Source: Aotearoamyces nothofagi
Taxonomy: Eukaryota; Ascomycota; Leotiomycetes; Leotiales; Tympanidaceae
DNA: 64,000 bases
Assembly (NCBI GenBank): GCA_015345905.1
Contig: JADDTR010000014.1
Span: 124,001-188,000, forward strand
Direction of reading: 5' to 3'
A program made the position numbers and the translations under genes. This document shows, piece by piece, positions 1 through 64,000 of this stretch (position 1 is the stretch's first letter; every line of letters starts with the position of its first letter). The notes beneath the pieces were generated by a model, which was not told the origin of the DNA, searched no databases, and saw only the letters and a list, made by a program, of their open reading frames with translations.

Positions 1-3000
1 TCAAGATATTGTCAACCAGGCAGTCCTAGAAGTCTCGGATCGTATGCTGTACGATGTCGAAAAACAGCGGAGACCTACCAAGCATGGTGCTCTAGATGGA
101 AGATTAGTATGAATATCTGCCGCTGGAACATATTAGAGCTCAGACTGATGCAGGGTCAATTATCAGGGCATATCTAGCAAACAAGGACTTTGCGACACGT
201 GCGGCGAGAATTTAACTAACTGTAATGGCCATTTTGGCCATGTTCGGCTTGCACTTCCAGCATTTCACATTGGATATTTAAAGCTAGTTATGAGCATATT
301 ACAGAATATCTGCAAAGTATGCTGACACTTGCCCGGAGTATGGATTGAAGTTTAACATATCTATAGGATTGTGCTCGTGTCCTACTCACGGAGACTGAGC
401 GCCGATCATACCTGCGAGAACTGCGAAGACCAAATATCGATAATCTCAAGCGAACCCAAATATGCAAGAAGATCAACGAACAATGTCGAAAGGCAAAACA
501 ATGCCCGTATTGCGAGTCAATTAATGGTCAGATTCGAAAGAGTGGCGTCTTCAAGCTCACTCATGATAAGTTCCAGACATATAACAAGTCAACTGCCGCG
601 AAGAAGGTTGCACCAGCCAGCAAGATAGCTTTCGAGAAATCATTCACGGAAGCTAAGAAGAATAATCCTGAGCTGGATAAACACTTGCGGAAGGCGATGG
701 AAGATCTGAATCCGTTGAGAGTACTGAATCTATTCAAGATGATTACACCCACCGATTGCGAACTTCTAGGCATAAACCCCGCAGAAGGGAGGCCAGAGAT
801 GTTTCTATGGCAATATATTCCAGCGCCACCAGTTTGTATCCGTCCTTCCGTGGCGCAGGACAGTGCCAGCACGGAAGACGACCTGACTACTAAACTTGCT
901 GATATTGTCCACATCAGCTCGCTTATTAAAAGTGCGCTGCTTAAGGGGCAACCTGTGCAAACCATCATGGAGCAATGGGAGTACCTTCAACTACAGATCG
1001 CCATGTATGTCAATAGCGACGTACCGGGACTTCAGCAGCCAGGTTTTGGGAAGGCGATTCGTGGATTTTGTCAGAGATTGAAGGGCAAACAAGGACGGTT
1101 CCGAGGAAATCTCTCGGGAAAGCGTGTCGACTTTTCTGGCAGAACAGTTATTTCACCAGATCCGAATCTCAGCGTCGATTCGGTGGCAGTTCCAAAATTG
1201 GTCGCTATGAATCTGACCTATCCAGAACGTGCCAATAAAAGGAACATAGAGAAGTTGAGGAAGCTGATAATTAATGGCCCCAACAAATGGCCCGGTGCGA
1301 ACGTCATTTTACCCAAGGGCTCTCCACACAAAATATCTTTGAAGGTGGGGAAGATGCCTCCTGCTGAAAGAGCAAGAGACCTAAAGATCGGCGACGTTGT
1401 CGAGCGGCACTTAGAAGATGGTGATATCGTGCTTTTCAATCGCCAACCATCCCTTCACAAACTCAGTATCATGGCCCATTATGTCAAAGTACGCCCTTGG
1501 AGGACCTTTCGATTCAACGAATGTGTCTGTTCGCCATATAATGCAGATTTCGATGGAGATGAAATGAATCTTCACGTTCCTCAGACAGAAGAGGCTCGTA
1601 CTGAAGCCATTAATCTGATGGGCGTCAAGAACAACCTGTGCACGCCTAAGAATGGAGAGCCTATTATCTCGGCTACGCAAGATTTCATCACAGCGGCGTA
1701 TCTCCTAAGCAACAAGGAAAACTTCTTTGACCGCAAGACATTCACACATCTCTGCATGTACATGGTAGACGGCAATCTCCAAATCGATCTCCCTCCACCA
1801 GCCATCATAAAACCAGAATGTCTTTGGACTGGAAAACAGGTATTTAGCCTTCTGATGCGGCCCAACAAGGAGTCACCAGTGAAGGTTAATCTTGATGCGA
1901 AGTGCCGGGATTACAAAGCCAAAGCAGGGCAAACTCCTGATATGGACCCCAACGATGGATGGCTGGTTATACGCAACTCAGAAGTCATGTGTGGTAGAAT
2001 GGACAAGACCACCGTTGGGTCCGGAAAGAAGGACTCCATATTTTACATCATTTTGAGAGATTTCGGACCAGATGCGGCGGTAACATGTATGAACCGCCTT
2101 GCGAGACTCTCGGCCAGATATTTAACCAACCAAGGCTTCTCCATCGGTATAAGTGATGTTATTCCAGGTCAAAAACTCCAGGAGCAGAAACTTGCCCTTG
2201 TTTCTACAGCGTATGCCGAGTGCGACGAGTTGATTCAAACCTTTAAGGCCGGTAAATTGGAGAAGGCTACAGGGTGTAACATGGAGGAGACTCTTGAAAA
2301 TACGATATCTGGTATATTGAGTAGAGTTCGACAGCAAGCTGGAGAATACTGCATCGACACATTGAGCAAGTGGAACTCTCCTTTGATTATGGCTAAATCA
2401 GGGTCGAAAGGCTCAAACATCAACGTCGCACAAATGGTAACCCTTGTCGGGCAGCAAATGATTAGTGGTGCCCGTGTCGCGGATGGCTTCCAGGATCGAA
2501 CGCTGCCCCATTTTCCAAAAAACGCCCGACAACCGCCGTCAAAAGGTTTCGTCCGTAACAGCTTTTTTAGTGGTCTCACGCCCACCGAATTTCTTTTTCA
2601 CGCTATTTCTGGCCGTGAAGGTCTTGTCGATACAGCTGTCAAAACTGCCGAGACTGGCTACATGTCACGAAGACTGATGAAATCTCTAGAAGATCTCTCA
2701 ACTCAGTACGATAATACCGTCCGTAATTCTTCAGCAGGCATCGTACAATTCCAGTTTGGAGCAGACAGCCTTGATCCAGTTGACATGGAAGGCAGCGCTG
2801 TACCCGTCCACTTTGATCGAACTTTTACCCATGCTGAGAGTCTCACATGGGATAATAATCACCGTGCTCTGTTGCCATATGAGATTACCGCTATGTGCGC
2901 AGAACTTCTTGAGCCAGAGAGGGCTAAGCTGACAAGACGGGGTTTACTCAATAATGAATTGCTAAAGTACGATGATCAGAGTGACTACGGAATAGATGAG

Positions 3001-4428
3001 CACGAGAGTGCGAGAGGGTTCCTAGATACTATCACTAGGTATGTTGGTGCACTAGCCTCGAAGCAAGCAAGAGCGCGACAAAAGGCGGGCTTGCACGAAT
3101 TCGAAGATGATCCTATACTATCCGGAGACGATTATGATCCGGCAAAGGAAGATAAGGGGCGGCACGATCAAATCGAACGAATCGCGAAAGTGTCCGAAGC
3201 TACCCTTAAAATGTTCATCAAAATCTGCCTGAGAAAGTACGAAAAAGCACAGGTGGAGCCAGGCCATGCAGTCGGTGCAGTCGGTGCCCAGTCAATTGGA
3301 GAGCCAGGAACCCAGATGACGTTGAGAACTTTCCATTTTGCTGGTGTCGCAGGTATGAGTATTACACAAGGTGTACCACGTATCAAGGAAATAATCAACG
3401 CATCTAAGTCGATTAGTACACCTGTCATCGCTTGTCCGCTTGAAAACCCTCGAGATATAGTAGCTGCACGCATTGTCAAAGGCCGGATCGAGAAGACTTA
3501 TATTTCCGATTGCATTCGCTTTATCGAAGACATGTGGTCAGCGCAGAGAGCCACGCTTTGTCTATCAGTCGATACCCAGGGCCTCACGGAAATGCATCTC
3601 GACATCAGTGTCACTGACATAGCTGAAGCAATCTGTAAGAACAAGAAGCTCAAGATTCGCGGGAGTGATGTCAATTGCTATGGAGATTGCATTTTCGTAA
3701 CCGTCAGCCATGATGGTGGTAGTGGAACTGGTGGTCGCGGTGGCATAAAGTCAAAGGTCTCGATTGATGAAGGAGGCTCTGATCTCCTCCTCCGCGTTAA
3801 CCACCTCAAACGTTCTATTCCCCAAATCGCCATATCAGGCTATCCAGATGCAACCCGAGCAATCATTCAAACGTCTGAAACGAGTGAACACACTGTCCTC
3901 GTTGAAGGTTACGGTCTTCGAGCTTGCATGACAACCGAAGGAGTCATCGGCACAAAATGCACATCCAATAGTGTTATGGAGTGCCTCCATGTTCTCGGCA
4001 TTGAAGCTGCACGCTCTACAATCGCAAAAGAAATCGGTCTGGTTATGGGTGACATGGGTATCGATCCTCGACACATGCAGCTTCTCGCTGATGTTATGAC
4101 ATACAAAGGGGAGGTCCTCGGTATTACTAGATTCGGCTTATCGAAGATGAGAGATAGTGTGCTTCAGCTTGCCTCTTTTGAGAAGACGCCTGATCATCTG
4201 TTTGATGCTGCGGCAGGTATGAAGAGAGATAAGATCGAGGGAGTTAGTGAATGTATCATCATGGGTCAGACAATGGCTGTTGGTACGGGCGCATTCGAGG
4301 TTGTGAGAACACTTGGTTTGAGAGACGATGGGGCGTTGAAGCAGAAGAAGACAGAATTTGAGGATGCGTGGAGATGGGACGCATCAGAGAGGAGGAAAAT
4401 GTCGAAGCTAGCAGCCACGGCAGCTTAA
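1..4428 (+). CDS. RPC1: RNA polymerase III largest subunit RPC1, 5' partial
   Basis: Largest catalytic subunit of nuclear RNA polymerase III, which makes tRNAs, 5S rRNA and other small RNAs. Exons read as <1..106, 167..316 and 367..4428, giving 1438 codons. Yeast RPC1 is 1460 residues, so only about 25 N-terminal residues are missing beyond the window edge. Exon 2 carries the clamp zinc site (CDTCGENLTNCNGHFGH) and the start of exon 3 adds CPYC. The catalytic magnesium loop NADFDGDEMN is at about 1540-1569, the bridge and trigger-helix region at about 3280-3370 (VGAQSIGEPGTQMTLRTFHF). The C terminus lacks the heptad CTD, as expected for Pol III rather than Pol II. RPC1-type residues around the funnel separate it from RPA1. 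Splice sites restore frame at both junctions (GRL/GISS and NICK/DCAR). The first two introns contain stops, which explains why the open frame starts only at 367. Confidence 0.95.
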
Positions 4429-4835
4429 TACGCAGAGGGCTATCAAATATTGTCCCTTTAACCAATACTCGAAACTGTATATACAAGTTTTAGACCCAAT
4501 TAGATCAATGTATTTAACAATGCTTTTAACGACTCTTAATGATTTTCATGTCAGTTTTAAAAACAGGGCCCCACTCTGTTGTAATATAGCAAGGCTGTCG
4601 TCGTCACATAACAGTGCAATGCCATGCTTTGCTACAAGTTGAAGCTGCAAGGTGTGTGATAGAGTAATGCATTTATTCATCCGTCAGAATATTCATATCG
4701 TAATCCGCTTGTTCTTTTCCTAAAGAAGTTACATAATTGTGGCAATCGATTTCAAACGCCAGTATGCGGCTATGCGGCTATGCAAACCCAAAACCCAAGG
4801 TACCTCCAACGCCGCGCTGTGAAAGAGTGATTATT
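4429..4835. other. Convergent 3' intergenic region
   Basis: About 400 bp between the 3' ends of RPC1 (+) and the dysferlin-domain gene (-). It is AT-rich and should hold both polyadenylation regions. I see no open frame or repeat apart from a small direct duplication (atgcggct twice, about 4763-4778). Confidence 0.6.
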
Positions 4836-6314
4836 CTATGCTTTCCCCTTACCTTTGCCTCTCGTAGCCTTTAATTTCTCAATTTCGGCCACAGCATCGT
4901 TTACATGATTTCCCTCTCCTGATTCTCCTGTCCCTGGTAATTCTCGGTCAGAAATTACGTCTTTCGGGCCCGAATCGTCAAGACCCGTCCATTCCTTGCT
5001 CGTCCAGCCTTGACTCTCATCAACGGCACCTTTGGTATGACCTTCCTCAGCCATATGCTTGATATCGCTCCAGAATTCAAACTTCTTGACTTCTATGTCC
5101 GCAGCCTTGACCGCAGCTTCAAGATTATTAATCCTTTGTGTGCTGACTGAGTTCTCATCTGCTCCACCATTCTCATGACTATCTCGATGGCGTGATACTT
5201 CATCAACCATTTTTGATAGATGTGCTAGGAATAGCCGTCGAGAGGCTTGGAAGATAAACTGAGACATAATGTCAGGCATGCGATCGCTGAGGTAGAAGAG
5301 ATCATCCCCGTGCGCAATAAAGTTCTCCACAGCTTCTATCTTTTCTCGATCGATCCTGAAAATCTTCAGAACTTTCAGCAATTGATCAATGTCACGTATG
5401 CCTTCTAATTCCAAAACCCCTTCTACTCCATGATTATGAAGCTGCTCGAGACTATATCTGCTCTCGCAATGACTGCTAGCTTTGCTAGGACTCCGGCTTC
5501 GAGCTATATTTGGACGAATTGTGAAGTAATCAGCACTCAGCATGTGCGACTCGTCGGCCTGGTATCCTCTGTGATTCTGAACTCTTTTTCGTATCCAGGC
5601 TCGTCGGCGTACAAATGAGTTCCAACACGATGGACCATGCCAAGAAAATTTCTTGGAAAACATAAAAGAATATTCCCAGCCATCCTCGTCAACGCCATCA
5701 TCATGATTGATCATCCAGTCTTTCCAGGCCCAGACCCAGCTCGGGTCAGGTGGTTGTGCATTAGTTATATTGGTTGCACTGGCTTTCTGTGCGATGTTGG
5801 TCCATGGAGGAAGATCTGACGCACCGAGAGCCTTCGAGGAGAATAGAGATAATCCACACAGGAATAGACCTCGTTGATTCTCGTATAAAACATCAATAGC
5901 CGACTCGCGCTGTGTTAGAGCAGTTTTTAGCGATTTCGAGGTTTCTGCAGTCTTGGGGCGGAGTGAATCTCCATGATCTGGTGTCCCTTCAGTCTGCCCA
6001 TCTTTAGGAATTACTTCCAGGTATTCAACTTGGGATGTAGCAGTGTCTCCTTCGTGCCGATCTTGGTATTTCGAGTGATTTCTCTTCACAACCTCCTCTC
6101 GTAGTGATAATTTCTTGTATAGTTGGGTATCGCTATGCCGCCGCGAGAGACCTGCCTCTGTTCGCTTGAGGGACTCAGTACGATCGCGAGCCTCTGCAGA
6201 GAGGCTCGAAGAGCGTATGCGCTTCGTATGATCAATTAGGCTTATCTCGTGGTCGTAGTCAGAGTCTATGAGGGCAGAAGGCCGGCGTGAAGACGTGTGA
6301 GAGAATATCGGCAT
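4836..6314 (-). CDS. Dysferlin-domain (DysF) protein, Mug65/Spo73-like
   Basis: Single-exon gene, 492 residues. Residues 147-250 match the fungal peroxin/dysferlin (DysFN-DysFC) pattern: NQRGLFLCGLSLFSSKAL, then PWTN (170-173), then DPSWVWAWKDW (190-200), then DEDGWEYSFMF (209-219), then SWHG plus a basic run FVRRRAWIRKRV (234-245). This Trp/Arg-rich signature is shared by Pex23/Pex30-family proteins and by S. pombe Mug65 and yeast Spo73. I see no transmembrane segment, so it looks more like the soluble Mug65/Spo73 type than a Pex30 membrane protein. The N-terminal 140 residues are polar and probably disordered; the C terminus ends in a basic GKGKGKA tail. Exact role is not evident; lipid-membrane or peroxisome/ER contact functions are known for the family only. 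Confidence 0.75.
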   Translation of the reverse strand: MPIFSHTSSRRPSALIDSDYDHEISLIDHTKRIRSSSLSAEARDRTESLKRTEAGLSRRHSDTQLYKKLSLREEVVKRNHSKYQDRHEGDTATSQVEYLEVIPKDGQTEGTPDHGDSLRPKTAETSKSLKTALTQRESAIDVLYENQRGLFLCGLSLFSSKALGASDLPPWTNIAQKASATNITNAQPPDPSWVWAWKDWMINHDDGVDEDGWEYSFMFSKKFSWHGPSCWNSFVRRRAWIRKRVQNHRGYQADESHMLSADYFTIRPNIARSRSPSKASSHCESRYSLEQLHNHGVEGVLELEGIRDIDQLLKVLKIFRIDREKIEAVENFIAHGDDLFYLSDRMPDIMSQFIFQASRRLFLAHLSKMVDEVSRHRDSHENGGADENSVSTQRINNLEAAVKAADIEVKKFEFWSDIKHMAEEGHTKGAVDESQGWTSKEWTGLDDSGPKDVISDRELPGTGESGEGNHVNDAVAEIEKLKATRGKGKGKA

Positions 6315-6921
6315 TTTCTCTCCTCAAAAGCTACCCTAGGGACCTTAATGACAGGGCATCAGCATGGCGGAGGCAAGCTTCTCCACAGCGTCAATCAATG
6401 ACGTAGCTGCGGTATCGACTTGGTTGAAGGAAAGAACAGTAGCTGTACTGTAGAATCTCGTAAACCTGAGAACGACGCGGGAGCTGAAGGCATAAAAGTA
6501 TTGAGCAGCCCATCCGCGTCATCTACAACTTGGACGCCCCGTTCCTCGACCTGGAAGGCGAGCTAGCCATAGTACCTCCGTTCGGCCTCAGGTACGACGT
6601 GCCTGGACGACAAGGCTGCAGAGACTCCGTCAACACACGTGAAGCGAGTCGGATGGGGCTGCCTCGCTGCCTTGCTGCCTTGCTGTAATGACGTGGTTGT
6701 GGGGAGTTGACTGACCCCCGCATGGCCCTGCAGCGCAGCAACCAAGGCATAACAGCGTTCCAGAACGCGAGCGAATCAGATGACAACATGCACCCAGCTT
6801 AACCACCTCCTCTTTTCCCTCAACCTCTCCTCCCTCCTTTAAATTCATCAAACAACCCTATTGTTTACACTCTCAGACACTCACTTCATAACAAATCAAT
6901 TCGCTCGACTTATCAATCGCA
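6315..6921. promoter_or_regulatory. Divergent promoter region
   Basis: About 600 bp between the divergent dysferlin-domain gene (-) and the small helical protein gene (+). A pyrimidine-rich tract at about 6800-6842 (repeated CCTC/TCCC) sits some 80-120 bp before the + start, as is common in fungal promoters. No convincing coding frame. Confidence 0.5.
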
Positions 6922-7573
6922 ATGGCGCAACCAAAGTCCCGACTCCCTCTCGCTATCGGTCTCACTGCTGCTGGTGGGATAGGCTACTATTTGTACACCG
7001 CCGGGGGCAACCCAAAGGTCGCCGAGAAGCAATTCGAGGGTAGGTCTGGGAATTTCTACTTGCCGGGGCTCTATTTATTGTCCATTCTCTTCTAGGACGT
7101 AAATTCAGCGCATCACTTAACTGACCTTATATCCAACTAGCCGATTTCTCCAAGGCCTCAGCAAAGGTCAGGTCTGAAATTCCAGGCCGAACAAAGGAAG
7201 TCGAGAAGAAGAGCGAAGCCTGGGCAACCGAAACTGGTGCCAAGATCGACTCTGCTGTAAGTAGCATTGTACGTTTCCGAGCCACACTAGAATGCACTCG
7301 GTGCTTAACCACCACCTCTCATTTTGTCTCTTTACCTTAACTAGCCCCTCTCGACTCGACCTCAAGTTGCCAGGATCAGCTCACTGACATCTATCTTATA
7401 ACCAGAGCGATAAAGCAAAGGCTGAGCTGGCTAAAGCTGAAGGAAAGTTCGATACCTATCGCAAGGAAGCTAGCAGAGACGCACAGGCCAAAATCGACAA
7501 GTTTGATGCCACAGTAGAAAAGGAAGCTGCAAAGGCAAAAAGCGGCATCTCGAGCTGGTTTGGTGGAAAGTAA
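6922..7573 (+). CDS. Small N-terminally membrane-anchored helical protein (conserved fungal)
   Basis: Three exons, 6922..7039, 7141..7256 and 7406..7573, give 133 residues. Donors GTAGGT and GTAAGT and acceptors CTAG and CCAG keep frame. The N terminus MAQPKSRLPLAIGLTAAGG followed by IGYYLY is a short hydrophobic segment (about residues 9-26) that could anchor the protein. The rest is a charged, Ala/Lys/Glu-rich amphipathic helix without cysteines, ending SSWFGGK. The pattern resembles short fungal proteins often labelled 'calcofluor white hypersensitive protein'; I recall this from general appearance and could not test it. Mitochondrial or ER membrane location is possible. The start is supported by conservation-like N-terminal layout and the spliced frame. 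Confidence 0.65.
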
Positions 7574-7702
7574 GCTTATGCTCCTATGATAATGGTTCTG
7601 GTTCAGGTTCAGGTCCAGGTTCAGGTTCATGACGACATGTGGCCGAGGCTAACTTCAAAAATTGAACGCACGCCTTGGCAAGCACACCTTGTAAGTTTTA
7701 AC

Positions 7703-7788
7703 AAAGCATGGTGTTGCACTGTTATATCACGACATCAGCTTTAGTTGAATTTCTCAAAATCGGTATAAATATAGAACTGCTTGTTCTG
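7703..7788 (+). repeat. Short dispersed repeat, AT-shifted copy
   Basis: 86 bp that align along their length to 43808-43894, sharing TATCACGACA, CAGCT and ACTGCTT. Most differences are transitions that make this copy AT-richer (for example the other copy's CACAGAGATGGG reads TATAAATATAGA here), a pattern like repeat-induced point mutation. I do not recognise the element family. Confidence 0.5.
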
Positions 7789-8062
7789 CATATCCTGTGA
7801 AAGTTCTAGAAAATGGCCCAGTTTTAACCTTATAACCTAGTTCTACTTTGCTACCGAAAGCATATATATCTTTGGTGCCATCATAGCAAGTGAACTAAGC
7901 AATTTTTAATATGGTGCGGTAGTACAGTGCTGCACTGTCATATCATGACAAGAGTTGTTATCCTAGAGGCTATGCAGGGCGAAACAAAACTACGACTCAC
8001 TAGACCCAAGTCTGATTTACGCCATTTCAAGCCGTACAAGGTAAGCAAGGGTGCACACATCC

Positions 8063-8089
8063 TATATATATATATATATATATATATAT
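8063..8089. repeat. (TA)n microsatellite
   Basis: Uninterrupted TA dinucleotide run of 27 bp in the 7.6-8.6 kb intergenic region. Likely length-polymorphic. Confidence 0.95.
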
Positions 8090-8597
8090 GTGAATAATTG
8101 GATAATTAGAGGCTATTTAAGCTCTCTAAAGCCGCCCACTCGCCCTTAAGGTCCATGGGACTTATCATCGGTATGCCTATAGTATAAAGGGATTACACGA
8201 AACTCGCATACCAAGCTTCCGATCAATTGTAAATTATGGATGTCATATCATATCAGGAATTCAATGCTAGTCTACAGTGACTGTCCTCGAGTCGAGGCGT
8301 CGGTTGACGGCAACATGAGCAGAGCTCTCTAGCAATTATATCTACAAGATCTTAATTAGTCTCCGATGAAGGTTTGCTGAACTTGTTTTATTGTTTTCGA
8401 GGCATGTTCTAATAGCGACACCCTTACTCTCGCATGTCTAAGAAATAAAGGCACATGCTAGCCCATACAATGTCTAATACGCCATGAGGTAATGCCATAC
8501 AGTCCCTTTCTCTGCGCCCCAGATACGTTGCCCATCCCGGATGTTTTGCCACACGCCAGAACTGAACCACAAAATGTAGTCGAATCTGAAAAAATTC

Positions 8598-11500
8598 TCA
8601 CTTCCTTTTGCCCTTCTTTTTGCCCTTTTGGACAGGAGCTGGACTAGAAGACATAACACTTGAAGCCCTTGAAGACGGAGTAGCTGATGTGGCCTTGCTA
8701 GCTGCTCCAGACTTGATATTGTCAAGTGCCTTGTTCTAAGAAAGAATTAGTATTTCCACAAATAATATGCCAGAACTAGCTTACCTTAACGCCGTTTTTT
8801 GTCTTCTTCTTAGCGGGTGCCATCCCGAGCACACTGTCCTCGTCATTCTCCTCATCCTCTGGCTCGCGTTTTCCTTTACCATTAGCAGCCCCATTGACCC
8901 CCTTCGGCGCCTTTTCATCCTCAAATTCTCGTGCCACAGTCGTAAGAAGTGTAGTGCATCTTCGGCTGATCTCAATAGGCGTCCGGCTCAGGAAGAACCA
9001 GTCAAAACGGAACAGAGGACTATCGCGGATTTCATCACGAATGCGCTCATAGATACCTTCACTATCAACGCCAAATTTGTCTAGGAGAACGAGTAAGAAA
9101 CGATCCTCTTCTTCCGTATAAACCTTCTTGTTCGTGGTCGAAACGGAATAGTTGATTTTGAGCTGTTGTAGTGGAACCCGGTATTGCGCCATTTTCTTCT
9201 TCAACATCTTTCGCTGGTGCTCTATCTTTCGAGCCTTCTCCTCTCCCGCTTCAATAATCGAGGTGTATTTCGAGTAATCTTGAATCTCCGTATAACGCTT
9301 CCAGAAGACTTTGGCATATGCTTTAATCTCTGCAGGGGTCTTGCTATCAATTTCCTCGGCGATACCTTCGTAGTTATCGCGGCCATATTTGGCGGATCCG
9401 TTTATGAACTGCTGGAAATCCCGACGATTCCACTCTCCAAAACCTTGCTCTGAAAGGCGTTGCTTCTCTTCTTGTTCCGCCTCGGTAAGTGGAGTAGCAT
9501 TGTCAATTTCTTGTTGATCTAACGTCCTCTCAGCCTCCCTATCGGACAATTCCTCCTCTGGGCCATCCGCAAGTGGAACCTTGTAGCCGATCTCCTTGCG
9601 GAAATATGCCGTCTCACGGTCCTGGAGATCCGATAGCAAGGGCGGGAAGAATTGGTAATCGTGTACAACCACTTGCTTAGGAGCCCTGGGAGCCTTTGGC
9701 TTCGTATCTGCGACACGACCTCCAGTCGAAAGAGCCTGTTTATAGTATTTATCCATTGAGTATGATTGCTCCTTACGCTCACGCTTGGCAGGATTAATCC
9801 AGTTGATGCCGATTTCCTTCTTGCGATTTGCGAAATCTTCGCCATTCCACTCATAAGCAGACTCGGAAGTAAACTTCTGGAGGTCATCAATACCAAGCTT
9901 CTCATATCTAGCATTAAGCTCGGCAGTACGTTTCTCGCCATGTTTAAGGATTTCGTCGATGTCATCGTCATTCAGCTCCGCACCCTTGTCGGCGAGAGCT
10001 CCAGTGGCACCCTTAGTCTGGAAAACTTTCTCGGCGCCGTGCTGAATCATGTTGAGCAGCTCATCCTTGTTGGCAGCAGCTTTAGCAGCAATCTGAGCAC
10101 GGCCCTGCTGAATAACAAGCTGGTCAAGACGAAGCTTTTGGGCCGCACGCTCCAGAACCTTTTCCTCGATGGCATTTTCGGTGACAAATCGATAGACGAC
10201 AACTTGCTTGGTCTGACCAATACGATGGGCTCGGTCCATAGCCTGTAAATCGGCTTGGGGGTTCCAATCGCTGTCATAGAGAACAACAATGTCTGCACTT
10301 GTCAAATTAATTCCAAGACCACCAGCACGAGTAGTTAAGAGGAACACAAATTTCTCCGAATCGGGCTTGTTATAGTCATCAATGGCGGAGATACGGTCCT
10401 CGTGAGCGGTTCCACCATCGATACGACAATACTTAAAATCTCGGAATACACAATAGTCCTCGAGGATATCTAACAATCTGCTCATTTGGGAGAAAATCAA
10501 GACTCGACTGCCTGCCTTCTTGAGGCGAACCAGAAGACGATCAAGCATAACCATCTTTCCAGCATTGAAAACTAAGTGTTCATCAGTCGTATATGGCGGT
10601 CCAGGCTCGGCACCTTCGAAAAGATACGGATGATTGCAGCATTTTCGTAACTGCATGACAATGTTCAGAAGTCGTGTCTTAGATTCCCGCTTGCCGCCAG
10701 CGCCGTTGACTGCATCAATGTCCTTCTCTAGAATTTTCTGGTACCATTTAACTTGCATCTCGGACATGCCTATATATAAGTTGATTTCCTTCTTTGGGAG
10801 AAGGCTCTTTTCGACGTCGCTCTTCACTCGTCGAAGCAAGAAAGGCCGTAGAACACGATGGAGCTGTTGCACGACCGTATCTTGGTCAACGCCTTGACCA
10901 GAGAACCATTGATCGAAAGCTTCCGCATCACCAAAGACATCTGGAAGTAAGAAGTTCAAAAGCGCCCAAAGTTCGTGCAAATTGTTCTGAAGCGGTGTTC
11001 CTGTGATTAGGAGACGATTTCGGGAGTTGAAGAGGCGAATGACTTGGGCCAGCGACGATTCTTCGTTCTTGATACGATGTGCCTCGTCAATGATGATGTA
11101 TTCCCAAGCAAACTTCTTCAAATGAGCCTTTTCTCTCAATATCATCTCGTAACTTGTAATGCAGACGTCGAATTTCTCGTCTACTAATCGCTCATTAATG
11201 AGTATGTGACGTTCTTCTTTGGCACCCTGAAGCACCAGTACGTTCGTTTCTGGGAGCCATTTTGCGAATTCTCTTTTCCAGTTATCAAGCGTGGATTTTG
11301 GAACAATAACCAGATGAGGCCCAGTAATCCCCATGATATGTCGAAGGTAACCCAAGAATGAGATTGTCTGCAACGTTTTTCCAAGTCCCATCTCATCTGC
11401 CAATATACCGGAAATACCGTTCTCATGAAGGGAAATTAGCCAGTTGAGACCTGCGACCTGATAATCTCTCATCAGACCACCTTGGATAAATCCGGGCGAC

Positions 11501-12215
11501 TCTCTGAAAACTGTCTCCGCAGATCCCCCATGCTTTTCATCCTTAAGAAGCTCTGCATCTTCCTCGGCTTCAGTCCTCCGGCGTCTCTCAACCGCAGCGC
11601 CACCAGCACGATCACGGACTTTCTTCGCGGCTGCGGCTTCCGCGTCCTGTCGATCAATTTCGACCATAATCTCTTTAATGTGTGGATTCGGGTTAGTTTC
11701 GATAAAATGGCGAAAAAGGTCCGTTAAGCCAAGGAGGTAGCGAAATCTTCGAATGGAATCATCTTCCTAAAGAGAAACAATGATTAGTGACCTGGTATTG
11801 TAGAATCTTAAATAGAAGTGTTAAATATCATACCTGTGATTGACCTAAACGATCGTGTTTCTTGCCAAATACACTTCGCCGAAGCTGGGTCGCTTCAGAA
11901 CGTCGCCTCCTACCATCTGGAGTTAACGCATCTCCGTTGACACTGCTTGCGGTTGTATTTGGGTTTGTATCAGAGTCTTCCGTGAAGTCGGGGGTTTCAT
12001 CGACATCCTAAAGGTAGCATGTTAACATATACGGCCTTGCAACAACTTTGGAAGAGAGAACGGAGGTAAGGGTTGTTTCAAGTCTCTCCACATGACTTAA
12101 AATGATAAGGGCTTACCATAGGGTCAACTGGCAATTGTCTTATAGGCTCAGAAGTATCTACCATAGAGGTGTCGGTATCAGCGCCGCTGAGGCGGGAAGA
12201 GCGCGAGGGAGCCAT
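8598..12215 (-). CDS. ISWI-family chromatin-remodelling ATPase (Isw1/Isw2-like)
   Basis: Nucleosome-sliding SNF2 ATPase. Four exons on the minus strand: 12215..12117, 12007..11834, 11766..8785 and 8735..8598, giving 1130 residues. The start [15 protein letters not shown] lies just before a GTAAGC donor. The SNF2 domain carries DEMGLGKT (about 215-222), DEAH (about 318-321), [10 protein letters not shown], and the helicase C motifs [11 protein letters not shown] and [10 protein letters not shown]-terminal HAND, SANT ([12 protein letters not shown] region) and SLIDE ([17 protein letters not shown]) domains identify ISWI rather than CHD or Snf2. The last exon adds a basic tail ending KKGKRK, probably a nuclear localisation or DNA-binding tail. 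If the last intron is retained, translation stops three codons later (ending KVS). It shares a divergent promoter with the HAPSTR1-like gene. Confidence 0.93.
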
Positions 12216-12959
12216 ATTCTTGCAACCTCAGACCCAGGCCAGGAGTTTGATAGAAGCTCTATCAACTATTTCCAAGTCCTAGCAGCTTCTTATTAGTTGT
12301 AAATCAATTCTCAAACGCGTTCTTGATGGAATGGCCCCAGTTGGTTGAGGTAATCGATTAAGTTGGAGCGAGTGAAGTAGTTAAGGGAGTGGTACTGTGA
12401 AATCAGTCCAAGGCGCGAGAATATATGAACCCGTCGCGTAATATTTGGGACGAGACCAATCTGCTACGGCGACCGATTCATGCAACAACAGCTAAATCAC
12501 GTGGATTTCCCTCCTTTTTGACTTGGCTAACACAGATCTCCACGAGTTTTTGGTATTGCAGTTATTTATGTTCAGATATTTTATTTAGAGCTGTGTAATA
12601 AAGCTATGCAAAACATTTTGGACGTTTAAGTGAATTTTGTATGATGATTCCCATGATCTCATTCGTGCACTGTCTTATCCGCCTCTTCTTTATCAGCCTC
12701 TTTTTGCGCAGACAACAAATCAAACATTCGACCACTCTCTCCTAGGCCAGATCCTAACACATCTTTAATCATCAAAGACAAAGGGAAGGCTCGATAACCC
12801 GATCTACTCAGAACACTCCACGACCACCGTAGCCACACAAGACAAAGATTTGCCAACTTGTCCCCCGCGACCGATCGTCGAGCGACCCCCGCAATTAAAC
12901 TCGCCCATCTCAGACATTATATCTTACGTGTCCCGGTCTGAAGGACAAGCATAGCCGCC
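12216..12959. promoter_or_regulatory. Divergent promoter region, ISWI / HAPSTR1-like
   Basis: About 740 bp between divergent starts. The + gene has a strong start context (GCCGCCATGG at 12954-12963). Small open frames on the minus strand (for example 12659-12856) have no recognisable features. Nothing else identified. Confidence 0.5.
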
Positions 12960-13781
12960 ATGGACTCGATGAGGAGTTTAAACACTTCTCTTCCTGGAAC
13001 ATCCCCTCCTAAGCAACAAGCACCAGATCCCCCAGAACAACTTCTCCAGGCCTTCAAGGCCGCAGCCCTATCAGTTACGAAGCTATACAAGATAGCTGCC
13101 CTCGACCAGACTGGGGCCAGATTAGCAGGCTATCAAGATGCTCTAGATGAGTTGCTATCCTTTTTAGATAAGGAAGACATAGGACTCAGCGATGGAGAAG
13201 GGTGGAGAATTCGGAGATGGGCTACCGAACGGTTAGATGGCAGAGATACAGTACCGCAGAACGCAGAGAGCGATGATGAGGCTGAGAAGCCAGAGCGAGG
13301 CTCTTCTCCAGTCATGCAAAGGAGTCAAAGTGCCACCAATTTATCTACGACGATGAGCTCACCAGTGCGGACAGAGTCTGCGCCGCCAGCCAGCACACTT
13401 CCTCCGATCACGGAGAATCAACCAACAATGCTACCTCCTACCAGCACCTTCAACTTCCGATCATCACATCAGTATCCTCAAGATACTGATATGGTTCTTT
13501 CTGATCACGAATCGTCAGATAGCAACCGTGCAACGACATTCGATACCTCTGTGGTATCAAACCCAACACCAGCTGCATCTATTACCATCTCACGCCCCGG
13601 TCGGACAGCATCAAGACACAACAACCAAGGAAATAGGCATATCTCAAGAACTACAGGCACAATTGGTAGAGGTGCAGGTCAGAAGAGAAAAATTAACTAC
13701 GGTGAATTTTTCGATATTGGCAATTTAGGGCACGGAAAGGAGGGTTTTGGTGGGGGCGGAAAGCGGGGTAGGTTTGCTTGA
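12960..13781 (+). CDS. HAPSTR1/TAPR1-like (C16orf72, former DUF4588) protein
   Basis: Single-exon gene, 273 residues, with GCCGCC directly before the ATG. Residues about 25-95 carry the family signature: LLQAFKAAALSVTKLYK, then a stretch ending GYQDALDELLSFLDKE, then GEGWRIRRWATERLDG. This corresponds to the animal C16orf72 (HAPSTR1/TAPR1) domain, a partner of the ubiquitin ligase HUWE1 in stress responses; the animal function is known only for that family and its transfer to fungi is inference. The middle is Ser/Thr/Pro-rich and disordered. The C terminus ends in a basic GQKRKINYGEFFDIGNLG segment and a Gly-rich GKRGRFA tail, suggesting nuclear location. Confidence 0.75.
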   Translation: MDSMRSLNTSLPGTSPPKQQAPDPPEQLLQAFKAAALSVTKLYKIAALDQTGARLAGYQDALDELLSFLDKEDIGLSDGEGWRIRRWATERLDGRDTVPQNAESDDEAEKPERGSSPVMQRSQSATNLSTTMSSPVRTESAPPASTLPPITENQPTMLPPTSTFNFRSSHQYPQDTDMVLSDHESSDSNRATTFDTSVVSNPTPAASITISRPGRTASRHNNQGNRHISRTTGTIGRGAGQKRKINYGEFFDIGNLGHGKEGFGGGGKRGRFA

Positions 13782-14059
13782 AGGATTTACATCTATTATC
13801 ACTGCGAAACAGCCTCGTATTTTGGGGTGTTTCCACCTAAGCTTGCCTGCAACCGTGGTTAGCATCGAGCGTTTTTTTTTTTACATGAATTAACGATTCA
13901 TTTGTAGCATTCACATGGAGCACTGGATGAGGGCGAATGTTGAGGTCTCTTAGATAGAAAGCCTCCTACTGCATTGCAACGGCGCGGGAATCGGGTAGAA
14001 TGTTAAGAGTCATCTGGTCAGTTGCCTATAGGTCTAAGATCGAGTGACATCCAACAGTC

Positions 14060-14950
14060 CTAATATATACTCCTTAAACACTCTATTTGGAACACATGTT
14101 GTAGAATGTGATATTGACTAGAATTTTATAAAAGACCTAAGTTCATTTTTAGTAAATATTATTACAGCAGATATAATTAGAGGTTTTAGAACTTGAGAAG
14201 AGTACTATTTTTAATCTTTTAATCTTTTAATCTTTTAATAACCTTATATTTTTGGTTTTTGGTTTTGAATTTTTTGATTCAGCGATTGAATATTTTATCT
14301 AATTTCTAATTGTTAGTATTCAATACCAATCAATTTAAATAGTATCTATCTAGTTATAATATATTCTTATTCTTCTCTAAGTTTCCAATTATAATTTTTT
14401 TTAACTATTACTATACTCTCTTTATTAAACTCAGTATCAAAGTCAACAAAGTTAATAGTTTAATATATTTTATAAGTAAATTGTCTATATAGACAGACTG
14501 TCTAAAAATTATATAAATACAACTCTTAAACTATAAGTTAGAATACTACTATCAATTAAAATAGTAGCCTCTTTTCAAGAGAGTAGAATAGTTCTTACTA
14601 TCTAAACAATTGAATAATATTAGACTTGAAGTATTTAGAATATAGTAAGCTTGTATAATATATTATAAAAAATACTATATAATTGGTTTTATAGAATATC
14701 TTTATAATACAATAGTTTATCCAATTTAAGAAAGCTAACTCTATATAAAGAAACAGCTATTATTTAATATACTATCAATTTAGATTTATATAGATTTATA
14801 TCTTAGTATTTGTTAGAAGTTGAAGCTTTCTAGTAGTCTAAATATAGACCTCTACTAGTTAGTAAATAGGTACCAATGTACTCTAGAACCTTTCTAAAAA
14901 TTAAGCAACTATTTCAACAATTACTATATTATATAACTTGAGTCAAAATA
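14060..14950. repeat. AT-rich block, possible RIP-degraded repeat
   Basis: About 0.9 kb with very low GC by eye, dense TATA/TTAA/CTAT words and no coding potential in any frame, embedded between ordinary genes. Short near-palindromes occur, for example ctactatc...atagtag at about 14546-14568. The appearance fits a repeat remnant mutated by RIP, but no family can be recognised and no terminal repeats are evident. Confidence 0.5.
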
Positions 14951-14960
14951 CTCTATGAAT

Positions 14961-15020
14961 ACTCCACTCCATTCCTTGGCACTCCGCTCCACTCCTTGGC
15001 ACTCCACTCCACTCCACTCA
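14961..15020. repeat. CACTCC-type tandem repeat with flanking inverted pair
   Basis: Degenerate repeats of ACTCC/CACTCC followed by an inverted pair GGCACTCCA (14998-15006) and TGGAGTGCC (15021-15029) that could form a hairpin in the 5' region of the HAD gene. An upstream in-frame ATG at 14955 would translate this repeat, which argues against that start. Confidence 0.7.
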
Positions 15021-15116
15021 TGGAGTGCCCCCGCCTACCGGCCGAGCTTCAATATCTCTTCCATCCCTCGATCCATCCCAAAGTCCTATATCGGGCTACA
15101 TTTGAGGGCCGTAAGC

Positions 15117-16268
15117 ATGGCGACACCAGTATCCCGGTCAACTCCGAGGAGATTTGCTCCTCTGAAAGATGGCGCGCAAGTCGAAAATGGGACTCAGGTA
15201 CTGAAGGGAATCGTGTTTGATGTTGATGGGACACTATGGTAAGTCTAAGGTCTTCTCTTCTTTGTTGTGGTCGTGGTGTTCGGGGTGCAATGCGGCTTCA
15301 GATAAGTCAAGTATGAACCCGTATGCACGATTGAACGTACTGAAAGGTCATCAATGACTACTATTCTATGATTTACGCCGGAAGAAATATTATATTGTGT
15401 CGCCAAATGGCTGTTTCAATATCTAACCTGCCGCCGGCGACCGGCAAGAGACCCGTGACTAACGGATCGTAGTGAACCCCAAAACTACATGTTTGCACAA
15501 ATGCGCTCTGCAGTTGGCATTCCAAAAAGCAGCGATATTCTCGATCATATTTATGCACTTCCTCATGCCGAGCAAGAGGAGGCCATGGAAAAGATCCGTA
15601 ACGTTGAAAGAGCGGCCATGGCATCCCAAGCTCCGCAACCGGGCTTGGACAAGCTGATGACCTACATTGAGTCCAAAGGTTTACCAAAGGGTATATGTAC
15701 TAGGAATTTTGAGACACCTGTTTTTCATTTGCTTGAGAAGTTCCTCGAGGGAAAGGAGTTTCATCCTGTGGTGACTCGCTCATTTAGGCCTCCTGTGAGA
15801 TATCCCAAGCGTTCCTGATTTCTTTGCTAGAGAGAGTCATTAGGCATGATTAAGCTTAGAACGTGCCAAAGAGCTAACGATACTCCGGGAGCTTCAAGAA
15901 GCCAGATCCAGCAGGCATTCTACATATTGCCAAGAGCTGGGGATTTGAGAACGGAAAGGATTTAATCATGGTAAGGTTTCTCTTCTTGGTATTAGTGTAT
16001 GTTATTGATAGGTGTTATATAGGTGGGCGATTCGATTGACGACATGACGGCCGGATTCCGTGCTGGGGCAGCTACCGTACTGCTTGTCAACGAAGTCAAT
16101 GCTCATATTGCAACCCATGAGCATACTGATCTAGTCATTCGTCGTTTGGATGAATTGATCGATGTGTTGGAGGAGGGGTTTGTCGGACGTGTCTTAAGTG
16201 ACGACGAGACAAGCGATACCCATCGACGAGCTGAGGAGGTTTTGAGGGCGAATCATATGGAGGCATAG
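15117..16268 (+). CDS. HAD-superfamily hydrolase (phosphatase-like)
   Basis: Four exons, 15117..15238, 15473..15794, 15899..15970 and 16023..16268, give 253 residues. Motif I is DVDGTLC (nucleophile Asp35, acid Asp37; the last codon is split by intron 1). Motif III is probably the Lys of RPPKPDPAG, restored across intron 2. Motif IV is GDSIDDMTAG (Asp175, Asp178/179). A helical cap (about residues 42-100) fits subfamily I, like phosphoglycolate or pseudouridine-5'-phosphatases, but the substrate cannot be told. Intron 2 uses an unusual CAAG acceptor. I chose the ATG at 15117 over the in-frame ATG at 14955 because the extra residues are translated repeat. The gene converges on MRM1. Confidence 0.85.
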
Positions 16269-16464
16269 ATATTGCTAATTTTTAGAAGACATCACAGGAA
16301 GCAAGGCGCTGATGATGGATGCTATTTTGTAATCACTTGTTAGTGAGCGACAAAAGCCTATTAAGTATTTGGTACGGAAGTACAGTTGTTTGCAGGTACA
16401 GATTGGGGTATCTTTATACTACATATAAAATACATATATATACAGATGTGTGGTGGCAATCTAA

Positions 16465-18477
16465 CTAAAAAAGATCTCTCCTCGGTCTAGAGCTCACTTG
16501 AACTCTTTGCTTGGAGTTTGAAGCGGCTTGGTTACTCTTCCTCAAGAAAGCATTACACAGAATACCAGTAGCTACACTAACATTCAAACTGTCAACACCT
16601 CCGCTGTACCCGTTGCCTTGGATTGCGAGCTCGATGTCAGCCTTACTCCTCAGATTCCACCTGAGACCCTCGCCTTCATTTCCAAGCATCAGGATACAGG
16701 GATCATGCTCTAAAGGATCTTCAAGCTCGTCGGTAGTGATAGATGGGGGAATACTCGAATCTCTCTTGCTAGATGGCGCAACAGCGGCGTAGACTTTCCA
16801 CCCTGCTAGCTTAGAATCTGTGATAAACCCAGCAGGTTTGTTCACGGAAAATAAAGTGACATTCTCTGAAGCGCCTGCAGATGCTTTCAGTACGACTGGT
16901 GTGAATGATGCACTGTTGCGGTTCGAGATTGCAATGGCAGTGACACCGAGAAACGAGGCAGTACGAATGATGCCACCAAGGTTTCCGGGATCGAGGATAC
17001 TGTCTAAAAGAAGAATAAATGGCTTTCGGCCTTGCGTATTCTCATAGACAGGGATGAAGCTCGTAGTTCCATTAACATCAGCTTCTTCGCGAGATTGGTA
17101 ATCCAATGAAACAGTGAAACCAGCCTGATTGTTCTCTGAGGAGAGCTCGCCTAGACTAGTTATTGGAAGTCTAGGAAGAGGAGATGCCTCTAGAATGTAA
17201 CCGTTATGAGGTCGACCCCCGCTCATCTTGTCCATGAGACGTATCCAATCAGAGTTCACATGAACAACGTTGACGCGATTCTTCTTTGCTAGTCGCTCAA
17301 TACCAGCATCCCGATCCGCATTGTCGCGGTTCTCGCCTGTGTATATGTATAGCTTATATAATTTCCGTCTTGGATTGCGCTGAGATCGAAGAGCAGCTTC
17401 AACTACTGATGTGCCATAAAGGAACTCTGAAGCAGGAGTAGTATATGGGATAGAGAGAGGAAGTCGGTTGTCCATAGTTTGAGTAAAAGCAGGCCGTACA
17501 GTTGGGCTATCAGCCTCTCGTCTCCCTGAGAAAGGTACCTGATTCTCAGGCTGAGAAGAAGTCAACCTATCATTGTTGGCACCTTTATAATGTTCGGATT
17601 CATTGGGAAATTTGTATGGTGTCCGGACTGCATCAGAAAAGGATTTCGGACCTTTCGAAGTTCTAGCAAGGTATGCAAGTCGGCTGGCACTTAACTTTGT
17701 ACCGTCAGGGTTTCTCTGAATCTCCATTCGATCAGATTCAGCAGCTCTTCTAGTGGCATCGGATATTTGAGGCTTTATTCGTCCAGCATAACTCGGACGT
17801 CCATCTTCTGGCTTGTTTTTCCTGATAGAGAGCCCACCTTCACGATATTGCTCCGAATTTGTCCTTACGCCGGAGTCAGCGGCTCGCCCAGGCATCTCAT
17901 ACCTTCTACGTCCAATAAGCCTGGAGCTACTCTCAGCCGAATCGCGCGATCTGCTAGATAAGTCATTCCTGCGAAACCGACTTGAAGACACCACCCTTTC
18001 CTCTATCAGTTGTTGCTTTACCAAGCTTCGCTTTCCAAAACTCGAATCCGGATCGTGGAATCGAGCAGCGCGCGACCGTCGAGGCGGAGGGTCGCGGTCA
18101 TCTTTTATTTCTCTCTTCCCTCGTCGTAGGCGTGCCGCAGATTCTGATTCTATGGCATCGCTGCCAAACTTATTGCTGCTGTCACCTCTCCAACCCTCCC
18201 TCGTCATCTTCGATTGAATTCCCGTAAGATCGGGCTCCGCAGTTCGTCGGACTGGGCCATCGCGCCTAGAGGCATCGCCTCCGAAACCATTGCTACTCTT
18301 TTCTTGATATCTCTCCTTCCCTCTGAAACCAACGCCCTTTGACCGACGAAGGCCACGCCCAATCGCGGAGTTCAGCGAGGCGGCTCTTGACGATCGTAAT
18401 GCTGGATATAACAAATGCAACGCAATAGATCTTGGCCGCAAGCTATAACTGCCTCCAAACGGAACAAATTTGTTCAT
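16465..18477 (-). CDS. MRM1: Mitochondrial 21S/large rRNA 2'-O-ribose methyltransferase (SpoU class)
   Basis: Single exon, 670 residues. The C-terminal SPOUT/SpoU domain (about 485-655) has all three motifs: LLDSILDPGNLGGIIRTA (motif 1, about 490-507), ILMLGNEGEGL (motif 2) and SLNVSVATGILC (motif 3), which form the knotted SAM site. An upstream substrate-binding domain (about 355-430) has the YGTSVVEAALRS start typical of the family. The N-terminal 60 residues are Arg/Ser/Ala-rich with few acids, a plausible mitochondrial presequence. The family methylates a conserved G in the peptidyl-transferase loop of mitochondrial large rRNA. The roughly 280-residue polar, Arg/Ser-rich linker is much longer than in yeast Mrm1 (412 residues) and looks disordered. 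Confidence 0.9.
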   Translation of the reverse strand: MNKFVPFGGSYSLRPRSIALHLLYPALRSSRAASLNSAIGRGLRRSKGVGFRGKERYQEKSSNGFGGDASRRDGPVRRTAEPDLTGIQSKMTREGWRGDSSNKFGSDAIESESAARLRRGKREIKDDRDPPPRRSRAARFHDPDSSFGKRSLVKQQLIEERVVSSSRFRRNDLSSRSRDSAESSSRLIGRRRYEMPGRAADSGVRTNSEQYREGGLSIRKNKPEDGRPSYAGRIKPQISDATRRAAESDRMEIQRNPDGTKLSASRLAYLARTSKGPKSFSDAVRTPYKFPNESEHYKGANNDRLTSSQPENQVPFSGRREADSPTVRPAFTQTMDNRLPLSIPYTTPASEFLYGTSVVEAALRSQRNPRRKLYKLYIYTGENRDNADRDAGIERLAKKNRVNVVHVNSDWIRLMDKMSGGRPHNGYILEASPLPRLPITSLGELSSENNQAGFTVSLDYQSREEADVNGTTSFIPVYENTQGRKPFILLLDSILDPGNLGGIIRTASFLGVTAIAISNRNSASFTPVVLKASAGASENVTLFSVNKPAGFITDSKLAGWKVYAAVAPSSKRDSSIPPSITTDELEDPLEHDPCILMLGNEGEGLRWNLRSKADIELAIQGNGYSGGVDSLNVSVATGILCNAFLRKSNQAASNSKQRVQVSSRPRRDLF

Positions 18478-19151
18478 TTCATCAGCTTGGACTTCTCTGC
18501 CTTAATATCCCGTTGCAACAGCTTTTCCTGGCCGAGCTTGAAAGTGATCCATAAACTTTCTTAGCGGCGGGTGTTCCCGCACCGGCCCAAGGACAGCACC
18601 AAACCTGTGCGTACCTGCCTGTTGTACAGTACCTTACAGCAGTAATTCAGATGTTCAGACACTAAATACTTAACGGCTCTTCTGAATGCTAGACTGTGTA
18701 GTTTTTATATTTGTACGGAACACCCGTTCTCCCCTATAAACAAATGAAACTATCAGGTTAAAAGCTTAATGATAAGGTAGTAAGTAGCATGCTTGTTGGG
18801 CGGAAGTGGAAAATGGGAAGTGCCGCCGTGCATGCGCCGGCTGAACACGCTTGTCGCGTCTCACGACCTTTGATGTTCAGAGGCCGTGTTTTGCGCGTTT
18901 TGCATTCAGATGAAGAGGAAGAGCTGGTTCTCAGAGTATGCAGCCCCATACATTCCGCCAACATTGTAGCCTCTATGTTTTGAAGCTTTAGCTTACAGGG
19001 CGTGAACGGTGAGTGTGCAATCGCCATAGTAGAAGAATAGACGAAGTTGCTGACGACAAGTAGATCGATCGTGTTGGAGCTGTGAAGACCTGCCGCACCT
19101 AATCAACCAATCTAGCTATTGCCAATCATCATCATATAGGTACGGAGAAGC
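18478..19151. promoter_or_regulatory. Divergent promoter region, MRM1 / Mit1-like
   Basis: About 670 bp between divergent starts. Short frames on both strands (for example 18789-18983 +) show no recognisable features. No clear regulatory motif identified. Confidence 0.5.
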
Positions 19152-22100
19152 ATGGCTTTTGATGATGTTTTGTCTGCAAGTTCTCCGGACGAGCTACAAC
19201 TCTCAGATCTTTCATCAGTGACGGGAGAAGAGCAGATAAAGTCCAATGGATATCCACAGCATGAACCGAGATTGCCGGGCAATACAGAGCTAGATGCGAA
19301 TTCCATAAAGCAGGTTGATTCAAACAGTGACGGGCTTTACATAATTGAGGTCCATGTGCCGACTCCCCAGCAGCCGGAGCAGTATAAGCGGTTTGAAGAA
19401 GATACTACAGTCGATCGTGTTCTGTCAGAAGTCCGACGCCCAGGAAATGCACTGTGGTATAGGATTGCATTTGTTGATGGTAGAGAAAAGGATGTGAGTG
19501 AATTCGAGTCTCTATTTGGTTTTACTGAGGAAGTAAGACTGCTCTAGCGTATTTATAGGCTCTCTGTGCTCTCGGGACAGCTCCTATTTCTATACTTCCA
19601 TCATAAACCATCTACACTTCTCTTATTCTTCACCTTAAGTTCACAATTTTATCAATCTATTTGGCCTAGAAGATTTAGTCTTAAGCTGGCCGGTGATTTA
19701 CTCAAGATATTGATTGGTAGATTTTTCCTATCAGTAAGAGCACCCCTTGATAAAAGACCGACTGAGTGCTCTGGGTTCTCAACAAAGGCTATTCTTATTA
19801 CCAGTGGTACCGAGAACGTCACATCTTATATGTGAATCCACAACTGGCCCAGCTTCTCACTTCCTTCCAATCACTACTCCTCTGCTACCTCGCGCTTTCT
19901 TGCGATTGTCTCGACTCTCTCTTTGATACATATCAACTCCCTTACTCTTTATTCTTAATCTGCTCTACTTTACATAATACTTGAACTAATACTGAATATT
20001 AAATTATTAGGTATCATTTGATAGACTCTTGGACCTACGCAACGGGCGGAACGCGCTAGATATCTACAACAGCGAAGACGAAGACGACCAGTCATCTTCA
20101 CCTGAGACTATTCGACGGCGTCGAGATAGATCTACAGCACAGGCAAGCATGTCTTCGCATACAGGAGGAAAACGAACGCGCACTCAAGCACGCAATATTG
20201 GCTTCGTTGACGTTTCCAAAGTCCATTTTGGATCTGAAGAAGACGATGATCCGTCTACTTCCAAATCTGATGCGAAGAGACGGCGCATAGGCCGATCACG
20301 AAGCTCGTTACGCCTAAATTCTGGACCAGAACATGGCCATACAAGAGGTAGCCTCCAAATATCTAGTTTTGTATCTGATGATGATTCTTCAGAAGATCAA
20401 AGGAGAGCCCCCGAATCTCGTTCATTAAGCGGCCGAGGCATCCAACCAACACGAGGTGGCCTTAACAATGGTCGGGTAACTCGTTCAACAGATGGCAATA
20501 AATATCAGAAATTAAACCAACCGCGTCCTGGTGTAGTCGGCAAAGATCTCGAAGATAGTGTCGATATTGACGAGTTAGCTGACAGTGATGGAGAGAGCGA
20601 TGTTGACACCGTATATGTTGCTTCTAAACTTAGATTTCGTGATCATGGAAGATCTGGACGCGATCGTGGTAGGCCTACAAAGAATGCGAAGAAGAATCCT
20701 AGCATGAGACGCTCAAGGCTTTTCACGAGGCGTGGTTCGGACATAACTGATTCATCGTCACCGGAGAGACAAGGGCTATTTCGCCGTTCTGGTAGAACTA
20801 CTAAGACGACTAAGAGCATGAGAGAACATATGGAAGACGAAGAGATGTTCGCAGACGATGCTTCTGGTGATGCAGGATTGAAAACCATTAGTGTTCGAGA
20901 AGTCTTCAAACCTCTTTCTGTGCAATCGCACTTCCGAGCCATCCATAATAGGCGCTGTGATGTGTGCTCTGGCCTCGAAATGGCTTCTAACAAGGGACCA
21001 AGCCCGCTCATTTGTTGCCAAGGCTGCTCTACGACAATCCATAAGGTCTGCCTAGGCAATCGTAGCGGTCGGGACCACATGGTCACGAAAGTTGACGAGG
21101 ATGACTTTGTATTGCAGTGTCGTCGATGCATTGGCATTGCTACGAAAAAGGATAATACAGCACCACATCTAGATGTCTGCCAAGTGTGCAAGCAGCCTGG
21201 AGCGGCATGTGCTGTCTTCTCTCCGAAGAAGACATCTAAGCAAGAAGAAAAACTGCGCCAGGAGAATGATGGAACTGACCCTATTACCATTGTTGATCCT
21301 GGACTTATCAACAACGCCACCCTCGTTCTATTTCGTTGCGCCAACTGTCAACGCGGCTTTCACTTCGAACACCTTCCGCCCCTTACTAAACGCTCGGTAC
21401 TAGCATCAGATGATGTGGAAGAGACTCGTGACCATCGCTTTGCCGAGTACCAGAAAGAATGGAACTGCAAAGATTGTCGAGATGCCCTAGGCAAAGTCCA
21501 AACCCTTGTAGCATGGAGACCAGCGGATGTTGAAAAGTACGTACCTGGCCATACTTTGGATATGCTCAACGAAGACGAGAAAGAATATCTTATTAAATGG
21601 GAAGGCCAGTCTTACTATCGCTGTACTTGGATGTCCGGTGCTTGGGTCTGGGGCGTGACAGTTGCGGTAATGCGGAATGCTTTCGCTCGTCGCGAGGAAG
21701 GCATCAATCTTCTGCCGAAAATGAACGTGGAGGATGCAATCCCTGAGGAGTTTCTCCGAATAGAGATCGTAATGGATGTCAGGTATTCTAGTCGCGTCAA
21801 CACACACACTGAAGAGATTGATAAAGCTAGGATCAAAGAAGTGGACGAGGTATTCGTGAAGTTTCAAGGACTTGGCTATGACGAAGTAGTCTGGGAACAT
21901 CCTCCGAGTCCGAACGAAACCGAACGTTGGGCCGACTTCGTTGCCGCTTACAATGAATACATCGCAGGCAAGTACTTTAAACAACCACCGCTACGAATGA
22001 AGGAACGCGTTCAAGAGTACCGGGGTCTAAACTTCCAAAAGAAGGTTCTCATGAATGAACAGCCATCGAGTATGACAGGTGGTAAAATGATGCCTTACCA

Positions 22101-25100
22101 ATTAGAAGGTCTTAACTGGCTTCTTTACAATTTCCATCAAGAAAAGAACGTTATCTTAGCCGACGAAATGGGATTGGGGAAGACAATACAAGTTATCGCT
22201 GCACTTGCTGCTCTCATCAAGGAAAAGCCGAAGGTATGACATTGTCCCTTATCATAAGAAAAATCAACTGACATCGCCCTAGTGCTGGCCATTCTTAGTT
22301 GTTGTACCTAACTCGACTTGTCCCAATTGGCGACGGGAGATCAAGAAATGGGCGCCTTCACTTCGTGTCGTTGCTTACTATGGTCTCCGACAGGCTCGAG
22401 ATATGGCTATGAAATATGAATTGTTCCCGGATGGTTGCTCTGACATGAGAGCACACATTGTGGTCACTTCCTATGATGCTCCTGTCGACGATCATAGCCG
22501 TTCATTTTTCTCCCAGATCAAATGGGCTGGGATGATAATCGACGAGGGGCAACGTCTCAAGAACGACAAAAATCTTCTTTATGGAGCGCTATCATCTCTT
22601 AAAGTGCCATTCCGTGTCCTCCTGACTGGTCAGTTTTGTTCCTACTTTCTCTTCTAGGCATTGCATTGACTTGATCACAGGAACTCCCCTCCAAAACAAC
22701 AAACGAGAACTTTTTAATCTGCTACAGTTTCTCGATAATTCCGTGAATGCAGCCTCATTGGATGAAAAGTACGCGGAGCTCACAAATGACAATCTACCTG
22801 AACTTCACGAGCTTATCAGGCCTTACTTTTTGAGGTGACTTCATCTACTTCCAAGAAGCCGGTCATTACTAAATTTTTTATGTAGGCGGACCAAGGCGCA
22901 AGTTCTTAAGTTTCTTCCACCTATGGCGCAGGTCATCATTCCCGTTACCATGAGCGTTGTCCAGAAAAAGCTTTACAAATCAATCTTGTCAAAGAGCCCT
23001 GAACTGATTAGATCGATATTTGCTAAGGACCAGACGCAACTGCGACCCCACGAGCGAGGGAGTCTTAACAACATGCTTATGCAGTTGCGAAAGTGCCTAT
23101 GCCATCCATTCGTATACAGCGAGGCGATCGAGGAGCGGTCTGCAAATAATATTGTGCTCCATCGAAACCTCGTAGATGCCGCCTCAAAGCTACAGCTACT
23201 CGAGATTATGCTCCCCAAGCTTCAGGAGCGCGGACACCGTGTACTGATATTCAGCCAGTTTCTGAAACAGTTAGACATCGTTGAAGACTTCCTCGACGGT
23301 CTTGGCCTCGATTTTCAGCGACTCGATGGGAACGTAGGAAGTCTCGAAAAACAGAAACGCATCGATGCATTTAACGCTCCAGATTCATCGCTCTTTGCTT
23401 TCTTGCTCTCCACTCGCGCAGGCGGTGTTGGCATAAATTTAGCTACTGCAGACACTGTTATTATCATGGATCCCGATTTTAACCCCCACCAGGATATCCA
23501 AGCGCTCTCACGGGCTCATCGCATTGGCCAGAAGAAGAAGGTCCTTGTATTTCAGCTTATGACCAAAGACAGTGCGGAAGAGAAGATTGTCCAGATCGGC
23601 AGGAAGAAAATGGCACTGGATCATGCACTTATTGAAAGCATGGATGCCGACGATGATGAGGGGCTTGACCTGCAATCGATACTCAAGCACGGTGCTGAAG
23701 CACTATTCGACGATAATAACCAGAATGACATTCATTATGACTCAGCTTCAGTTGATAAACTACTTGATCGAACTCTAATTGAGAATACCAATTCTGGCGA
23801 TGACAAATCTGCGGAATCGCAGTTCTCTTATGCTCGCATTTGGGCTAACGATAGTGGTACACTTACTGATGATGTTGGTGCAGCCGACTCTGAAGAATTA
23901 GCGCAGAATACCACTGTTTGGGACAAGATACTGAAGGAACGAGAAGCAGAGGCAGCGCGTGCGGAGGCCGCGAAGCAGAAGTCATTGGGCCGTGGCAAGC
24001 GTGTGCAAAAGGTATGTGCCGTGCTTAAATGGGCTAAATCATCACTGACCCTCATTTTAGGCTGTAGACTATGCGAACAATATGGGTGTCGACGAGGACA
24101 CATTCGGTCGATCGCAAGAATCCCACCGCTTACAACAAGATAATGCTAGTGCAAGTGATACGGATTTTGCAAATCTCGCAGAGTCGGAAGCTGAAGATGA
24201 TTCTGATGTCACAGGGGCAATTGACCTCGGAGAGTTGGAATTGCACAAAGATAAGAAACGAGGCAAGCTTGAAGATACGCACCCCATATCAAAAGCTAAG
24301 CAAGGTATGCCCAAAAAGAAACTTCTTAAATCTCAATCCTCCCAATCGAAGTCATCGACTGAGATGAAGATCATCCCTTCTAAGAAGAAAGTCGCTGGTA
24401 GGAAGTTGGTAGCTCCTGCGAACTCTGCACCTCCTAAAGCCATTTCGTCTCGGAAGGCAGCTTCTGGCTTAAAGACCACGCCCAGCGGTAAAGTTAAAGT
24501 GCCCCAGAAACGCAGTCTTCCCGGGAAAATCGCCTCTGTTCAGAAGTCTGTAAAGAGTCGGAAGGCCACCATTACTTCGGATGGTACTCCGAAACATAAA
24601 GTTGCGCCTCCCATAAAAGCTGTTTCTGGACCGAAGGCCATAGCTACACCGGCGACTGCGGTACCTCAAAAAGGGTCCACTCAGAAGGACCGTTGTCCAA
24701 AAGAAAAAGTTGGAGCTATGCAAGAGGACGAGTCTCATTCTAAGAGTAGTTCTCTAGATAAACATGCACCTTTTCAGCCAATTTCTTCAAGCAGCATAAT
24801 TGACATAAACCCCTCGCAGTCGACAGCTTTAGACGCATTAAAATCGCGCAACTTGTCTCTTTCACACCTCCTGCCGATGGATCTCATGACCACCCAGGCG
24901 TCTCCTCAAACGACCTTAACAGTATCCGAGGCAGAGACTGTCACTCATGTGGAGGACAACATGTAATTGGCTATTGTCCATTGAAGCGAACGGGCGTAGA
25001 ACATTGCGGTCTTTGCGGCTTGGCTCACTTTGGTGCTTCGCGGACTTGTCCGCATCTTAGCTCTGAAACACAAGTACGACTGATGCTGGACGCGCTGAAG

Positions 25101-25226
25101 ACGAGCACTGAGTCTCGAGAGCACATCGAACTTGCACGAACCTATCTACGTGGCGTGTTGGGGGATCTTGTGCGGAGGAAGAAAAAACAAAGGGAGTCAG
25201 ACGGCACGCCTCAGCATTCCAATTAA
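19152..25226 (+). CDS. mit1: Mit1/CHD-type chromatin remodeller with PHD fingers, chromo-like repeats and CCHC knuckles
   Basis: SNF2 ATPase resembling S. pombe Mit1, the remodeller of the SHREC heterochromatin complex. Exons: 19152..19493, 20011..22233, 22283..22628, 22681..22834, 22886..24011, 24061..24745 and 24820..25226, about 1760 residues; the last intron (24746-24819) is inferred from a forced frame change and is the least certain. Intron 1 is long (517 bp) but joins EKD to VSFDRLLDL in a typical N-terminal domain. Cys/His fingers lie at about 430-487 (CDVC...CCQGC...CRRC) and 503-604. Chromo-like stretches follow (YLIKWEGQSYYRCTW; FVKFQGLGYDEVVWEHP). The ATPase has DEMGLGKT (about 832), DEGQ in place of [25 protein letters not shown] and LSRAHRIGQ. 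A Lys/Ser/Pro-rich tail leads to CHSCGGQHVIGYC and CGLCGLAHFGASRTCPH knuckles. Confidence 0.85.
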
Positions 25227-25913
25227 GCAGCGTAATCTGTATTTCCCTCTCCTGCAGACCATTCATGATCGTCAACGATATGCCAAAGTCTATTTCTAGA
25301 TATATTTATTTTGGGGGGCTATTACAAAAGATGTCTCGCGTGGGAAGGCTGTTATTGATTTTTGAGCGTCCTACATCTCTAAGATACCCACATGCATATT
25401 ATTTGCATGTTTTCTTTTAGACCTTAGTGAATCAGTGAATTATGGGTACATAACTTCAATAAGCTTTCGTCAGTGACCGACAACAGGAATATAGCCAACA
25501 TAACAAGCCAGAAACACTTTTATTACTACCTGTAGGCATAGCTCTTAATCAGAGCGCGTCACAGCAAGCTTATAAACTAACTTGATCTAACAAAAAAGGA
25601 AAGAAAGGACCAGTTCCATAATGCAAATCACTAAAGAAGAAGCATTCGCCAGTAGCTAGCCTATACTTTTAGAGCTAGCCGGTACCTACTTCATCCAAAA
25701 CGTCCGATATAGCTACGACTACCCAGCATATCTCAGCACACAGGAACACTTCAAAATATGCCAATCACTGACGAATATTATTTTCGTTGATATAAGCAAA
25801 TACCCAACTCCGATGGCCAGTGCACAACCAGCACGCACCAGCTTAGAAACAAACCCCTAAAAGCGTCCGTCAGACACTGGCGAGTAATTCGAGGGCGAGT
25901 TAAGAACCTACTC
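25227..25913. other. Convergent 3' intergenic region
   Basis: About 690 bp between the 3' ends of the Mit1-like gene and the CCCH zinc-finger gene. AT-moderate, no supported gene. Confidence 0.5.
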
Positions 25914-27294
25914 TTATGGGTCTTCATCCTCTTCTCCCTCCTCAAAGTGCTCCAACCCAGCATATGGGTTGGTTGAAGCCAAAGAGACACCACCACCGGT
26001 AATTGGCGAAACATGACGAGGTTGTATTGGACCGAAGCCCGAGGAAGCGGTCATATTGTCTGCGATATTGTTAAGCATTTATCATTCAACGAGCAGAGGT
26101 TTCTTAATACTCACCGAAGTATGGCTTTGGATGAGAGGCGGAAGTGGGGGGAAGGAAGCCAGCTGCAGCGTCATATTGGCTAGCATCTGTCCGCATCAGC
26201 ATCTTGAATAATGAATGGGCCCTTCTCTGAGACTTACTGAAGCTAGGGGGAAAGGCAACCTGGGCCGCTGAAGTGGTCTGTGGAGCTACGATGGCTCTTT
26301 TGTCAGGTCCCCAACGAGATTCACCAGAGGAGAAACTAATCCGGCCTCGGACAGAGTCGCCGCTGGATGAGGACCTCGGCGCCGCACTTTGGGCTGGGCG
26401 TAGCTCTACGGAATTCTCACGCCTGTACCAAGCGGGCAAGCCATGAAACAGGCCTAGCTCGCGCTGGGTTGCCTTATCCAAAGGCATCTCGTGCTTGTAC
26501 TTGCACCCCTGTTGGGTGAAAGCACAGACTCCCTCATGAACCCACTTGTCACAATATACCTTCTCCTTCTTAACTGGAGTGGTTGCGACAATTCGGTCGA
26601 TGGCACCCTGGATACCATCAGGATTGACGATTGTTTGGGTGCGGGCTCGAGAGACAACAATATTGGCAGAAGAGCTGGGGCCGCCACGCTTGGCAGCCTC
26701 CATTTCCAAAGCGTGGGGAGAGCGGGAACGAGGAGCAGGGAGAATAATGAGCCCGTCGGGACCCTGTGATCTTGGAAGTCCACTGAGAGGCGGAATCTCG
26801 TCCGCGGGAATCAAGCGCGTATATTGGCCGTTGCCGCGATATACAGCGTAACCGTATGCATAATTCAGTTGGTCCTCGGTCACAAAGCCTTGGACAACGC
26901 TTTGCGGTCCACCACGTCTAGTGACAGCACCCCGTCCTAGAGAAAGGGTCGAAGCTGCGAATGCTGGATCGCTAGAGGTGAGGCTGCCGCCGATAGAAGA
27001 AGACCCCGCGGGAGGAGGTGCTGGGCGCCAAGACCTAGCAGCAGCAAGACCCGAATTGGGAGGAGAATTGCACTGGAGTATGCTGCCCATGTTTTGTCTC
27101 TCTGCCATTCTCGAGGCTCTCTCGTTTGCCGATTGGAAGGCTCTGTGGCTGCCCTCCATCTTGTTCTCGAAAGATGATTTTGTCGCCGGAAGGCTATTCA
27201 AAGACAACGCCTTGGTTAGTAAACAAGTAGCGTCAATATCAAGTGTTTCGGTCTGAGAATTCTGCATCTTAAGGGGAGCAAGTATTGTAGCCAT
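25914..27294 (-). CDS. CCCH-type zinc-finger protein
   Basis: Exons on the minus strand: 27294..26238, 26186..26115 and 26059..25914, giving 424 residues. A single C3H1 finger is visible, CDKWVHEGVCAFTQQGCKYKHE (C-x8-C-x6-C-x3-H), in a segment preceded by VKKEKVY; such fingers usually bind RNA. The rest is low-complexity (Pro/Ser/Arg) with a conserved-looking FVTEDQLNYAYGYAVYRG block. Intron 1 (26187-26237) is only 51 bp, a multiple of three and without a stop, so the unspliced frame also reads through; GTAAGT and ACAG signals favour splicing. The last intron has GTGAGT/GCAG and reaches an acidic C terminus EEGEEDEDP. The ATG at 27294 is preferred because the 49-residue upstream extension looks like 5' UTR. 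No specific function assigned. Confidence 0.75.
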
Positions 27295-28488
27295 TGTTCG
27301 GGGGGTTCGGGAGGCGTTATGAAAATGGGGGCTAGAGAGGCGTATCGATGTATTTCTGAAAGTAGAAGAAGTAGAACAAACAATGTAGATATCTATACAG
27401 CCTGGGCCGTTGAAAAGTTGCTTCCGAGAATAAGTTAGCAAAGTTCCTTCCAGAGACGGTTTGTGAATGTGAACATACCTTTAAACTGTAGCAAGATTCC
27501 GGGTTCTGCAACACCTTTATATCTAATGGCTAATTGACTTTCAGCGTTTGCTGGAAACAAATAAGGTTGCCTGCAGCGGGTAGGTACAGTAAGGCTGTTT
27601 TACAAGACGTATCTTGAAGTCCACGTGATCAGAATTGGCTTTGTTGCGGTGAAGAAACGGGGCAGAAATCTGTTTGTCCTGCTGGATAGAATTCGCTGGA
27701 AGTGTAATTACCTCAAGAATCCCTCTGCGTAGATCCAAATGCTCTCAGACAGCAAAGTTTGTTAGCAATCACAAAACATATGATATGGGATTTAGGCAAG
27801 TGTCAAGAAGTGACGACATGCCTCTGGAATCGAAAAAGAATGATAAGAGGAATGTTGGTGTATCGTAGTAGAGTTGCAAATAAAGATAGTATATCAAATC
27901 TAATTCACTCATGTGGGCCCCAAGAAGTAATCTATCACTACAACGTACTACTTCCACGGCCCAATTACAACCAATTGCAATGGCGTCTTTGATGCTTCTA
28001 GCCGTGTTGAGATATCAAAGTGATATCCCAACACCCTCATCGGCCACCAGATTTGCTGCTTGATAATGTTGTTGATATAGAGTTGTCGATAAACGGTGAG
28101 AGGACTTGTAAGATTGGATGAGATACTTAAATAGAGAGTATTTGTATGTTGAACTTCGGGCTTCGGGCTTCGGCGGAATTGTCTAGCCAAAAATGGGACC
28201 TCGCAGGCTGTCACCGGTAGATGGCCAGTTCTGACAATTAGTGGTTAATAAAGGCTGGAAGTGTGTGACTGGTGTCATCTTATAGAGAATGATGCCGGCC
28301 ATTGATTCGAGACCCGCTTTGCTGTTATATCGTACAAATAGTTGCATAATCGCCATTAGTTTCGTAAGGGTAACAAGCAACAGCAAATATTGAAAGATTC
28401 ATGGTTGTCTAACTCTGAACCCTACACAATCCTATTGATATTGAGCAAAGCCCCAATAACGCCGAAAATGCACCAATCCTTCAGCTGT
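27295..28488. promoter_or_regulatory. Upstream region of the CCCH gene / downstream of eIF3i
   Basis: About 1.2 kb between two minus-strand genes. AT-rich with only short frames; holds the CCCH promoter and the eIF3i terminator region. Nothing specific recognised. Confidence 0.5.
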
Positions 28489-29707
28489 TCATTGCTGCCT
28501 TGCCTGTCTCTCGACCTCGTATGTGAAGTCAAAGTACGCCTTGTCAAATTGATGCACTCTGACATATCCATCTTCTCCGCCACTGGCATATCCCTTTCCT
28601 TGTGGGTCCACGGCAACAGTGTTCAAGGGACCGAAATGACCACGAACACGACCAATCTCCTCCTCGAAAATCTTGTGGTAGAAACGAGCTTCGAATTTTC
28701 CTTGGCGGGTGGAGGTAGTTGTGACATCCATGGCTGCTTGGCCACCACCAAGGATAACAAAGTCTTTCTTTGGGGTGATTGATGCACTGTTAAGAGGGGT
28801 GTCGGTGACGAATGTCTTCATAATCTCTAGGTCTCTAGCGTTGATAATCTACCAGATCCGTCAGCATTTTGAATCCATCGGTCACTAAGAATTTGCAGCG
28901 TACCTTTGCAGTCTTATCCTTAGATGCGGTGATGAAGTAGGTTCTGTCGGGGGACCACTGAAGATCCGTGACTTTACCGTTTGGCTCATGCGCCGGCACG
29001 TTGTCGAGTTGTTCTCCGGTCTAAAAGGTCAGCAAGAAGTGAGGGGTGTGGGTAAGATATGCCGACCTTAGCATCATATTGCGAGACAGTTCCGTCCTCG
29101 TGCCCAGCAATGATGTATTTTGAAAGATAGCTCCATCCAGCAACAGTTGCCTTGCTCTCCTCACAGGTGATAACTAGTGCCTTCTCGTCTGACTGCTCGG
29201 CTTCCGCATCAAGCTTGATATCCAAAACCACAATCGTGCCTAAGAAACCCATCTGCATCTCCGTCACTGCCAATAGTTTTGATCCATCTTCCGAGAACTC
29301 AACTCTCTTGACTGTGGTGTTGAAATCCCAGACCTTCAAGCATTTGCCACTCTTGATATCCCATAATCGTACAGTGTTGTCTGCTGCGCCACTGGCAATG
29401 AAGGTGCTGGTCGGGTCAACGTCGACGGTCCAGAGAGCACCCTGATGGCCGTGGTATGTGCCTAGTCGCTCGCCGTTGTGTGCGTACCATGCACAGATGT
29501 GCTGATCCTTCGCTGTCGAAAAGATAAGATCGCCATCGCGATTATACCTGTAAAGAGAGTCAGTGTTGGAGGGGGCGCATATATTTTCGGGGCTCCGCTG
29601 CGTACTTGATCTGGGTAAGAGCCCGCTCCTGTGAGGTTGTCAGCACATGTCTGTGGTTCCCTGGATGATGTTCTACTTACGTGTCCTTGCAAGAGAATGG
29701 GTCTCAT
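28489..29707 (-). CDS. TIF34: Translation initiation factor eIF3 subunit i (WD40)
   Basis: Five exons on the minus strand: 29707..29681, 29628..29606, 29547..29067, 29020..28904 and 28848..28489, giving 335 residues; yeast Tif34 is 347. The start MRPILLQGH followed by [18 protein letters not shown] is diagnostic of eIF3i. WD repeats are visible ([24 protein letters not shown]) and the C-terminal blade reads [17 protein letters not shown]. It forms a beta-propeller that docks on the eIF3b C terminus in the eIF3 complex during 43S assembly. The first two exons are tiny (27 and 23 bp), and the third junction uses a GTCGGC donor, all keeping frame. It is divergent from the C1-THF synthase gene. 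Confidence 0.95.
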
Positions 29708-30274
29708 GCTGGCGGTTGAAGTGTTATGGAGGTGTTTGAGCGAGTAGTCGTCGTGAAATCAGATTCGGATGAGGCTCGCCAAAAGTTCGTGATGCCTCGC
29801 CTCGAAATGTGTGCTGGAGTTCAGCCAATCATAAGCGACGGCTCATGAAGCTTGCCCCACCAAAAACTGCCCCTCGATAATTTTTCGATTTTGCCAAACG
29901 GACATGGATGAAGTATAGACCAAAATTTTATATGTTGGAAAGCTCGGAATGGGGTGGATAATGCACTTTGAGTCACGTTTCTTGTATGAGGTTATTGCTA
30001 TTGTACATATATTATTTCAAGTGTCATGCTGAGTGGAGTCCTAAAAGCTTGACTTTCCAATTTGTCACAGGCTTACTGTAAGCCTACCTCATTGCACATA
30101 CTTTTGGGGCTTTGGCTTTTCGTTTCGCGGTTCGTCAGCGATACGGATCTCCCTGATTGATGACTCCGCCTGCGCGTCGCGCGGCTATCGGAGGTCAAAC
30201 TGCGATACGGCATAAAAAAGGTTGTCGGGCAACACAGCTGCTGACTCCAAGCACAACCATTTAGACCAAAACAC
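29708..30274. promoter_or_regulatory. Divergent promoter region, eIF3i / C1-THF synthase
   Basis: About 570 bp between divergent housekeeping genes. No distinct element recognised. Confidence 0.5.
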
Positions 30275-33200
30275 ATGTCAACGTTACCTCGGGCACTGCC
30301 AAGTCGATATCTGTGGCACAAAACTGACAGCGCGATCAATTGCACAAGTGACACCACAGTGCTGGCTAGTAGAAGCTATTCAGCCGCGCGGGCAGCTTTG
30401 CAGAACCGACGGTACTTTAGCCAATTCCCTAGATCCTCAGCTCTCACGCCATCCACACGGCGCACTCCCCCAACCATTTCTTACATTGGCAGCCAGAGAG
30501 CATTCTCTACCACTCCTATAACGATGACGGCCACGAAGATTGACGGAACGGCCGTTGCTAAGGCAATTCGGGAGAGAATTAAATCAGAAATTCAGAGTGT
30601 ACAGAAGAGCAACCCTAGATTTAGGCCGTCGCTCAAGATCATTCAAGTTGGCGAACGCTCTGACTCAAACACTTATGTTCGCATGAAGTTAAAGGCTGCT
30701 CAGGAGGCAAGCATCGACTGCGAACTCATCCACTTCCCTGAAACGACCACTGAGGCTGAGCTTCTTGATACTATCGAACGTCTCAATAACGATCCCGAAG
30801 TCCATGGTGTCCTCGTACAATTACCGGTACCTGCCCATATCTCCGAGTATACTATAACCTCGGCTGTGTCAGATGAGAAGGACGTTGATGGCTTTGGTGC
30901 AAATAATATTGGAGAGCTTGCAAAGCGAGGAGGTCGTCCTCTGTTTACGCCATGTACGCCTAAAGGAGTCATGGTCTTACTGAAGGAGAGCGGTGTTGAA
31001 CTGAAGGGCAAGAATGCGGTAGTTCTTGGGCGTAGCGATATTGTTGGAAGCCCCGTCAGCTATCTTCTTAAAAATGCTGATGCGACCGTTACCGTCTGCC
31101 ACTCTAAGACCGTTGGCTTAGAGGATTATGTCAAGAGGGCGGATGTCTTAGTCGCTGCTATTGGAAAGGCAAATTTTGTCAAGGGGGAGTGGCTCAAGCC
31201 GGGGGCTGTTGTCGTTGACGTTGGTACGAATTTCATCCCGGATGCATCCAAGAAGTCTGGCCAGAGATTGGTGGGTGATGTGGATTTTGAGTCAGCAGTA
31301 GAGGTTGCTTCTCAGATCACCCCTGTGCCAGGTGGAGTTGGTCCTATGACTGTTGCTATGCTTTTGCAGAACGTGGTCGACTCGGCCACAACATATTTTG
31401 AGCGCCAAAGGGCCCGTGCAATCATCCCATTGCCACTCAAGCTTCTGAACCCAGTTCCTTCAGACATTGCCATTTCAAGAGCGCAGCACCCTAAACAAAT
31501 CACTCGCGTAGCAAAAGAGATTGGAATTGCTCCACATGAGCTAGAACCATATGGTGCTTACAAGGCCAAGGTTGATTTGTCTCTATTGAAGCGTCTTGAA
31601 CATCGCCGCAACGGTCGCTATGTTGTGGTTACCGGGATCACCCCTACTCCTCTTGGAGAGGGAAAGTCGACCACAACTATGGGTATCACCCAGGCCATTG
31701 GAGCACATCTCAACCGCATTGCCTTTGCCAATGTTAGACAACCTAGTCAAGGTCCTACCTTTGGTATCAAGGGAGGCGCTGCTGGTGGTGGTTACAGCCA
31801 GGTCATCCCAATGGACGAATTCAACTTACATCTTACCGGTGATATTCACGCCATCACTGCTGCCAACAACCTGCTCGCTGCTGCCATTGAGACTAGAATG
31901 TTCCACGAAAACACACAGAAGGATGGTCCATTATACAAGCGTCTTGTTCCTGCGAAGAAGGGCAAGCGTGTTTTCCAGCCAATCATGTTCCGTCGTCTAA
32001 AGAAGCTCGGCATCGACAAGACAAACCCTGATGATTTAACAGAGGATGAGATCCATCGTTTTGCCCGACTTGATATCGACCCCGATACTATCACATGGAG
32101 ACGTGTTCTCGATGTCAACGACAGACATCTTCGAGGTATCACAGTTGGAACCGCTACCACCGAGAAAGGTCAAACCCGTGAAACTGGTTTTGATATCTCA
32201 GTTGCTAGTGAGTGTATGGCTATTCTTGCTCTCAGCAATGACCTTCATGACATGAGAGAACGTCTTGGCAGAATGGTTATTGGAACTTCTAGAAACGGTG
32301 ATCCAGTAACCTGCGACGATTTGGGCGCAGGTGGAGCGTTGGCGGCTTTGATGAAAGACTCTATCAAGCCTAACCTTATGCAAACTCTAGAAGGCACACC
32401 AGTCTTTGTACACGCTGGTCCTTTCGCGAACATTAGTATTGGAGCAAGCTCTGTTTTGGCAGATAAGCTGGCATTGAAGCTTGCCGGTACTGAACCCGAT
32501 GAGAACCACAATGAGAAGACTGGATTCGTTGTTACTGAAGCTGGTTTTGATTTCACAATGGGAGGTGAACGGTTCTTTAACATCAAGTGCCGCTCATCAG
32601 GCCTGGTTCCCGATGTTGTCGTTATTGTTGCTACTGTTCGTGCTCTTAAGGTCCACGGTGGCGGCCCACCAATTTCCCCTGGCGCTCCACTTAACAAGGT
32701 TTACACCGAGGAGAATATCGATATCCTGCGCAAAGGTTGCGTGAACTTGAAGAAGCACATATCTAACGCCAGACAGTATGGTATTCCGGTAGTTGTGGCC
32801 ATCAACAAGTTCGAGACTGACACTGCAGCCGAAATCGAAGTCATCCGTGAGGAGGCCATTGCTGCGGGTGCCGAAGATGCCATCCCAGCCAACCACTGGG
32901 CTGAAGGTGGCAAGGGCGCCATTGATCTCGCCAAGGGTGTCATCGCTGCAAGTGAGAAGGAGAAGGACTTCAAGCTTCTCTACAGCCTTGACGGAACCGT
33001 TCAGGAACGCATCGAAGCTATCGGTAAGATCATGTATGGAGCTGCCAAGGTCGAGTTCAATGAGCTCGCACAGAAGAAAGTGGATATGTATACAAAGCAA
33101 GGCTTTGGCAACTTGCCTATCTGTATTGCGAAAACACAATACTCACTATCGCATGACCCTGATCTCAAAGGTGCACCAACTGGCTTCACTGTCCCAATCC

Positions 33201-33396
33201 GGGATGTGAGGTTAGCTGTTGGTGCTGGATATCTGTAAGTTCTCGCCCCCTATTATCATAGATCTTTTGCGCTAACTTTCGTCTTAGCTACGCTCTTGCT
33301 GCCGACATACAAACTATTCCCGGTCTACCCACAGCACCAGGCTACATTAACGTCGACATAGACACCGAGACCGGCGAGATCGATGGCCTCTTCTAA
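30275..33396 (+). CDS. MIS1/ADE3: C1-tetrahydrofolate synthase (trifunctional), with mitochondrial presequence
   Basis: Interconverts one-carbon folates through three activities: methylene-THF dehydrogenase, methenyl-THF cyclohydrolase and formate-THF ligase. Exons 30275..33234 and 33288..33396 give 1022 residues. The dehydrogenase/cyclohydrolase half (about 88-380) shows VQLPVPAHI, KDVDGF, GRSDIVGSPV and TPVPGGVGPMTV. The ligase half (about 400-1022) has the P-loop TPTPLGEGKSTTT, EFNLHLTGDIHA and GGGPPISPGAPL. The intron near the 3' end joins GYL to YALAADI, leading to the conserved ending IDVDTETGEI-like (here VDIDTETGEIDGLF). Residues 1-83 are Arg/Ser/Ala-rich with FST-type cleavage context (RRYFSQF, RAFSTTP), a mitochondrial presequence; an internal ATG at 30524 (residue 84, MTATKIDG) would make the cytosolic form. 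Confidence 0.95.
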
Positions 33397-34576
33397 ATAT
33401 TTTCTCTCTATTCGTACATCTCACTCTTCTCTTTTCGCATATATTATTAGCACTCATGATCTGGCATTGTAGCGTTCTTCAACAGCTCAAATGGTTCAAC
33501 AAGATCTCAACGGCGGTACGGATTAGCATGTAGGTTAACGTAGACTAAAGAATTCCCACAGTTTCATCAATCTGTGGAATGAGGCATCTTCAACAGTGGG
33601 CGCCTGGTGTGGGTAAAGCAGCATAGAGTTTATTTAGTCATTAGAACAATGATTCCTACGACTTCTACTGCTTTGAGAACTTGTGATATGTGGCTAGGAA
33701 GGCTTCTATGGCCTGTGCTCGCGCGCAATAGATTTAATATTTTGTGTACTCGTCGACGTTACTGACGGCCTCTACCCTCTATAAAATAGGCATGTAGGCC
33801 CAAAGGCATCGAAATTGGGTTCTTAGGCATGCTATCGATCCTATAAGCACAGGCAGAATGTTCGTTACCGATGTGTCGTTGGGGGATCGACGGCTATAAA
33901 GTCGACTTCAACGTCGGCAATTGCAACTCCTCTCAGACCTCGAGGACCCACGTTTGAAGCATCACAATTTCCCACGAACACCAGCCATGAGCTGGCTCAA
34001 ACGATTCACGTCTGCATTTTGCTCAGAGCACAGCCTTGATTGCCGCCCCAGGAAGCTGAAACCCGGAAAAGGCCTCTAGGGGGCCCTGCACCAGCGCCGC
34101 TCGGACACCCGTCCCGTCGCCAAACCGCTGTATGCTGGCTGGATTTCTCGCCGCCAGCCTCAGGCCGTCTGAAGTCTCGCACGTCTCGTACGCCTGTCTC
34201 ACGATCATCAGATCCATCACCGTCTGTAACCAACTACCAGTCTGCCCGGCGATTTCGGCTTCACCCTCTGCACCATTCAGACGAAATGCCACTGCCAAGG
34301 ACCATGGGCCGGTATCACGAAACCTCAACAATGCTACAAGCGGCAAGTCAGTTCTTGCCGTTCTTGCGACAGGCTTGGCAGCAGCACCTCAGGGAAGTAT
34401 AAATGCATCACAGCTACCCAGATCAAGTTTCTTTTTCCAGTAGCAGCGCTCACTCATTCAATTCGTACTTTCAAGCTTCAACTTTCATTCGATATTTACC
34501 AGTCCTTACAGCTGCGCTGTCTATCTCATTGTCAACATATACATATTTACTCCCTATTCCAATACCAACCTTCAGG
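33397..34576. other. Intergenic region
   Basis: About 1.2 kb between two plus-strand genes. 34040-34400 has overlapping small frames on both strands with no recognisable domain; I consider them non-coding. Contains the promoter of the small secreted protein gene with a pyrimidine-rich leader. Confidence 0.5.
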
Positions 34577-35142
34577 ATGCAGTTCTTCATCTCCACCATT
34601 GCGCTTTTCGCAGCCCTCGCTTTTTCGGCCTCTGCTTCTCCTATCACCAAGAGAGGCGTCTTGACCAGCCAAACCTACAACGAACTCTCCATCAGTAGTG
34701 GAGTTGCTGGAAACGCCTCGGCTGAGGCAGCGGCCAAGTTCCCCATCGATACCAGCGATCTTGCCAATGTCGCAGCTGATGACCTCGAAATCATCAAGAA
34801 CGCTCACGACGTTGCTGAGGATGCTGAGACCGATGCTTTCAACGACGCCGTCGATGCTGCGAGTGGAGCCGCTGCAACTGCCCTGCAGGTAAGCACTTCC
34901 TACCACCCTCAAATTCCTTGTCGTTGATCAATTAACACTCGTCACAGAACGGCAAGATAAAGAACAAGGTCCTTAAGCTCACTGCTGAGGTCTTGGGTCT
35001 CCAGATCGAGGCCGCGCAGGGAAAAAGCGGTCTCGATTCTGACATCGCCGCAGAGACAACAAAACTCAACACCAACATTGCCCTTGACACTGCAGCCGCC
35101 GGTGAGAGTTCAACCGCCGTCTCTTTCGACGGTACCACCTAA
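34577..35142 (+). CDS. Small secreted protein (fungal SSP family)
   Basis: Exons 34577..34888 and 34948..35142 give 168 residues. Residues 1-20 (MQFFISTIALFAALAFSASA) are a clear signal peptide, followed by SPITKR, a Kex2-type dibasic site, so the mature protein would begin at GVLTSQTY. The mature part is small, acidic and Ala-rich, lacks cysteines, and has a basic NGKIKNKVLKL helix after the intron. It resembles a widespread family of fungal small secreted proteins of unknown function with an N-terminal TYxxxSISxGVAGNA pattern. A role in cell wall or host interaction is possible but not shown by the sequence. The intron has GTAAGC/ACAG and keeps frame. Confidence 0.8.
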
Positions 35143-36222
35143 GTAGTATAAGTAACACGGTTTGAAGAACCAGACATCGGAGACAGGGATAAGAAGGTTA
35201 GGTCAAAGGGGTGTGACAGGGTTTTCGAGGAAGGCGGTAATTATCAGCTTTTGCTGTCACTCTTACGCAAATGCATGAATGATCGTTAAGCACATCACCT
35301 GTCTCCTATCGTACATGCCTGTTGTGACCAATTTTAAAAACCTCTCGCCAGTTCGTGACAGAGCTGTTAGAGCAATGCCGGGGTCGGATCGGTCAAGCAT
35401 CAGCACGCACTTCCAAGCACTTCCAAGCATCGACAAGCATTTGGCAAATCTGACCAAGGATGCACCAGCACTCTCTATTCTAGCCTTATGAAAGCTGGAA
35501 TCTTTCTCGTTGATGATTATTCGAAGGCGCCTAGATCATTTGGAAGCAAAGTTAGACTCTTGGGAGTGCCTTCGAGTTTCAAATATTCAGCGCCAGCACA
35601 ACTCAACCCCCCTGAAACCAAAACCCCACACTTAGACGACAGAAACTCCCATGCCAAATTAATAAAATTCCTCGTGTGCTCGACTTGTGTTTTATTGTAC
35701 AGTACTAGATATGATAATCTTGGCAGCGATGGTGCTGCAAAAGCGAAAAGCCATAATTGAACTGGGTACTTTAGTCTATCTCTACATCAGACCCCTTAAT
35801 GCCTGCCACTATCCTTTAAATGGAAGAGAGTCACGTGCAGAACCAGTCACGTGCACTTGACAGACAACCCAGCTGTAAAGACGTAGTATTTCATTTATAC
35901 GAGCCGAAATGAAGCGAAAGGGAAACCCAATAACCCAAGGCAATTTCATCTCCGGTTCCACCTGTGCTTTAGGAGATCGCGCTCTTACTGATTGGAACAC
36001 GTCGCACTGCAGCCTTCACGACTCCTTAAAAGCAGTACATTACACAGCCGCAGCACGACAAACACCTGCCTTGCCAGATATCGCAAGGCGAATCTTCCTG
36101 CTCAGCAACTTCATCTACAAAATGTGATGCCGGCCCTCACTCCAACGCCCTGACAACCCGCCCGCCAATCACCTCCTCTCCGCACCCTCGCTAGCGCACG
36201 GCTGAAACTCAGCCGCGTCCAG
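35143..36222. other. Intergenic region, left edge of the GC-rich segment
   Basis: About 1.1 kb. AT-moderate to about 36.1 kb, then abruptly GC-rich. Small frames (for example 35488-35760 +) have no recognisable features. Confidence 0.5.
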
Positions 36223-37089
36223 GTGCAACGCCCCGAACAGGGCAGCCGCGTCTCTCGCAGCCTCACGTCCGAAGAAGCCGTCAGGACAAAACCTCGCGCG
36301 GGCATGAGGATGTCTGCCCGCCCAGCCGCAGGCCTGCTGCAGATGCCGGCCGAGCTCCGCCAGGCCATCTACCAGCACCTGGCCATCCTCGAGCTGCCGC
36401 CGAACCCCTACGACGAGAACCCGAAGCCGCACCCGCTGCTGCTCACGAGCCGCCAGCTGCGCGCCGAGTACCGGCCCGTCTACTACGCCAGCAACATCTT
36501 CCACCTGTGGGATAGGGGGAGCCGCCGAGGATCCCACCCCGCCCGCGACGTCGACGCCCTCGACCCGTGGACGCACCTCCCCGCAGACGTCCTCGCGAGC
36601 ATCACAGAGGTCATGCTGCACGTCTCGACGGGCAGCGTGGCGATGCCGGCCGCGCTGGCCGCGCGCCTGCCCAACCTCGAGATGCTGCACATCAGCTGCC
36701 AGACGCAGGCGCGCGCGCCCGTCCCCGCGGCGCCCTCCAGCGACGGCGAGCAGGGCGGCGCCGCCTCGCCGCCGCCGCCGCGGCCCCGCGAGCCGGCGCG
36801 CCCGATGCTGCTCCCCAAGCTGGTCCGCATCCACCTCCACCTCAACCCGCACTCGGACAACCGCCAGGCCCTCGCCCGGCAGGTCTCCCGCAGCCTGATG
36901 GCCTGCCCCGAGGGCTTGGAGTGGCTGCGCGGCGAGCGCAGCTTCGCCTCCTGCGCTAGGTGTGGCCAGATGCACCTGACCGAGAGCATGTACAAGGTCA
37001 AGGACAGAATGAGGCTGCTCGGCGCCGCGGATGCCATACCGACAGCCGCGGGGGCCACGGGGACCGGGCAGAGGGATACATTACAGTGA
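36223..37089 (+). CDS. Hypothetical protein, 2EXR/F-box-like fungal family
   Basis: Open frame of 288 residues, extremely GC-rich with nearly every third codon position G or C. Possible start codons are at 36223 and 36304 (MRMSARPAAG). The N-terminal domain shows the pattern of fungal 2EXR/F-box-like proteins: LLQMPAELRQAIYQHL, then a stretch LLLTSRQLRAEYRPVYYASN followed by IFHLWD. The middle is Pro/Ala-rich; a late CARCGQMH may be a metal site. Because GC content is so high, long frames also run antisense (36169-36975) and in another plus frame (36567-36959); I favour this one because its N terminus matches a known pattern. Function unknown. Confidence 0.6.
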   Translation: MQRPEQGSRVSRSLTSEEAVRTKPRAGMRMSARPAAGLLQMPAELRQAIYQHLAILELPPNPYDENPKPHPLLLTSRQLRAEYRPVYYASNIFHLWDRGSRRGSHPARDVDALDPWTHLPADVLASITEVMLHVSTGSVAMPAALAARLPNLEMLHISCQTQARAPVPAAPSSDGEQGGAASPPPPRPREPARPMLLPKLVRIHLHLNPHSDNRQALARQVSRSLMACPEGLEWLRGERSFASCARCGQMHLTESMYKVKDRMRLLGAADAIPTAAGATGTGQRDTLQ

Positions 37090-37637
37090 CGGGGCAACGC
37101 AGGGGGTCACGAATTCTTTGGCTGTTAGCATTAATCAAATACCATCCATCCATCCGATTGATTCTTTTCTTTTCTTCTTTGAAAAACCCGAGAAGAGATC
37201 TCTAACCAGAGCTGGCGTCGCAGTACGACAAGCTCCTGTAACCAGATCACGACAAGTGCGATGATGATGATACGTGAGACTTTTGAATTATCCATAGTAG
37301 TATTTATTCAGTACCGTATAGCTGTGCTGCTGTCGGCATGGTAGAGAGGCGACTGGCATGGCGAGCATTCCGCGGCGTCTCGTCGGACGTCGAGACGCGA
37401 CATTAGATGGCAGGGCGGTTGTATGCTATCAATCACCAGTGCATGCATGACTAGCTCAAGACGCTCAGGAAGTGTAGAGATGTCGATATCCAACCCGATC
37501 CATCCCGATCCATCCCAACCCATCCCAACCCAGCCTGATCCAACCCAACCCAATCCAACCCCACGGCGCGACGATTTACAGAACCCAGTGGCACAGACCG
37601 CCCGGCCCGCCTACAGACGCGCTCCGCCAGCCCGCGC
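37090..37637. other. Convergent intergenic region
   Basis: About 550 bp between the 3' ends of the GC-rich gene (+) and the carboxylesterase (-). Includes the AATCC/AACCC-type pentamer repeat listed separately. Confidence 0.5.
37491..37562. repeat. CCCAA/CCCGATCCAT-type minisatellite
   Basis: About 14 degenerate 5-bp units (ATCCC, AACCC, GATCC) in tandem just beyond the 3' end of the carboxylesterase gene. Confidence 0.85.
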
Positions 37638-39674
37638 CTAATACCAAAGCGCCTTATTCCAGTACAGGCTCCGGTCATTGGCCAGATCGTCCTCGGCGAG
37701 GGCGAAGGTGGTGTTGAAGACGATCTGGGTGCCGGTGGTGCCGTTGCCGTACTGCGGCCAGTAGAGCTTGTCGCTGGGCCACTTGGTGTTGGGGTTGCCG
37801 GTGAGGACGAAGGAGAGGAGGTATTTCTGCATCGTGATCTAGGGAGGAGGCGGGTTAGTGGATGGGGGTATGGGGGAGGAGGGAGGGGGATAAAGGGGGC
37901 AGGGAGGGGAACGTACGGCTACGGTGGAGTTGACGGTGGTGGTGGTGGTGCTGGGGCCGGTGCTGCTGCTGCTTGAGTTGGATGAGCTGGATGTTGCGGA
38001 GGCGGCTGACGAGGCGGATGCAGCGGTAGAGACGGAAGCGGCGGCAGAGAAAGCAGCTATCGAGGCAGAAGAACCTGCTGAGGTACTGTTGCTCGACGTA
38101 CTGGATCCGCTGTCCGTAGTAGTGCTAGAGCTCAGAGTGTACGTGCTATACCCTACATTCATTCATCGCTAAATCAGTTCTGGAACATAATCCATCTGCC
38201 AGCGGCAAGGAGGCGCCTTACAGTAGTAGTCCTGATCCGTGCCATGAGTAGCCTCACCCAGGGCGACCTGGGCGTTCCAGGTCTTGTTGCTGAGAGCGTG
38301 GGTGAGAGCCAGGTTATGCGCCGTCAGGTCGAACGACTGTTTCATGTCTGCGAAGCGCAGGCCGGGGCTCGTGTAGGACGACTCGGGGTAGAGCTCCAAG
38401 AGCTCGTCTACGACGTCGTCGGTGATGGAAGGGAAGAAGATTTTTAGGTAGGTAGACACGTCGTCGGTCGTGTCGACTCCGGAATATGCCTGGCTGTTGG
38501 CCTCGTGAAGCTCGTGGCTGATCACCAACGGGCCGCTGAAGTTGAAGCGCTTCTGGTAGAGCTGTGCTTCGTCTATTTAGGCATTAGCTCGTGAGCGATC
38601 CGAGGTCTGGAAACGAAGCTTACAAGTATCTGCGACGATATCACCGTCGACGCGAGGTTGCATTTGGAAGGTGTAGTTAGATACAGTATCGCTAGAAGCG
38701 GTGGTGAGAGTGTCGAAGTCGACATTGCGGACGCAGTCCAGATGACCACCTTCGCAGCCAACCGTCGATGAAACATTCTGCCAGAAAGCCTACAAGACGT
38801 CAACACGTGAGATTCGATTCGTCGTTCCATGAGAATGGAACAAAAGCAGAAAAGTTGAACCCACCTCTGCATGCTGGTGGCCAGCGCCAGGAACAAATCC
38901 TGGTGACATGACATACGCACGGCTGAAGAGCTGTTCGGCGCGACCAGCAAAGCGCTAAAGAAACCGTCAGTATTTTTAAAGACGCAAGTAGTCTCGAGAG
39001 AAGCATACAGTCAACTGGAACAGGACCTGAGAACCACCAGCAGAAAACCCGACGGCGGTAACCTCATCAGGGTCACCACCGAATGCGCTGATGTACTTCT
39101 TGGTCCACTGGAAAGCCTGCTGGACATCCCAAATGGCCACGTTTGAAGTACCGCCCTCGTGGAGCACAGTAGGGCCGTTGGCAAGGCCGGTTATACCGAG
39201 TCTGTAGTTATAGGCAACAAAGACGAAGTCGGTACTCAGGCTGAAGAGGCCCTCTGGGGTGTTTTGGGATTTGCTTCCCGCGGTGAACCCACCCCCATAA
39301 GTCCAGACAAGAACCGGAAGATTCCTGCCCGTGCTGTTCGCGGGCGCCCAGACGTCCAGATACAGACAGTCCTCCTCGGACGAGCAGTCGACGTCGGAGT
39401 CAGCCAGGGTCCCGTCGTTGACGGCGCTCTCCACAGGGGGCCACTCCGGCCTCGCAAAGCGCAGGTCGCCCGTCGGGACGGCGGCGAAGCGGATGTTCTG
39501 ATACTTGTAGTAGCCCAGCGACGCGTTCCCTGCGACAGCAACGACGGTGGAGTAGTCGAGCGTGACGGTAGGGAACGAGCCCGAAGCCGTCGTGGCGGCC
39601 TCGGCCTGGGTCGTCGTCGCCGCCGGGACAGCGGAGACGGCCAGCGGCAGCAGGAGAGCAGCGAGCAGGCGCAT
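37638..39674 (-). CDS. Secreted type-B carboxylesterase/lipase with Ser/Thr-rich insert
   Basis: Six exons on the minus strand: 39674..39009, 38954..38865, 38789..38624, 38572..38222, 38152..37917 and 37838..37638, giving 569 residues. The start MRLLAALLLPLAVSAVPA is a signal peptide. Family marks: EEDCLYLDVW, LPVLVWTYGGGF (oxyanion hole), and nucleophile elbow VGFSAGGSQ (Ser211, with Phe replacing the more usual Glu); the likely catalytic His is in EATHGTDQ. Exon 5 encodes about 70 residues almost wholly Ser/Thr/Ala between YYWYSTYTLS and ITMQKYLLSFVLTGNPN, an unusual insert inside the catalytic module. Junctions restore conserved reading, for example YY/W across intron 4. Substrate unknown. 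It lies next to sidA on the same strand but 1.3 kb away; a role in siderophore hydrolysis is conceivable only by position, since SidJ belongs to another family. Confidence 0.88.
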
Positions 39675-40977
39675 TGTGCAGTCGGGCAGACAACAGATGA
39701 AAGGGAGCAAGAGAAAGCGTCACTGCATACACAGGCACACAGCACAGCAAAGAAAGGCCGGAAACGAAACAGGAGAACCGGGCCCTTATAACCGCCTCGC
39801 CGGCCTCGTCGCCGCGGGATATATCGCCATCTGACAGCTACGTCGTCCTCCTCGCCCGACGCAACCGCTGACGACTTGCATCACGGCATACAGCGGCTCG
39901 GAGATTGGGTCGACAATGCCATCGTCGCCAGACACGCAAAGAGAGCACAGCACCCGCCGCCGTCGCGCAGGGCGGTGGTGACGGCTCACGGGCGAAGCTG
40001 GAAGCTGGAAGCTGCGCCAGGGAGCTGACGAGTCGGCCTACGAATCTCGGCTGTTTGAGTTGTGCGCGCGGAGACGGCAAAATAGCGACCGTCTGATCTA
40101 ATCTAATCTCTCCACGCCCGTGTTTCGTTTCATGTTTCATGTTCCGAACGCTCCAAACCGCGATGTTGGTGATAAAAACTATGAGAATATACCACGAGAA
40201 TATCAAAAAGAGCATGTCATCAAGCCCTCATCTCTCTTGTAGGAAAATACTGCTGGCGATGGATTCCCCCCCCCCGTTTCGAGAGGATCCCCTCGGCATG
40301 CTTGCTTGGCTGGATATCACGACATCGCATATGCTCTGACGTATGCTAAACGACTCGCCAAGTACCGGCGGAGTACCGGCGAGCTGACCCGATGAGACGA
40401 GACGAAACGAAACAAAACGAAGCGGCGACGAGGCCCTCCCGCCACTTGCGGGGCCTGCCGGCTTCGGCAACTGGCGCTGTCGCTGTGAAATGGGGGAGGA
40501 GGAAAGGAAGGGGTACTTGTATATACGTGCTCGACGTCTACAGTAGAATCCTCTTGAGATTAAGATTCTAAATCTCAAGAAAGACAAGGAAGCTCGATAG
40601 GAAAGAAGGCACAAGGGGTGGGATAGAGACGTGCTCGACGTCTGGGTGCCGTCTCCACAGCAGGATAAGCCAAGACCTCGGCGTCAGGAATCGGTGCGAC
40701 GTTTCCCAAGTAGTATTCAGTTCGTCGGCAGAGAGATGAGAGAGATGTAAGGAAATCCATGTATTCTCTCGCCCCGTCAATAATGTTTTTTCTATCTACA
40801 AATCTGCCGGTGTGCGTCTACCCGCATCTACCTACCGGCATCTACCAGCATTTATGTACCAGCACCCAACCCAAGCCCCCTCTCGACGAGAACGGGAGAT
40901 GTTACATATGGACAGAGAGGAGAAGATGCCAGGCTGCGGGATCCGCAGGTGGAAGAGAGAAAGGAGGAAGGCGGATT
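39675..40977. promoter_or_regulatory. Upstream region of the carboxylesterase / downstream of sidA
   Basis: About 1.3 kb with short low-complexity tracts such as GACGAAACGAAACAAAACG (about 40398-40420) and repeated CTAC/CATC words at 40818-40860. A run TCTGATCTAATCTAATC at about 40091 loosely resembles the GATTAGAT words upstream of sidI. No gene supported. Confidence 0.5.
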
Positions 40978-41107
40978 TTATAGCTTCGACCGCGCGATTC
41001 GTGTGTCTGCCTCGGAGCCGAAGATTGACTGCACCATTTGTCCGCCGCGGATTGCGATGATGGAGAGGAGGGTGTCGCTCAGCTGGATTGTCGTGTTAGT
41101 ATGTTGA

Positions 41108-41138
<31 letters not shown>

Positions 41139-42725
41139 GAGAGAAACAAGTAGGGGAGATGATGAGGGAGACTTACACCGTGCGTGCTCTCGTTGCATCC
41201 CTGTAGCCAAACCCCGGCATTATCTGCAACCTTGGCCGGATCGAAATCGACCTTGTAATCTCTCCTGACCGGGAACTTCCCACCAGCAGCGCGACCACTA
41301 TTTCTCAAAAGGCCTCTGGTGTTGCCTAGCATCTGCTCGTGCGCATTTCTCACATACCCCGTCGCGACAAACACCGCATCGACCTTCAAGCTCTCCTTTC
41401 CGGCCGACTCGGCACCGTCGTCCCGAACCTTCTCCAGCTCCAGGATGAGCTTCTGGTGTCCTCCCTCGGTCAGGGTCTTGGTCTTCACCACCTTGCGGTT
41501 GTTCCTGATCGCTACCTTCCATGCGGCGCGATCCGGATTCTGCACGCGCTGCGTATATAGGCGCTGGTACAGATTCTCGATGAGGTTGAGTCTGACTACT
41601 CCGTAGTTGGTGCCTCGATCGAGCGTGAGGGCGTCGGCGCGGAGCTTGGCATCCTGGCGATAAATGCCGTCAACGCGATCAGGGTCGAAGATCTCGTTGA
41701 CAAAGGGCGAGTCGTCGCTCGGATGGAGCGAATCGCCTTTGATGATCAGGGTGACCTTTGCGTTGGGGTAGCGGGAGGGGAGGTCGTTGAATATCTCCGC
41801 GCCGCTCTGGCCGTTACCGACTACGGCAATGTTGTATGGCGCAGATGGGTTGGGGAGGGCTGTAGCGACCCGGCTAGAGTATGTGGAGGAGTGTACGACC
41901 GAGGGGTGATTCTGTGGGAATTCGGAAGGGATCAGGGCTCTGCCGCCGACGGCAACCACGACGTGGCGCGCACTTCGCACGGTTGTCTCGAGGGTTCGGG
42001 TATCCCGCGAGGTGACGGAAAAGCAATCGACCTTTCCATCCGGGCCGGTATGAGGGGTGACATCGATGACCTCTTGGCCGTAAGATACCGCGCCATTCTG
42101 GTCGAAATGGCTGGCACACCAGCGGAGATAGTCCTCATACTCCAGCCTGGTGGGCAGGAAAGTATCGAGGTTGATGAAGGTGTTGAGGCGGTTCTTGGAG
42201 TACAAGTAGTTGATGAAGGTGAACCTGGATAATGGGTTTCGTGGAGTAGCGAGGTCTTTGAGGAAGGAGATCTGCATCCTTGCTCCCGGGATCTGCATCC
42301 CGCTGTGCCATGCGAATCTGGGCTGCTTTTCGAGGAAAGAGACCTTTGGAGCCCGAGAGCGTGGAGAGGCGATGTTGGCTTCATGGAGAGCAATGGCGAT
42401 TGCCAGCGAGGCGGGACCGAAACCGACACAGATGAGATCCTGGACATCATCTGGATCCGAGGCTGGGTATGCGATCTGGGAGTTTGCTGCTTGCCTTGGT
42501 CTTGTAAGCTTCGACTCGGGCGACTGCAGAGCTTGGAGCGCGGGGACGAGAGATATGCTGGAACGGAATGAAGATGCCCAGGGCTGCCACTTACAGAAAC
42601 TTCAAAGGATCTTCTGACCCGGCATCGTGGTTCGGGAGGGCTGGGAGTCTGATCTGTTGATCTCCGTGCTCTACCGCACCCCCAGTGACGTGGTCCAACC
42701 TACTGACTGCGGCAGTAGACGGCAT
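40978..42725 (-). CDS. sidA: L-ornithine N5-monooxygenase, first committed step of siderophore synthesis
   Basis: FAD- and NADPH-dependent hydroxylation of ornithine. Exons on the minus strand: 42725..42595, 42494..41177 and 41082..40978, giving 517 residues (A. fumigatus SidA is 501). Marks: FAD motif LICVGFGPASLAIAIA (about 64-79), the SidA signature MQISFLKDLATPRNPLSRF (about 117-135), NADPH motif VVGNGQSGAE (about 268-277), the ornithine-site stretch DDSPFVNEIFDP, and C-terminal NESTHG/LSDTLLSIIAIR joined across the last intron. The first intron's acceptor is uncertain (CCAAG at 42495 or an alternative at 42501, both in frame, differing by two residues). The last intron contains a (GAAA)n run. 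No PTS1 at the end (RSKL is close but the last three, SKL, are in fact present: the protein ends ARSKL), so peroxisomal import is possible, unusual because Aspergillus SidA is cytosolic. Upstream GATA elements suggest iron repression. Confidence 0.93.
41106..41138. repeat. (GAAA)n microsatellite in the sidA last intron
   Basis: Eight uninterrupted GAAA units (CTTT on the sidA strand) inside the 94-bp intron 41083-41176, between donor and branch-point region. Confidence 0.95.
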
Positions 42726-43608
42726 GGTGGCGATGATAGTGTGCTGGGTTTGTTTACTGTTTCGGGCAGTGTGAAGACTCCTCGCAAGTGCAGAAGCAAG
42801 CCCTCGTCTCTGGTGATTGTGAACTTGTGAACTTGTGGCTATGAACTTGCAGAAGAGAAGATGAAGTGGTGTAAAAGGCCGCAAGAAGAGCTTCGCCCAG
42901 TGAATTTTTATCAGCCCGTGAACGACGGGCCCAGCAAAATGGGGTGATGTGCCAGTAGAAAGATTTGTACAGCAATGACGCGGATAGCATGGCAAGGATA
43001 GCCCGCTCTCCACGCCAGATTGCCCTGCTCACCGCAGCAGAGCCCTCGCCGTCTGATGTCTCCCACCGCATGAGGCGCGATCTACGCATCTGTGACTGTC
43101 GATGCCGTGATTCGCGATGCGGGCCTCGAACCCCAGCGCGCTGCGACGTAAGAGCCCCGTCGTCGACCCTCGACTACGGCGCGCCCTGCTCGGCATACAG
43201 CAGCCCGGCAGCGCCATTCCCCACCGGCGGAGGCACTCGGAGTATATAGCCAGGATCGGGGGAGACATGCAGCGGAGGGCAAGGAGGGTACGGAGGAGAT
43301 GGGATGGTGGGATATAAATTTTACAGTGGAGATGCCGTTGTGCTGGCGCAGTAGTGGCATAGACTGCGTGCTTGCTTGTTTCCTTAGCGAACATTCAGCC
43401 CGGTAGCTGGTCGTCGGCCGGTCGTCCATCCAAGCTGCCGTCGACTTTCCTGCAGCCGAGCGGAGAGAACGGCGACGGCCACGACAGCCCGTTTCTTGGC
43501 GCCGTCTTGGCGTCTCCGCCCCGGCCTCCCCTCCGGATCATCATTGCTCCATCCAGCCAGCGACGCGCGCGAGTGGAGACATCTTTTCCCGCTCCGGCGT
43601 TATCTCGA

Positions 43609-43617
43609 ATCAGATAA
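43609..43617 (+). promoter_or_regulatory. SreA-type GATA element ATCAGATAA upstream of sidA
   Basis: Exact match to ATCWGATAA, the extended element bound by iron-sensing GATA repressors (SreA, Urbs1, Sre1 class). It sits about 880 bp before the sidA start, flanked by TTATCT (43600-43605, an AGATAA on the other strand) and ATCAGATTA (43622-43630), so three GATA-like words lie within 31 bp. A weaker CTGATAA core (minus strand, 42906-42912) is closer to the gene. Confidence 0.65.
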
Positions 43618-43807
43618 GATGATCAGATTATTCCTGGCTGCATCCCGAGCACCGCCTGCCACCCTCGCTGGACCCCGGTTGCGCCAGGTGTCGCTGCTTT
43701 GAGGCGGCGTTTGATGCCGGCTGGCTCATATGACTGATTGTACTGTACAGCACAAGCAATACCGGGGGCGAGTTCGAAGTCGACGGCACACGTTGGCAGC
43801 GTTCAGT

Positions 43808-43894
43808 AAAGCACGGCATTGCAACGGTCGTATCACGACAGCAGCTCTGGTTGGAATTTCTTGGGTTGGCACAGAGATGGGACTGCTTCTTCTG
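43808..43894 (+). repeat. Short dispersed repeat, GC-richer copy
   Basis: Aligns with 7703-7788 over its whole length; this copy keeps C and G where the other has T and A. It runs into the CTGCTTCTTCTG tandem units that follow. Family not recognised. Confidence 0.5.
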
Positions 43895-44006
43895 AACTGA
43901 AATGAACTGACACAGAAACCGGACAGCTTCTTCTGCACTGATCCAGCACAGACAGGACTGCTTCTTCTGAAATAGCACAGAGACAGAGACAGGACTGCTT
44001 CTTCTG
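43880..44006. repeat. Tandem repeat with GGACTGCTTCTTCTG core
   Basis: Four units whose cores start at 43880, 43921 (GGACAG variant), 43955 and 43992, spaced 41, 34 and 37 bp, with ACACAG/AGACAG spacers. Lies in the sidA-sidI gap; function unknown. Confidence 0.8.
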
Positions 44007-44941
44007 TACCTCCTGTCTCCCCGTCTTGCCCTGGAAGTGCTCTCCTACCAAAAGCACGTCTGTCTTTAGTGCTCACAGGTGTGCGTTCAAATTTGAAAGC
44101 AGCCTCGAACACGTACGATATACGGCCGGGCGCTGAGGAGCATGGCTGCTAGAGACCCAACTTCCAAGTAAGTGCGGTAGCAAGGTATGGCGAGTGGAAA
44201 GCAGCGGAAAGCCACCGGGCCAGCCTCTTGGCTTCTTCTCAACCAGCTTTCCATTGTTCCATGCATGTGGAGACCGGCCTGATAATCTCCGCGGCTTCGG
44301 TTCTGCCAACTGCCGCACCTTGATCCATCGCGTGCAGACCGAGGACCTCGTGCCGCGACCGTGGCATCCGTGCATATATGCGATACGAGACAGTCGCCCA
44401 TGCTGGGAGGACGCGGCGGACGTGCAAGGCGGTTCTCTCTTTGCAGTGGCAGCGGTGCTTGGGAAACCTGGGTCGAGCAATTAATTACCGCAGACCCGAG
44501 ATGCGAGACCGCGAATGGAGGCGTGCCCGGATGGCGGAATAAGCTTAAATGGTGGGGTGGGCAAAGAATGGCAGCACGCCGACCCCTCTCTCTGTTCGAT
44601 ACTTTTGTAGAGACGGAGCCTCCTCCTTCTGTAGATATGTCTCTGCAGTTCGGGACTCGCATAGAGGAAGTAATAGATTCTTCTCTTGCTTGTCTGTCTG
44701 GAAATGCCACTCTTGATCCCTCGAAACTGGACCGAAATAAAAGAAATGAAGGAAAACCCCACTGTGAGAAAAACACTGATACCGCGACGATCCCATGTAC
44801 TAATCGTGCTGTCTGGCTCACATCACATCATCACATAGCTAGCACGCACAGCTTGTTTTCTTCTTCTTTCGCTATCCCATCCCATCCCATCCCATCCCAC
44901 TACGCACGCACACATCACACCCAGAGTTTTGCAGCCAGCCC

Positions 44942-44953
44942 ATCTGATTAGAT
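44942..44953 (+). promoter_or_regulatory. ATCTGATTAGAT word, copy 1
   Basis: First of three identical 12-bp, nearly palindromic words in the sidA-sidI gap. It is one base from ATCTGATAA-type GATA sites (A to T), with a second GAT at its end. Regulatory role is inference. Confidence 0.4.
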
Positions 44954-45055
44954 CCGCTCCCAACCCCCCTCCCCCTCGTCTCTCCCTCCCACGCGCGCCG
45001 ACGTAGGGGTACCCACGCAAGGCCGGAAGAAAAATTTCCCCCCTCTTCTTTTCCA

Positions 45056-45077
45056 GGGGGGGGGGGGGGGGGGGGGG
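45056..45077 (+). repeat. Homopolymeric G run (22 bp)
   Basis: Uninterrupted G22 directly after a CCCCCC/TTCTTTTCC stretch. Could form a G-quadruplex, and its length may be inaccurate in the assembly. Confidence 0.9.
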
Positions 45078-45402
45078 AGCAGGTCCCACACCGGCGCCTG
45101 CGTGCACACAAACGCCTCGGGTCGAGTCTCTCGTATCCGTACGACGCAGATGCGGAGCGTAAACCGTCGGGAAGAAAGGAGAAGGAGAGGAGAAGCGATG
45201 CGATGCGCGGTGCCTGCCCCCTGGACAGCGTGCAGAGCCGGACGGACAGGACAGGGCAGGGCAGGGCAGGGCAGGGCGACGGATACGAGAGGCGTCGACG
45301 GGCGGGAAAAGGTGCCTCCCCTCCGCCGACGTGCCCACGTGCCGCCCTTCCCCCCCCCTCCTTTTTTCCGAACCGCGAACGGGTTCCGGACCACGCCATC
45401 GC

Positions 45403-45414
45403 ATCTGATTAGAT
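45403..45414 (+). promoter_or_regulatory. ATCTGATTAGAT word, copy 2
   Basis: Same 12-bp word as at 44942, here in context GC-word-TCGGC. Confidence 0.4.
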
Positions 45415-45537
45415 TCGGCAGCGCGGGCCAGGAGCGGTGAGGAGAGAGAGAAAGGGGGGCGCGAGCGAGCGAGCGCCCAGCACTCGCCTCCCGGCGCCTC
45501 AACCGCCGGGCCCAGATCAACAGATGCAGTTCCCCGA

Positions 45538-45549
45538 ATCTGATTAGAT
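45538..45549 (+). promoter_or_regulatory. ATCTGATTAGAT word, copy 3
   Basis: Same 12-bp word, 135 bp after copy 2, preceded by CCCCGA. Confidence 0.4.
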
Positions 45550-46893
45550 GCTGGGTTACATCATTGCCCGGCCCCCCCCTGGTAGCGCGCGCCCGTCCTG
45601 GGCCCCCTGCCGACTCTCGTACGTAAGGACATCGAAACAAGCCTTGTCTCGCGTCCGGGGGGGGATGAAGGCAATTAGTTGGTTTTTTTCTGTTTATTTG
45701 CCTAGGTGATGGAATGGAACTAACTTGGCTTGCTTCTTTCCTTGGCTGCTTTGTGGAGGGTTGGTGTGGCTGCGATGCTGCTTTTAGGGCGAGCGACGGT
45801 GCGGATGCTTGGGATGCTGCTTTTAGGGCGAGCGAGGGGATGGGTTTTTGGATGGGGTTTTGGGTGAGGATGGGGATGGGGATGGGATGGGACGAGATGG
45901 GACGAGATGGGGATGAGATGGACTGCATATGGCGTTGTGTGGGATGGGGAGTCGAGATGGAGGCGTGCGGAATAGGGGAGTCGAGATGAGAAGCTCGAGA
46001 TGAGAAGTTCGAGATGTCAAGGTTCTGCCGATTACAGCCGGTAGGTAGCGACGAGGAGACCTCCCATCTCAACCCTCCCTCCATTCCGCCGACCCAGCCT
46101 TCCTCCAGGGCCGTCGAACCTCGCACGACCCGTTCCGTGACTGTACCGTACTGCACAAGTACAACAGCTACGTTCCTAGATAATATAATGTCTGGAGAGA
46201 AGGACAGTAGCTGTTTTACAGGGGATAGCAGGGGACGTATCTTCAGATCGCGGCGAGGTACGTGTTTGATATGTGGGTATTGAGAGGTCTGCGTTGGAGA
46301 GGCTGGAAGCTGGGCTGGATGCTGGGCTGGGATTTGTGGAGGGGGAGGGGATGGAGGAGATGGAGGAGATGGATAAGTGAGAAGGATGAGGAGGAGATGG
46401 AGGAGATGGAGGAGAAGGATGAGGAGGAGGAGATGGAGGAGACACGTGACGACGGCTTGGTGGACGAGGCGCCGTGTACTGAATCTACCGTCGTCAAGCA
46501 CGTGGGGCGTATTATGCACTGCGAGTGCCGCAGGACAGTCCTGCCTCTGCCTCTGCCTCTGCCTCTGCCTCCTCGACAGTCCCTCCTGTCCTGACCTCGC
46601 CCGGCCCTTCCCAGCGGCCTCCAGCACCATCCACCGTCCACAACCCCCTCGTCTACCAGAACCTGAACCAGAACCTGAACCAGAACCGGGTACGAGCCAG
46701 CAAGCAGCAAAGCAGCAGGCATCAATCCATGCCAGAGCCCAGCTGGCGTCCCTCGACGTCCTTTCCCCCCTTTCCCCCTTTCCCATCCAGACACCGGCGC
46801 TGCTGTAAAGGCCTGTCCGCCGATGCCGCCCAAAGTCCCGCCGGCTGGACAGCACAGCGCGGCCAAAAGCGGCGGGGCCGGGCTGGCCAGCGG

Positions 46894-46902
46894 ATCTGAT
46901 AA
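46894..46902 (+). promoter_or_regulatory. SreA-type GATA element ATCTGATAA upstream of sidI (1)
   Basis: Exact ATCWGATAA match about 1.33 kb before the sidI start, within a GC-rich context (GCGG-site-ACCCGC). With the next site it forms a direct pair 61 bp apart in the same orientation. Confidence 0.65.
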
Positions 46903-46954
46903 ACCCGCACCCCTGCTAGCGCAGCGATCGGCACTGAAGTGAAACGCATCGGGG

Positions 46955-46963
46955 ATCTGATAA
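46955..46963 (+). promoter_or_regulatory. SreA-type GATA element ATCTGATAA upstream of sidI (2)
   Basis: Second exact match, same orientation, with similar flanks (GGGG-site-CCGCGG). Pairing of two such sites is typical of functional iron-GATA promoters in the known systems. Confidence 0.65.
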
Positions 46964-47910
46964 CCGCGGATCCCTGCAAGGCCGCGCCAAGCTGCTGTAC
47001 TGTATCTCCTCTGCCGACTCGCATCCCGGCTGCGAAAACGGGCACAATGGCTGCTGCTTTGGACGTTGGATTCTACAAAACAGCAAATGGCGAACCTGCT
47101 GTTTTCCCCGTCCTTCTGTCTTCTCTCTGTCCGGCCCTCTACGGCCGAGCGTGCGGCCGCCGCGGCTTGGGCGTGCTTGGCGGCTTGCTGGAAGGGCGAC
47201 GTAGAGGGGTAGAGGGGCAGTGGACAGACGCTGCTCGGCGACGAAGACCGGCGACCGGGTATTCAATATCTCCGCCACGTTAAAGCGGCACGAGAGACGC
47301 ACGGCAGGGGGCGGGGGGATGCCAAGGCTGGCTAGCTCGGCTCGAGACCCCGACTGAGGCCCCACAGGCCGGGGGCAGCCTGAGGCGATGACGCCAGCGA
47401 GGGCTGCAACGCGAGCTTCGATGATGGAAGAACAGAAAAAGCACACGGTGCGGCTATAGTACACGAGTGATATAGGAGTACTATAGCAGCACTATAGCAG
47501 CACTATAGGAGCACTACAGCATCGAAAACAGCCCTGTCGCGATATAGCCACTGCCCATGGGTCCGTGGCAGCCGCTCCATCGCGGCCTGGCTGGCCTGGA
47601 ACAGATACAGCTCCGCCAGGCCACGGCGGACGAGGTCGGAGAGGGACCAGACGAGGTGGGAACGAGATGGATGTCGACCATCTCGTCTGCGGCATATGCG
47701 GGCTGTCGCTGCGAGGGTGGGTGATCGACGACGGCGCTTTTCCCCTTTTTTCCCTTCCTGGTCGAATCTGGATGGGATGGTGGGCTGGAAGGGGGTGTTG
47801 CTTTCCCTGGGGCGGGCCTCGGGTCCGGGCTCTGATGTCTCTTTCTGACTCGGATAATCTCTGGTGGGTGGGAAAGTGACGTTGCTGCTCTTTCTCTGTC
47901 GTTGAAGGCT

Positions 47911-48138
47911 TGGGATAGAGGATATACTGTAGAAGATACAGTGTAGAGTATTCACTACAGAGGATATACTGCGGAGGAGACACGACGAAAGATACATTAC
48001 GGAAGATACACTCCGGAAGAGACATTGCAGAGTATTCACTACAGAGGATATACTACGGAGGATACACTACAGAGTATTCACTGCGGAAGATACACCATTG
48101 GATACACTATAGGTTACACCACAGAAGATACACCACGG
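47911..48138 (+). repeat. Degenerate tandem repeat in the sidI promoter
   Basis: About 230 bp built from variants of GGAAGATACACTACAGAG and GTATTCACTACAGAGGATATAC, ending some 90 bp before the sidI ATG. Unit length is about 20-21 bp, with frequent GATAC and CGGAAG words. It should lie in the promoter or 5' UTR of sidI. Confidence 0.75.
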
Positions 48139-48225
48139 ACAAGACACAGACAGAGATTCAGATAGGCACACGCCAGCCAGCCAACCAAACAGACTGACGC
48201 TGACCAAATCAACTCACATCCAGCC

Positions 48226-50444
48226 ATGGCTGCTCCAGAGACGGCCATCCGCCGCCTCCACCAGACCTCCTCCCACCTCTCGGGCATCCCAACCGACGAA
48301 TACGCACAACTCTCCATCGTCCACGGCGAATCCTCACCCGCCCTGATCAACGCGACTCTCGGCTCCCTCCTCGACACACAGGCCGCGCTGCGAGGATCCG
48401 AGGAATGCGTCGTCCTGCCCTGGACCGGCACGCGCTGGACCTATTCACATCTCCAGCAAAGGGCAAAGACGCTGGCCAAAGGCATGCTGGATCTTGGCAT
48501 CAGGCGCGGAGATCGGATTGGCATCATGGCGGGCAACTGTGAGGAATACGTTGCCGTCTTCTTCGCTGCGGGCTATGTGGGGGCCATCTTGGTGGTTCTG
48601 AACAGCACATATACGGCGGCGGAGGCGAGGTATGCTTTGAATCATTCTGGTGAGCATTGTCCTTTCATAATCTCACTCTTCGATTCCTCAGTGACCAAGT
48701 TGTTGACTTGTAAACTCGTCAAGGATGTAAAATCCTGTTTATACAGGAGAAATATGGAAGACATGAGAACACACAGCTTTTGAAACAGGTTGCGCCCGAG
48801 AGGCTTGGGAATGGCGAGTTTGAGACTCTAAAGAAGGTGGTTGTGGTGAGAGGAGAGTTTGATGGCTTCCAGACTTATACGAATCTTTTCGATCAAGGTA
48901 CCAAGATTGCGGACGACGTGTTGGAAGCGGCCAGGCTTGAAGTCGATACGCACGATGTGTGTAATCTGCAGTATACGAGCGGATCCACTGGACATCCAAA
49001 AGCTGCCATGTTAACACACCAGTAAGCCTTCTCCGCTCCCCAATGAGGATTCCAGCAGCAGCCCAACCTTGATTCCGCCAAACTCACTGTTGAGACCGAA
49101 ATACCCCATATAAAAACCCCCATATAAAAAACTAACATCCTCAGCAACATGATCAATAACGCCCGCTCAATTGGCTCCCGCATGTCCTTCACCCCCGCCG
49201 ACATCCTCTGCTGTCCACCACCCCTCTTCCACTGCTTCGGTCTCGTCCTCGGCCTCCTCGTCTGCGTGACCCACGGCGCCAAGATCGTTCTCCCATCGGC
49301 CTTCTTCGACGCCCCATCCGTCCTGGCTGCACTATCAGCTGAATCCTGCACCGCGCTCCACGGCGTCCCCGCCATGTTTGAAGCTCTGCTCTCCCTCCCG
49401 CGCCCCTCGTCCTGGTCCTGTCCTAACCTCCGCACCGGCATCGTCGCCGGCGCTCCCGTGCCACAGCCACTAATGGAGCGCATGCTCGCGGAGCTCAACA
49501 TGAACGAGTTCACAAGCAGCTACGGTCTCACGGAAGCGAGCCCGACGTGTTTTAATGCGAGGACGGATGATACGATTGAGCGACGTCTGACCACTGTTGG
49601 GAAGATCTTGCCGCATTTACATGCTAAGATTGTGGATCGCGATGGCAAGATTTTGCCGGTGGGCGAGAGAGGTGAGCTGTGCATGGCGGGCTATAGTTTG
49701 CAGAAAGGCTACTGGAGGAATGAGGAGAAGACGAGGGAGTGCATGAAGAGGGATGAGAGGGGGGTGCTGTGGCTGCATACCGGTGACGAGGCCGTTTTTG
49801 ACAACGAGGGGTACTGTACTATTACCGGAAGGTTTAAAGATATTATTATTCGAGGTATGTTTATCCAACCTTTTCCTCTTTCTAACTATGCCTTTTCTAT
49901 CTGGAAAACCATCTGCTTCCATCTCTCAATTTCTACGCCTTCCTTTTTTGTTATGTAATGTCCTTTTCCATCTAGACGAAATCTCATCCCTACCTATCAG
50001 GCCTGGGAATGATTCCTGAACAATACCAATAAAACAAGCCCCGAGACTGATCCCGTGCTTCACAAAACAGGAGGCGAAAACATCTACCCCCTCGAGATCG
50101 AATCGCGCCTCGTAACCCACCCCTCCAACACGATCCAGCGCGCCGCCGTCGTCGGGATCAAGCACGCCAAATACGGCGAGGTCGTCGGCGCCTTCCTGCT
50201 CCCCTCGGCTTCCGCTCCCGCCCAGCGGCCCACAGACGACGCCCTGCGCGCCTGGGTCCGCGCCGTCCTCAGCCACCACAAGGCGCCCGCGCACATCTTC
50301 TGGTTCGGCGATGCGGATGTCGGACTGGATGACGTGCCGCAGACGGGGAGTGGGAAGGTGAAGAAGCATTTGTTGAGGGAGGTGGGTGGGAGGGTGGTGA
50401 GGGGGCGGGAGGGGGAGGGGAGGGAAGAGGGACGGGATTTGTAG
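48226..50444 (+). CDS. sidI: Mevalonyl-CoA ligase of siderophore biosynthesis (acyl-CoA synthetase), PTS2-targeted
   Basis: ANL-family ligase. Exons 48226..48649, 48724..49021, 49145..49854 and 50071..50444 give 601 residues. Motifs: P-loop YTSGSTGHPK (about 225-234), YGLTEASP, the hinge-region GRFKDIIIRGGENIYP joined across intron 3, and the C-terminal lysine motif PQTGSGKVKK. The N terminus has R10-L-x5-H-L18 (RLHQTSSHL), a perfect peroxisomal PTS2; in Aspergillus SidI carries a PTS2 too. Together with divergent sidA and convergent sidF next door, this supports SidI, which activates mevalonate to mevalonyl-CoA for fusarinine-type siderophores, over a generic fatty-acid ligase. Intron 1 ends in TCAAG; intron 3 is long (216 bp). 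The C-terminal tail after KKHLLREVGG is repeat-like (Gly/Arg/Glu). Two ATCTGATAA boxes and a tandem repeat lie upstream. Confidence 0.88.
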
Positions 50445-51052
50445 GGATTTTTCTTTTTCACTTTGTAGCCTTTCTTTTTGAGAAAGAGATAGGGAGATGG
50501 CTGTGGATAGCAGGAACGTTAAAATATACACACATAGATCTTGGAGTATCTCGTCGTTATCTCCGCTGTAGAAGTTGGAGCGAGTAGATTGATAGATGGA
50601 TATTTACAAGAAGAAGAAAAGCACAATTTTTTTTATAGAAAATACTCTGAGACTTGTTGCTCTGTGAGAGGGGGGCGGAGGGGATGGGAGCGGGGTTGAT
50701 GAATTTATTTTATTTAATTTTATTATTGATTGATTTTATTATACTCCATTACAGACAACCCTCGGTCTCTTGTCTCTTGCTGGTTGGGTTATGTATGTTT
50801 TTATGTATGTATATATGCATCCGCTTTTCTAGCCCGCTACTCCGCCCGACGCGGAGCCAGATACAAGGGGCATCGACGCGGTGGGTGGAGGAAACTACGG
50901 CTGGACTGCACTGTGGGCTTCGCTATACTCTTCCTGACTCTCCCAACCCTCCAGATCGTCCCTCCAGATCATCTACCCACGGCGTCTGCATCTACGGCGT
51001 CCCTACTGTGCAGAGGTTGTGGATATAGACCGTTGGATTGGGTTGGATTGTA
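50445..51052. other. Convergent region between sidI and sidF
   Basis: About 600 bp between 3' ends; AT-rich patch at about 50690-50750 (TTTATTTTATTT-like) likely includes the polyadenylation regions. No gene supported. Confidence 0.5.
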
Positions 51053-52450
51053 TTATAATTTAACTAGCCTCTCCCTCGCCTCCACATCCACATCCAGCCA
51101 CGGCGTCCCTACCGTGCACAGCTGAAAGAAGCGCTCCCTGCTGCACCGCACCTGGGCGCTGCGCTTGTGGTACAGATCCACCAGCCGCTCGACATGGAAG
51201 CCGTGCTGGGCGTCGAGCTGCAGGACGCGGGCGCTGGTGGCTCTGGGCTCGCCGACGACGGACTCGGTGCGCGGGTCGTCGAGGAAGAGGTAGTGCATGA
51301 GGCTGGGCCACCAGGCGTGGGCGCGGTGGGGGCCGCGGAAGAGGGGCGCGCCGACGAGCGAATGCCGGCCGCGGTCGTACGGGGACGAGGGGTAGTGCGC
51401 GCCGAGGTGGTCTTCCTGAAAGGGGGGGTGAGCTGGGGGGAGTTTTGGAAAGGGGGAGGGGATACGTACTTTGGCCCAGTAGATCTCGAAATAGGCAAAC
51501 GGCGTGTCGTCGAAGCGCGCCAGGACGGTCAGGGTGTGCGGGTCGTCGTGCAGGCCCTTCAGGTAGCGGCGGTGATGATCCAGATCGCCCGTCTCGTTCC
51601 AGCCGGCCGCGACGCGCGGGTCGTTCTGCCAGGCGTGGAACAGGGCGAGGTGGTCGGCATCGCGGTAATCCAGGGCGAGCATGGAGAAGTGCTCGTCGAG
51701 GTGCGGGACGTAGCGGCTGTAGATGACGGATCCGGGGGGCGGCTTGGGGGGCCGCACGGGGTGCAGGGCGTGGACGGGGGCGCTGGGGAAGCGGGTGGTG
51801 AGGGTTTGAGCGAGGGGGAAGGCCGGGAAGGACGTGAGGCTCTGCCGGCCGGTGCTGGGCGGCGCGGGCAGCCAGGCGGGGCGGGGCCCGAACGGCGACC
51901 CGGCGCCCTGCCAGAAGGTGCTCCGCAGCAGGACGACCTCGCGGCCCGCCAGCCCGGCCCAGGACGGCGCGTCGCGCGACGCGCTGGGCGGCAGGGCGTG
52001 GGCGACGGCGAGGCCCACGGCGCACAGCTCGGCGCGGATCAGGTCGGTCTGCGTGCCGACGAGGCTGAGCCGGACGGCCTCCTCGGCGTGGTGCGCGGTG
52101 AAGAGGGCGTAGACGAGGAGCCACAGCTGCGCGACGGACGGCGGGTCGACGCTGTGCCAGGCGAAGGTGGTGGACGGGGCGCGGCGGCAGCGCGCCCACT
52201 GCGAGTTGTCCGCGAGGGGGACGGCGTGGCCCCCGACGAGGCCGGAGAAGGAGAGGGAGGCGCTGTGGAGGGGGAACGGCGGGGCCTGGCTCTCTGGCGA
52301 GCCTGGAGAGAGCTGGAGCCAGTATTGGGAGCCGCTGGAGGCACCCGACGTCGGCTGGGCGTGGTACCGGGTCAGGTACGGATGCGGGAGCGCGATTGCG
52401 AATGTCTCCCACGGAGAAGGCGAGCCGGCGGTCTGCTCTCGGGAAGCCAT
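51053..52450 (-). CDS. sidF: Hydroxyornithine acyltransferase (anhydromevalonyl transferase), IucB-like
   Basis: GNAT-fold N-acyltransferase that attaches anhydromevalonyl to N5-hydroxyornithine in fusarinine-type siderophores. Exons on the minus strand, 52450..51470 and 51415..51053, give 447 residues (A. fumigatus SidF 462). The C-terminal domain (about 245-447) shows siderophore-acyltransferase marks: LDEHFSMLALDYRDADHLA, FHAWQNDPRVAAGWNE, FAYFEIYWAKEDH (across the intron), and HAWWPSLMHYLFLDDPRT. The N-terminal domain is degenerate, as usual. The 54-bp intron is in frame and stop-free, so an unspliced frame reads through, but GTACGT/TTTCAG signals and family alignment favour removal. It ends ERLVKL; VKL is only PTS1-like. 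SidL-type acetyltransferases share the fold; neighbour sidI favours SidF. An upstream ATG at 52810 is in frame but extends into repeat-free, non-conserved sequence. Confidence 0.88.
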   Translation of the reverse strand: MASREQTAGSPSPWETFAIALPHPYLTRYHAQPTSGASSGSQYWLQLSPGSPESQAPPFPLHSASLSFSGLVGGHAVPLADNSQWARCRRAPSTTFAWHSVDPPSVAQLWLLVYALFTAHHAEEAVRLSLVGTQTDLIRAELCAVGLAVAHALPPSASRDAPSWAGLAGREVVLLRSTFWQGAGSPFGPRPAWLPAPPSTGRQSLTSFPAFPLAQTLTTRFPSAPVHALHPVRPPKPPPGSVIYSRYVPHLDEHFSMLALDYRDADHLALFHAWQNDPRVAAGWNETGDLDHHRRYLKGLHDDPHTLTVLARFDDTPFAYFEIYWAKVRIPSPFPKLPPAHPPFQEDHLGAHYPSSPYDRGRHSLVGAPLFRGPHRAHAWWPSLMHYLFLDDPRTESVVGEPRATSARVLQLDAQHGFHVERLVDLYHKRSAQVRCSRERFFQLCTVGTPWLDVDVEARERLVKL

Positions 52451-54748
52451 TTGGTGAGATGCAGAGGTGAGATGCAGAGGTGAAGCCGAGGTGGGGAGTA
52501 TAGAAGCCAGAGATGGAGGAGCCGGAGATGCGGAACCAGTCTGAGGAGATCGAACCGAAGCTGCTGTCGTTATGCGACAGTTGCGAGACTGTGCTTTATG
52601 GAAAGTTGCCAGATCGAGGAAACTCGACCAGAGCCGTTGTCGCGACACGACAAGCCGCGATACCGCGCGCCTCTGGGTTTTGAACTCGGCCTCGGGGACG
52701 TCGACGTCAGACCCAGCGCAGCAGTTATCGGAGAGGGGTGGGAACGCGACACCCCCGTCGCAGTCGCCGTCGACGTTAGACTCGATAGCGCAACTCGGCG
52801 TGCACATCACTGCAAACTCTTCTCTGGCCCGGCGGGGCGATGGAGGGGTGGGGATTTCACCTGGTACGTAAGGACGTGGATGATGGGGAGGGGCTGTTCT
52901 GAATAGGGCTCGAGCTCCGCTGTAGGGTAGGGATGGGCGACGGCTATTGCTGATGGCGCGTCAGCGGGTCGGGTTGGATGGGTACGGCTTGCGAGTGATG
53001 GGTATGGACTGTGCTGGGAGGGTATAGAGGGTATAGAGGAGGGTATAGAGGATGTAGAGGATATATAAAAGCAGAAGTACACATACAGGCCAGATATCCA
53101 ATATAACCCGCCCAAACCACCAACGAGTAGGCCCCGGTACACGCAGCTGGCCGTCATCCCCAGTCCCCATGCCGTGTACTCAACCACCAGCCGTCACGAC
53201 CACCATCGGGCGACCGACATCAGCCAAGACCTACCTGTCCCCGGGGCAGAAGCCAAGCCGGCAAGATGAACCCCAACTGCCATGTTGCTTGCTTGCATCG
53301 CCGTCCCCACTACCCACTCCCAGTCCCAGTCGCATCCCCTGTCCCGACAATTTCCTCCCCCCCCTGGCGGACCCAGACCGGGGGGTCGAGTCCTGGCTTT
53401 TAAAGTTATCAGATCAAGCTAACGCCGACCCTAGCGCCCTTCCGACGCGCCGGCCGAGAAAGCGGGGCCGGGACGCCGAGCAGCCCCGGTACGCCCAGGT
53501 GGGGCGGCGTCTGGGAGCGGGACCGGGCTGGGAGACTCGAGGCCGGGACGCTGCTTTTGCCGGCGCGCGCTCGGCGGGCTGGGTCGCGCAGCTTGGGAAT
53601 GAAGACAGGGCCGGCAAGAGACGGCGGGAGCAGATGGCGAGATCGGCATCCCTCGAGATGCTACTCCCGTGGACCTCGAGATGCTACCAGACCGGCTTTT
53701 CTGCTTTGCCTTTTCGGCCTCTGGTCTTCTGGGATGCTGGGCTTGCTTTGCTCGTGTGCTCTCTCTCTCTCGCTGCTGCTGCTCGCTTCTCCCAGCCGGG
53801 ACGCTTCTCGCTCGCATATCGTGTGGCTCTCGTAGGAGAGGATAGCGGTGCTGGATTAACGATTCCTCTGCAAAGACTCTCTCTCCTTCGAACATATGAA
53901 AAGTAGATAGACACTGCTGAGATAGACTGCAACCCAACCGTATCTTCTCTGCTCTTGGCTAATAACATCAGTAGTAATGGCTTGCAGTATAGTGCAGTTG
54001 GTTCCAGCCATGCTCACCTGTTTTTATCAATTTGCCTGGTAGTTTTCCCCCTTGCGATCATCTATCGTCAATGGTATTCTCAGATGGCAAAATGCCAAAC
54101 GATTTTACTGTACTGAAGTTCGCTTCTTCTACTACTATAGGACGACATACTACAGGGGAACAATCTTTGATTCTTCAGGCTCGTGGAGCTGAGAAGCTTG
54201 TCTAACTCAGTTTCAATAGATTGGGTTCATTAGATAGACGTTAAAATAATATAATTATATTTTAGGAAAGAGTATCAAGGGTAGAAACTGTTGAGACAGA
54301 CTACACCTTATGATTGGGAATAGGTGGCGTTACTTATAAAGGGGATGTCTTGGAGATAACTGTCTTTCGTAGCCAAGGTTTAGTTAGCATCTGATTCCTG
54401 ATATAGGAGGAATGTATCAATCTTTTCTTTTTGCGGCTTATTCGGAAACTCGCAGCAGTTCATCCAAAGCCGAGAAAATAATCACCAATCACTGACAGGA
54501 GATTGTCCATTTGCAGTCTACCAGCGTATTCTATTATTCTACTCTTTCATTTTGTCTATTCCGTATCGTATCAAGTAGCGACTATATAACATTAATAATC
54601 TAATCTAATCTATTCTATTCAAGTCCATCATATAATCCCTTTATCCAACCTGCGCCTCCGCACTAAACTCCCCCATTCCGGCCGCCCGACTCGAGACTCT
54701 CCATCTCGCGCGACCTGATCAATAGCCCACTATCGTATCACCCTGTCA
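52451..54748. promoter_or_regulatory. Upstream region of sidF / downstream of the MscS gene
   Basis: About 2.3 kb. GC-rich up to about 53.9 kb, AT-richer after. Contains GTATAGAG repeats at about 53015-53060 and an exact SreA-type site at 53406. A plus frame at 53169-53906 is low-complexity and probably not a gene. From 54.0 to 54.7 kb nothing is recognised. Confidence 0.55.
53406..53414 (-). promoter_or_regulatory. SreA-type GATA element ATCTGATAA upstream of sidF
   Basis: TTATCAGAT on the plus strand, so ATCTGATAA reads in the direction of sidF, about 960 bp before its start. It completes a set of exact sites upstream of all three siderophore genes. Confidence 0.65.
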
Positions 54749-57700
54749 TTAAATCTGCGCCTCCTCATCAAAGCCCTCCAGCCTAGTGGCTCGACTCGAG
54801 ACTCGCTCGGCCTCGTGCATCCTGCTGGAGTTACTGACTCCACTGGGGACCCGATTAACTCCAGCATCATTCGACCGAACAGATATGCCCCTACCCCGCC
54901 CGCTCGGCATCCTACTGACTTCATCTGTTTCGTGGATCGATAACATGCTGGGTGCTCCCGTCCCGCGTCTTCTTCTGCCAGACGCGCTCACACTACCCGT
55001 CTTGTGCATGCTCATTCCTGAGCTTATGTCGTTGCCACTGGCGGTGCTGCCTTGCGCTTTGCTGATGGGAATCTCGTGGAGGCTTCCGATAGTAATGCTG
55101 TCGCTGTCGTTATCTCGTGCCAAGTCCTTGCCTGGCTCATGCGAAGTAAGCGCTTCTACAGCGTTGGCTTCGGAAATTGCTGCTATTCCACCAAACTTGT
55201 CACCTTTAGCCTCTGAATCTTTATCCTTGGAGCTCGATATTGGGGATTCGAGACTATCTTTGCCCGGGGGACTGTCTTTAGGGACAGCTGGTTTCGAAGG
55301 AATAAGGCGTGCTGCTTCAGCCGCTTTAGCTGCTTTTGCTCGAGCAGCGGCAGCCTCTTCGTCGGTGATTGTGACATTATATGTCGGGTTTGCTGGGTTT
55401 CCTAACGCAGCAGCGCTACCTCCTGGCGGCTCGATTGGAATTTTTCGAATCGCTAGAACCAGAGCGCACGTGATTTTGGAATATCTTGCTGCACGGATGG
55501 TCTCTACTGTCCAGTTTGACTAATAGGAATGTTAAAATCGTAGTCGCAATCAGTTTAGAGAGCCATTTTGCAAGCATACCTTGTGTCGGACTTCTAATTG
55601 TAGCTGTAGTTTATCCATACTTCCTACCCCTATGCATCGGACCACGATGTCAGGATAGAAATCTCTGTTGTTCTCTGCTGCTCGTACGAACTTCTCCATT
55701 TCGCCGCGCAAAGATTCTATGTCCTCCATAGGAGTATCAAACGAGATGTACACTTCGATTCGTTCAAGCATAGCTTTACTTCGAGTGATATTACTAATCC
55801 ATAGAGTGTTGAGGACATTGTTAGGGATCTTTGATAGTCAGTCTCAGTGCATTACTGGAAGAGGCTCCAGAAAAGACGCCCCGGGGCACCTACTTGGACC
55901 GATTCCATATCGGTAACCCTTTTGAAACCGGTGTAGAGAAGGGATATCTGCTCAACCATTAAACGGTTCATTCCATCGGAACCGTATATATCGACGCGAT
56001 CGCCAATGTCGTATGGATGCTTGACAAATAGGAAAATGCATGATCCAAGGAACTCCTGAGATGTGATAGAGAAGATGAATGATAGCGATATTAGCGTCGA
56101 AGATGCTGTAGAAAGGATGCTGGAGAAGCCGCTGTCTAGAAAACAAACTAAATCCGAAATCAGCATGAGATCGTAGTAAGGGTCATACTGAGATATCTCA
56201 AAAAGGTGACGGGGCAATCTTCAGCGGCAACTGGCTGTAAATATATAAAAACCTCCAGCCAGTCTCGGCGAGAGGTTTCTATTCAACCACAGCCAGTGCC
56301 TCGGTGCCTCGTCCTTTCATCACCCCTGTACAAGACTAAATAAATATATCAACGTACTAAGAACAAATACACAAATAAGCAAGCAGACAACAGTGACAAC
56401 CTTATCAAGTGCCGCAATTGCCTGACTAACATCATGCATACTCTTCGCGATGGTTTTCCGGCTTGTCGCTATGTCTGCGACTCTGGTAATCATCTCGTCG
56501 AGAGTGATGTCTCCATTCCCATCGGTATCTAGCATGGTAAATGCTTCTTCTGCAACTTCGGCGGCACCAGGACCCAAAACCTCTTGGATATCGCTGAGGT
56601 ATAGAGCCTCTTGTTCTTCTATGACGAACGAAAACCAGAGCCGTCGTGACAATGCTTGTACAGATTTTTTCTTCTTGAGCGCCTCGATTACAATCGATTT
56701 TGCAGATCGTGGTGGCAGTGCCGTTTTCCCATTGAGCTCAGCCGCAATGTTTCCAAAGACAGTGTTGACCTTGTTTTGCAAGCGGGCAACGCTTGTGATG
56801 AAGTGGCCATGGTCCTGTTTCGATCCTCCAGCAGCAGCACGAGAGCGTTGGTCATCTCTTTTAACAATGGCTTCGATATTATTATGGATTATAGAGTCTT
56901 CCTCAATGAAATCCTCACCGTACATTGGGAAGAGAGCTCGAGATGCCTCAAATAGAAGTGAGAGAAGGTGAATATTGCGTTTTGATTCTTTAATCTTTTC
57001 GTCAAAGGAACGTGCGTGATAGTTGACACTAACAAGCTGGATGAAGATCTTTTCCACCATGAATATAATGACAGATACCAAGACAGCCGCAAGTATCTTC
57101 TTGACTGTGCTTGTCCAGCCCATGGGGGTGTTCCCTTCGGACGCGGTACTAAACAGTATTTCAAACAGCGCAAAAGAAATAGCAACCCAGCCAAGCATGG
57201 TGATGGGTTGCTCCAAATTTACCAGAATCCGGGAGTACTTCTTGGTATTAGCACTAATAGCACCAGCAAAGAACGCGAATGCATAGGGTAGAGCCTTTGA
57301 GACAAACTTCATTCCCCAAAATGTAAGCCAGACAATCTCGAACCAGGTAAAAAACCAGACCATACGAACTCCCCCAATCTTGGCCTTTGAGCCCGCCGAG
57401 GCGCCGATAACGACGAGGATCATCAACAGCAGAGCAACGGGCAAAATATAAATCGAGTAGCGTATTCCCAAGCCCATGTCGTACAGCTTCTGGTAAAATC
57501 TACCCATGGCGTTGAGCTGTATGTCCTTGCCATCGCTGCCGGCTTGGTGTTCGTCACCACCTTTCACGGCGCGCCGTTTCCCGCCGGGCTTATGAAACTT
57601 TACATCTTCCGTTGGTGTTGACTCCCCCGACGGCAGTGGCGGCGTACCCGCAGGAATGGCTTGGGCATCTGCCTTCTGCCGCGACGTCGTGTACGAAAAG

Positions 57701-57768
57701 GGGTGCGAATGAGTCGAGCGAGTCGAATGCGCGCTCGGGAAAGCGGTGAGGGGCAATCCAGTGGACAT
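54749..57768 (-). CDS. MscS-family mechanosensitive ion channel with EF-hand
   Basis: Four exons on the minus strand: 57768..56358, 56147..55894, 55828..55580 and 55519..54749, giving 894 residues. The N terminus is polar. Several membrane helices follow (YILPVALLLMILVVIG; MVWFFTWFEIVWLTFWG; ILAAVLVSVIIFMVEKIFI). An EF-hand loop DTDGNGDITLDE sits at about 414-425, then more helices and the MscS pore/beta domain (SQEFLGSCIFLFVKHPYDIGDRV), then the cytoplasmic domain with RGEMEKFVRAAENNRDF. This layout matches S. pombe Msy1/Msy2 and other fungal ER-type MscS channels that control calcium during hypo-osmotic shock. Intron 1 (210 bp) joins VFVL to ICFLDSGF. The C-terminal 250 residues are disordered. 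Start chosen at MSTGLPLTAF. Confidence 0.9.
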
Positions 57769-59186
57769 AGTTAATTGCTCAGGTCGACGGATCGCGCGCA
57801 CATTGAGGCGACAGAGACCTTTCTATCAGGCTTCACCCAGTTCCTTCCTCAGCACACAGCGAAAGAGCGCAGACAAATGCTTAAGACAAGAAAAGATGCA
57901 TGGCGATGGCGAAAACGAGGAGCAGGAAAAGATGGGGAAAATGTGCGTCGACGCATCACGACCAAGCTGTATACTCGGCGGAGTTCAACTGCGTCAGAAA
58001 TGGAGACGACTAACCACCGCGATCTAGTGCCTAAGCTATGCTAATCTGACTGAAGGAAATAATTAACAGATTTTAGGATCTTCGGTGCTGAGACTGCCGC
58101 CGGAGAGAGCTTAGCGGCGAGACCGTCGCCTGAAGCCGCGTTTTCCGGCTGAAAAGCATCGTGAAGACCCTCAAAAATTACGCGTCGTGGAGAATGACGT
58201 AAATTCAACGATATGTGCACGTGACTCGTCCGCAACACGTCCGCTCTTCTGGAATTCTGGAGAATGACGGCACGCTCTGTTTTACGAGCCCTGGGTTTCA
58301 CTCGACAACCCGTCCTTGAGTATCGGCACGTTGGAGCGGTGAGCTGAGCTGCGGTCTCTATAAGATGGGTATGAGGCTGATCCACCACACGCACGCCAAG
58401 ATTCTTGTTGATGCCAAAGACGTGCCCTCTAAACTACCCCAAATTGCATCAATTTGTCATGCTTTTCCTACTTACATGAGGATAACAGGAGCAAGCCAAA
58501 GATCCATGGATGTTCCAAGATAGCTGTAGCGGCCTAACCGTTGGGCGTTATTCAGATAAGTGTACGGTTGCACGACATGGCTCGCGAGTCATATAGATAT
58601 CTTCTCACGACCTCCGCACTCCTTCGGCCTGCATGCAACGTCTCTTCCTCTGCGAGAACTTGGTGAGCAATGCCGTGTTGCGTAGTACTGGTGAGTGATG
58701 AGCTGAAAAAATGTGCTCGCTGACCATATACGTGGGGAGGGCTGTCCCCAGGAGCGTGTGTGGTGTAATATTGTAATCGAAACGGTATAATTATTGTGGT
58801 TGAGAGATTAGGAATTTGTAAGTATTGGTTCAATGGATGTTGTTTTATGCGGAGCTGCTGTACGGATCCTGCGGGCGGCTTATGCATGATTGAGAGTCAG
58901 ATGACAACCTGGTGATGCACGTTAGACTTGCGGCGATATTGAAAGCAAACGATTTTAACGCCCCAAGCATGGTGATATTGAGGAGAGAAGAGCGAAACAC
59001 GATAGATGCGAGTAATAAATCAGTTTGTATTTATTTGTAAAGGTGTGGTGCTTCTGGTGTGACGCGAAGCCCATCTCCTCAAGCATGGCCAACTCCTCAG
59101 AACCATCCAATACTATGCAACAGAATAGAATCCCTGGGAATATAACTCCGCAACACAGTAATCAAACGTAATCATTTGAAAATCCT
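57769..59186. other. Intergenic region upstream of the MscS gene
   Basis: About 1.4 kb. Only short frames (for example 57775-58044 +, 58552-58887 -) without recognisable features; GGAGAATGACG occurs twice at about 58189 and 58259. No supported gene. Confidence 0.5.
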
Positions 59187-59875
59187 CTATCGAGTAAAAA
59201 GATCATTTTGCAGGGGTGCGTCACCACCAACAGCCGAGGTGGTTGCCACATTAATTCCATCCTTTTTGACCATCAAAGATGTTATAACGACGTTGGAGGG
59301 TTTCGGGGAGTTGACTGAAACGTTGTTTAGAACTGCGATACCACAATTTGGACAAGGTGTCAATATTGTGCCAGTTCCGCCGCAAGTCCTGCAGTCCTTG
59401 ACTCTATTGTGTGTCAGTACCATATTATCAACCAGTCGTTTGATATAGCACTGCGTCCACTCAAGGGGATCCACAAGCTCATATGCTATGCAATGGACTG
59501 AAGTTCTTTCCATGTAGTTATGATTTGAATTATATGATGTACGCATGGAAAGCCGGCGAATGAAGTGCTGGCTGAGAAGTCTCAATAATTCAAGATGAAA
59601 CCAGTCATCTTATCCTACTTGGACAGTGGCTTCGACAGTGGCATTCAATTAAATCAAAAAGATGATATTGTATATAACATGAACAAAGAATGCGGCATGT
59701 GGCCATCAGGATGGACGATTGGGTGTATGAAAGATTTATTGCCAAATTTGAGTACGTGATAGTAGTCATACCTTCGTGGTTGTCCAGCACATCGAGGACA
59801 TCTCTCAACCATCTTTCCACCAAGACAATGGTGATCTGAGTATTGAGAAAGAGGCTGACTGAACTTAAGAGGCAT
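59187..59875 (-). CDS. Possible small CxxC (zinc-ribbon-like) protein
   Basis: Not recognised. Two exons can be read on the minus strand, 59875..59772 and 59571..59187, which keep frame and give 162 residues. The intron (59572-59771) has GTATGA and TTCTCAG ends. Features: RCPRCAGQ near residue 26 and DCRTCGGTGTILTPCPNCG near residue 93, which together could bind one or two zinc ions in a manner like DnaJ or rubredoxin-type knuckles. No signal peptide or membrane segment. It could equally be a lineage-specific gene or a chance frame; the paired CxxC motifs and consistent splice phase are the only support. Confidence 0.4.
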
Positions 59876-61878
59876 TTTAAATAACCTTAAAGATATAACG
59901 GACACAAGAGGGCTCAAAGTGAACAATGGGCAGTTATGAGTATGTGGATTCAAAGGCTGTTATCTCTGGATGACATGAGCCCTTGAGGCTGGGACCTAGT
60001 GATAGTTATACACAAGCGCCGTTAGCCATGAGACGAAGTCATGGTAATCCTGTAGGATTGACCACCGAATGGAAGTAACATCTGTGATGCTGTGACTTCG
60101 GGATGAAAGTTATGCGTTAATATCTCCTAGTATGAAGGCTTTCACCGCTTATACGCGGTAGCCCGAGGATTGGTTGTTTCTGTGACCTCGTGATTGTTAG
60201 TAGATACTTTAATTGGCTGGCAAAGGACAACCACTGAGTACTGACATCGGAAGATGAGAGGGGGGAGTTATACACGATCTGCACTGATGTTCCAGGAACC
60301 GCGCAGCGAAGACGTCAAGAAGCGTCAGCCATTTCCATCGTCTCAGCTTGTGTCTAGTATTGAGCCACTATTTACCACCTGCAAGGTACGCGCGCTCTTG
60401 TCAGAGCCAGAAACGAGTGAGTCGGTAGCCGCGCAAAGCGCGAGACTATGAGCGAGCGAACATATACAGCCTATTCATACCTGTTAGACCCAATTGCAAT
60501 AAGCAAGGCTCTGCCAGATAACAAGTCGCAAGTTCTCAAAATACCCATGACAATCACCAGTCGTACACACCTATTTGTAAATTGAAACGTTTTGAACAAC
60601 GCGAAAAGCAGACGCAGCGTTCCGCCAACTGCATCATGCAGGTAGTCGAGTAATCCGTGTTCCTGTAGGCGGAGAGGATGGCAAGCTGCGTTATCTGAAC
60701 CTTTCAATTGGGACGCATATACTACAAGGGAGTCCAATATTTCCATGGGTTGACAATGGTATTGGTATGTGTCCCGATGAGGCGGAAATATCCCTCCACG
60801 TATGTATCATCTATCTCGTAATCGAACAAAGACATTGTTTTCATGACAGAATGCTTTAGCCCACACACCACGTAATGGACTCAAGGCAATGCCTATCTGT
60901 TGGAAAGTTGCCGACTGATTACTAGACATATACATTTCTGTAGAAGCTGTGAGGCTGCAAGGCAACAAGGGTGTCCACTGCCTGGCTGACTTTCCGGCTC
61001 CCTGTCTTCAGCTATGCCTTTTTGACCTCAATTAGCAATATACTTAATATTGGCAAACTTTGACTCTGGGGTGCTGCTTCGGGTGGATTGCTCTGATTAT
61101 ACTTGTTGGACGTTATCATGATATCCTCTCTTCCTTATTCCATATCTACCAAGCTCGGACAAGACGAGGAGGTTCTGCTAAGCATCTCGGCATGCGAACT
61201 ACTCGAAATTATGCAGTTAGCCGTCTGCCACGGTTTCAGCTTCGGGTTTGACCCGGTGGCCAAGTCTGTTTGATTTGCAAACCTCATGTTCATGCATGAG
61301 GTATCTATGGAAAGGAGCAAGCTGAGGTCATAGGACACTCCGGTGGATAAGCAGACCGTAGCTGAAAACCTCTCACTGATAATCGACATGACTTGTTTGT
61401 CCAATTCCTGTCGGTATAAAGCCTCTCGCCGATAATTGACAAGACATTTCTTTTCTATTAATATAAAAACCTCTCGCCGATAATCGACAGGACTCGCTTG
61501 CTGAATTCCTGTCGGTATAAAACCTCTCGCCGGTATAAAACCTGTCGCCGATAGTCTCTCGCCGACAGGACTCGCTTGTTGAATTCCTGTCGGTAGAAAA
61601 CCTGTCGCCGATAATCTCTCACCGATAATCGACAGGACCCGCTTGTTGAATTCCTGTCGGTAGAAAACCTGTCGCCGATAATCTCTCACCGATAATCGAC
61701 AGGACTCGCTTGTTGAATTCCTGTCGGTAGAAAACCTGTCGCCGATAATTGACAGCAACATTTCATTAATTTACAGATTTACGAGTAATTCACGGCATTT
61801 GTGATCTTTAGGTCTCCAGTATTGTATTTTACTAAGCAACTATCTCTCCCCGACCTTTTGGTCATCTCTGCCTTTAGT
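59876..61878. other. Intergenic region with minisatellite
   Basis: About 2 kb. 59.9-61.3 kb has only short frames and nothing recognised. 61385-61756 is a minisatellite directly beyond the 3' end of the acyl-CoA ligase gene. Confidence 0.5.
61385..61756. repeat. 67-bp minisatellite with internal inverted repeats
   Basis: At least five units keyed by GACAGGACTCGCTTGTTG starting at 61385 (diverged), 61486, 61564, 61631 and 61698; the last three are 67 bp apart and almost identical. Each unit has CCTGTCGG and CCGATAATCGACAGG arms that pair within and between units. A 208-codon minus-strand frame through it is a by-product of the unit length and not a gene. Confidence 0.9.
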
Positions 61879-63646
61879 CTAAGCAGAAGGACTTGCCTCC
61901 TCCGGAAACTCTACTTCAATCGAACGAAGATTGCGGCGTAGGATCTTCCCAGTCGGGTTCCTTGGGAGGGTTTCGACGAAGATGATATGATCGACTTGCT
62001 TGTATCCTGATAAGCGCAGCTTGAGGAACGCCTTGATCTCAGGCTCGCCGATCTCACTGCCCGGACGCTTCACAACGAACGCTCGAGGAACCTCACTTGC
62101 TTCGTCCTCAGTTGGGACACCAATGACCGCAGCGTCCATGATATCAAAGATTTCGAGAAGACTGGCTTCGATCTCGGCAGGGCTGACTTGCCAACCTCTC
62201 ACCTTGATCATATCCTTCTTTCGATCTGATACGTACCACTTTCCATTCTCGGTGTAGCCGATATCGCCAGTTCTCACCCACCCGTCATCGGTGAAGGCGT
62301 CAGAAGTTGCCTTGTCATTTCCGCGATAGCCTAGCATTGGGAACGGAGCCTTGGCTTGGATTTCACCTCTGAAACTCTCTCTGTCGACAATCTTTTCCTG
62401 CTCGTCAACCACTCTACATTAAGTTAGCACATCTCCAGTTGCAGGTTACAAATTAGATTGAATACCTCAAGTTGAATCCCTTCAACGGCCTGCCAATGCT
62501 ACCAGTATCATCTTTCTCACCGTACTGTGAGCCAGTGATCCAGCCACACTCGGTCATTCCATAGATCTGATTTATGCGAGCATCTGGGTGGAGGAATCGA
62601 TACAGTCGCTGCTGTACATGATTTCCCAGTGGTGCACCACCGACGAACACTTGGCGGAGTGTGCGTAGTGGATCATCTTTCAAGTAGGATAAATCAGGGA
62701 GAGACTGCACGATTGGTGGAACCAACAAAGTCTCCGTGATCTTGAATCGGGCGATAGCTTCGACAAAGGTCTTTGGCTCGTAGCGCGGCAAGATATAGAT
62801 CGGAGCACCTTGGTGGATTGGTGCGCCGTGTTGCACTGTTGCTACATACCCAGGAAACGGAGGCAAGCAGATTAGTCGAGATACCTATCAAATATTAGCT
62901 AATTCTAATCTAGAGGCTGCATCTTGTATCTATCTCACCTGATATGGCAGGCTTGTTTCCGTCTGCAACGAAGCCTGGGAGACAAGGTAAGCGTGCGGGA
63001 TCATAGCCGCCTTGGGCAGACCCGACGTTCCAGACGTGTTGATATAAGACGCGGCAATATTTGGTTCTTTGATAGCTTCCCAGGAGGATTTACCATGCTT
63101 AAGTAGCTCTCTCCATGATTGATGGCCGTCAGGGATCTTTTCCCCGTGGACGTCGAAAACGAAGACATTTGATCGGGGGATATCACACTTATCAGCAGCT
63201 GCGATAGCAGTTTCAAGTGTCTGGAGCTGCGATATCACAATCTTTGCATTACAAATCTCGAGGTGATGAGCCAACTCGGAGGAGGTAGAGGAAGGGTTGA
63301 CGCCTGTGAAAACGCCGCCAGCTGCAATAACGCCCAGATAAACTGGGGTATAAAAGATCTGCGGACGTTCAGCTTCAGTTCTACGAGCTGCTTGGCCAAC
63401 TTACGTCATTGAAGCTTATCAGACATACACAATCCCCTCGTTTCAAGTCATAGACAGGAAACCCACTGCAGAGCTGCTTGACAATCTTCTTGATCTGTCT
63501 AGCCGATAAGTTCCGGGAAGGATTTGTGGCATCGATGTAAAGCTTTGCTACGTCAGTATAGAGTCAAAGGGAAGAGCAACAATCTACAGTACCGGCTTGA
63601 ACTGATTGTATCCATTGTTCTGGAACACCCAGTTGATGTAGTCCAT
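61879..63646 (-). CDS. Acyl-CoA synthetase, 4-coumarate-CoA ligase-like
   Basis: ANL-superfamily ligase. Five exons on the minus strand: 63646..63593, 63542..63405, 63358..62939, 62884..62466 and 62413..61879, giving 521 residues. Motifs: P-loop INTSGTSGLPK (LTSGTTGxPK-like), YGMTECGW, the GWVRTGDIGY hinge block, SDRKKDMIKVRGWQVSPAE, and the catalytic-lysine motif PRNPTGKILRR. The pattern fits plant-type 4CL/luciferase-like ligases common in fungal secondary metabolism. It ends EEASPSA, without a PTS1. It is short at the N terminus compared with 4CL (about 550), so a further 5' exon is possible. Intron 1 needs a CAAAG acceptor to keep frame. It has no pathway partner within the window; substrate unknown. 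Confidence 0.85.
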
Positions 63647-64000
63647 CTTGAAACCTTTCAATGAGGATGGCTTTGATGGTTGAACACCTAGATGTCACAG
63701 TTGTCGAATGTTGTGTGTTTGTGTGTTGTGGGTTGTGGGTTGTGGAGGAGCTTGCAGATTTAGAGGGTTAGTCACGCAAGCATTCAACCCTCGAGGGTAC
63801 CAGATATGGAACTAGGTATTCTCAACTGGCAAATAAGACGATGAGAAGTCGATGTGAGTTCATCCCAACAAATAGTACATCCATTTGGATATCAATGAAT
63901 ATGTCTGACGAGATTATTACAGTGCAACTTGGAGTTATCTGAAATTTTATATCCTGTCCTTGGATTATACACCAGTGTGATACCAATCCCATCAAAGAAT
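63647..64000. promoter_or_regulatory. Upstream region of the acyl-CoA ligase
   Basis: About 350 bp to the window edge with a GTTGTGGGTT repeat near 63720-63745. No gene visible. Confidence 0.45.

What the first reader, a model, noticed from the sequence alone, without database searches (positions are those of the whole stretch)
43609..53414. Exact ATCWGATAA iron-GATA elements upstream of all three siderophore genes
Four exact matches are present: 43609 (sidA side), 46894 and 46955 (sidI side) and 53406 (sidF side, oriented to the gene). They lie about 0.9-1.3 kb from the starts. The motif is the known SreA/Urbs1-type target, so the cluster is predicted to be repressed by iron through a GATA factor.
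Basis: partly seen in the sequence, partly recalled or inferred. Interest (0 to 1): 0.75.

Follow-up and report, generated by a model that had tools for sequence, protein, structure and literature searches.

The report
Iron-repressor binding sites near siderophore genes
Three genes in this fungus that make part of an iron-scavenging molecule carry the same short DNA switch that sits in front of most of its other iron genes we could check, so one iron-sensing repressor probably shuts them all off when iron is plentiful: a known kind of control, found here in a new genome.

Summary
Counted over the window they are marginal (1.2 expected); within the island's non-coding DNA about 0.1 is expected. 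The genome encodes a two-finger SreA-like GATA protein and a HapX-like protein. The reading as SreA sites is well supported; binding and iron response are untested. Beyond the finding: no SidD-type synthetase was found, but a SidN-like ferrichrome synthetase was; its promoter, fetched afterwards, holds three more exact sites. The window locus may therefore make anhydromevalonyl-hydroxyornithine for a ferrichrome-type siderophore. A known kind of control in a new genome, with an interesting pathway twist.

The parts
43609..43617 (+). ATCAGATAA, iron-GATA site 884 bp upstream of sidA; part of a 31-bp cluster with TTATCT (43600), ATCTGATCA (43620, -) and ATCAGATTA (43622, +)
46894..46902 (+). ATCTGATAA, first of a tandem pair upstream of sidI (AGCGGATCTGATAA)
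46955..46963 (+). ATCTGATAA, second of the tandem pair upstream of sidI
53406..53414 (-). ATCTGATAA 956 bp upstream of sidF, overlapping ATCAGATCA (53408, +)
44942..44953 (+). ATCTGATTAGAT, sub-consensus copy 1 in the sidA-sidI intergenic region
45403..45414 (+). ATCTGATTAGAT, copy 2
45538..45549 (+). ATCTGATTAGAT, copy 3
40978..42725 (-). sidA-like L-ornithine N5-monooxygenase gene (three exons, spliced by eye), ends in -SKL
   Evidence: PF13434 E 3e-101; PDB 6x0h and 4b63, 512 bits
48226..50444 (+). sidI-like acyl-CoA ligase gene, N-terminal RLHQTSSHL (PTS2-like)
   Evidence: PF00501 E 5e-91; the name sidI rests on position and resemblance, not on an equivalog model
51053..52450 (-). sidF-like GNAT acyltransferase gene
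   Evidence: PF13523 E 2e-50
36001..54000 (.). GC-rich island (0.53-0.63 in 2-kb steps) between flanks of mostly 0.46-0.50 (one step 0.36), holding all three genes and all four sites

Best explanation
The four sites are operator elements of the genome's SreA-type GATA repressor. In iron-replete cells SreA would bind ATCWGATAA upstream of sidA, sidI and sidF, and of the other iron-uptake genes with the same word, and repress them; when iron is short it lets go and the genes are induced. Shown here: the sites, their placement, their strong and specific sharing among iron-gene promoters of this genome, and a gene for a two-finger SreA-like protein. Inferred: that SreA binds them and that the genes respond to iron. 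Further inference: the three window enzymes make anhydromevalonyl-hydroxyornithine (AMHO) for the SidN-like ferrichrome synthetase on contig C9, which carries the same sites, rather than for a fusarinine synthetase, of which none was found.
For: Exact sites, all outside the gene models. Ten independent promoters of genes located by homology: 9 hold the motif (sidA, sidI, sidF, sidA2/sidC shared, sidL-like, hapX-like, two FTR1, SidN-like NRPS; not sreA), 13 sites, 0.33 expected; outside the window 6 of 7, 9 sites, 0.23 expected. Controls: 2 sites in 55 loci, 149 kb, 3.3 expected at the genome rate. De novo ranking puts ATCWGATAA first, also with the window's three promoters left out. A genome-wide search for same-strand pairs with a gap of 20-60 gave 4 places: sidI, an FTR1 gene, a ferric reductase, and one unexplained place. 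The C9 promoter was fetched late as a test and held three exact sites (P 6e-6). The base before the motif is A or G in 13 of the 15 sites at iron genes and in 2 of 10 other sites (P 0.002), as in the Histoplasma consensus (G/A)ATC(T/A)GATAA. SreA-like protein: two GATA domains and a Cys-rich linker.
Against: No binding or expression data. sreA has no site within 1.5 kb (nearest about 2.7 kb up). No motif in the fetched flanks of 13 TRI12-family transporter loci (loci were cut for 14 of 30 matches, one overlapping another) or of 4 enoyl-CoA hydratase loci (6 of 9 matches), although a siderophore transporter or SidH may be among them. Neither CCAAT (1.2 against 2.4 per kb) nor the CBC-HapX bipartite word was enriched. 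Genome-wide the motif is below its reversed control, so most of the 561 copies are probably chance; the pair search gave 4 against 86 for the reversed pattern (not examined why). The purine rule leaves out three sites near iron genes that I did not count as promoter sites (C23:201322 and C22:514030, both C before ATC; C9:115629, G, inside the NRPS frame). Window sites lie 0.9-1.3 kb out; those of hapX, sidC, one FTR1 and the ferric reductase lie 0.1-0.4 kb out, though sidA2 and the other FTR1 are at about 1.3 kb.
Confidence: 0.86

Rival explanations
1. The four sites are chance matches in long intergenic stretches; the genes are regulated by something else.
For: Window-wide the count is only marginal; the motif is not in excess genome-wide; the sites lie 0.9-1.3 kb from the starts.
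Against: About 0.1 expected in the island's non-coding DNA; 6 of 7 iron promoters outside the window share the word while 55 control loci hold 2 in 149 kb.
Confidence: 0.05
2. The sites are read by another GATA factor (nitrogen, light or development) rather than SreA.
For: The GATA search returned 7 finger matches, two of them in the SreA-like gene, so about five other GATA genes exist; the word contains HGATAR.
Against: Plain HGATAR is not enriched in iron promoters; the extended word is the one reported for SreA and for the Histoplasma siderophore cluster; the genes sharing it are iron genes.
Confidence: 0.07
3. The island (36-54 kb) came by horizontal transfer and its sites are a relic of the donor's regulon.
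For: Sharp GC contrast of the island; the genome holds a second sidA beside a SidC-like NRPS.
Against: Other iron-gene promoters are GC-rich too (sreA 0.601, ftrA 0.622, SidN-like 0.551; ten iron promoters against 20 spread 1.5-kb samples, P 2e-4; the samples mix coding and non-coding DNA), so local GC richness goes with iron loci and is by itself no sign of transfer; two sidA copies are known from other fungi. No gene tree was built.
Confidence: 0.06

Closest known systems
SreA regulon of Aspergillus fumigatus (PMC2610380, passages read)
   Same: ATCWGATAA over-represented in promoters of iron-uptake genes (5.4-fold there), HGATAR hardly so; two-finger GATA protein with Cys-rich linker
   Different: Here no SidD was found; the AMHO genes sit with a second sidA; some sites are up to 1.3-1.5 kb from the start
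Histoplasma SID1 cluster, site (G/A)ATC(T/A)GATAA (PMC2275787, passages read)
   Same: Same ten-letter consensus, purine before ATC, shared by siderophore genes
   Different: One clustered set of genes there; here siderophore genes are on at least three contigs (C14, C22, C9)
Cladophialophora carrionii two-cluster arrangement (PMC10382037, passages read)
   Same: sidA next to sidC with a shared promoter, plus a second sidA with sidF and sidI; SreA motif in promoters
   Different: Its second cluster includes sidD and sidH; neither was recognised here
Epichloe festucae SidN / epichloenin A (PMC3642064, passages read)
   Same: Type II ferrichrome synthetase (three A-T-C modules, terminal T-C repeat) whose third A domain takes AMHO; the third A domain of C9 best matches SidN A3 (3ite, 494 bits)
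   Different: Product unknown here; the AMHO genes are on another contig

Membership tests
SreA-type iron-GATA element | Exact ATCWGATAA upstream of iron genes | tested here: met
SreA-type iron-GATA element | Over-represented at iron genes against background of the same genome | tested here: met
   13 sites in 14,961 bp against 2 in 149,314 bp
SreA-type iron-GATA element | Cognate regulator encoded: two GATA fingers with Cys-rich linker | tested here: met
   C22, ATG 516719; (linker read by eye)
SreA-type iron-GATA element | Bound by SreA | not testable with these tools
   needs EMSA or ChIP
SreA-type iron-GATA element | Iron-dependent repression of the gene | not testable with these tools
   needs expression data
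Fusarinine/TAFC pathway | SidD-type NRPS | tested here: not met
   PF00668: 14 matches, all 14 candidates scored: 6 in SidC-like C22, 5 in SidN-like C9, one each in C6 and C32 (PKS-NRPS-like by eye), one weak C1 match below cut-off; completeness of the assembly unknown
Fusarinine/TAFC pathway | SidH hydratase | tested here: inconclusive
   9 ECH_1 matches, 4 loci covering 6 of them read, none assigned; C1, C5 and C12 not fetched
SidN-type AMHO ferrichrome pathway | NRPS with three A-T-C modules and terminal T-C units | tested here: met
   C9, 4543-aa frame 111454-125082 plus a 5' frame from ATG 110899
SidN-type AMHO ferrichrome pathway | Third A domain like SidN A3 (AMHO-activating) | tested here: met
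   3ite 493.6 bits; next 286.9, itself a sum of two stretches. A 500-aa piece with the third A domain of C22 scores 254 bits to 3ite. Pocket residues not compared
SidN-type AMHO ferrichrome pathway | AMHO-containing ferrichrome is made | not testable with these tools
   needs mass spectrometry

The most novel reading that the evidence does not exclude
In this fungus the anhydromevalonyl branch (sidA-sidI-sidF) has no SidD and instead feeds a SidN-like ferrichrome synthetase on another contig, the two loci being tied together by shared SreA sites. The sidA-sidI intergenic region would be a 3.4-kb operator array: full ATCWGATAA sites at both ends and three ATCTGATTAGAT copies of weaker fit between them (3 of only 15 ATCWGATTAGAT in the genome), giving graded iron repression of both genes.
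Probability: 0.4. Interest if true: 0.5.

Novelty: new member of a known kind. Interest (0 to 1): 0.36.

Why it matters
It shows that a nine-letter word taken from other fungi predicts the iron regulon of an unnamed fungal genome well enough to find a ferric reductase without looking for it and to pass a promoter test on a gene chosen beforehand, and it ties a siderophore precursor locus to a likely synthetase on a different contig, which gives a testable product prediction (an AMHO-containing ferrichrome). The regulatory principle itself is established.

Tried and rejected
Horizontal transfer of the GC-rich island was considered and left unsupported: other iron promoters are GC-rich as well; no gene tree was made.

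A hidden gene between sidA and sidI was considered: the 655-aa frame 44948-46915 (-) has no Pfam match and Rfam found nothing at gathering score in 35-55 kb.

CBC-HapX bipartite sites (pattern recalled, not looked up here) were not enriched: 1 in the nine promoters examined, 0.07 per kb against 0.30 in controls; CCAAT alone 1.2 against 2.4 per kb.

SidH: four enoyl-CoA hydratase loci read, no assignment, no motif. The NRPS frames on C6 and C32 look like PKS-NRPS hybrids by eye (ketoreductase-like stretches; no domain search was run on them), so I did not take them for SidD.

NCBIfam gave no fitting name for the SidA- and SidI-like proteins (best matches far below cut-off); the names sidA, sidI, sidF, sidL, sidC, sidN, hapX, sreA, ftr rest on Pfam or PDB resemblance, reading of the frames and position.

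Rows dropped before counting: sidC was not counted apart from sidA2 (shared promoter); the ferric reductase was left out of the promoter count because the motif found it; the motif-centred loci L001-L008 and the NRPS-coding loci L030-L040 were in neither set; L087 overlaps L074. Sites near iron genes but outside the 1.5-kb promoters (C23:201322, C22:514030, C9:115629) were not counted. ftrA and ftrB promoters are 1,482 and 1,479 bp (cut by the locus end), the others 1,500 bp; promoters were fixed lengths, so that of hapX runs into a neighbour gene. The 55 controls are whole loci, coding and non-coding together; they include 13 TRI12 and 4 ECH loci, a weak PF13523 locus (L027), and about 1.8 kb counted twice (L028/L052, L029/L053). 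One search gave 8 of 9 promoters; the SidN-like one was added afterwards. An earlier fetch meant for that promoter (L092) turned out to start inside the gene and held no motif.
Full report
What is there. The window is C14:124001-188000 of an unnamed 25.48-Mb genome in 55 contigs; introns and gene content mark it as a fungus. A GC-rich island lies at about 36-54 kb (2-kb steps 0.53-0.63) between flanks of mostly 0.46-0.50. It holds a carboxylesterase gene (ATG 39674, -), a sidA-like ornithine monooxygenase (42725, -), a sidI-like acyl-CoA ligase (48226, +) and a sidF-like acyltransferase (52450, -). The nearest solved relatives of the SidA-like protein are L-ornithine N5-monooxygenases (6x0h, 4b63; 512 bits). 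The flanks hold housekeeping genes such as an RNA polymerase large subunit, chromatin remodellers and a C1-THF synthase.

The observation. Four exact ATCWGATAA, at the given places, no others in 64 kb. Gaps to the start codons are 884 (sidA), 1324 and 1263 (sidI) and 956 bp (sidF). Over the whole window the number is marginal (1.22 expected; 4 of 100 shuffles reach 4). In the 10.6 kb of island DNA outside approximate gene models, three Markov models expect 0.09-0.12.

Is the motif special to iron genes here? Iron genes were found by homology: a second sidA (C22) beside a SidC-like NRPS with which it shares a promoter, a second strong PF13523 acyltransferase (C22), an SreA-like gene (C22), a HapX-like gene (C21), two FTR1 permeases (C23, C9) and an NRPS on C9. 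Of ten independent promoters of at most 1.5 kb, nine carry the motif: 13 sites, 0.33 expected at the genome rate of 561 per 25.48 Mb. Without the window's three, 6 of 7, 9 sites, 0.23 expected. 55 control loci hold 2 in 149,314 bp. Of 63,756 patterns of nine letters (at most one W) seen in the ten promoters, ATCWGATAA is in the most, 9; close variants of it are in 7, and the best unrelated one is in 6. The exception is sreA, whose nearest site is about 2.7 kb up.

Two further checks. First, a genome-wide search for two motifs on one strand, 20-60 bp apart, gave four places: sidI in the window, FTR1 on C9, a ferric reductase on C17 (PF01794, E 1.7e-22), and one on C4 at the end of a zinc-type dehydrogenase frame that I cannot explain. 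The reversed control pattern gave 86 matches in that search; I did not find out why, so the pair search has no good yardstick beyond the genes it found. Second, the promoter of the C9 synthetase was read after the idea had been formed that it belongs to the same regulon; it holds three exact sites at C9:109428, 110107 and 110308, and an ATCTGATTA beginning 19 bp before one of them. A first fetch for it had missed the promoter and held no site; one further site was already known inside its coding frame (C9:115629).

Fine structure. The base before the motif is a purine at 13 of 15 sites at iron genes (13 promoter sites plus the two of the ferric reductase) but at 2 of 10 others, as in the Histoplasma consensus. 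In the 5.5-kb sidA-sidI region all five one-mismatch sites differ at the eighth letter only, against 5 of 26 in the 46 kb of flanks. Three of them are ATCTGATTAGAT at 44942, 45403 and 45538, without evident shared flanks. The genome has 15 ATCWGATTAGAT in all. ATC(A/T)GATTA and ATC(A/T)GATCA are among the variants that a Blastomyces study lists from genes regulated by A. fumigatus SreA (PMC2848559, passages read), so these may be weaker sites of the same factor. The word was picked after looking, so its clustering should be read with care.

How it works, most likely. SreA bound to the sites represses the genes when iron is plentiful, as proposed from SreA of A. fumigatus and the Histoplasma cluster (PMC2610380, PMC2275787, passages read). 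Distance is no strong objection: the title of a paper seen only in reference lists speaks of distal GATA sequences of the Ustilago sid1 promoter mediating iron repression, and sidA2 and one FTR1 gene of this genome have theirs at about 1.3 kb.

Which siderophore? In A. fumigatus SidI, SidH and SidF provide the anhydromevalonyl-hydroxyornithine that SidD assembles (PMC3709128, passages read). Here the condensation-domain search (14 matches, all 14 candidates scored) gave no SidD-like enzyme. The C9 NRPS has three A-T-C modules and two further T-C units, the layout described for SidN of Epichloe, whose third A domain takes AMHO (PMC3642064, passages read). The third A domain of C9 finds SidN A3 (3ite) at 493.6 bits; the next, linear gramicidin synthase, has 286.9 as the sum of two stretches. 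A 500-aa piece with the third A domain (by position) of the SidC-like C22 enzyme finds 3ite at 254 bits. The simplest reading is that the window locus supplies AMHO to the C9 enzyme. SidH was not assigned, and the assembly's completeness is unknown.

Against. No binding or expression data; no site in the 1.5 kb before sreA; none in the fetched flanks of 13 TRI12-type transporter loci or 4 hydratase loci; no CBC-HapX enrichment; no genome-wide excess of the word. The regulatory reading stands as a strong prediction, not a demonstration.

Verdict. Observation confirmed, interpretation supported. A known kind of element in a new genome; the pathway link to a SidN-like synthetase is the more interesting part.

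Noticed in passing
window 40981-40989 (-) and 48253-48279 (+): The SidA-like protein ends in -SKL, a peroxisomal PTS1 (signal recalled), and the SidI-like protein has RLHQTSSHL near its start, a PTS2-like stretch. SidI is targeted by PTS2 in Aspergillus; a PTS1 on SidA is not mentioned in the passages I read.
   Followed up: partly
sidA, sidA2, sreA, ftrA, ftrB and SidN-like promoters: TACTGTACW occurs in 6 of 10 iron promoters (9 copies in 15 kb, three at sreA) against 5 in 149 kb of controls and 3 in 46 kb of window flanks. A possible second shared element, chosen after looking.
   Followed up: partly
window 36001-54000; L043, L050, L098: Iron-gene promoters are GC-richer than 20 spread genome samples (P 2e-4; samples mix coding and non-coding), so GC-rich patches seem to go with iron loci.
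   Followed up: partly
L088 (C4:120408-120447): The fourth tandem pair of the motif in the genome, at the 3' end of a zinc-type dehydrogenase frame, with a third overlapping inverted site; no iron gene recognised beside it.
   Followed up: partly
window 61403-61748: A tandem array with a spacing of about 67 bp, seen as clustered 12-mers and repeated CGATAA.
   Followed up: no
window 46886-46907 and C9:712997-713018: The first sidI site and one FTR1 site share 20 of 22 letters around the motif, further than the nine-letter word.
   Followed up: no
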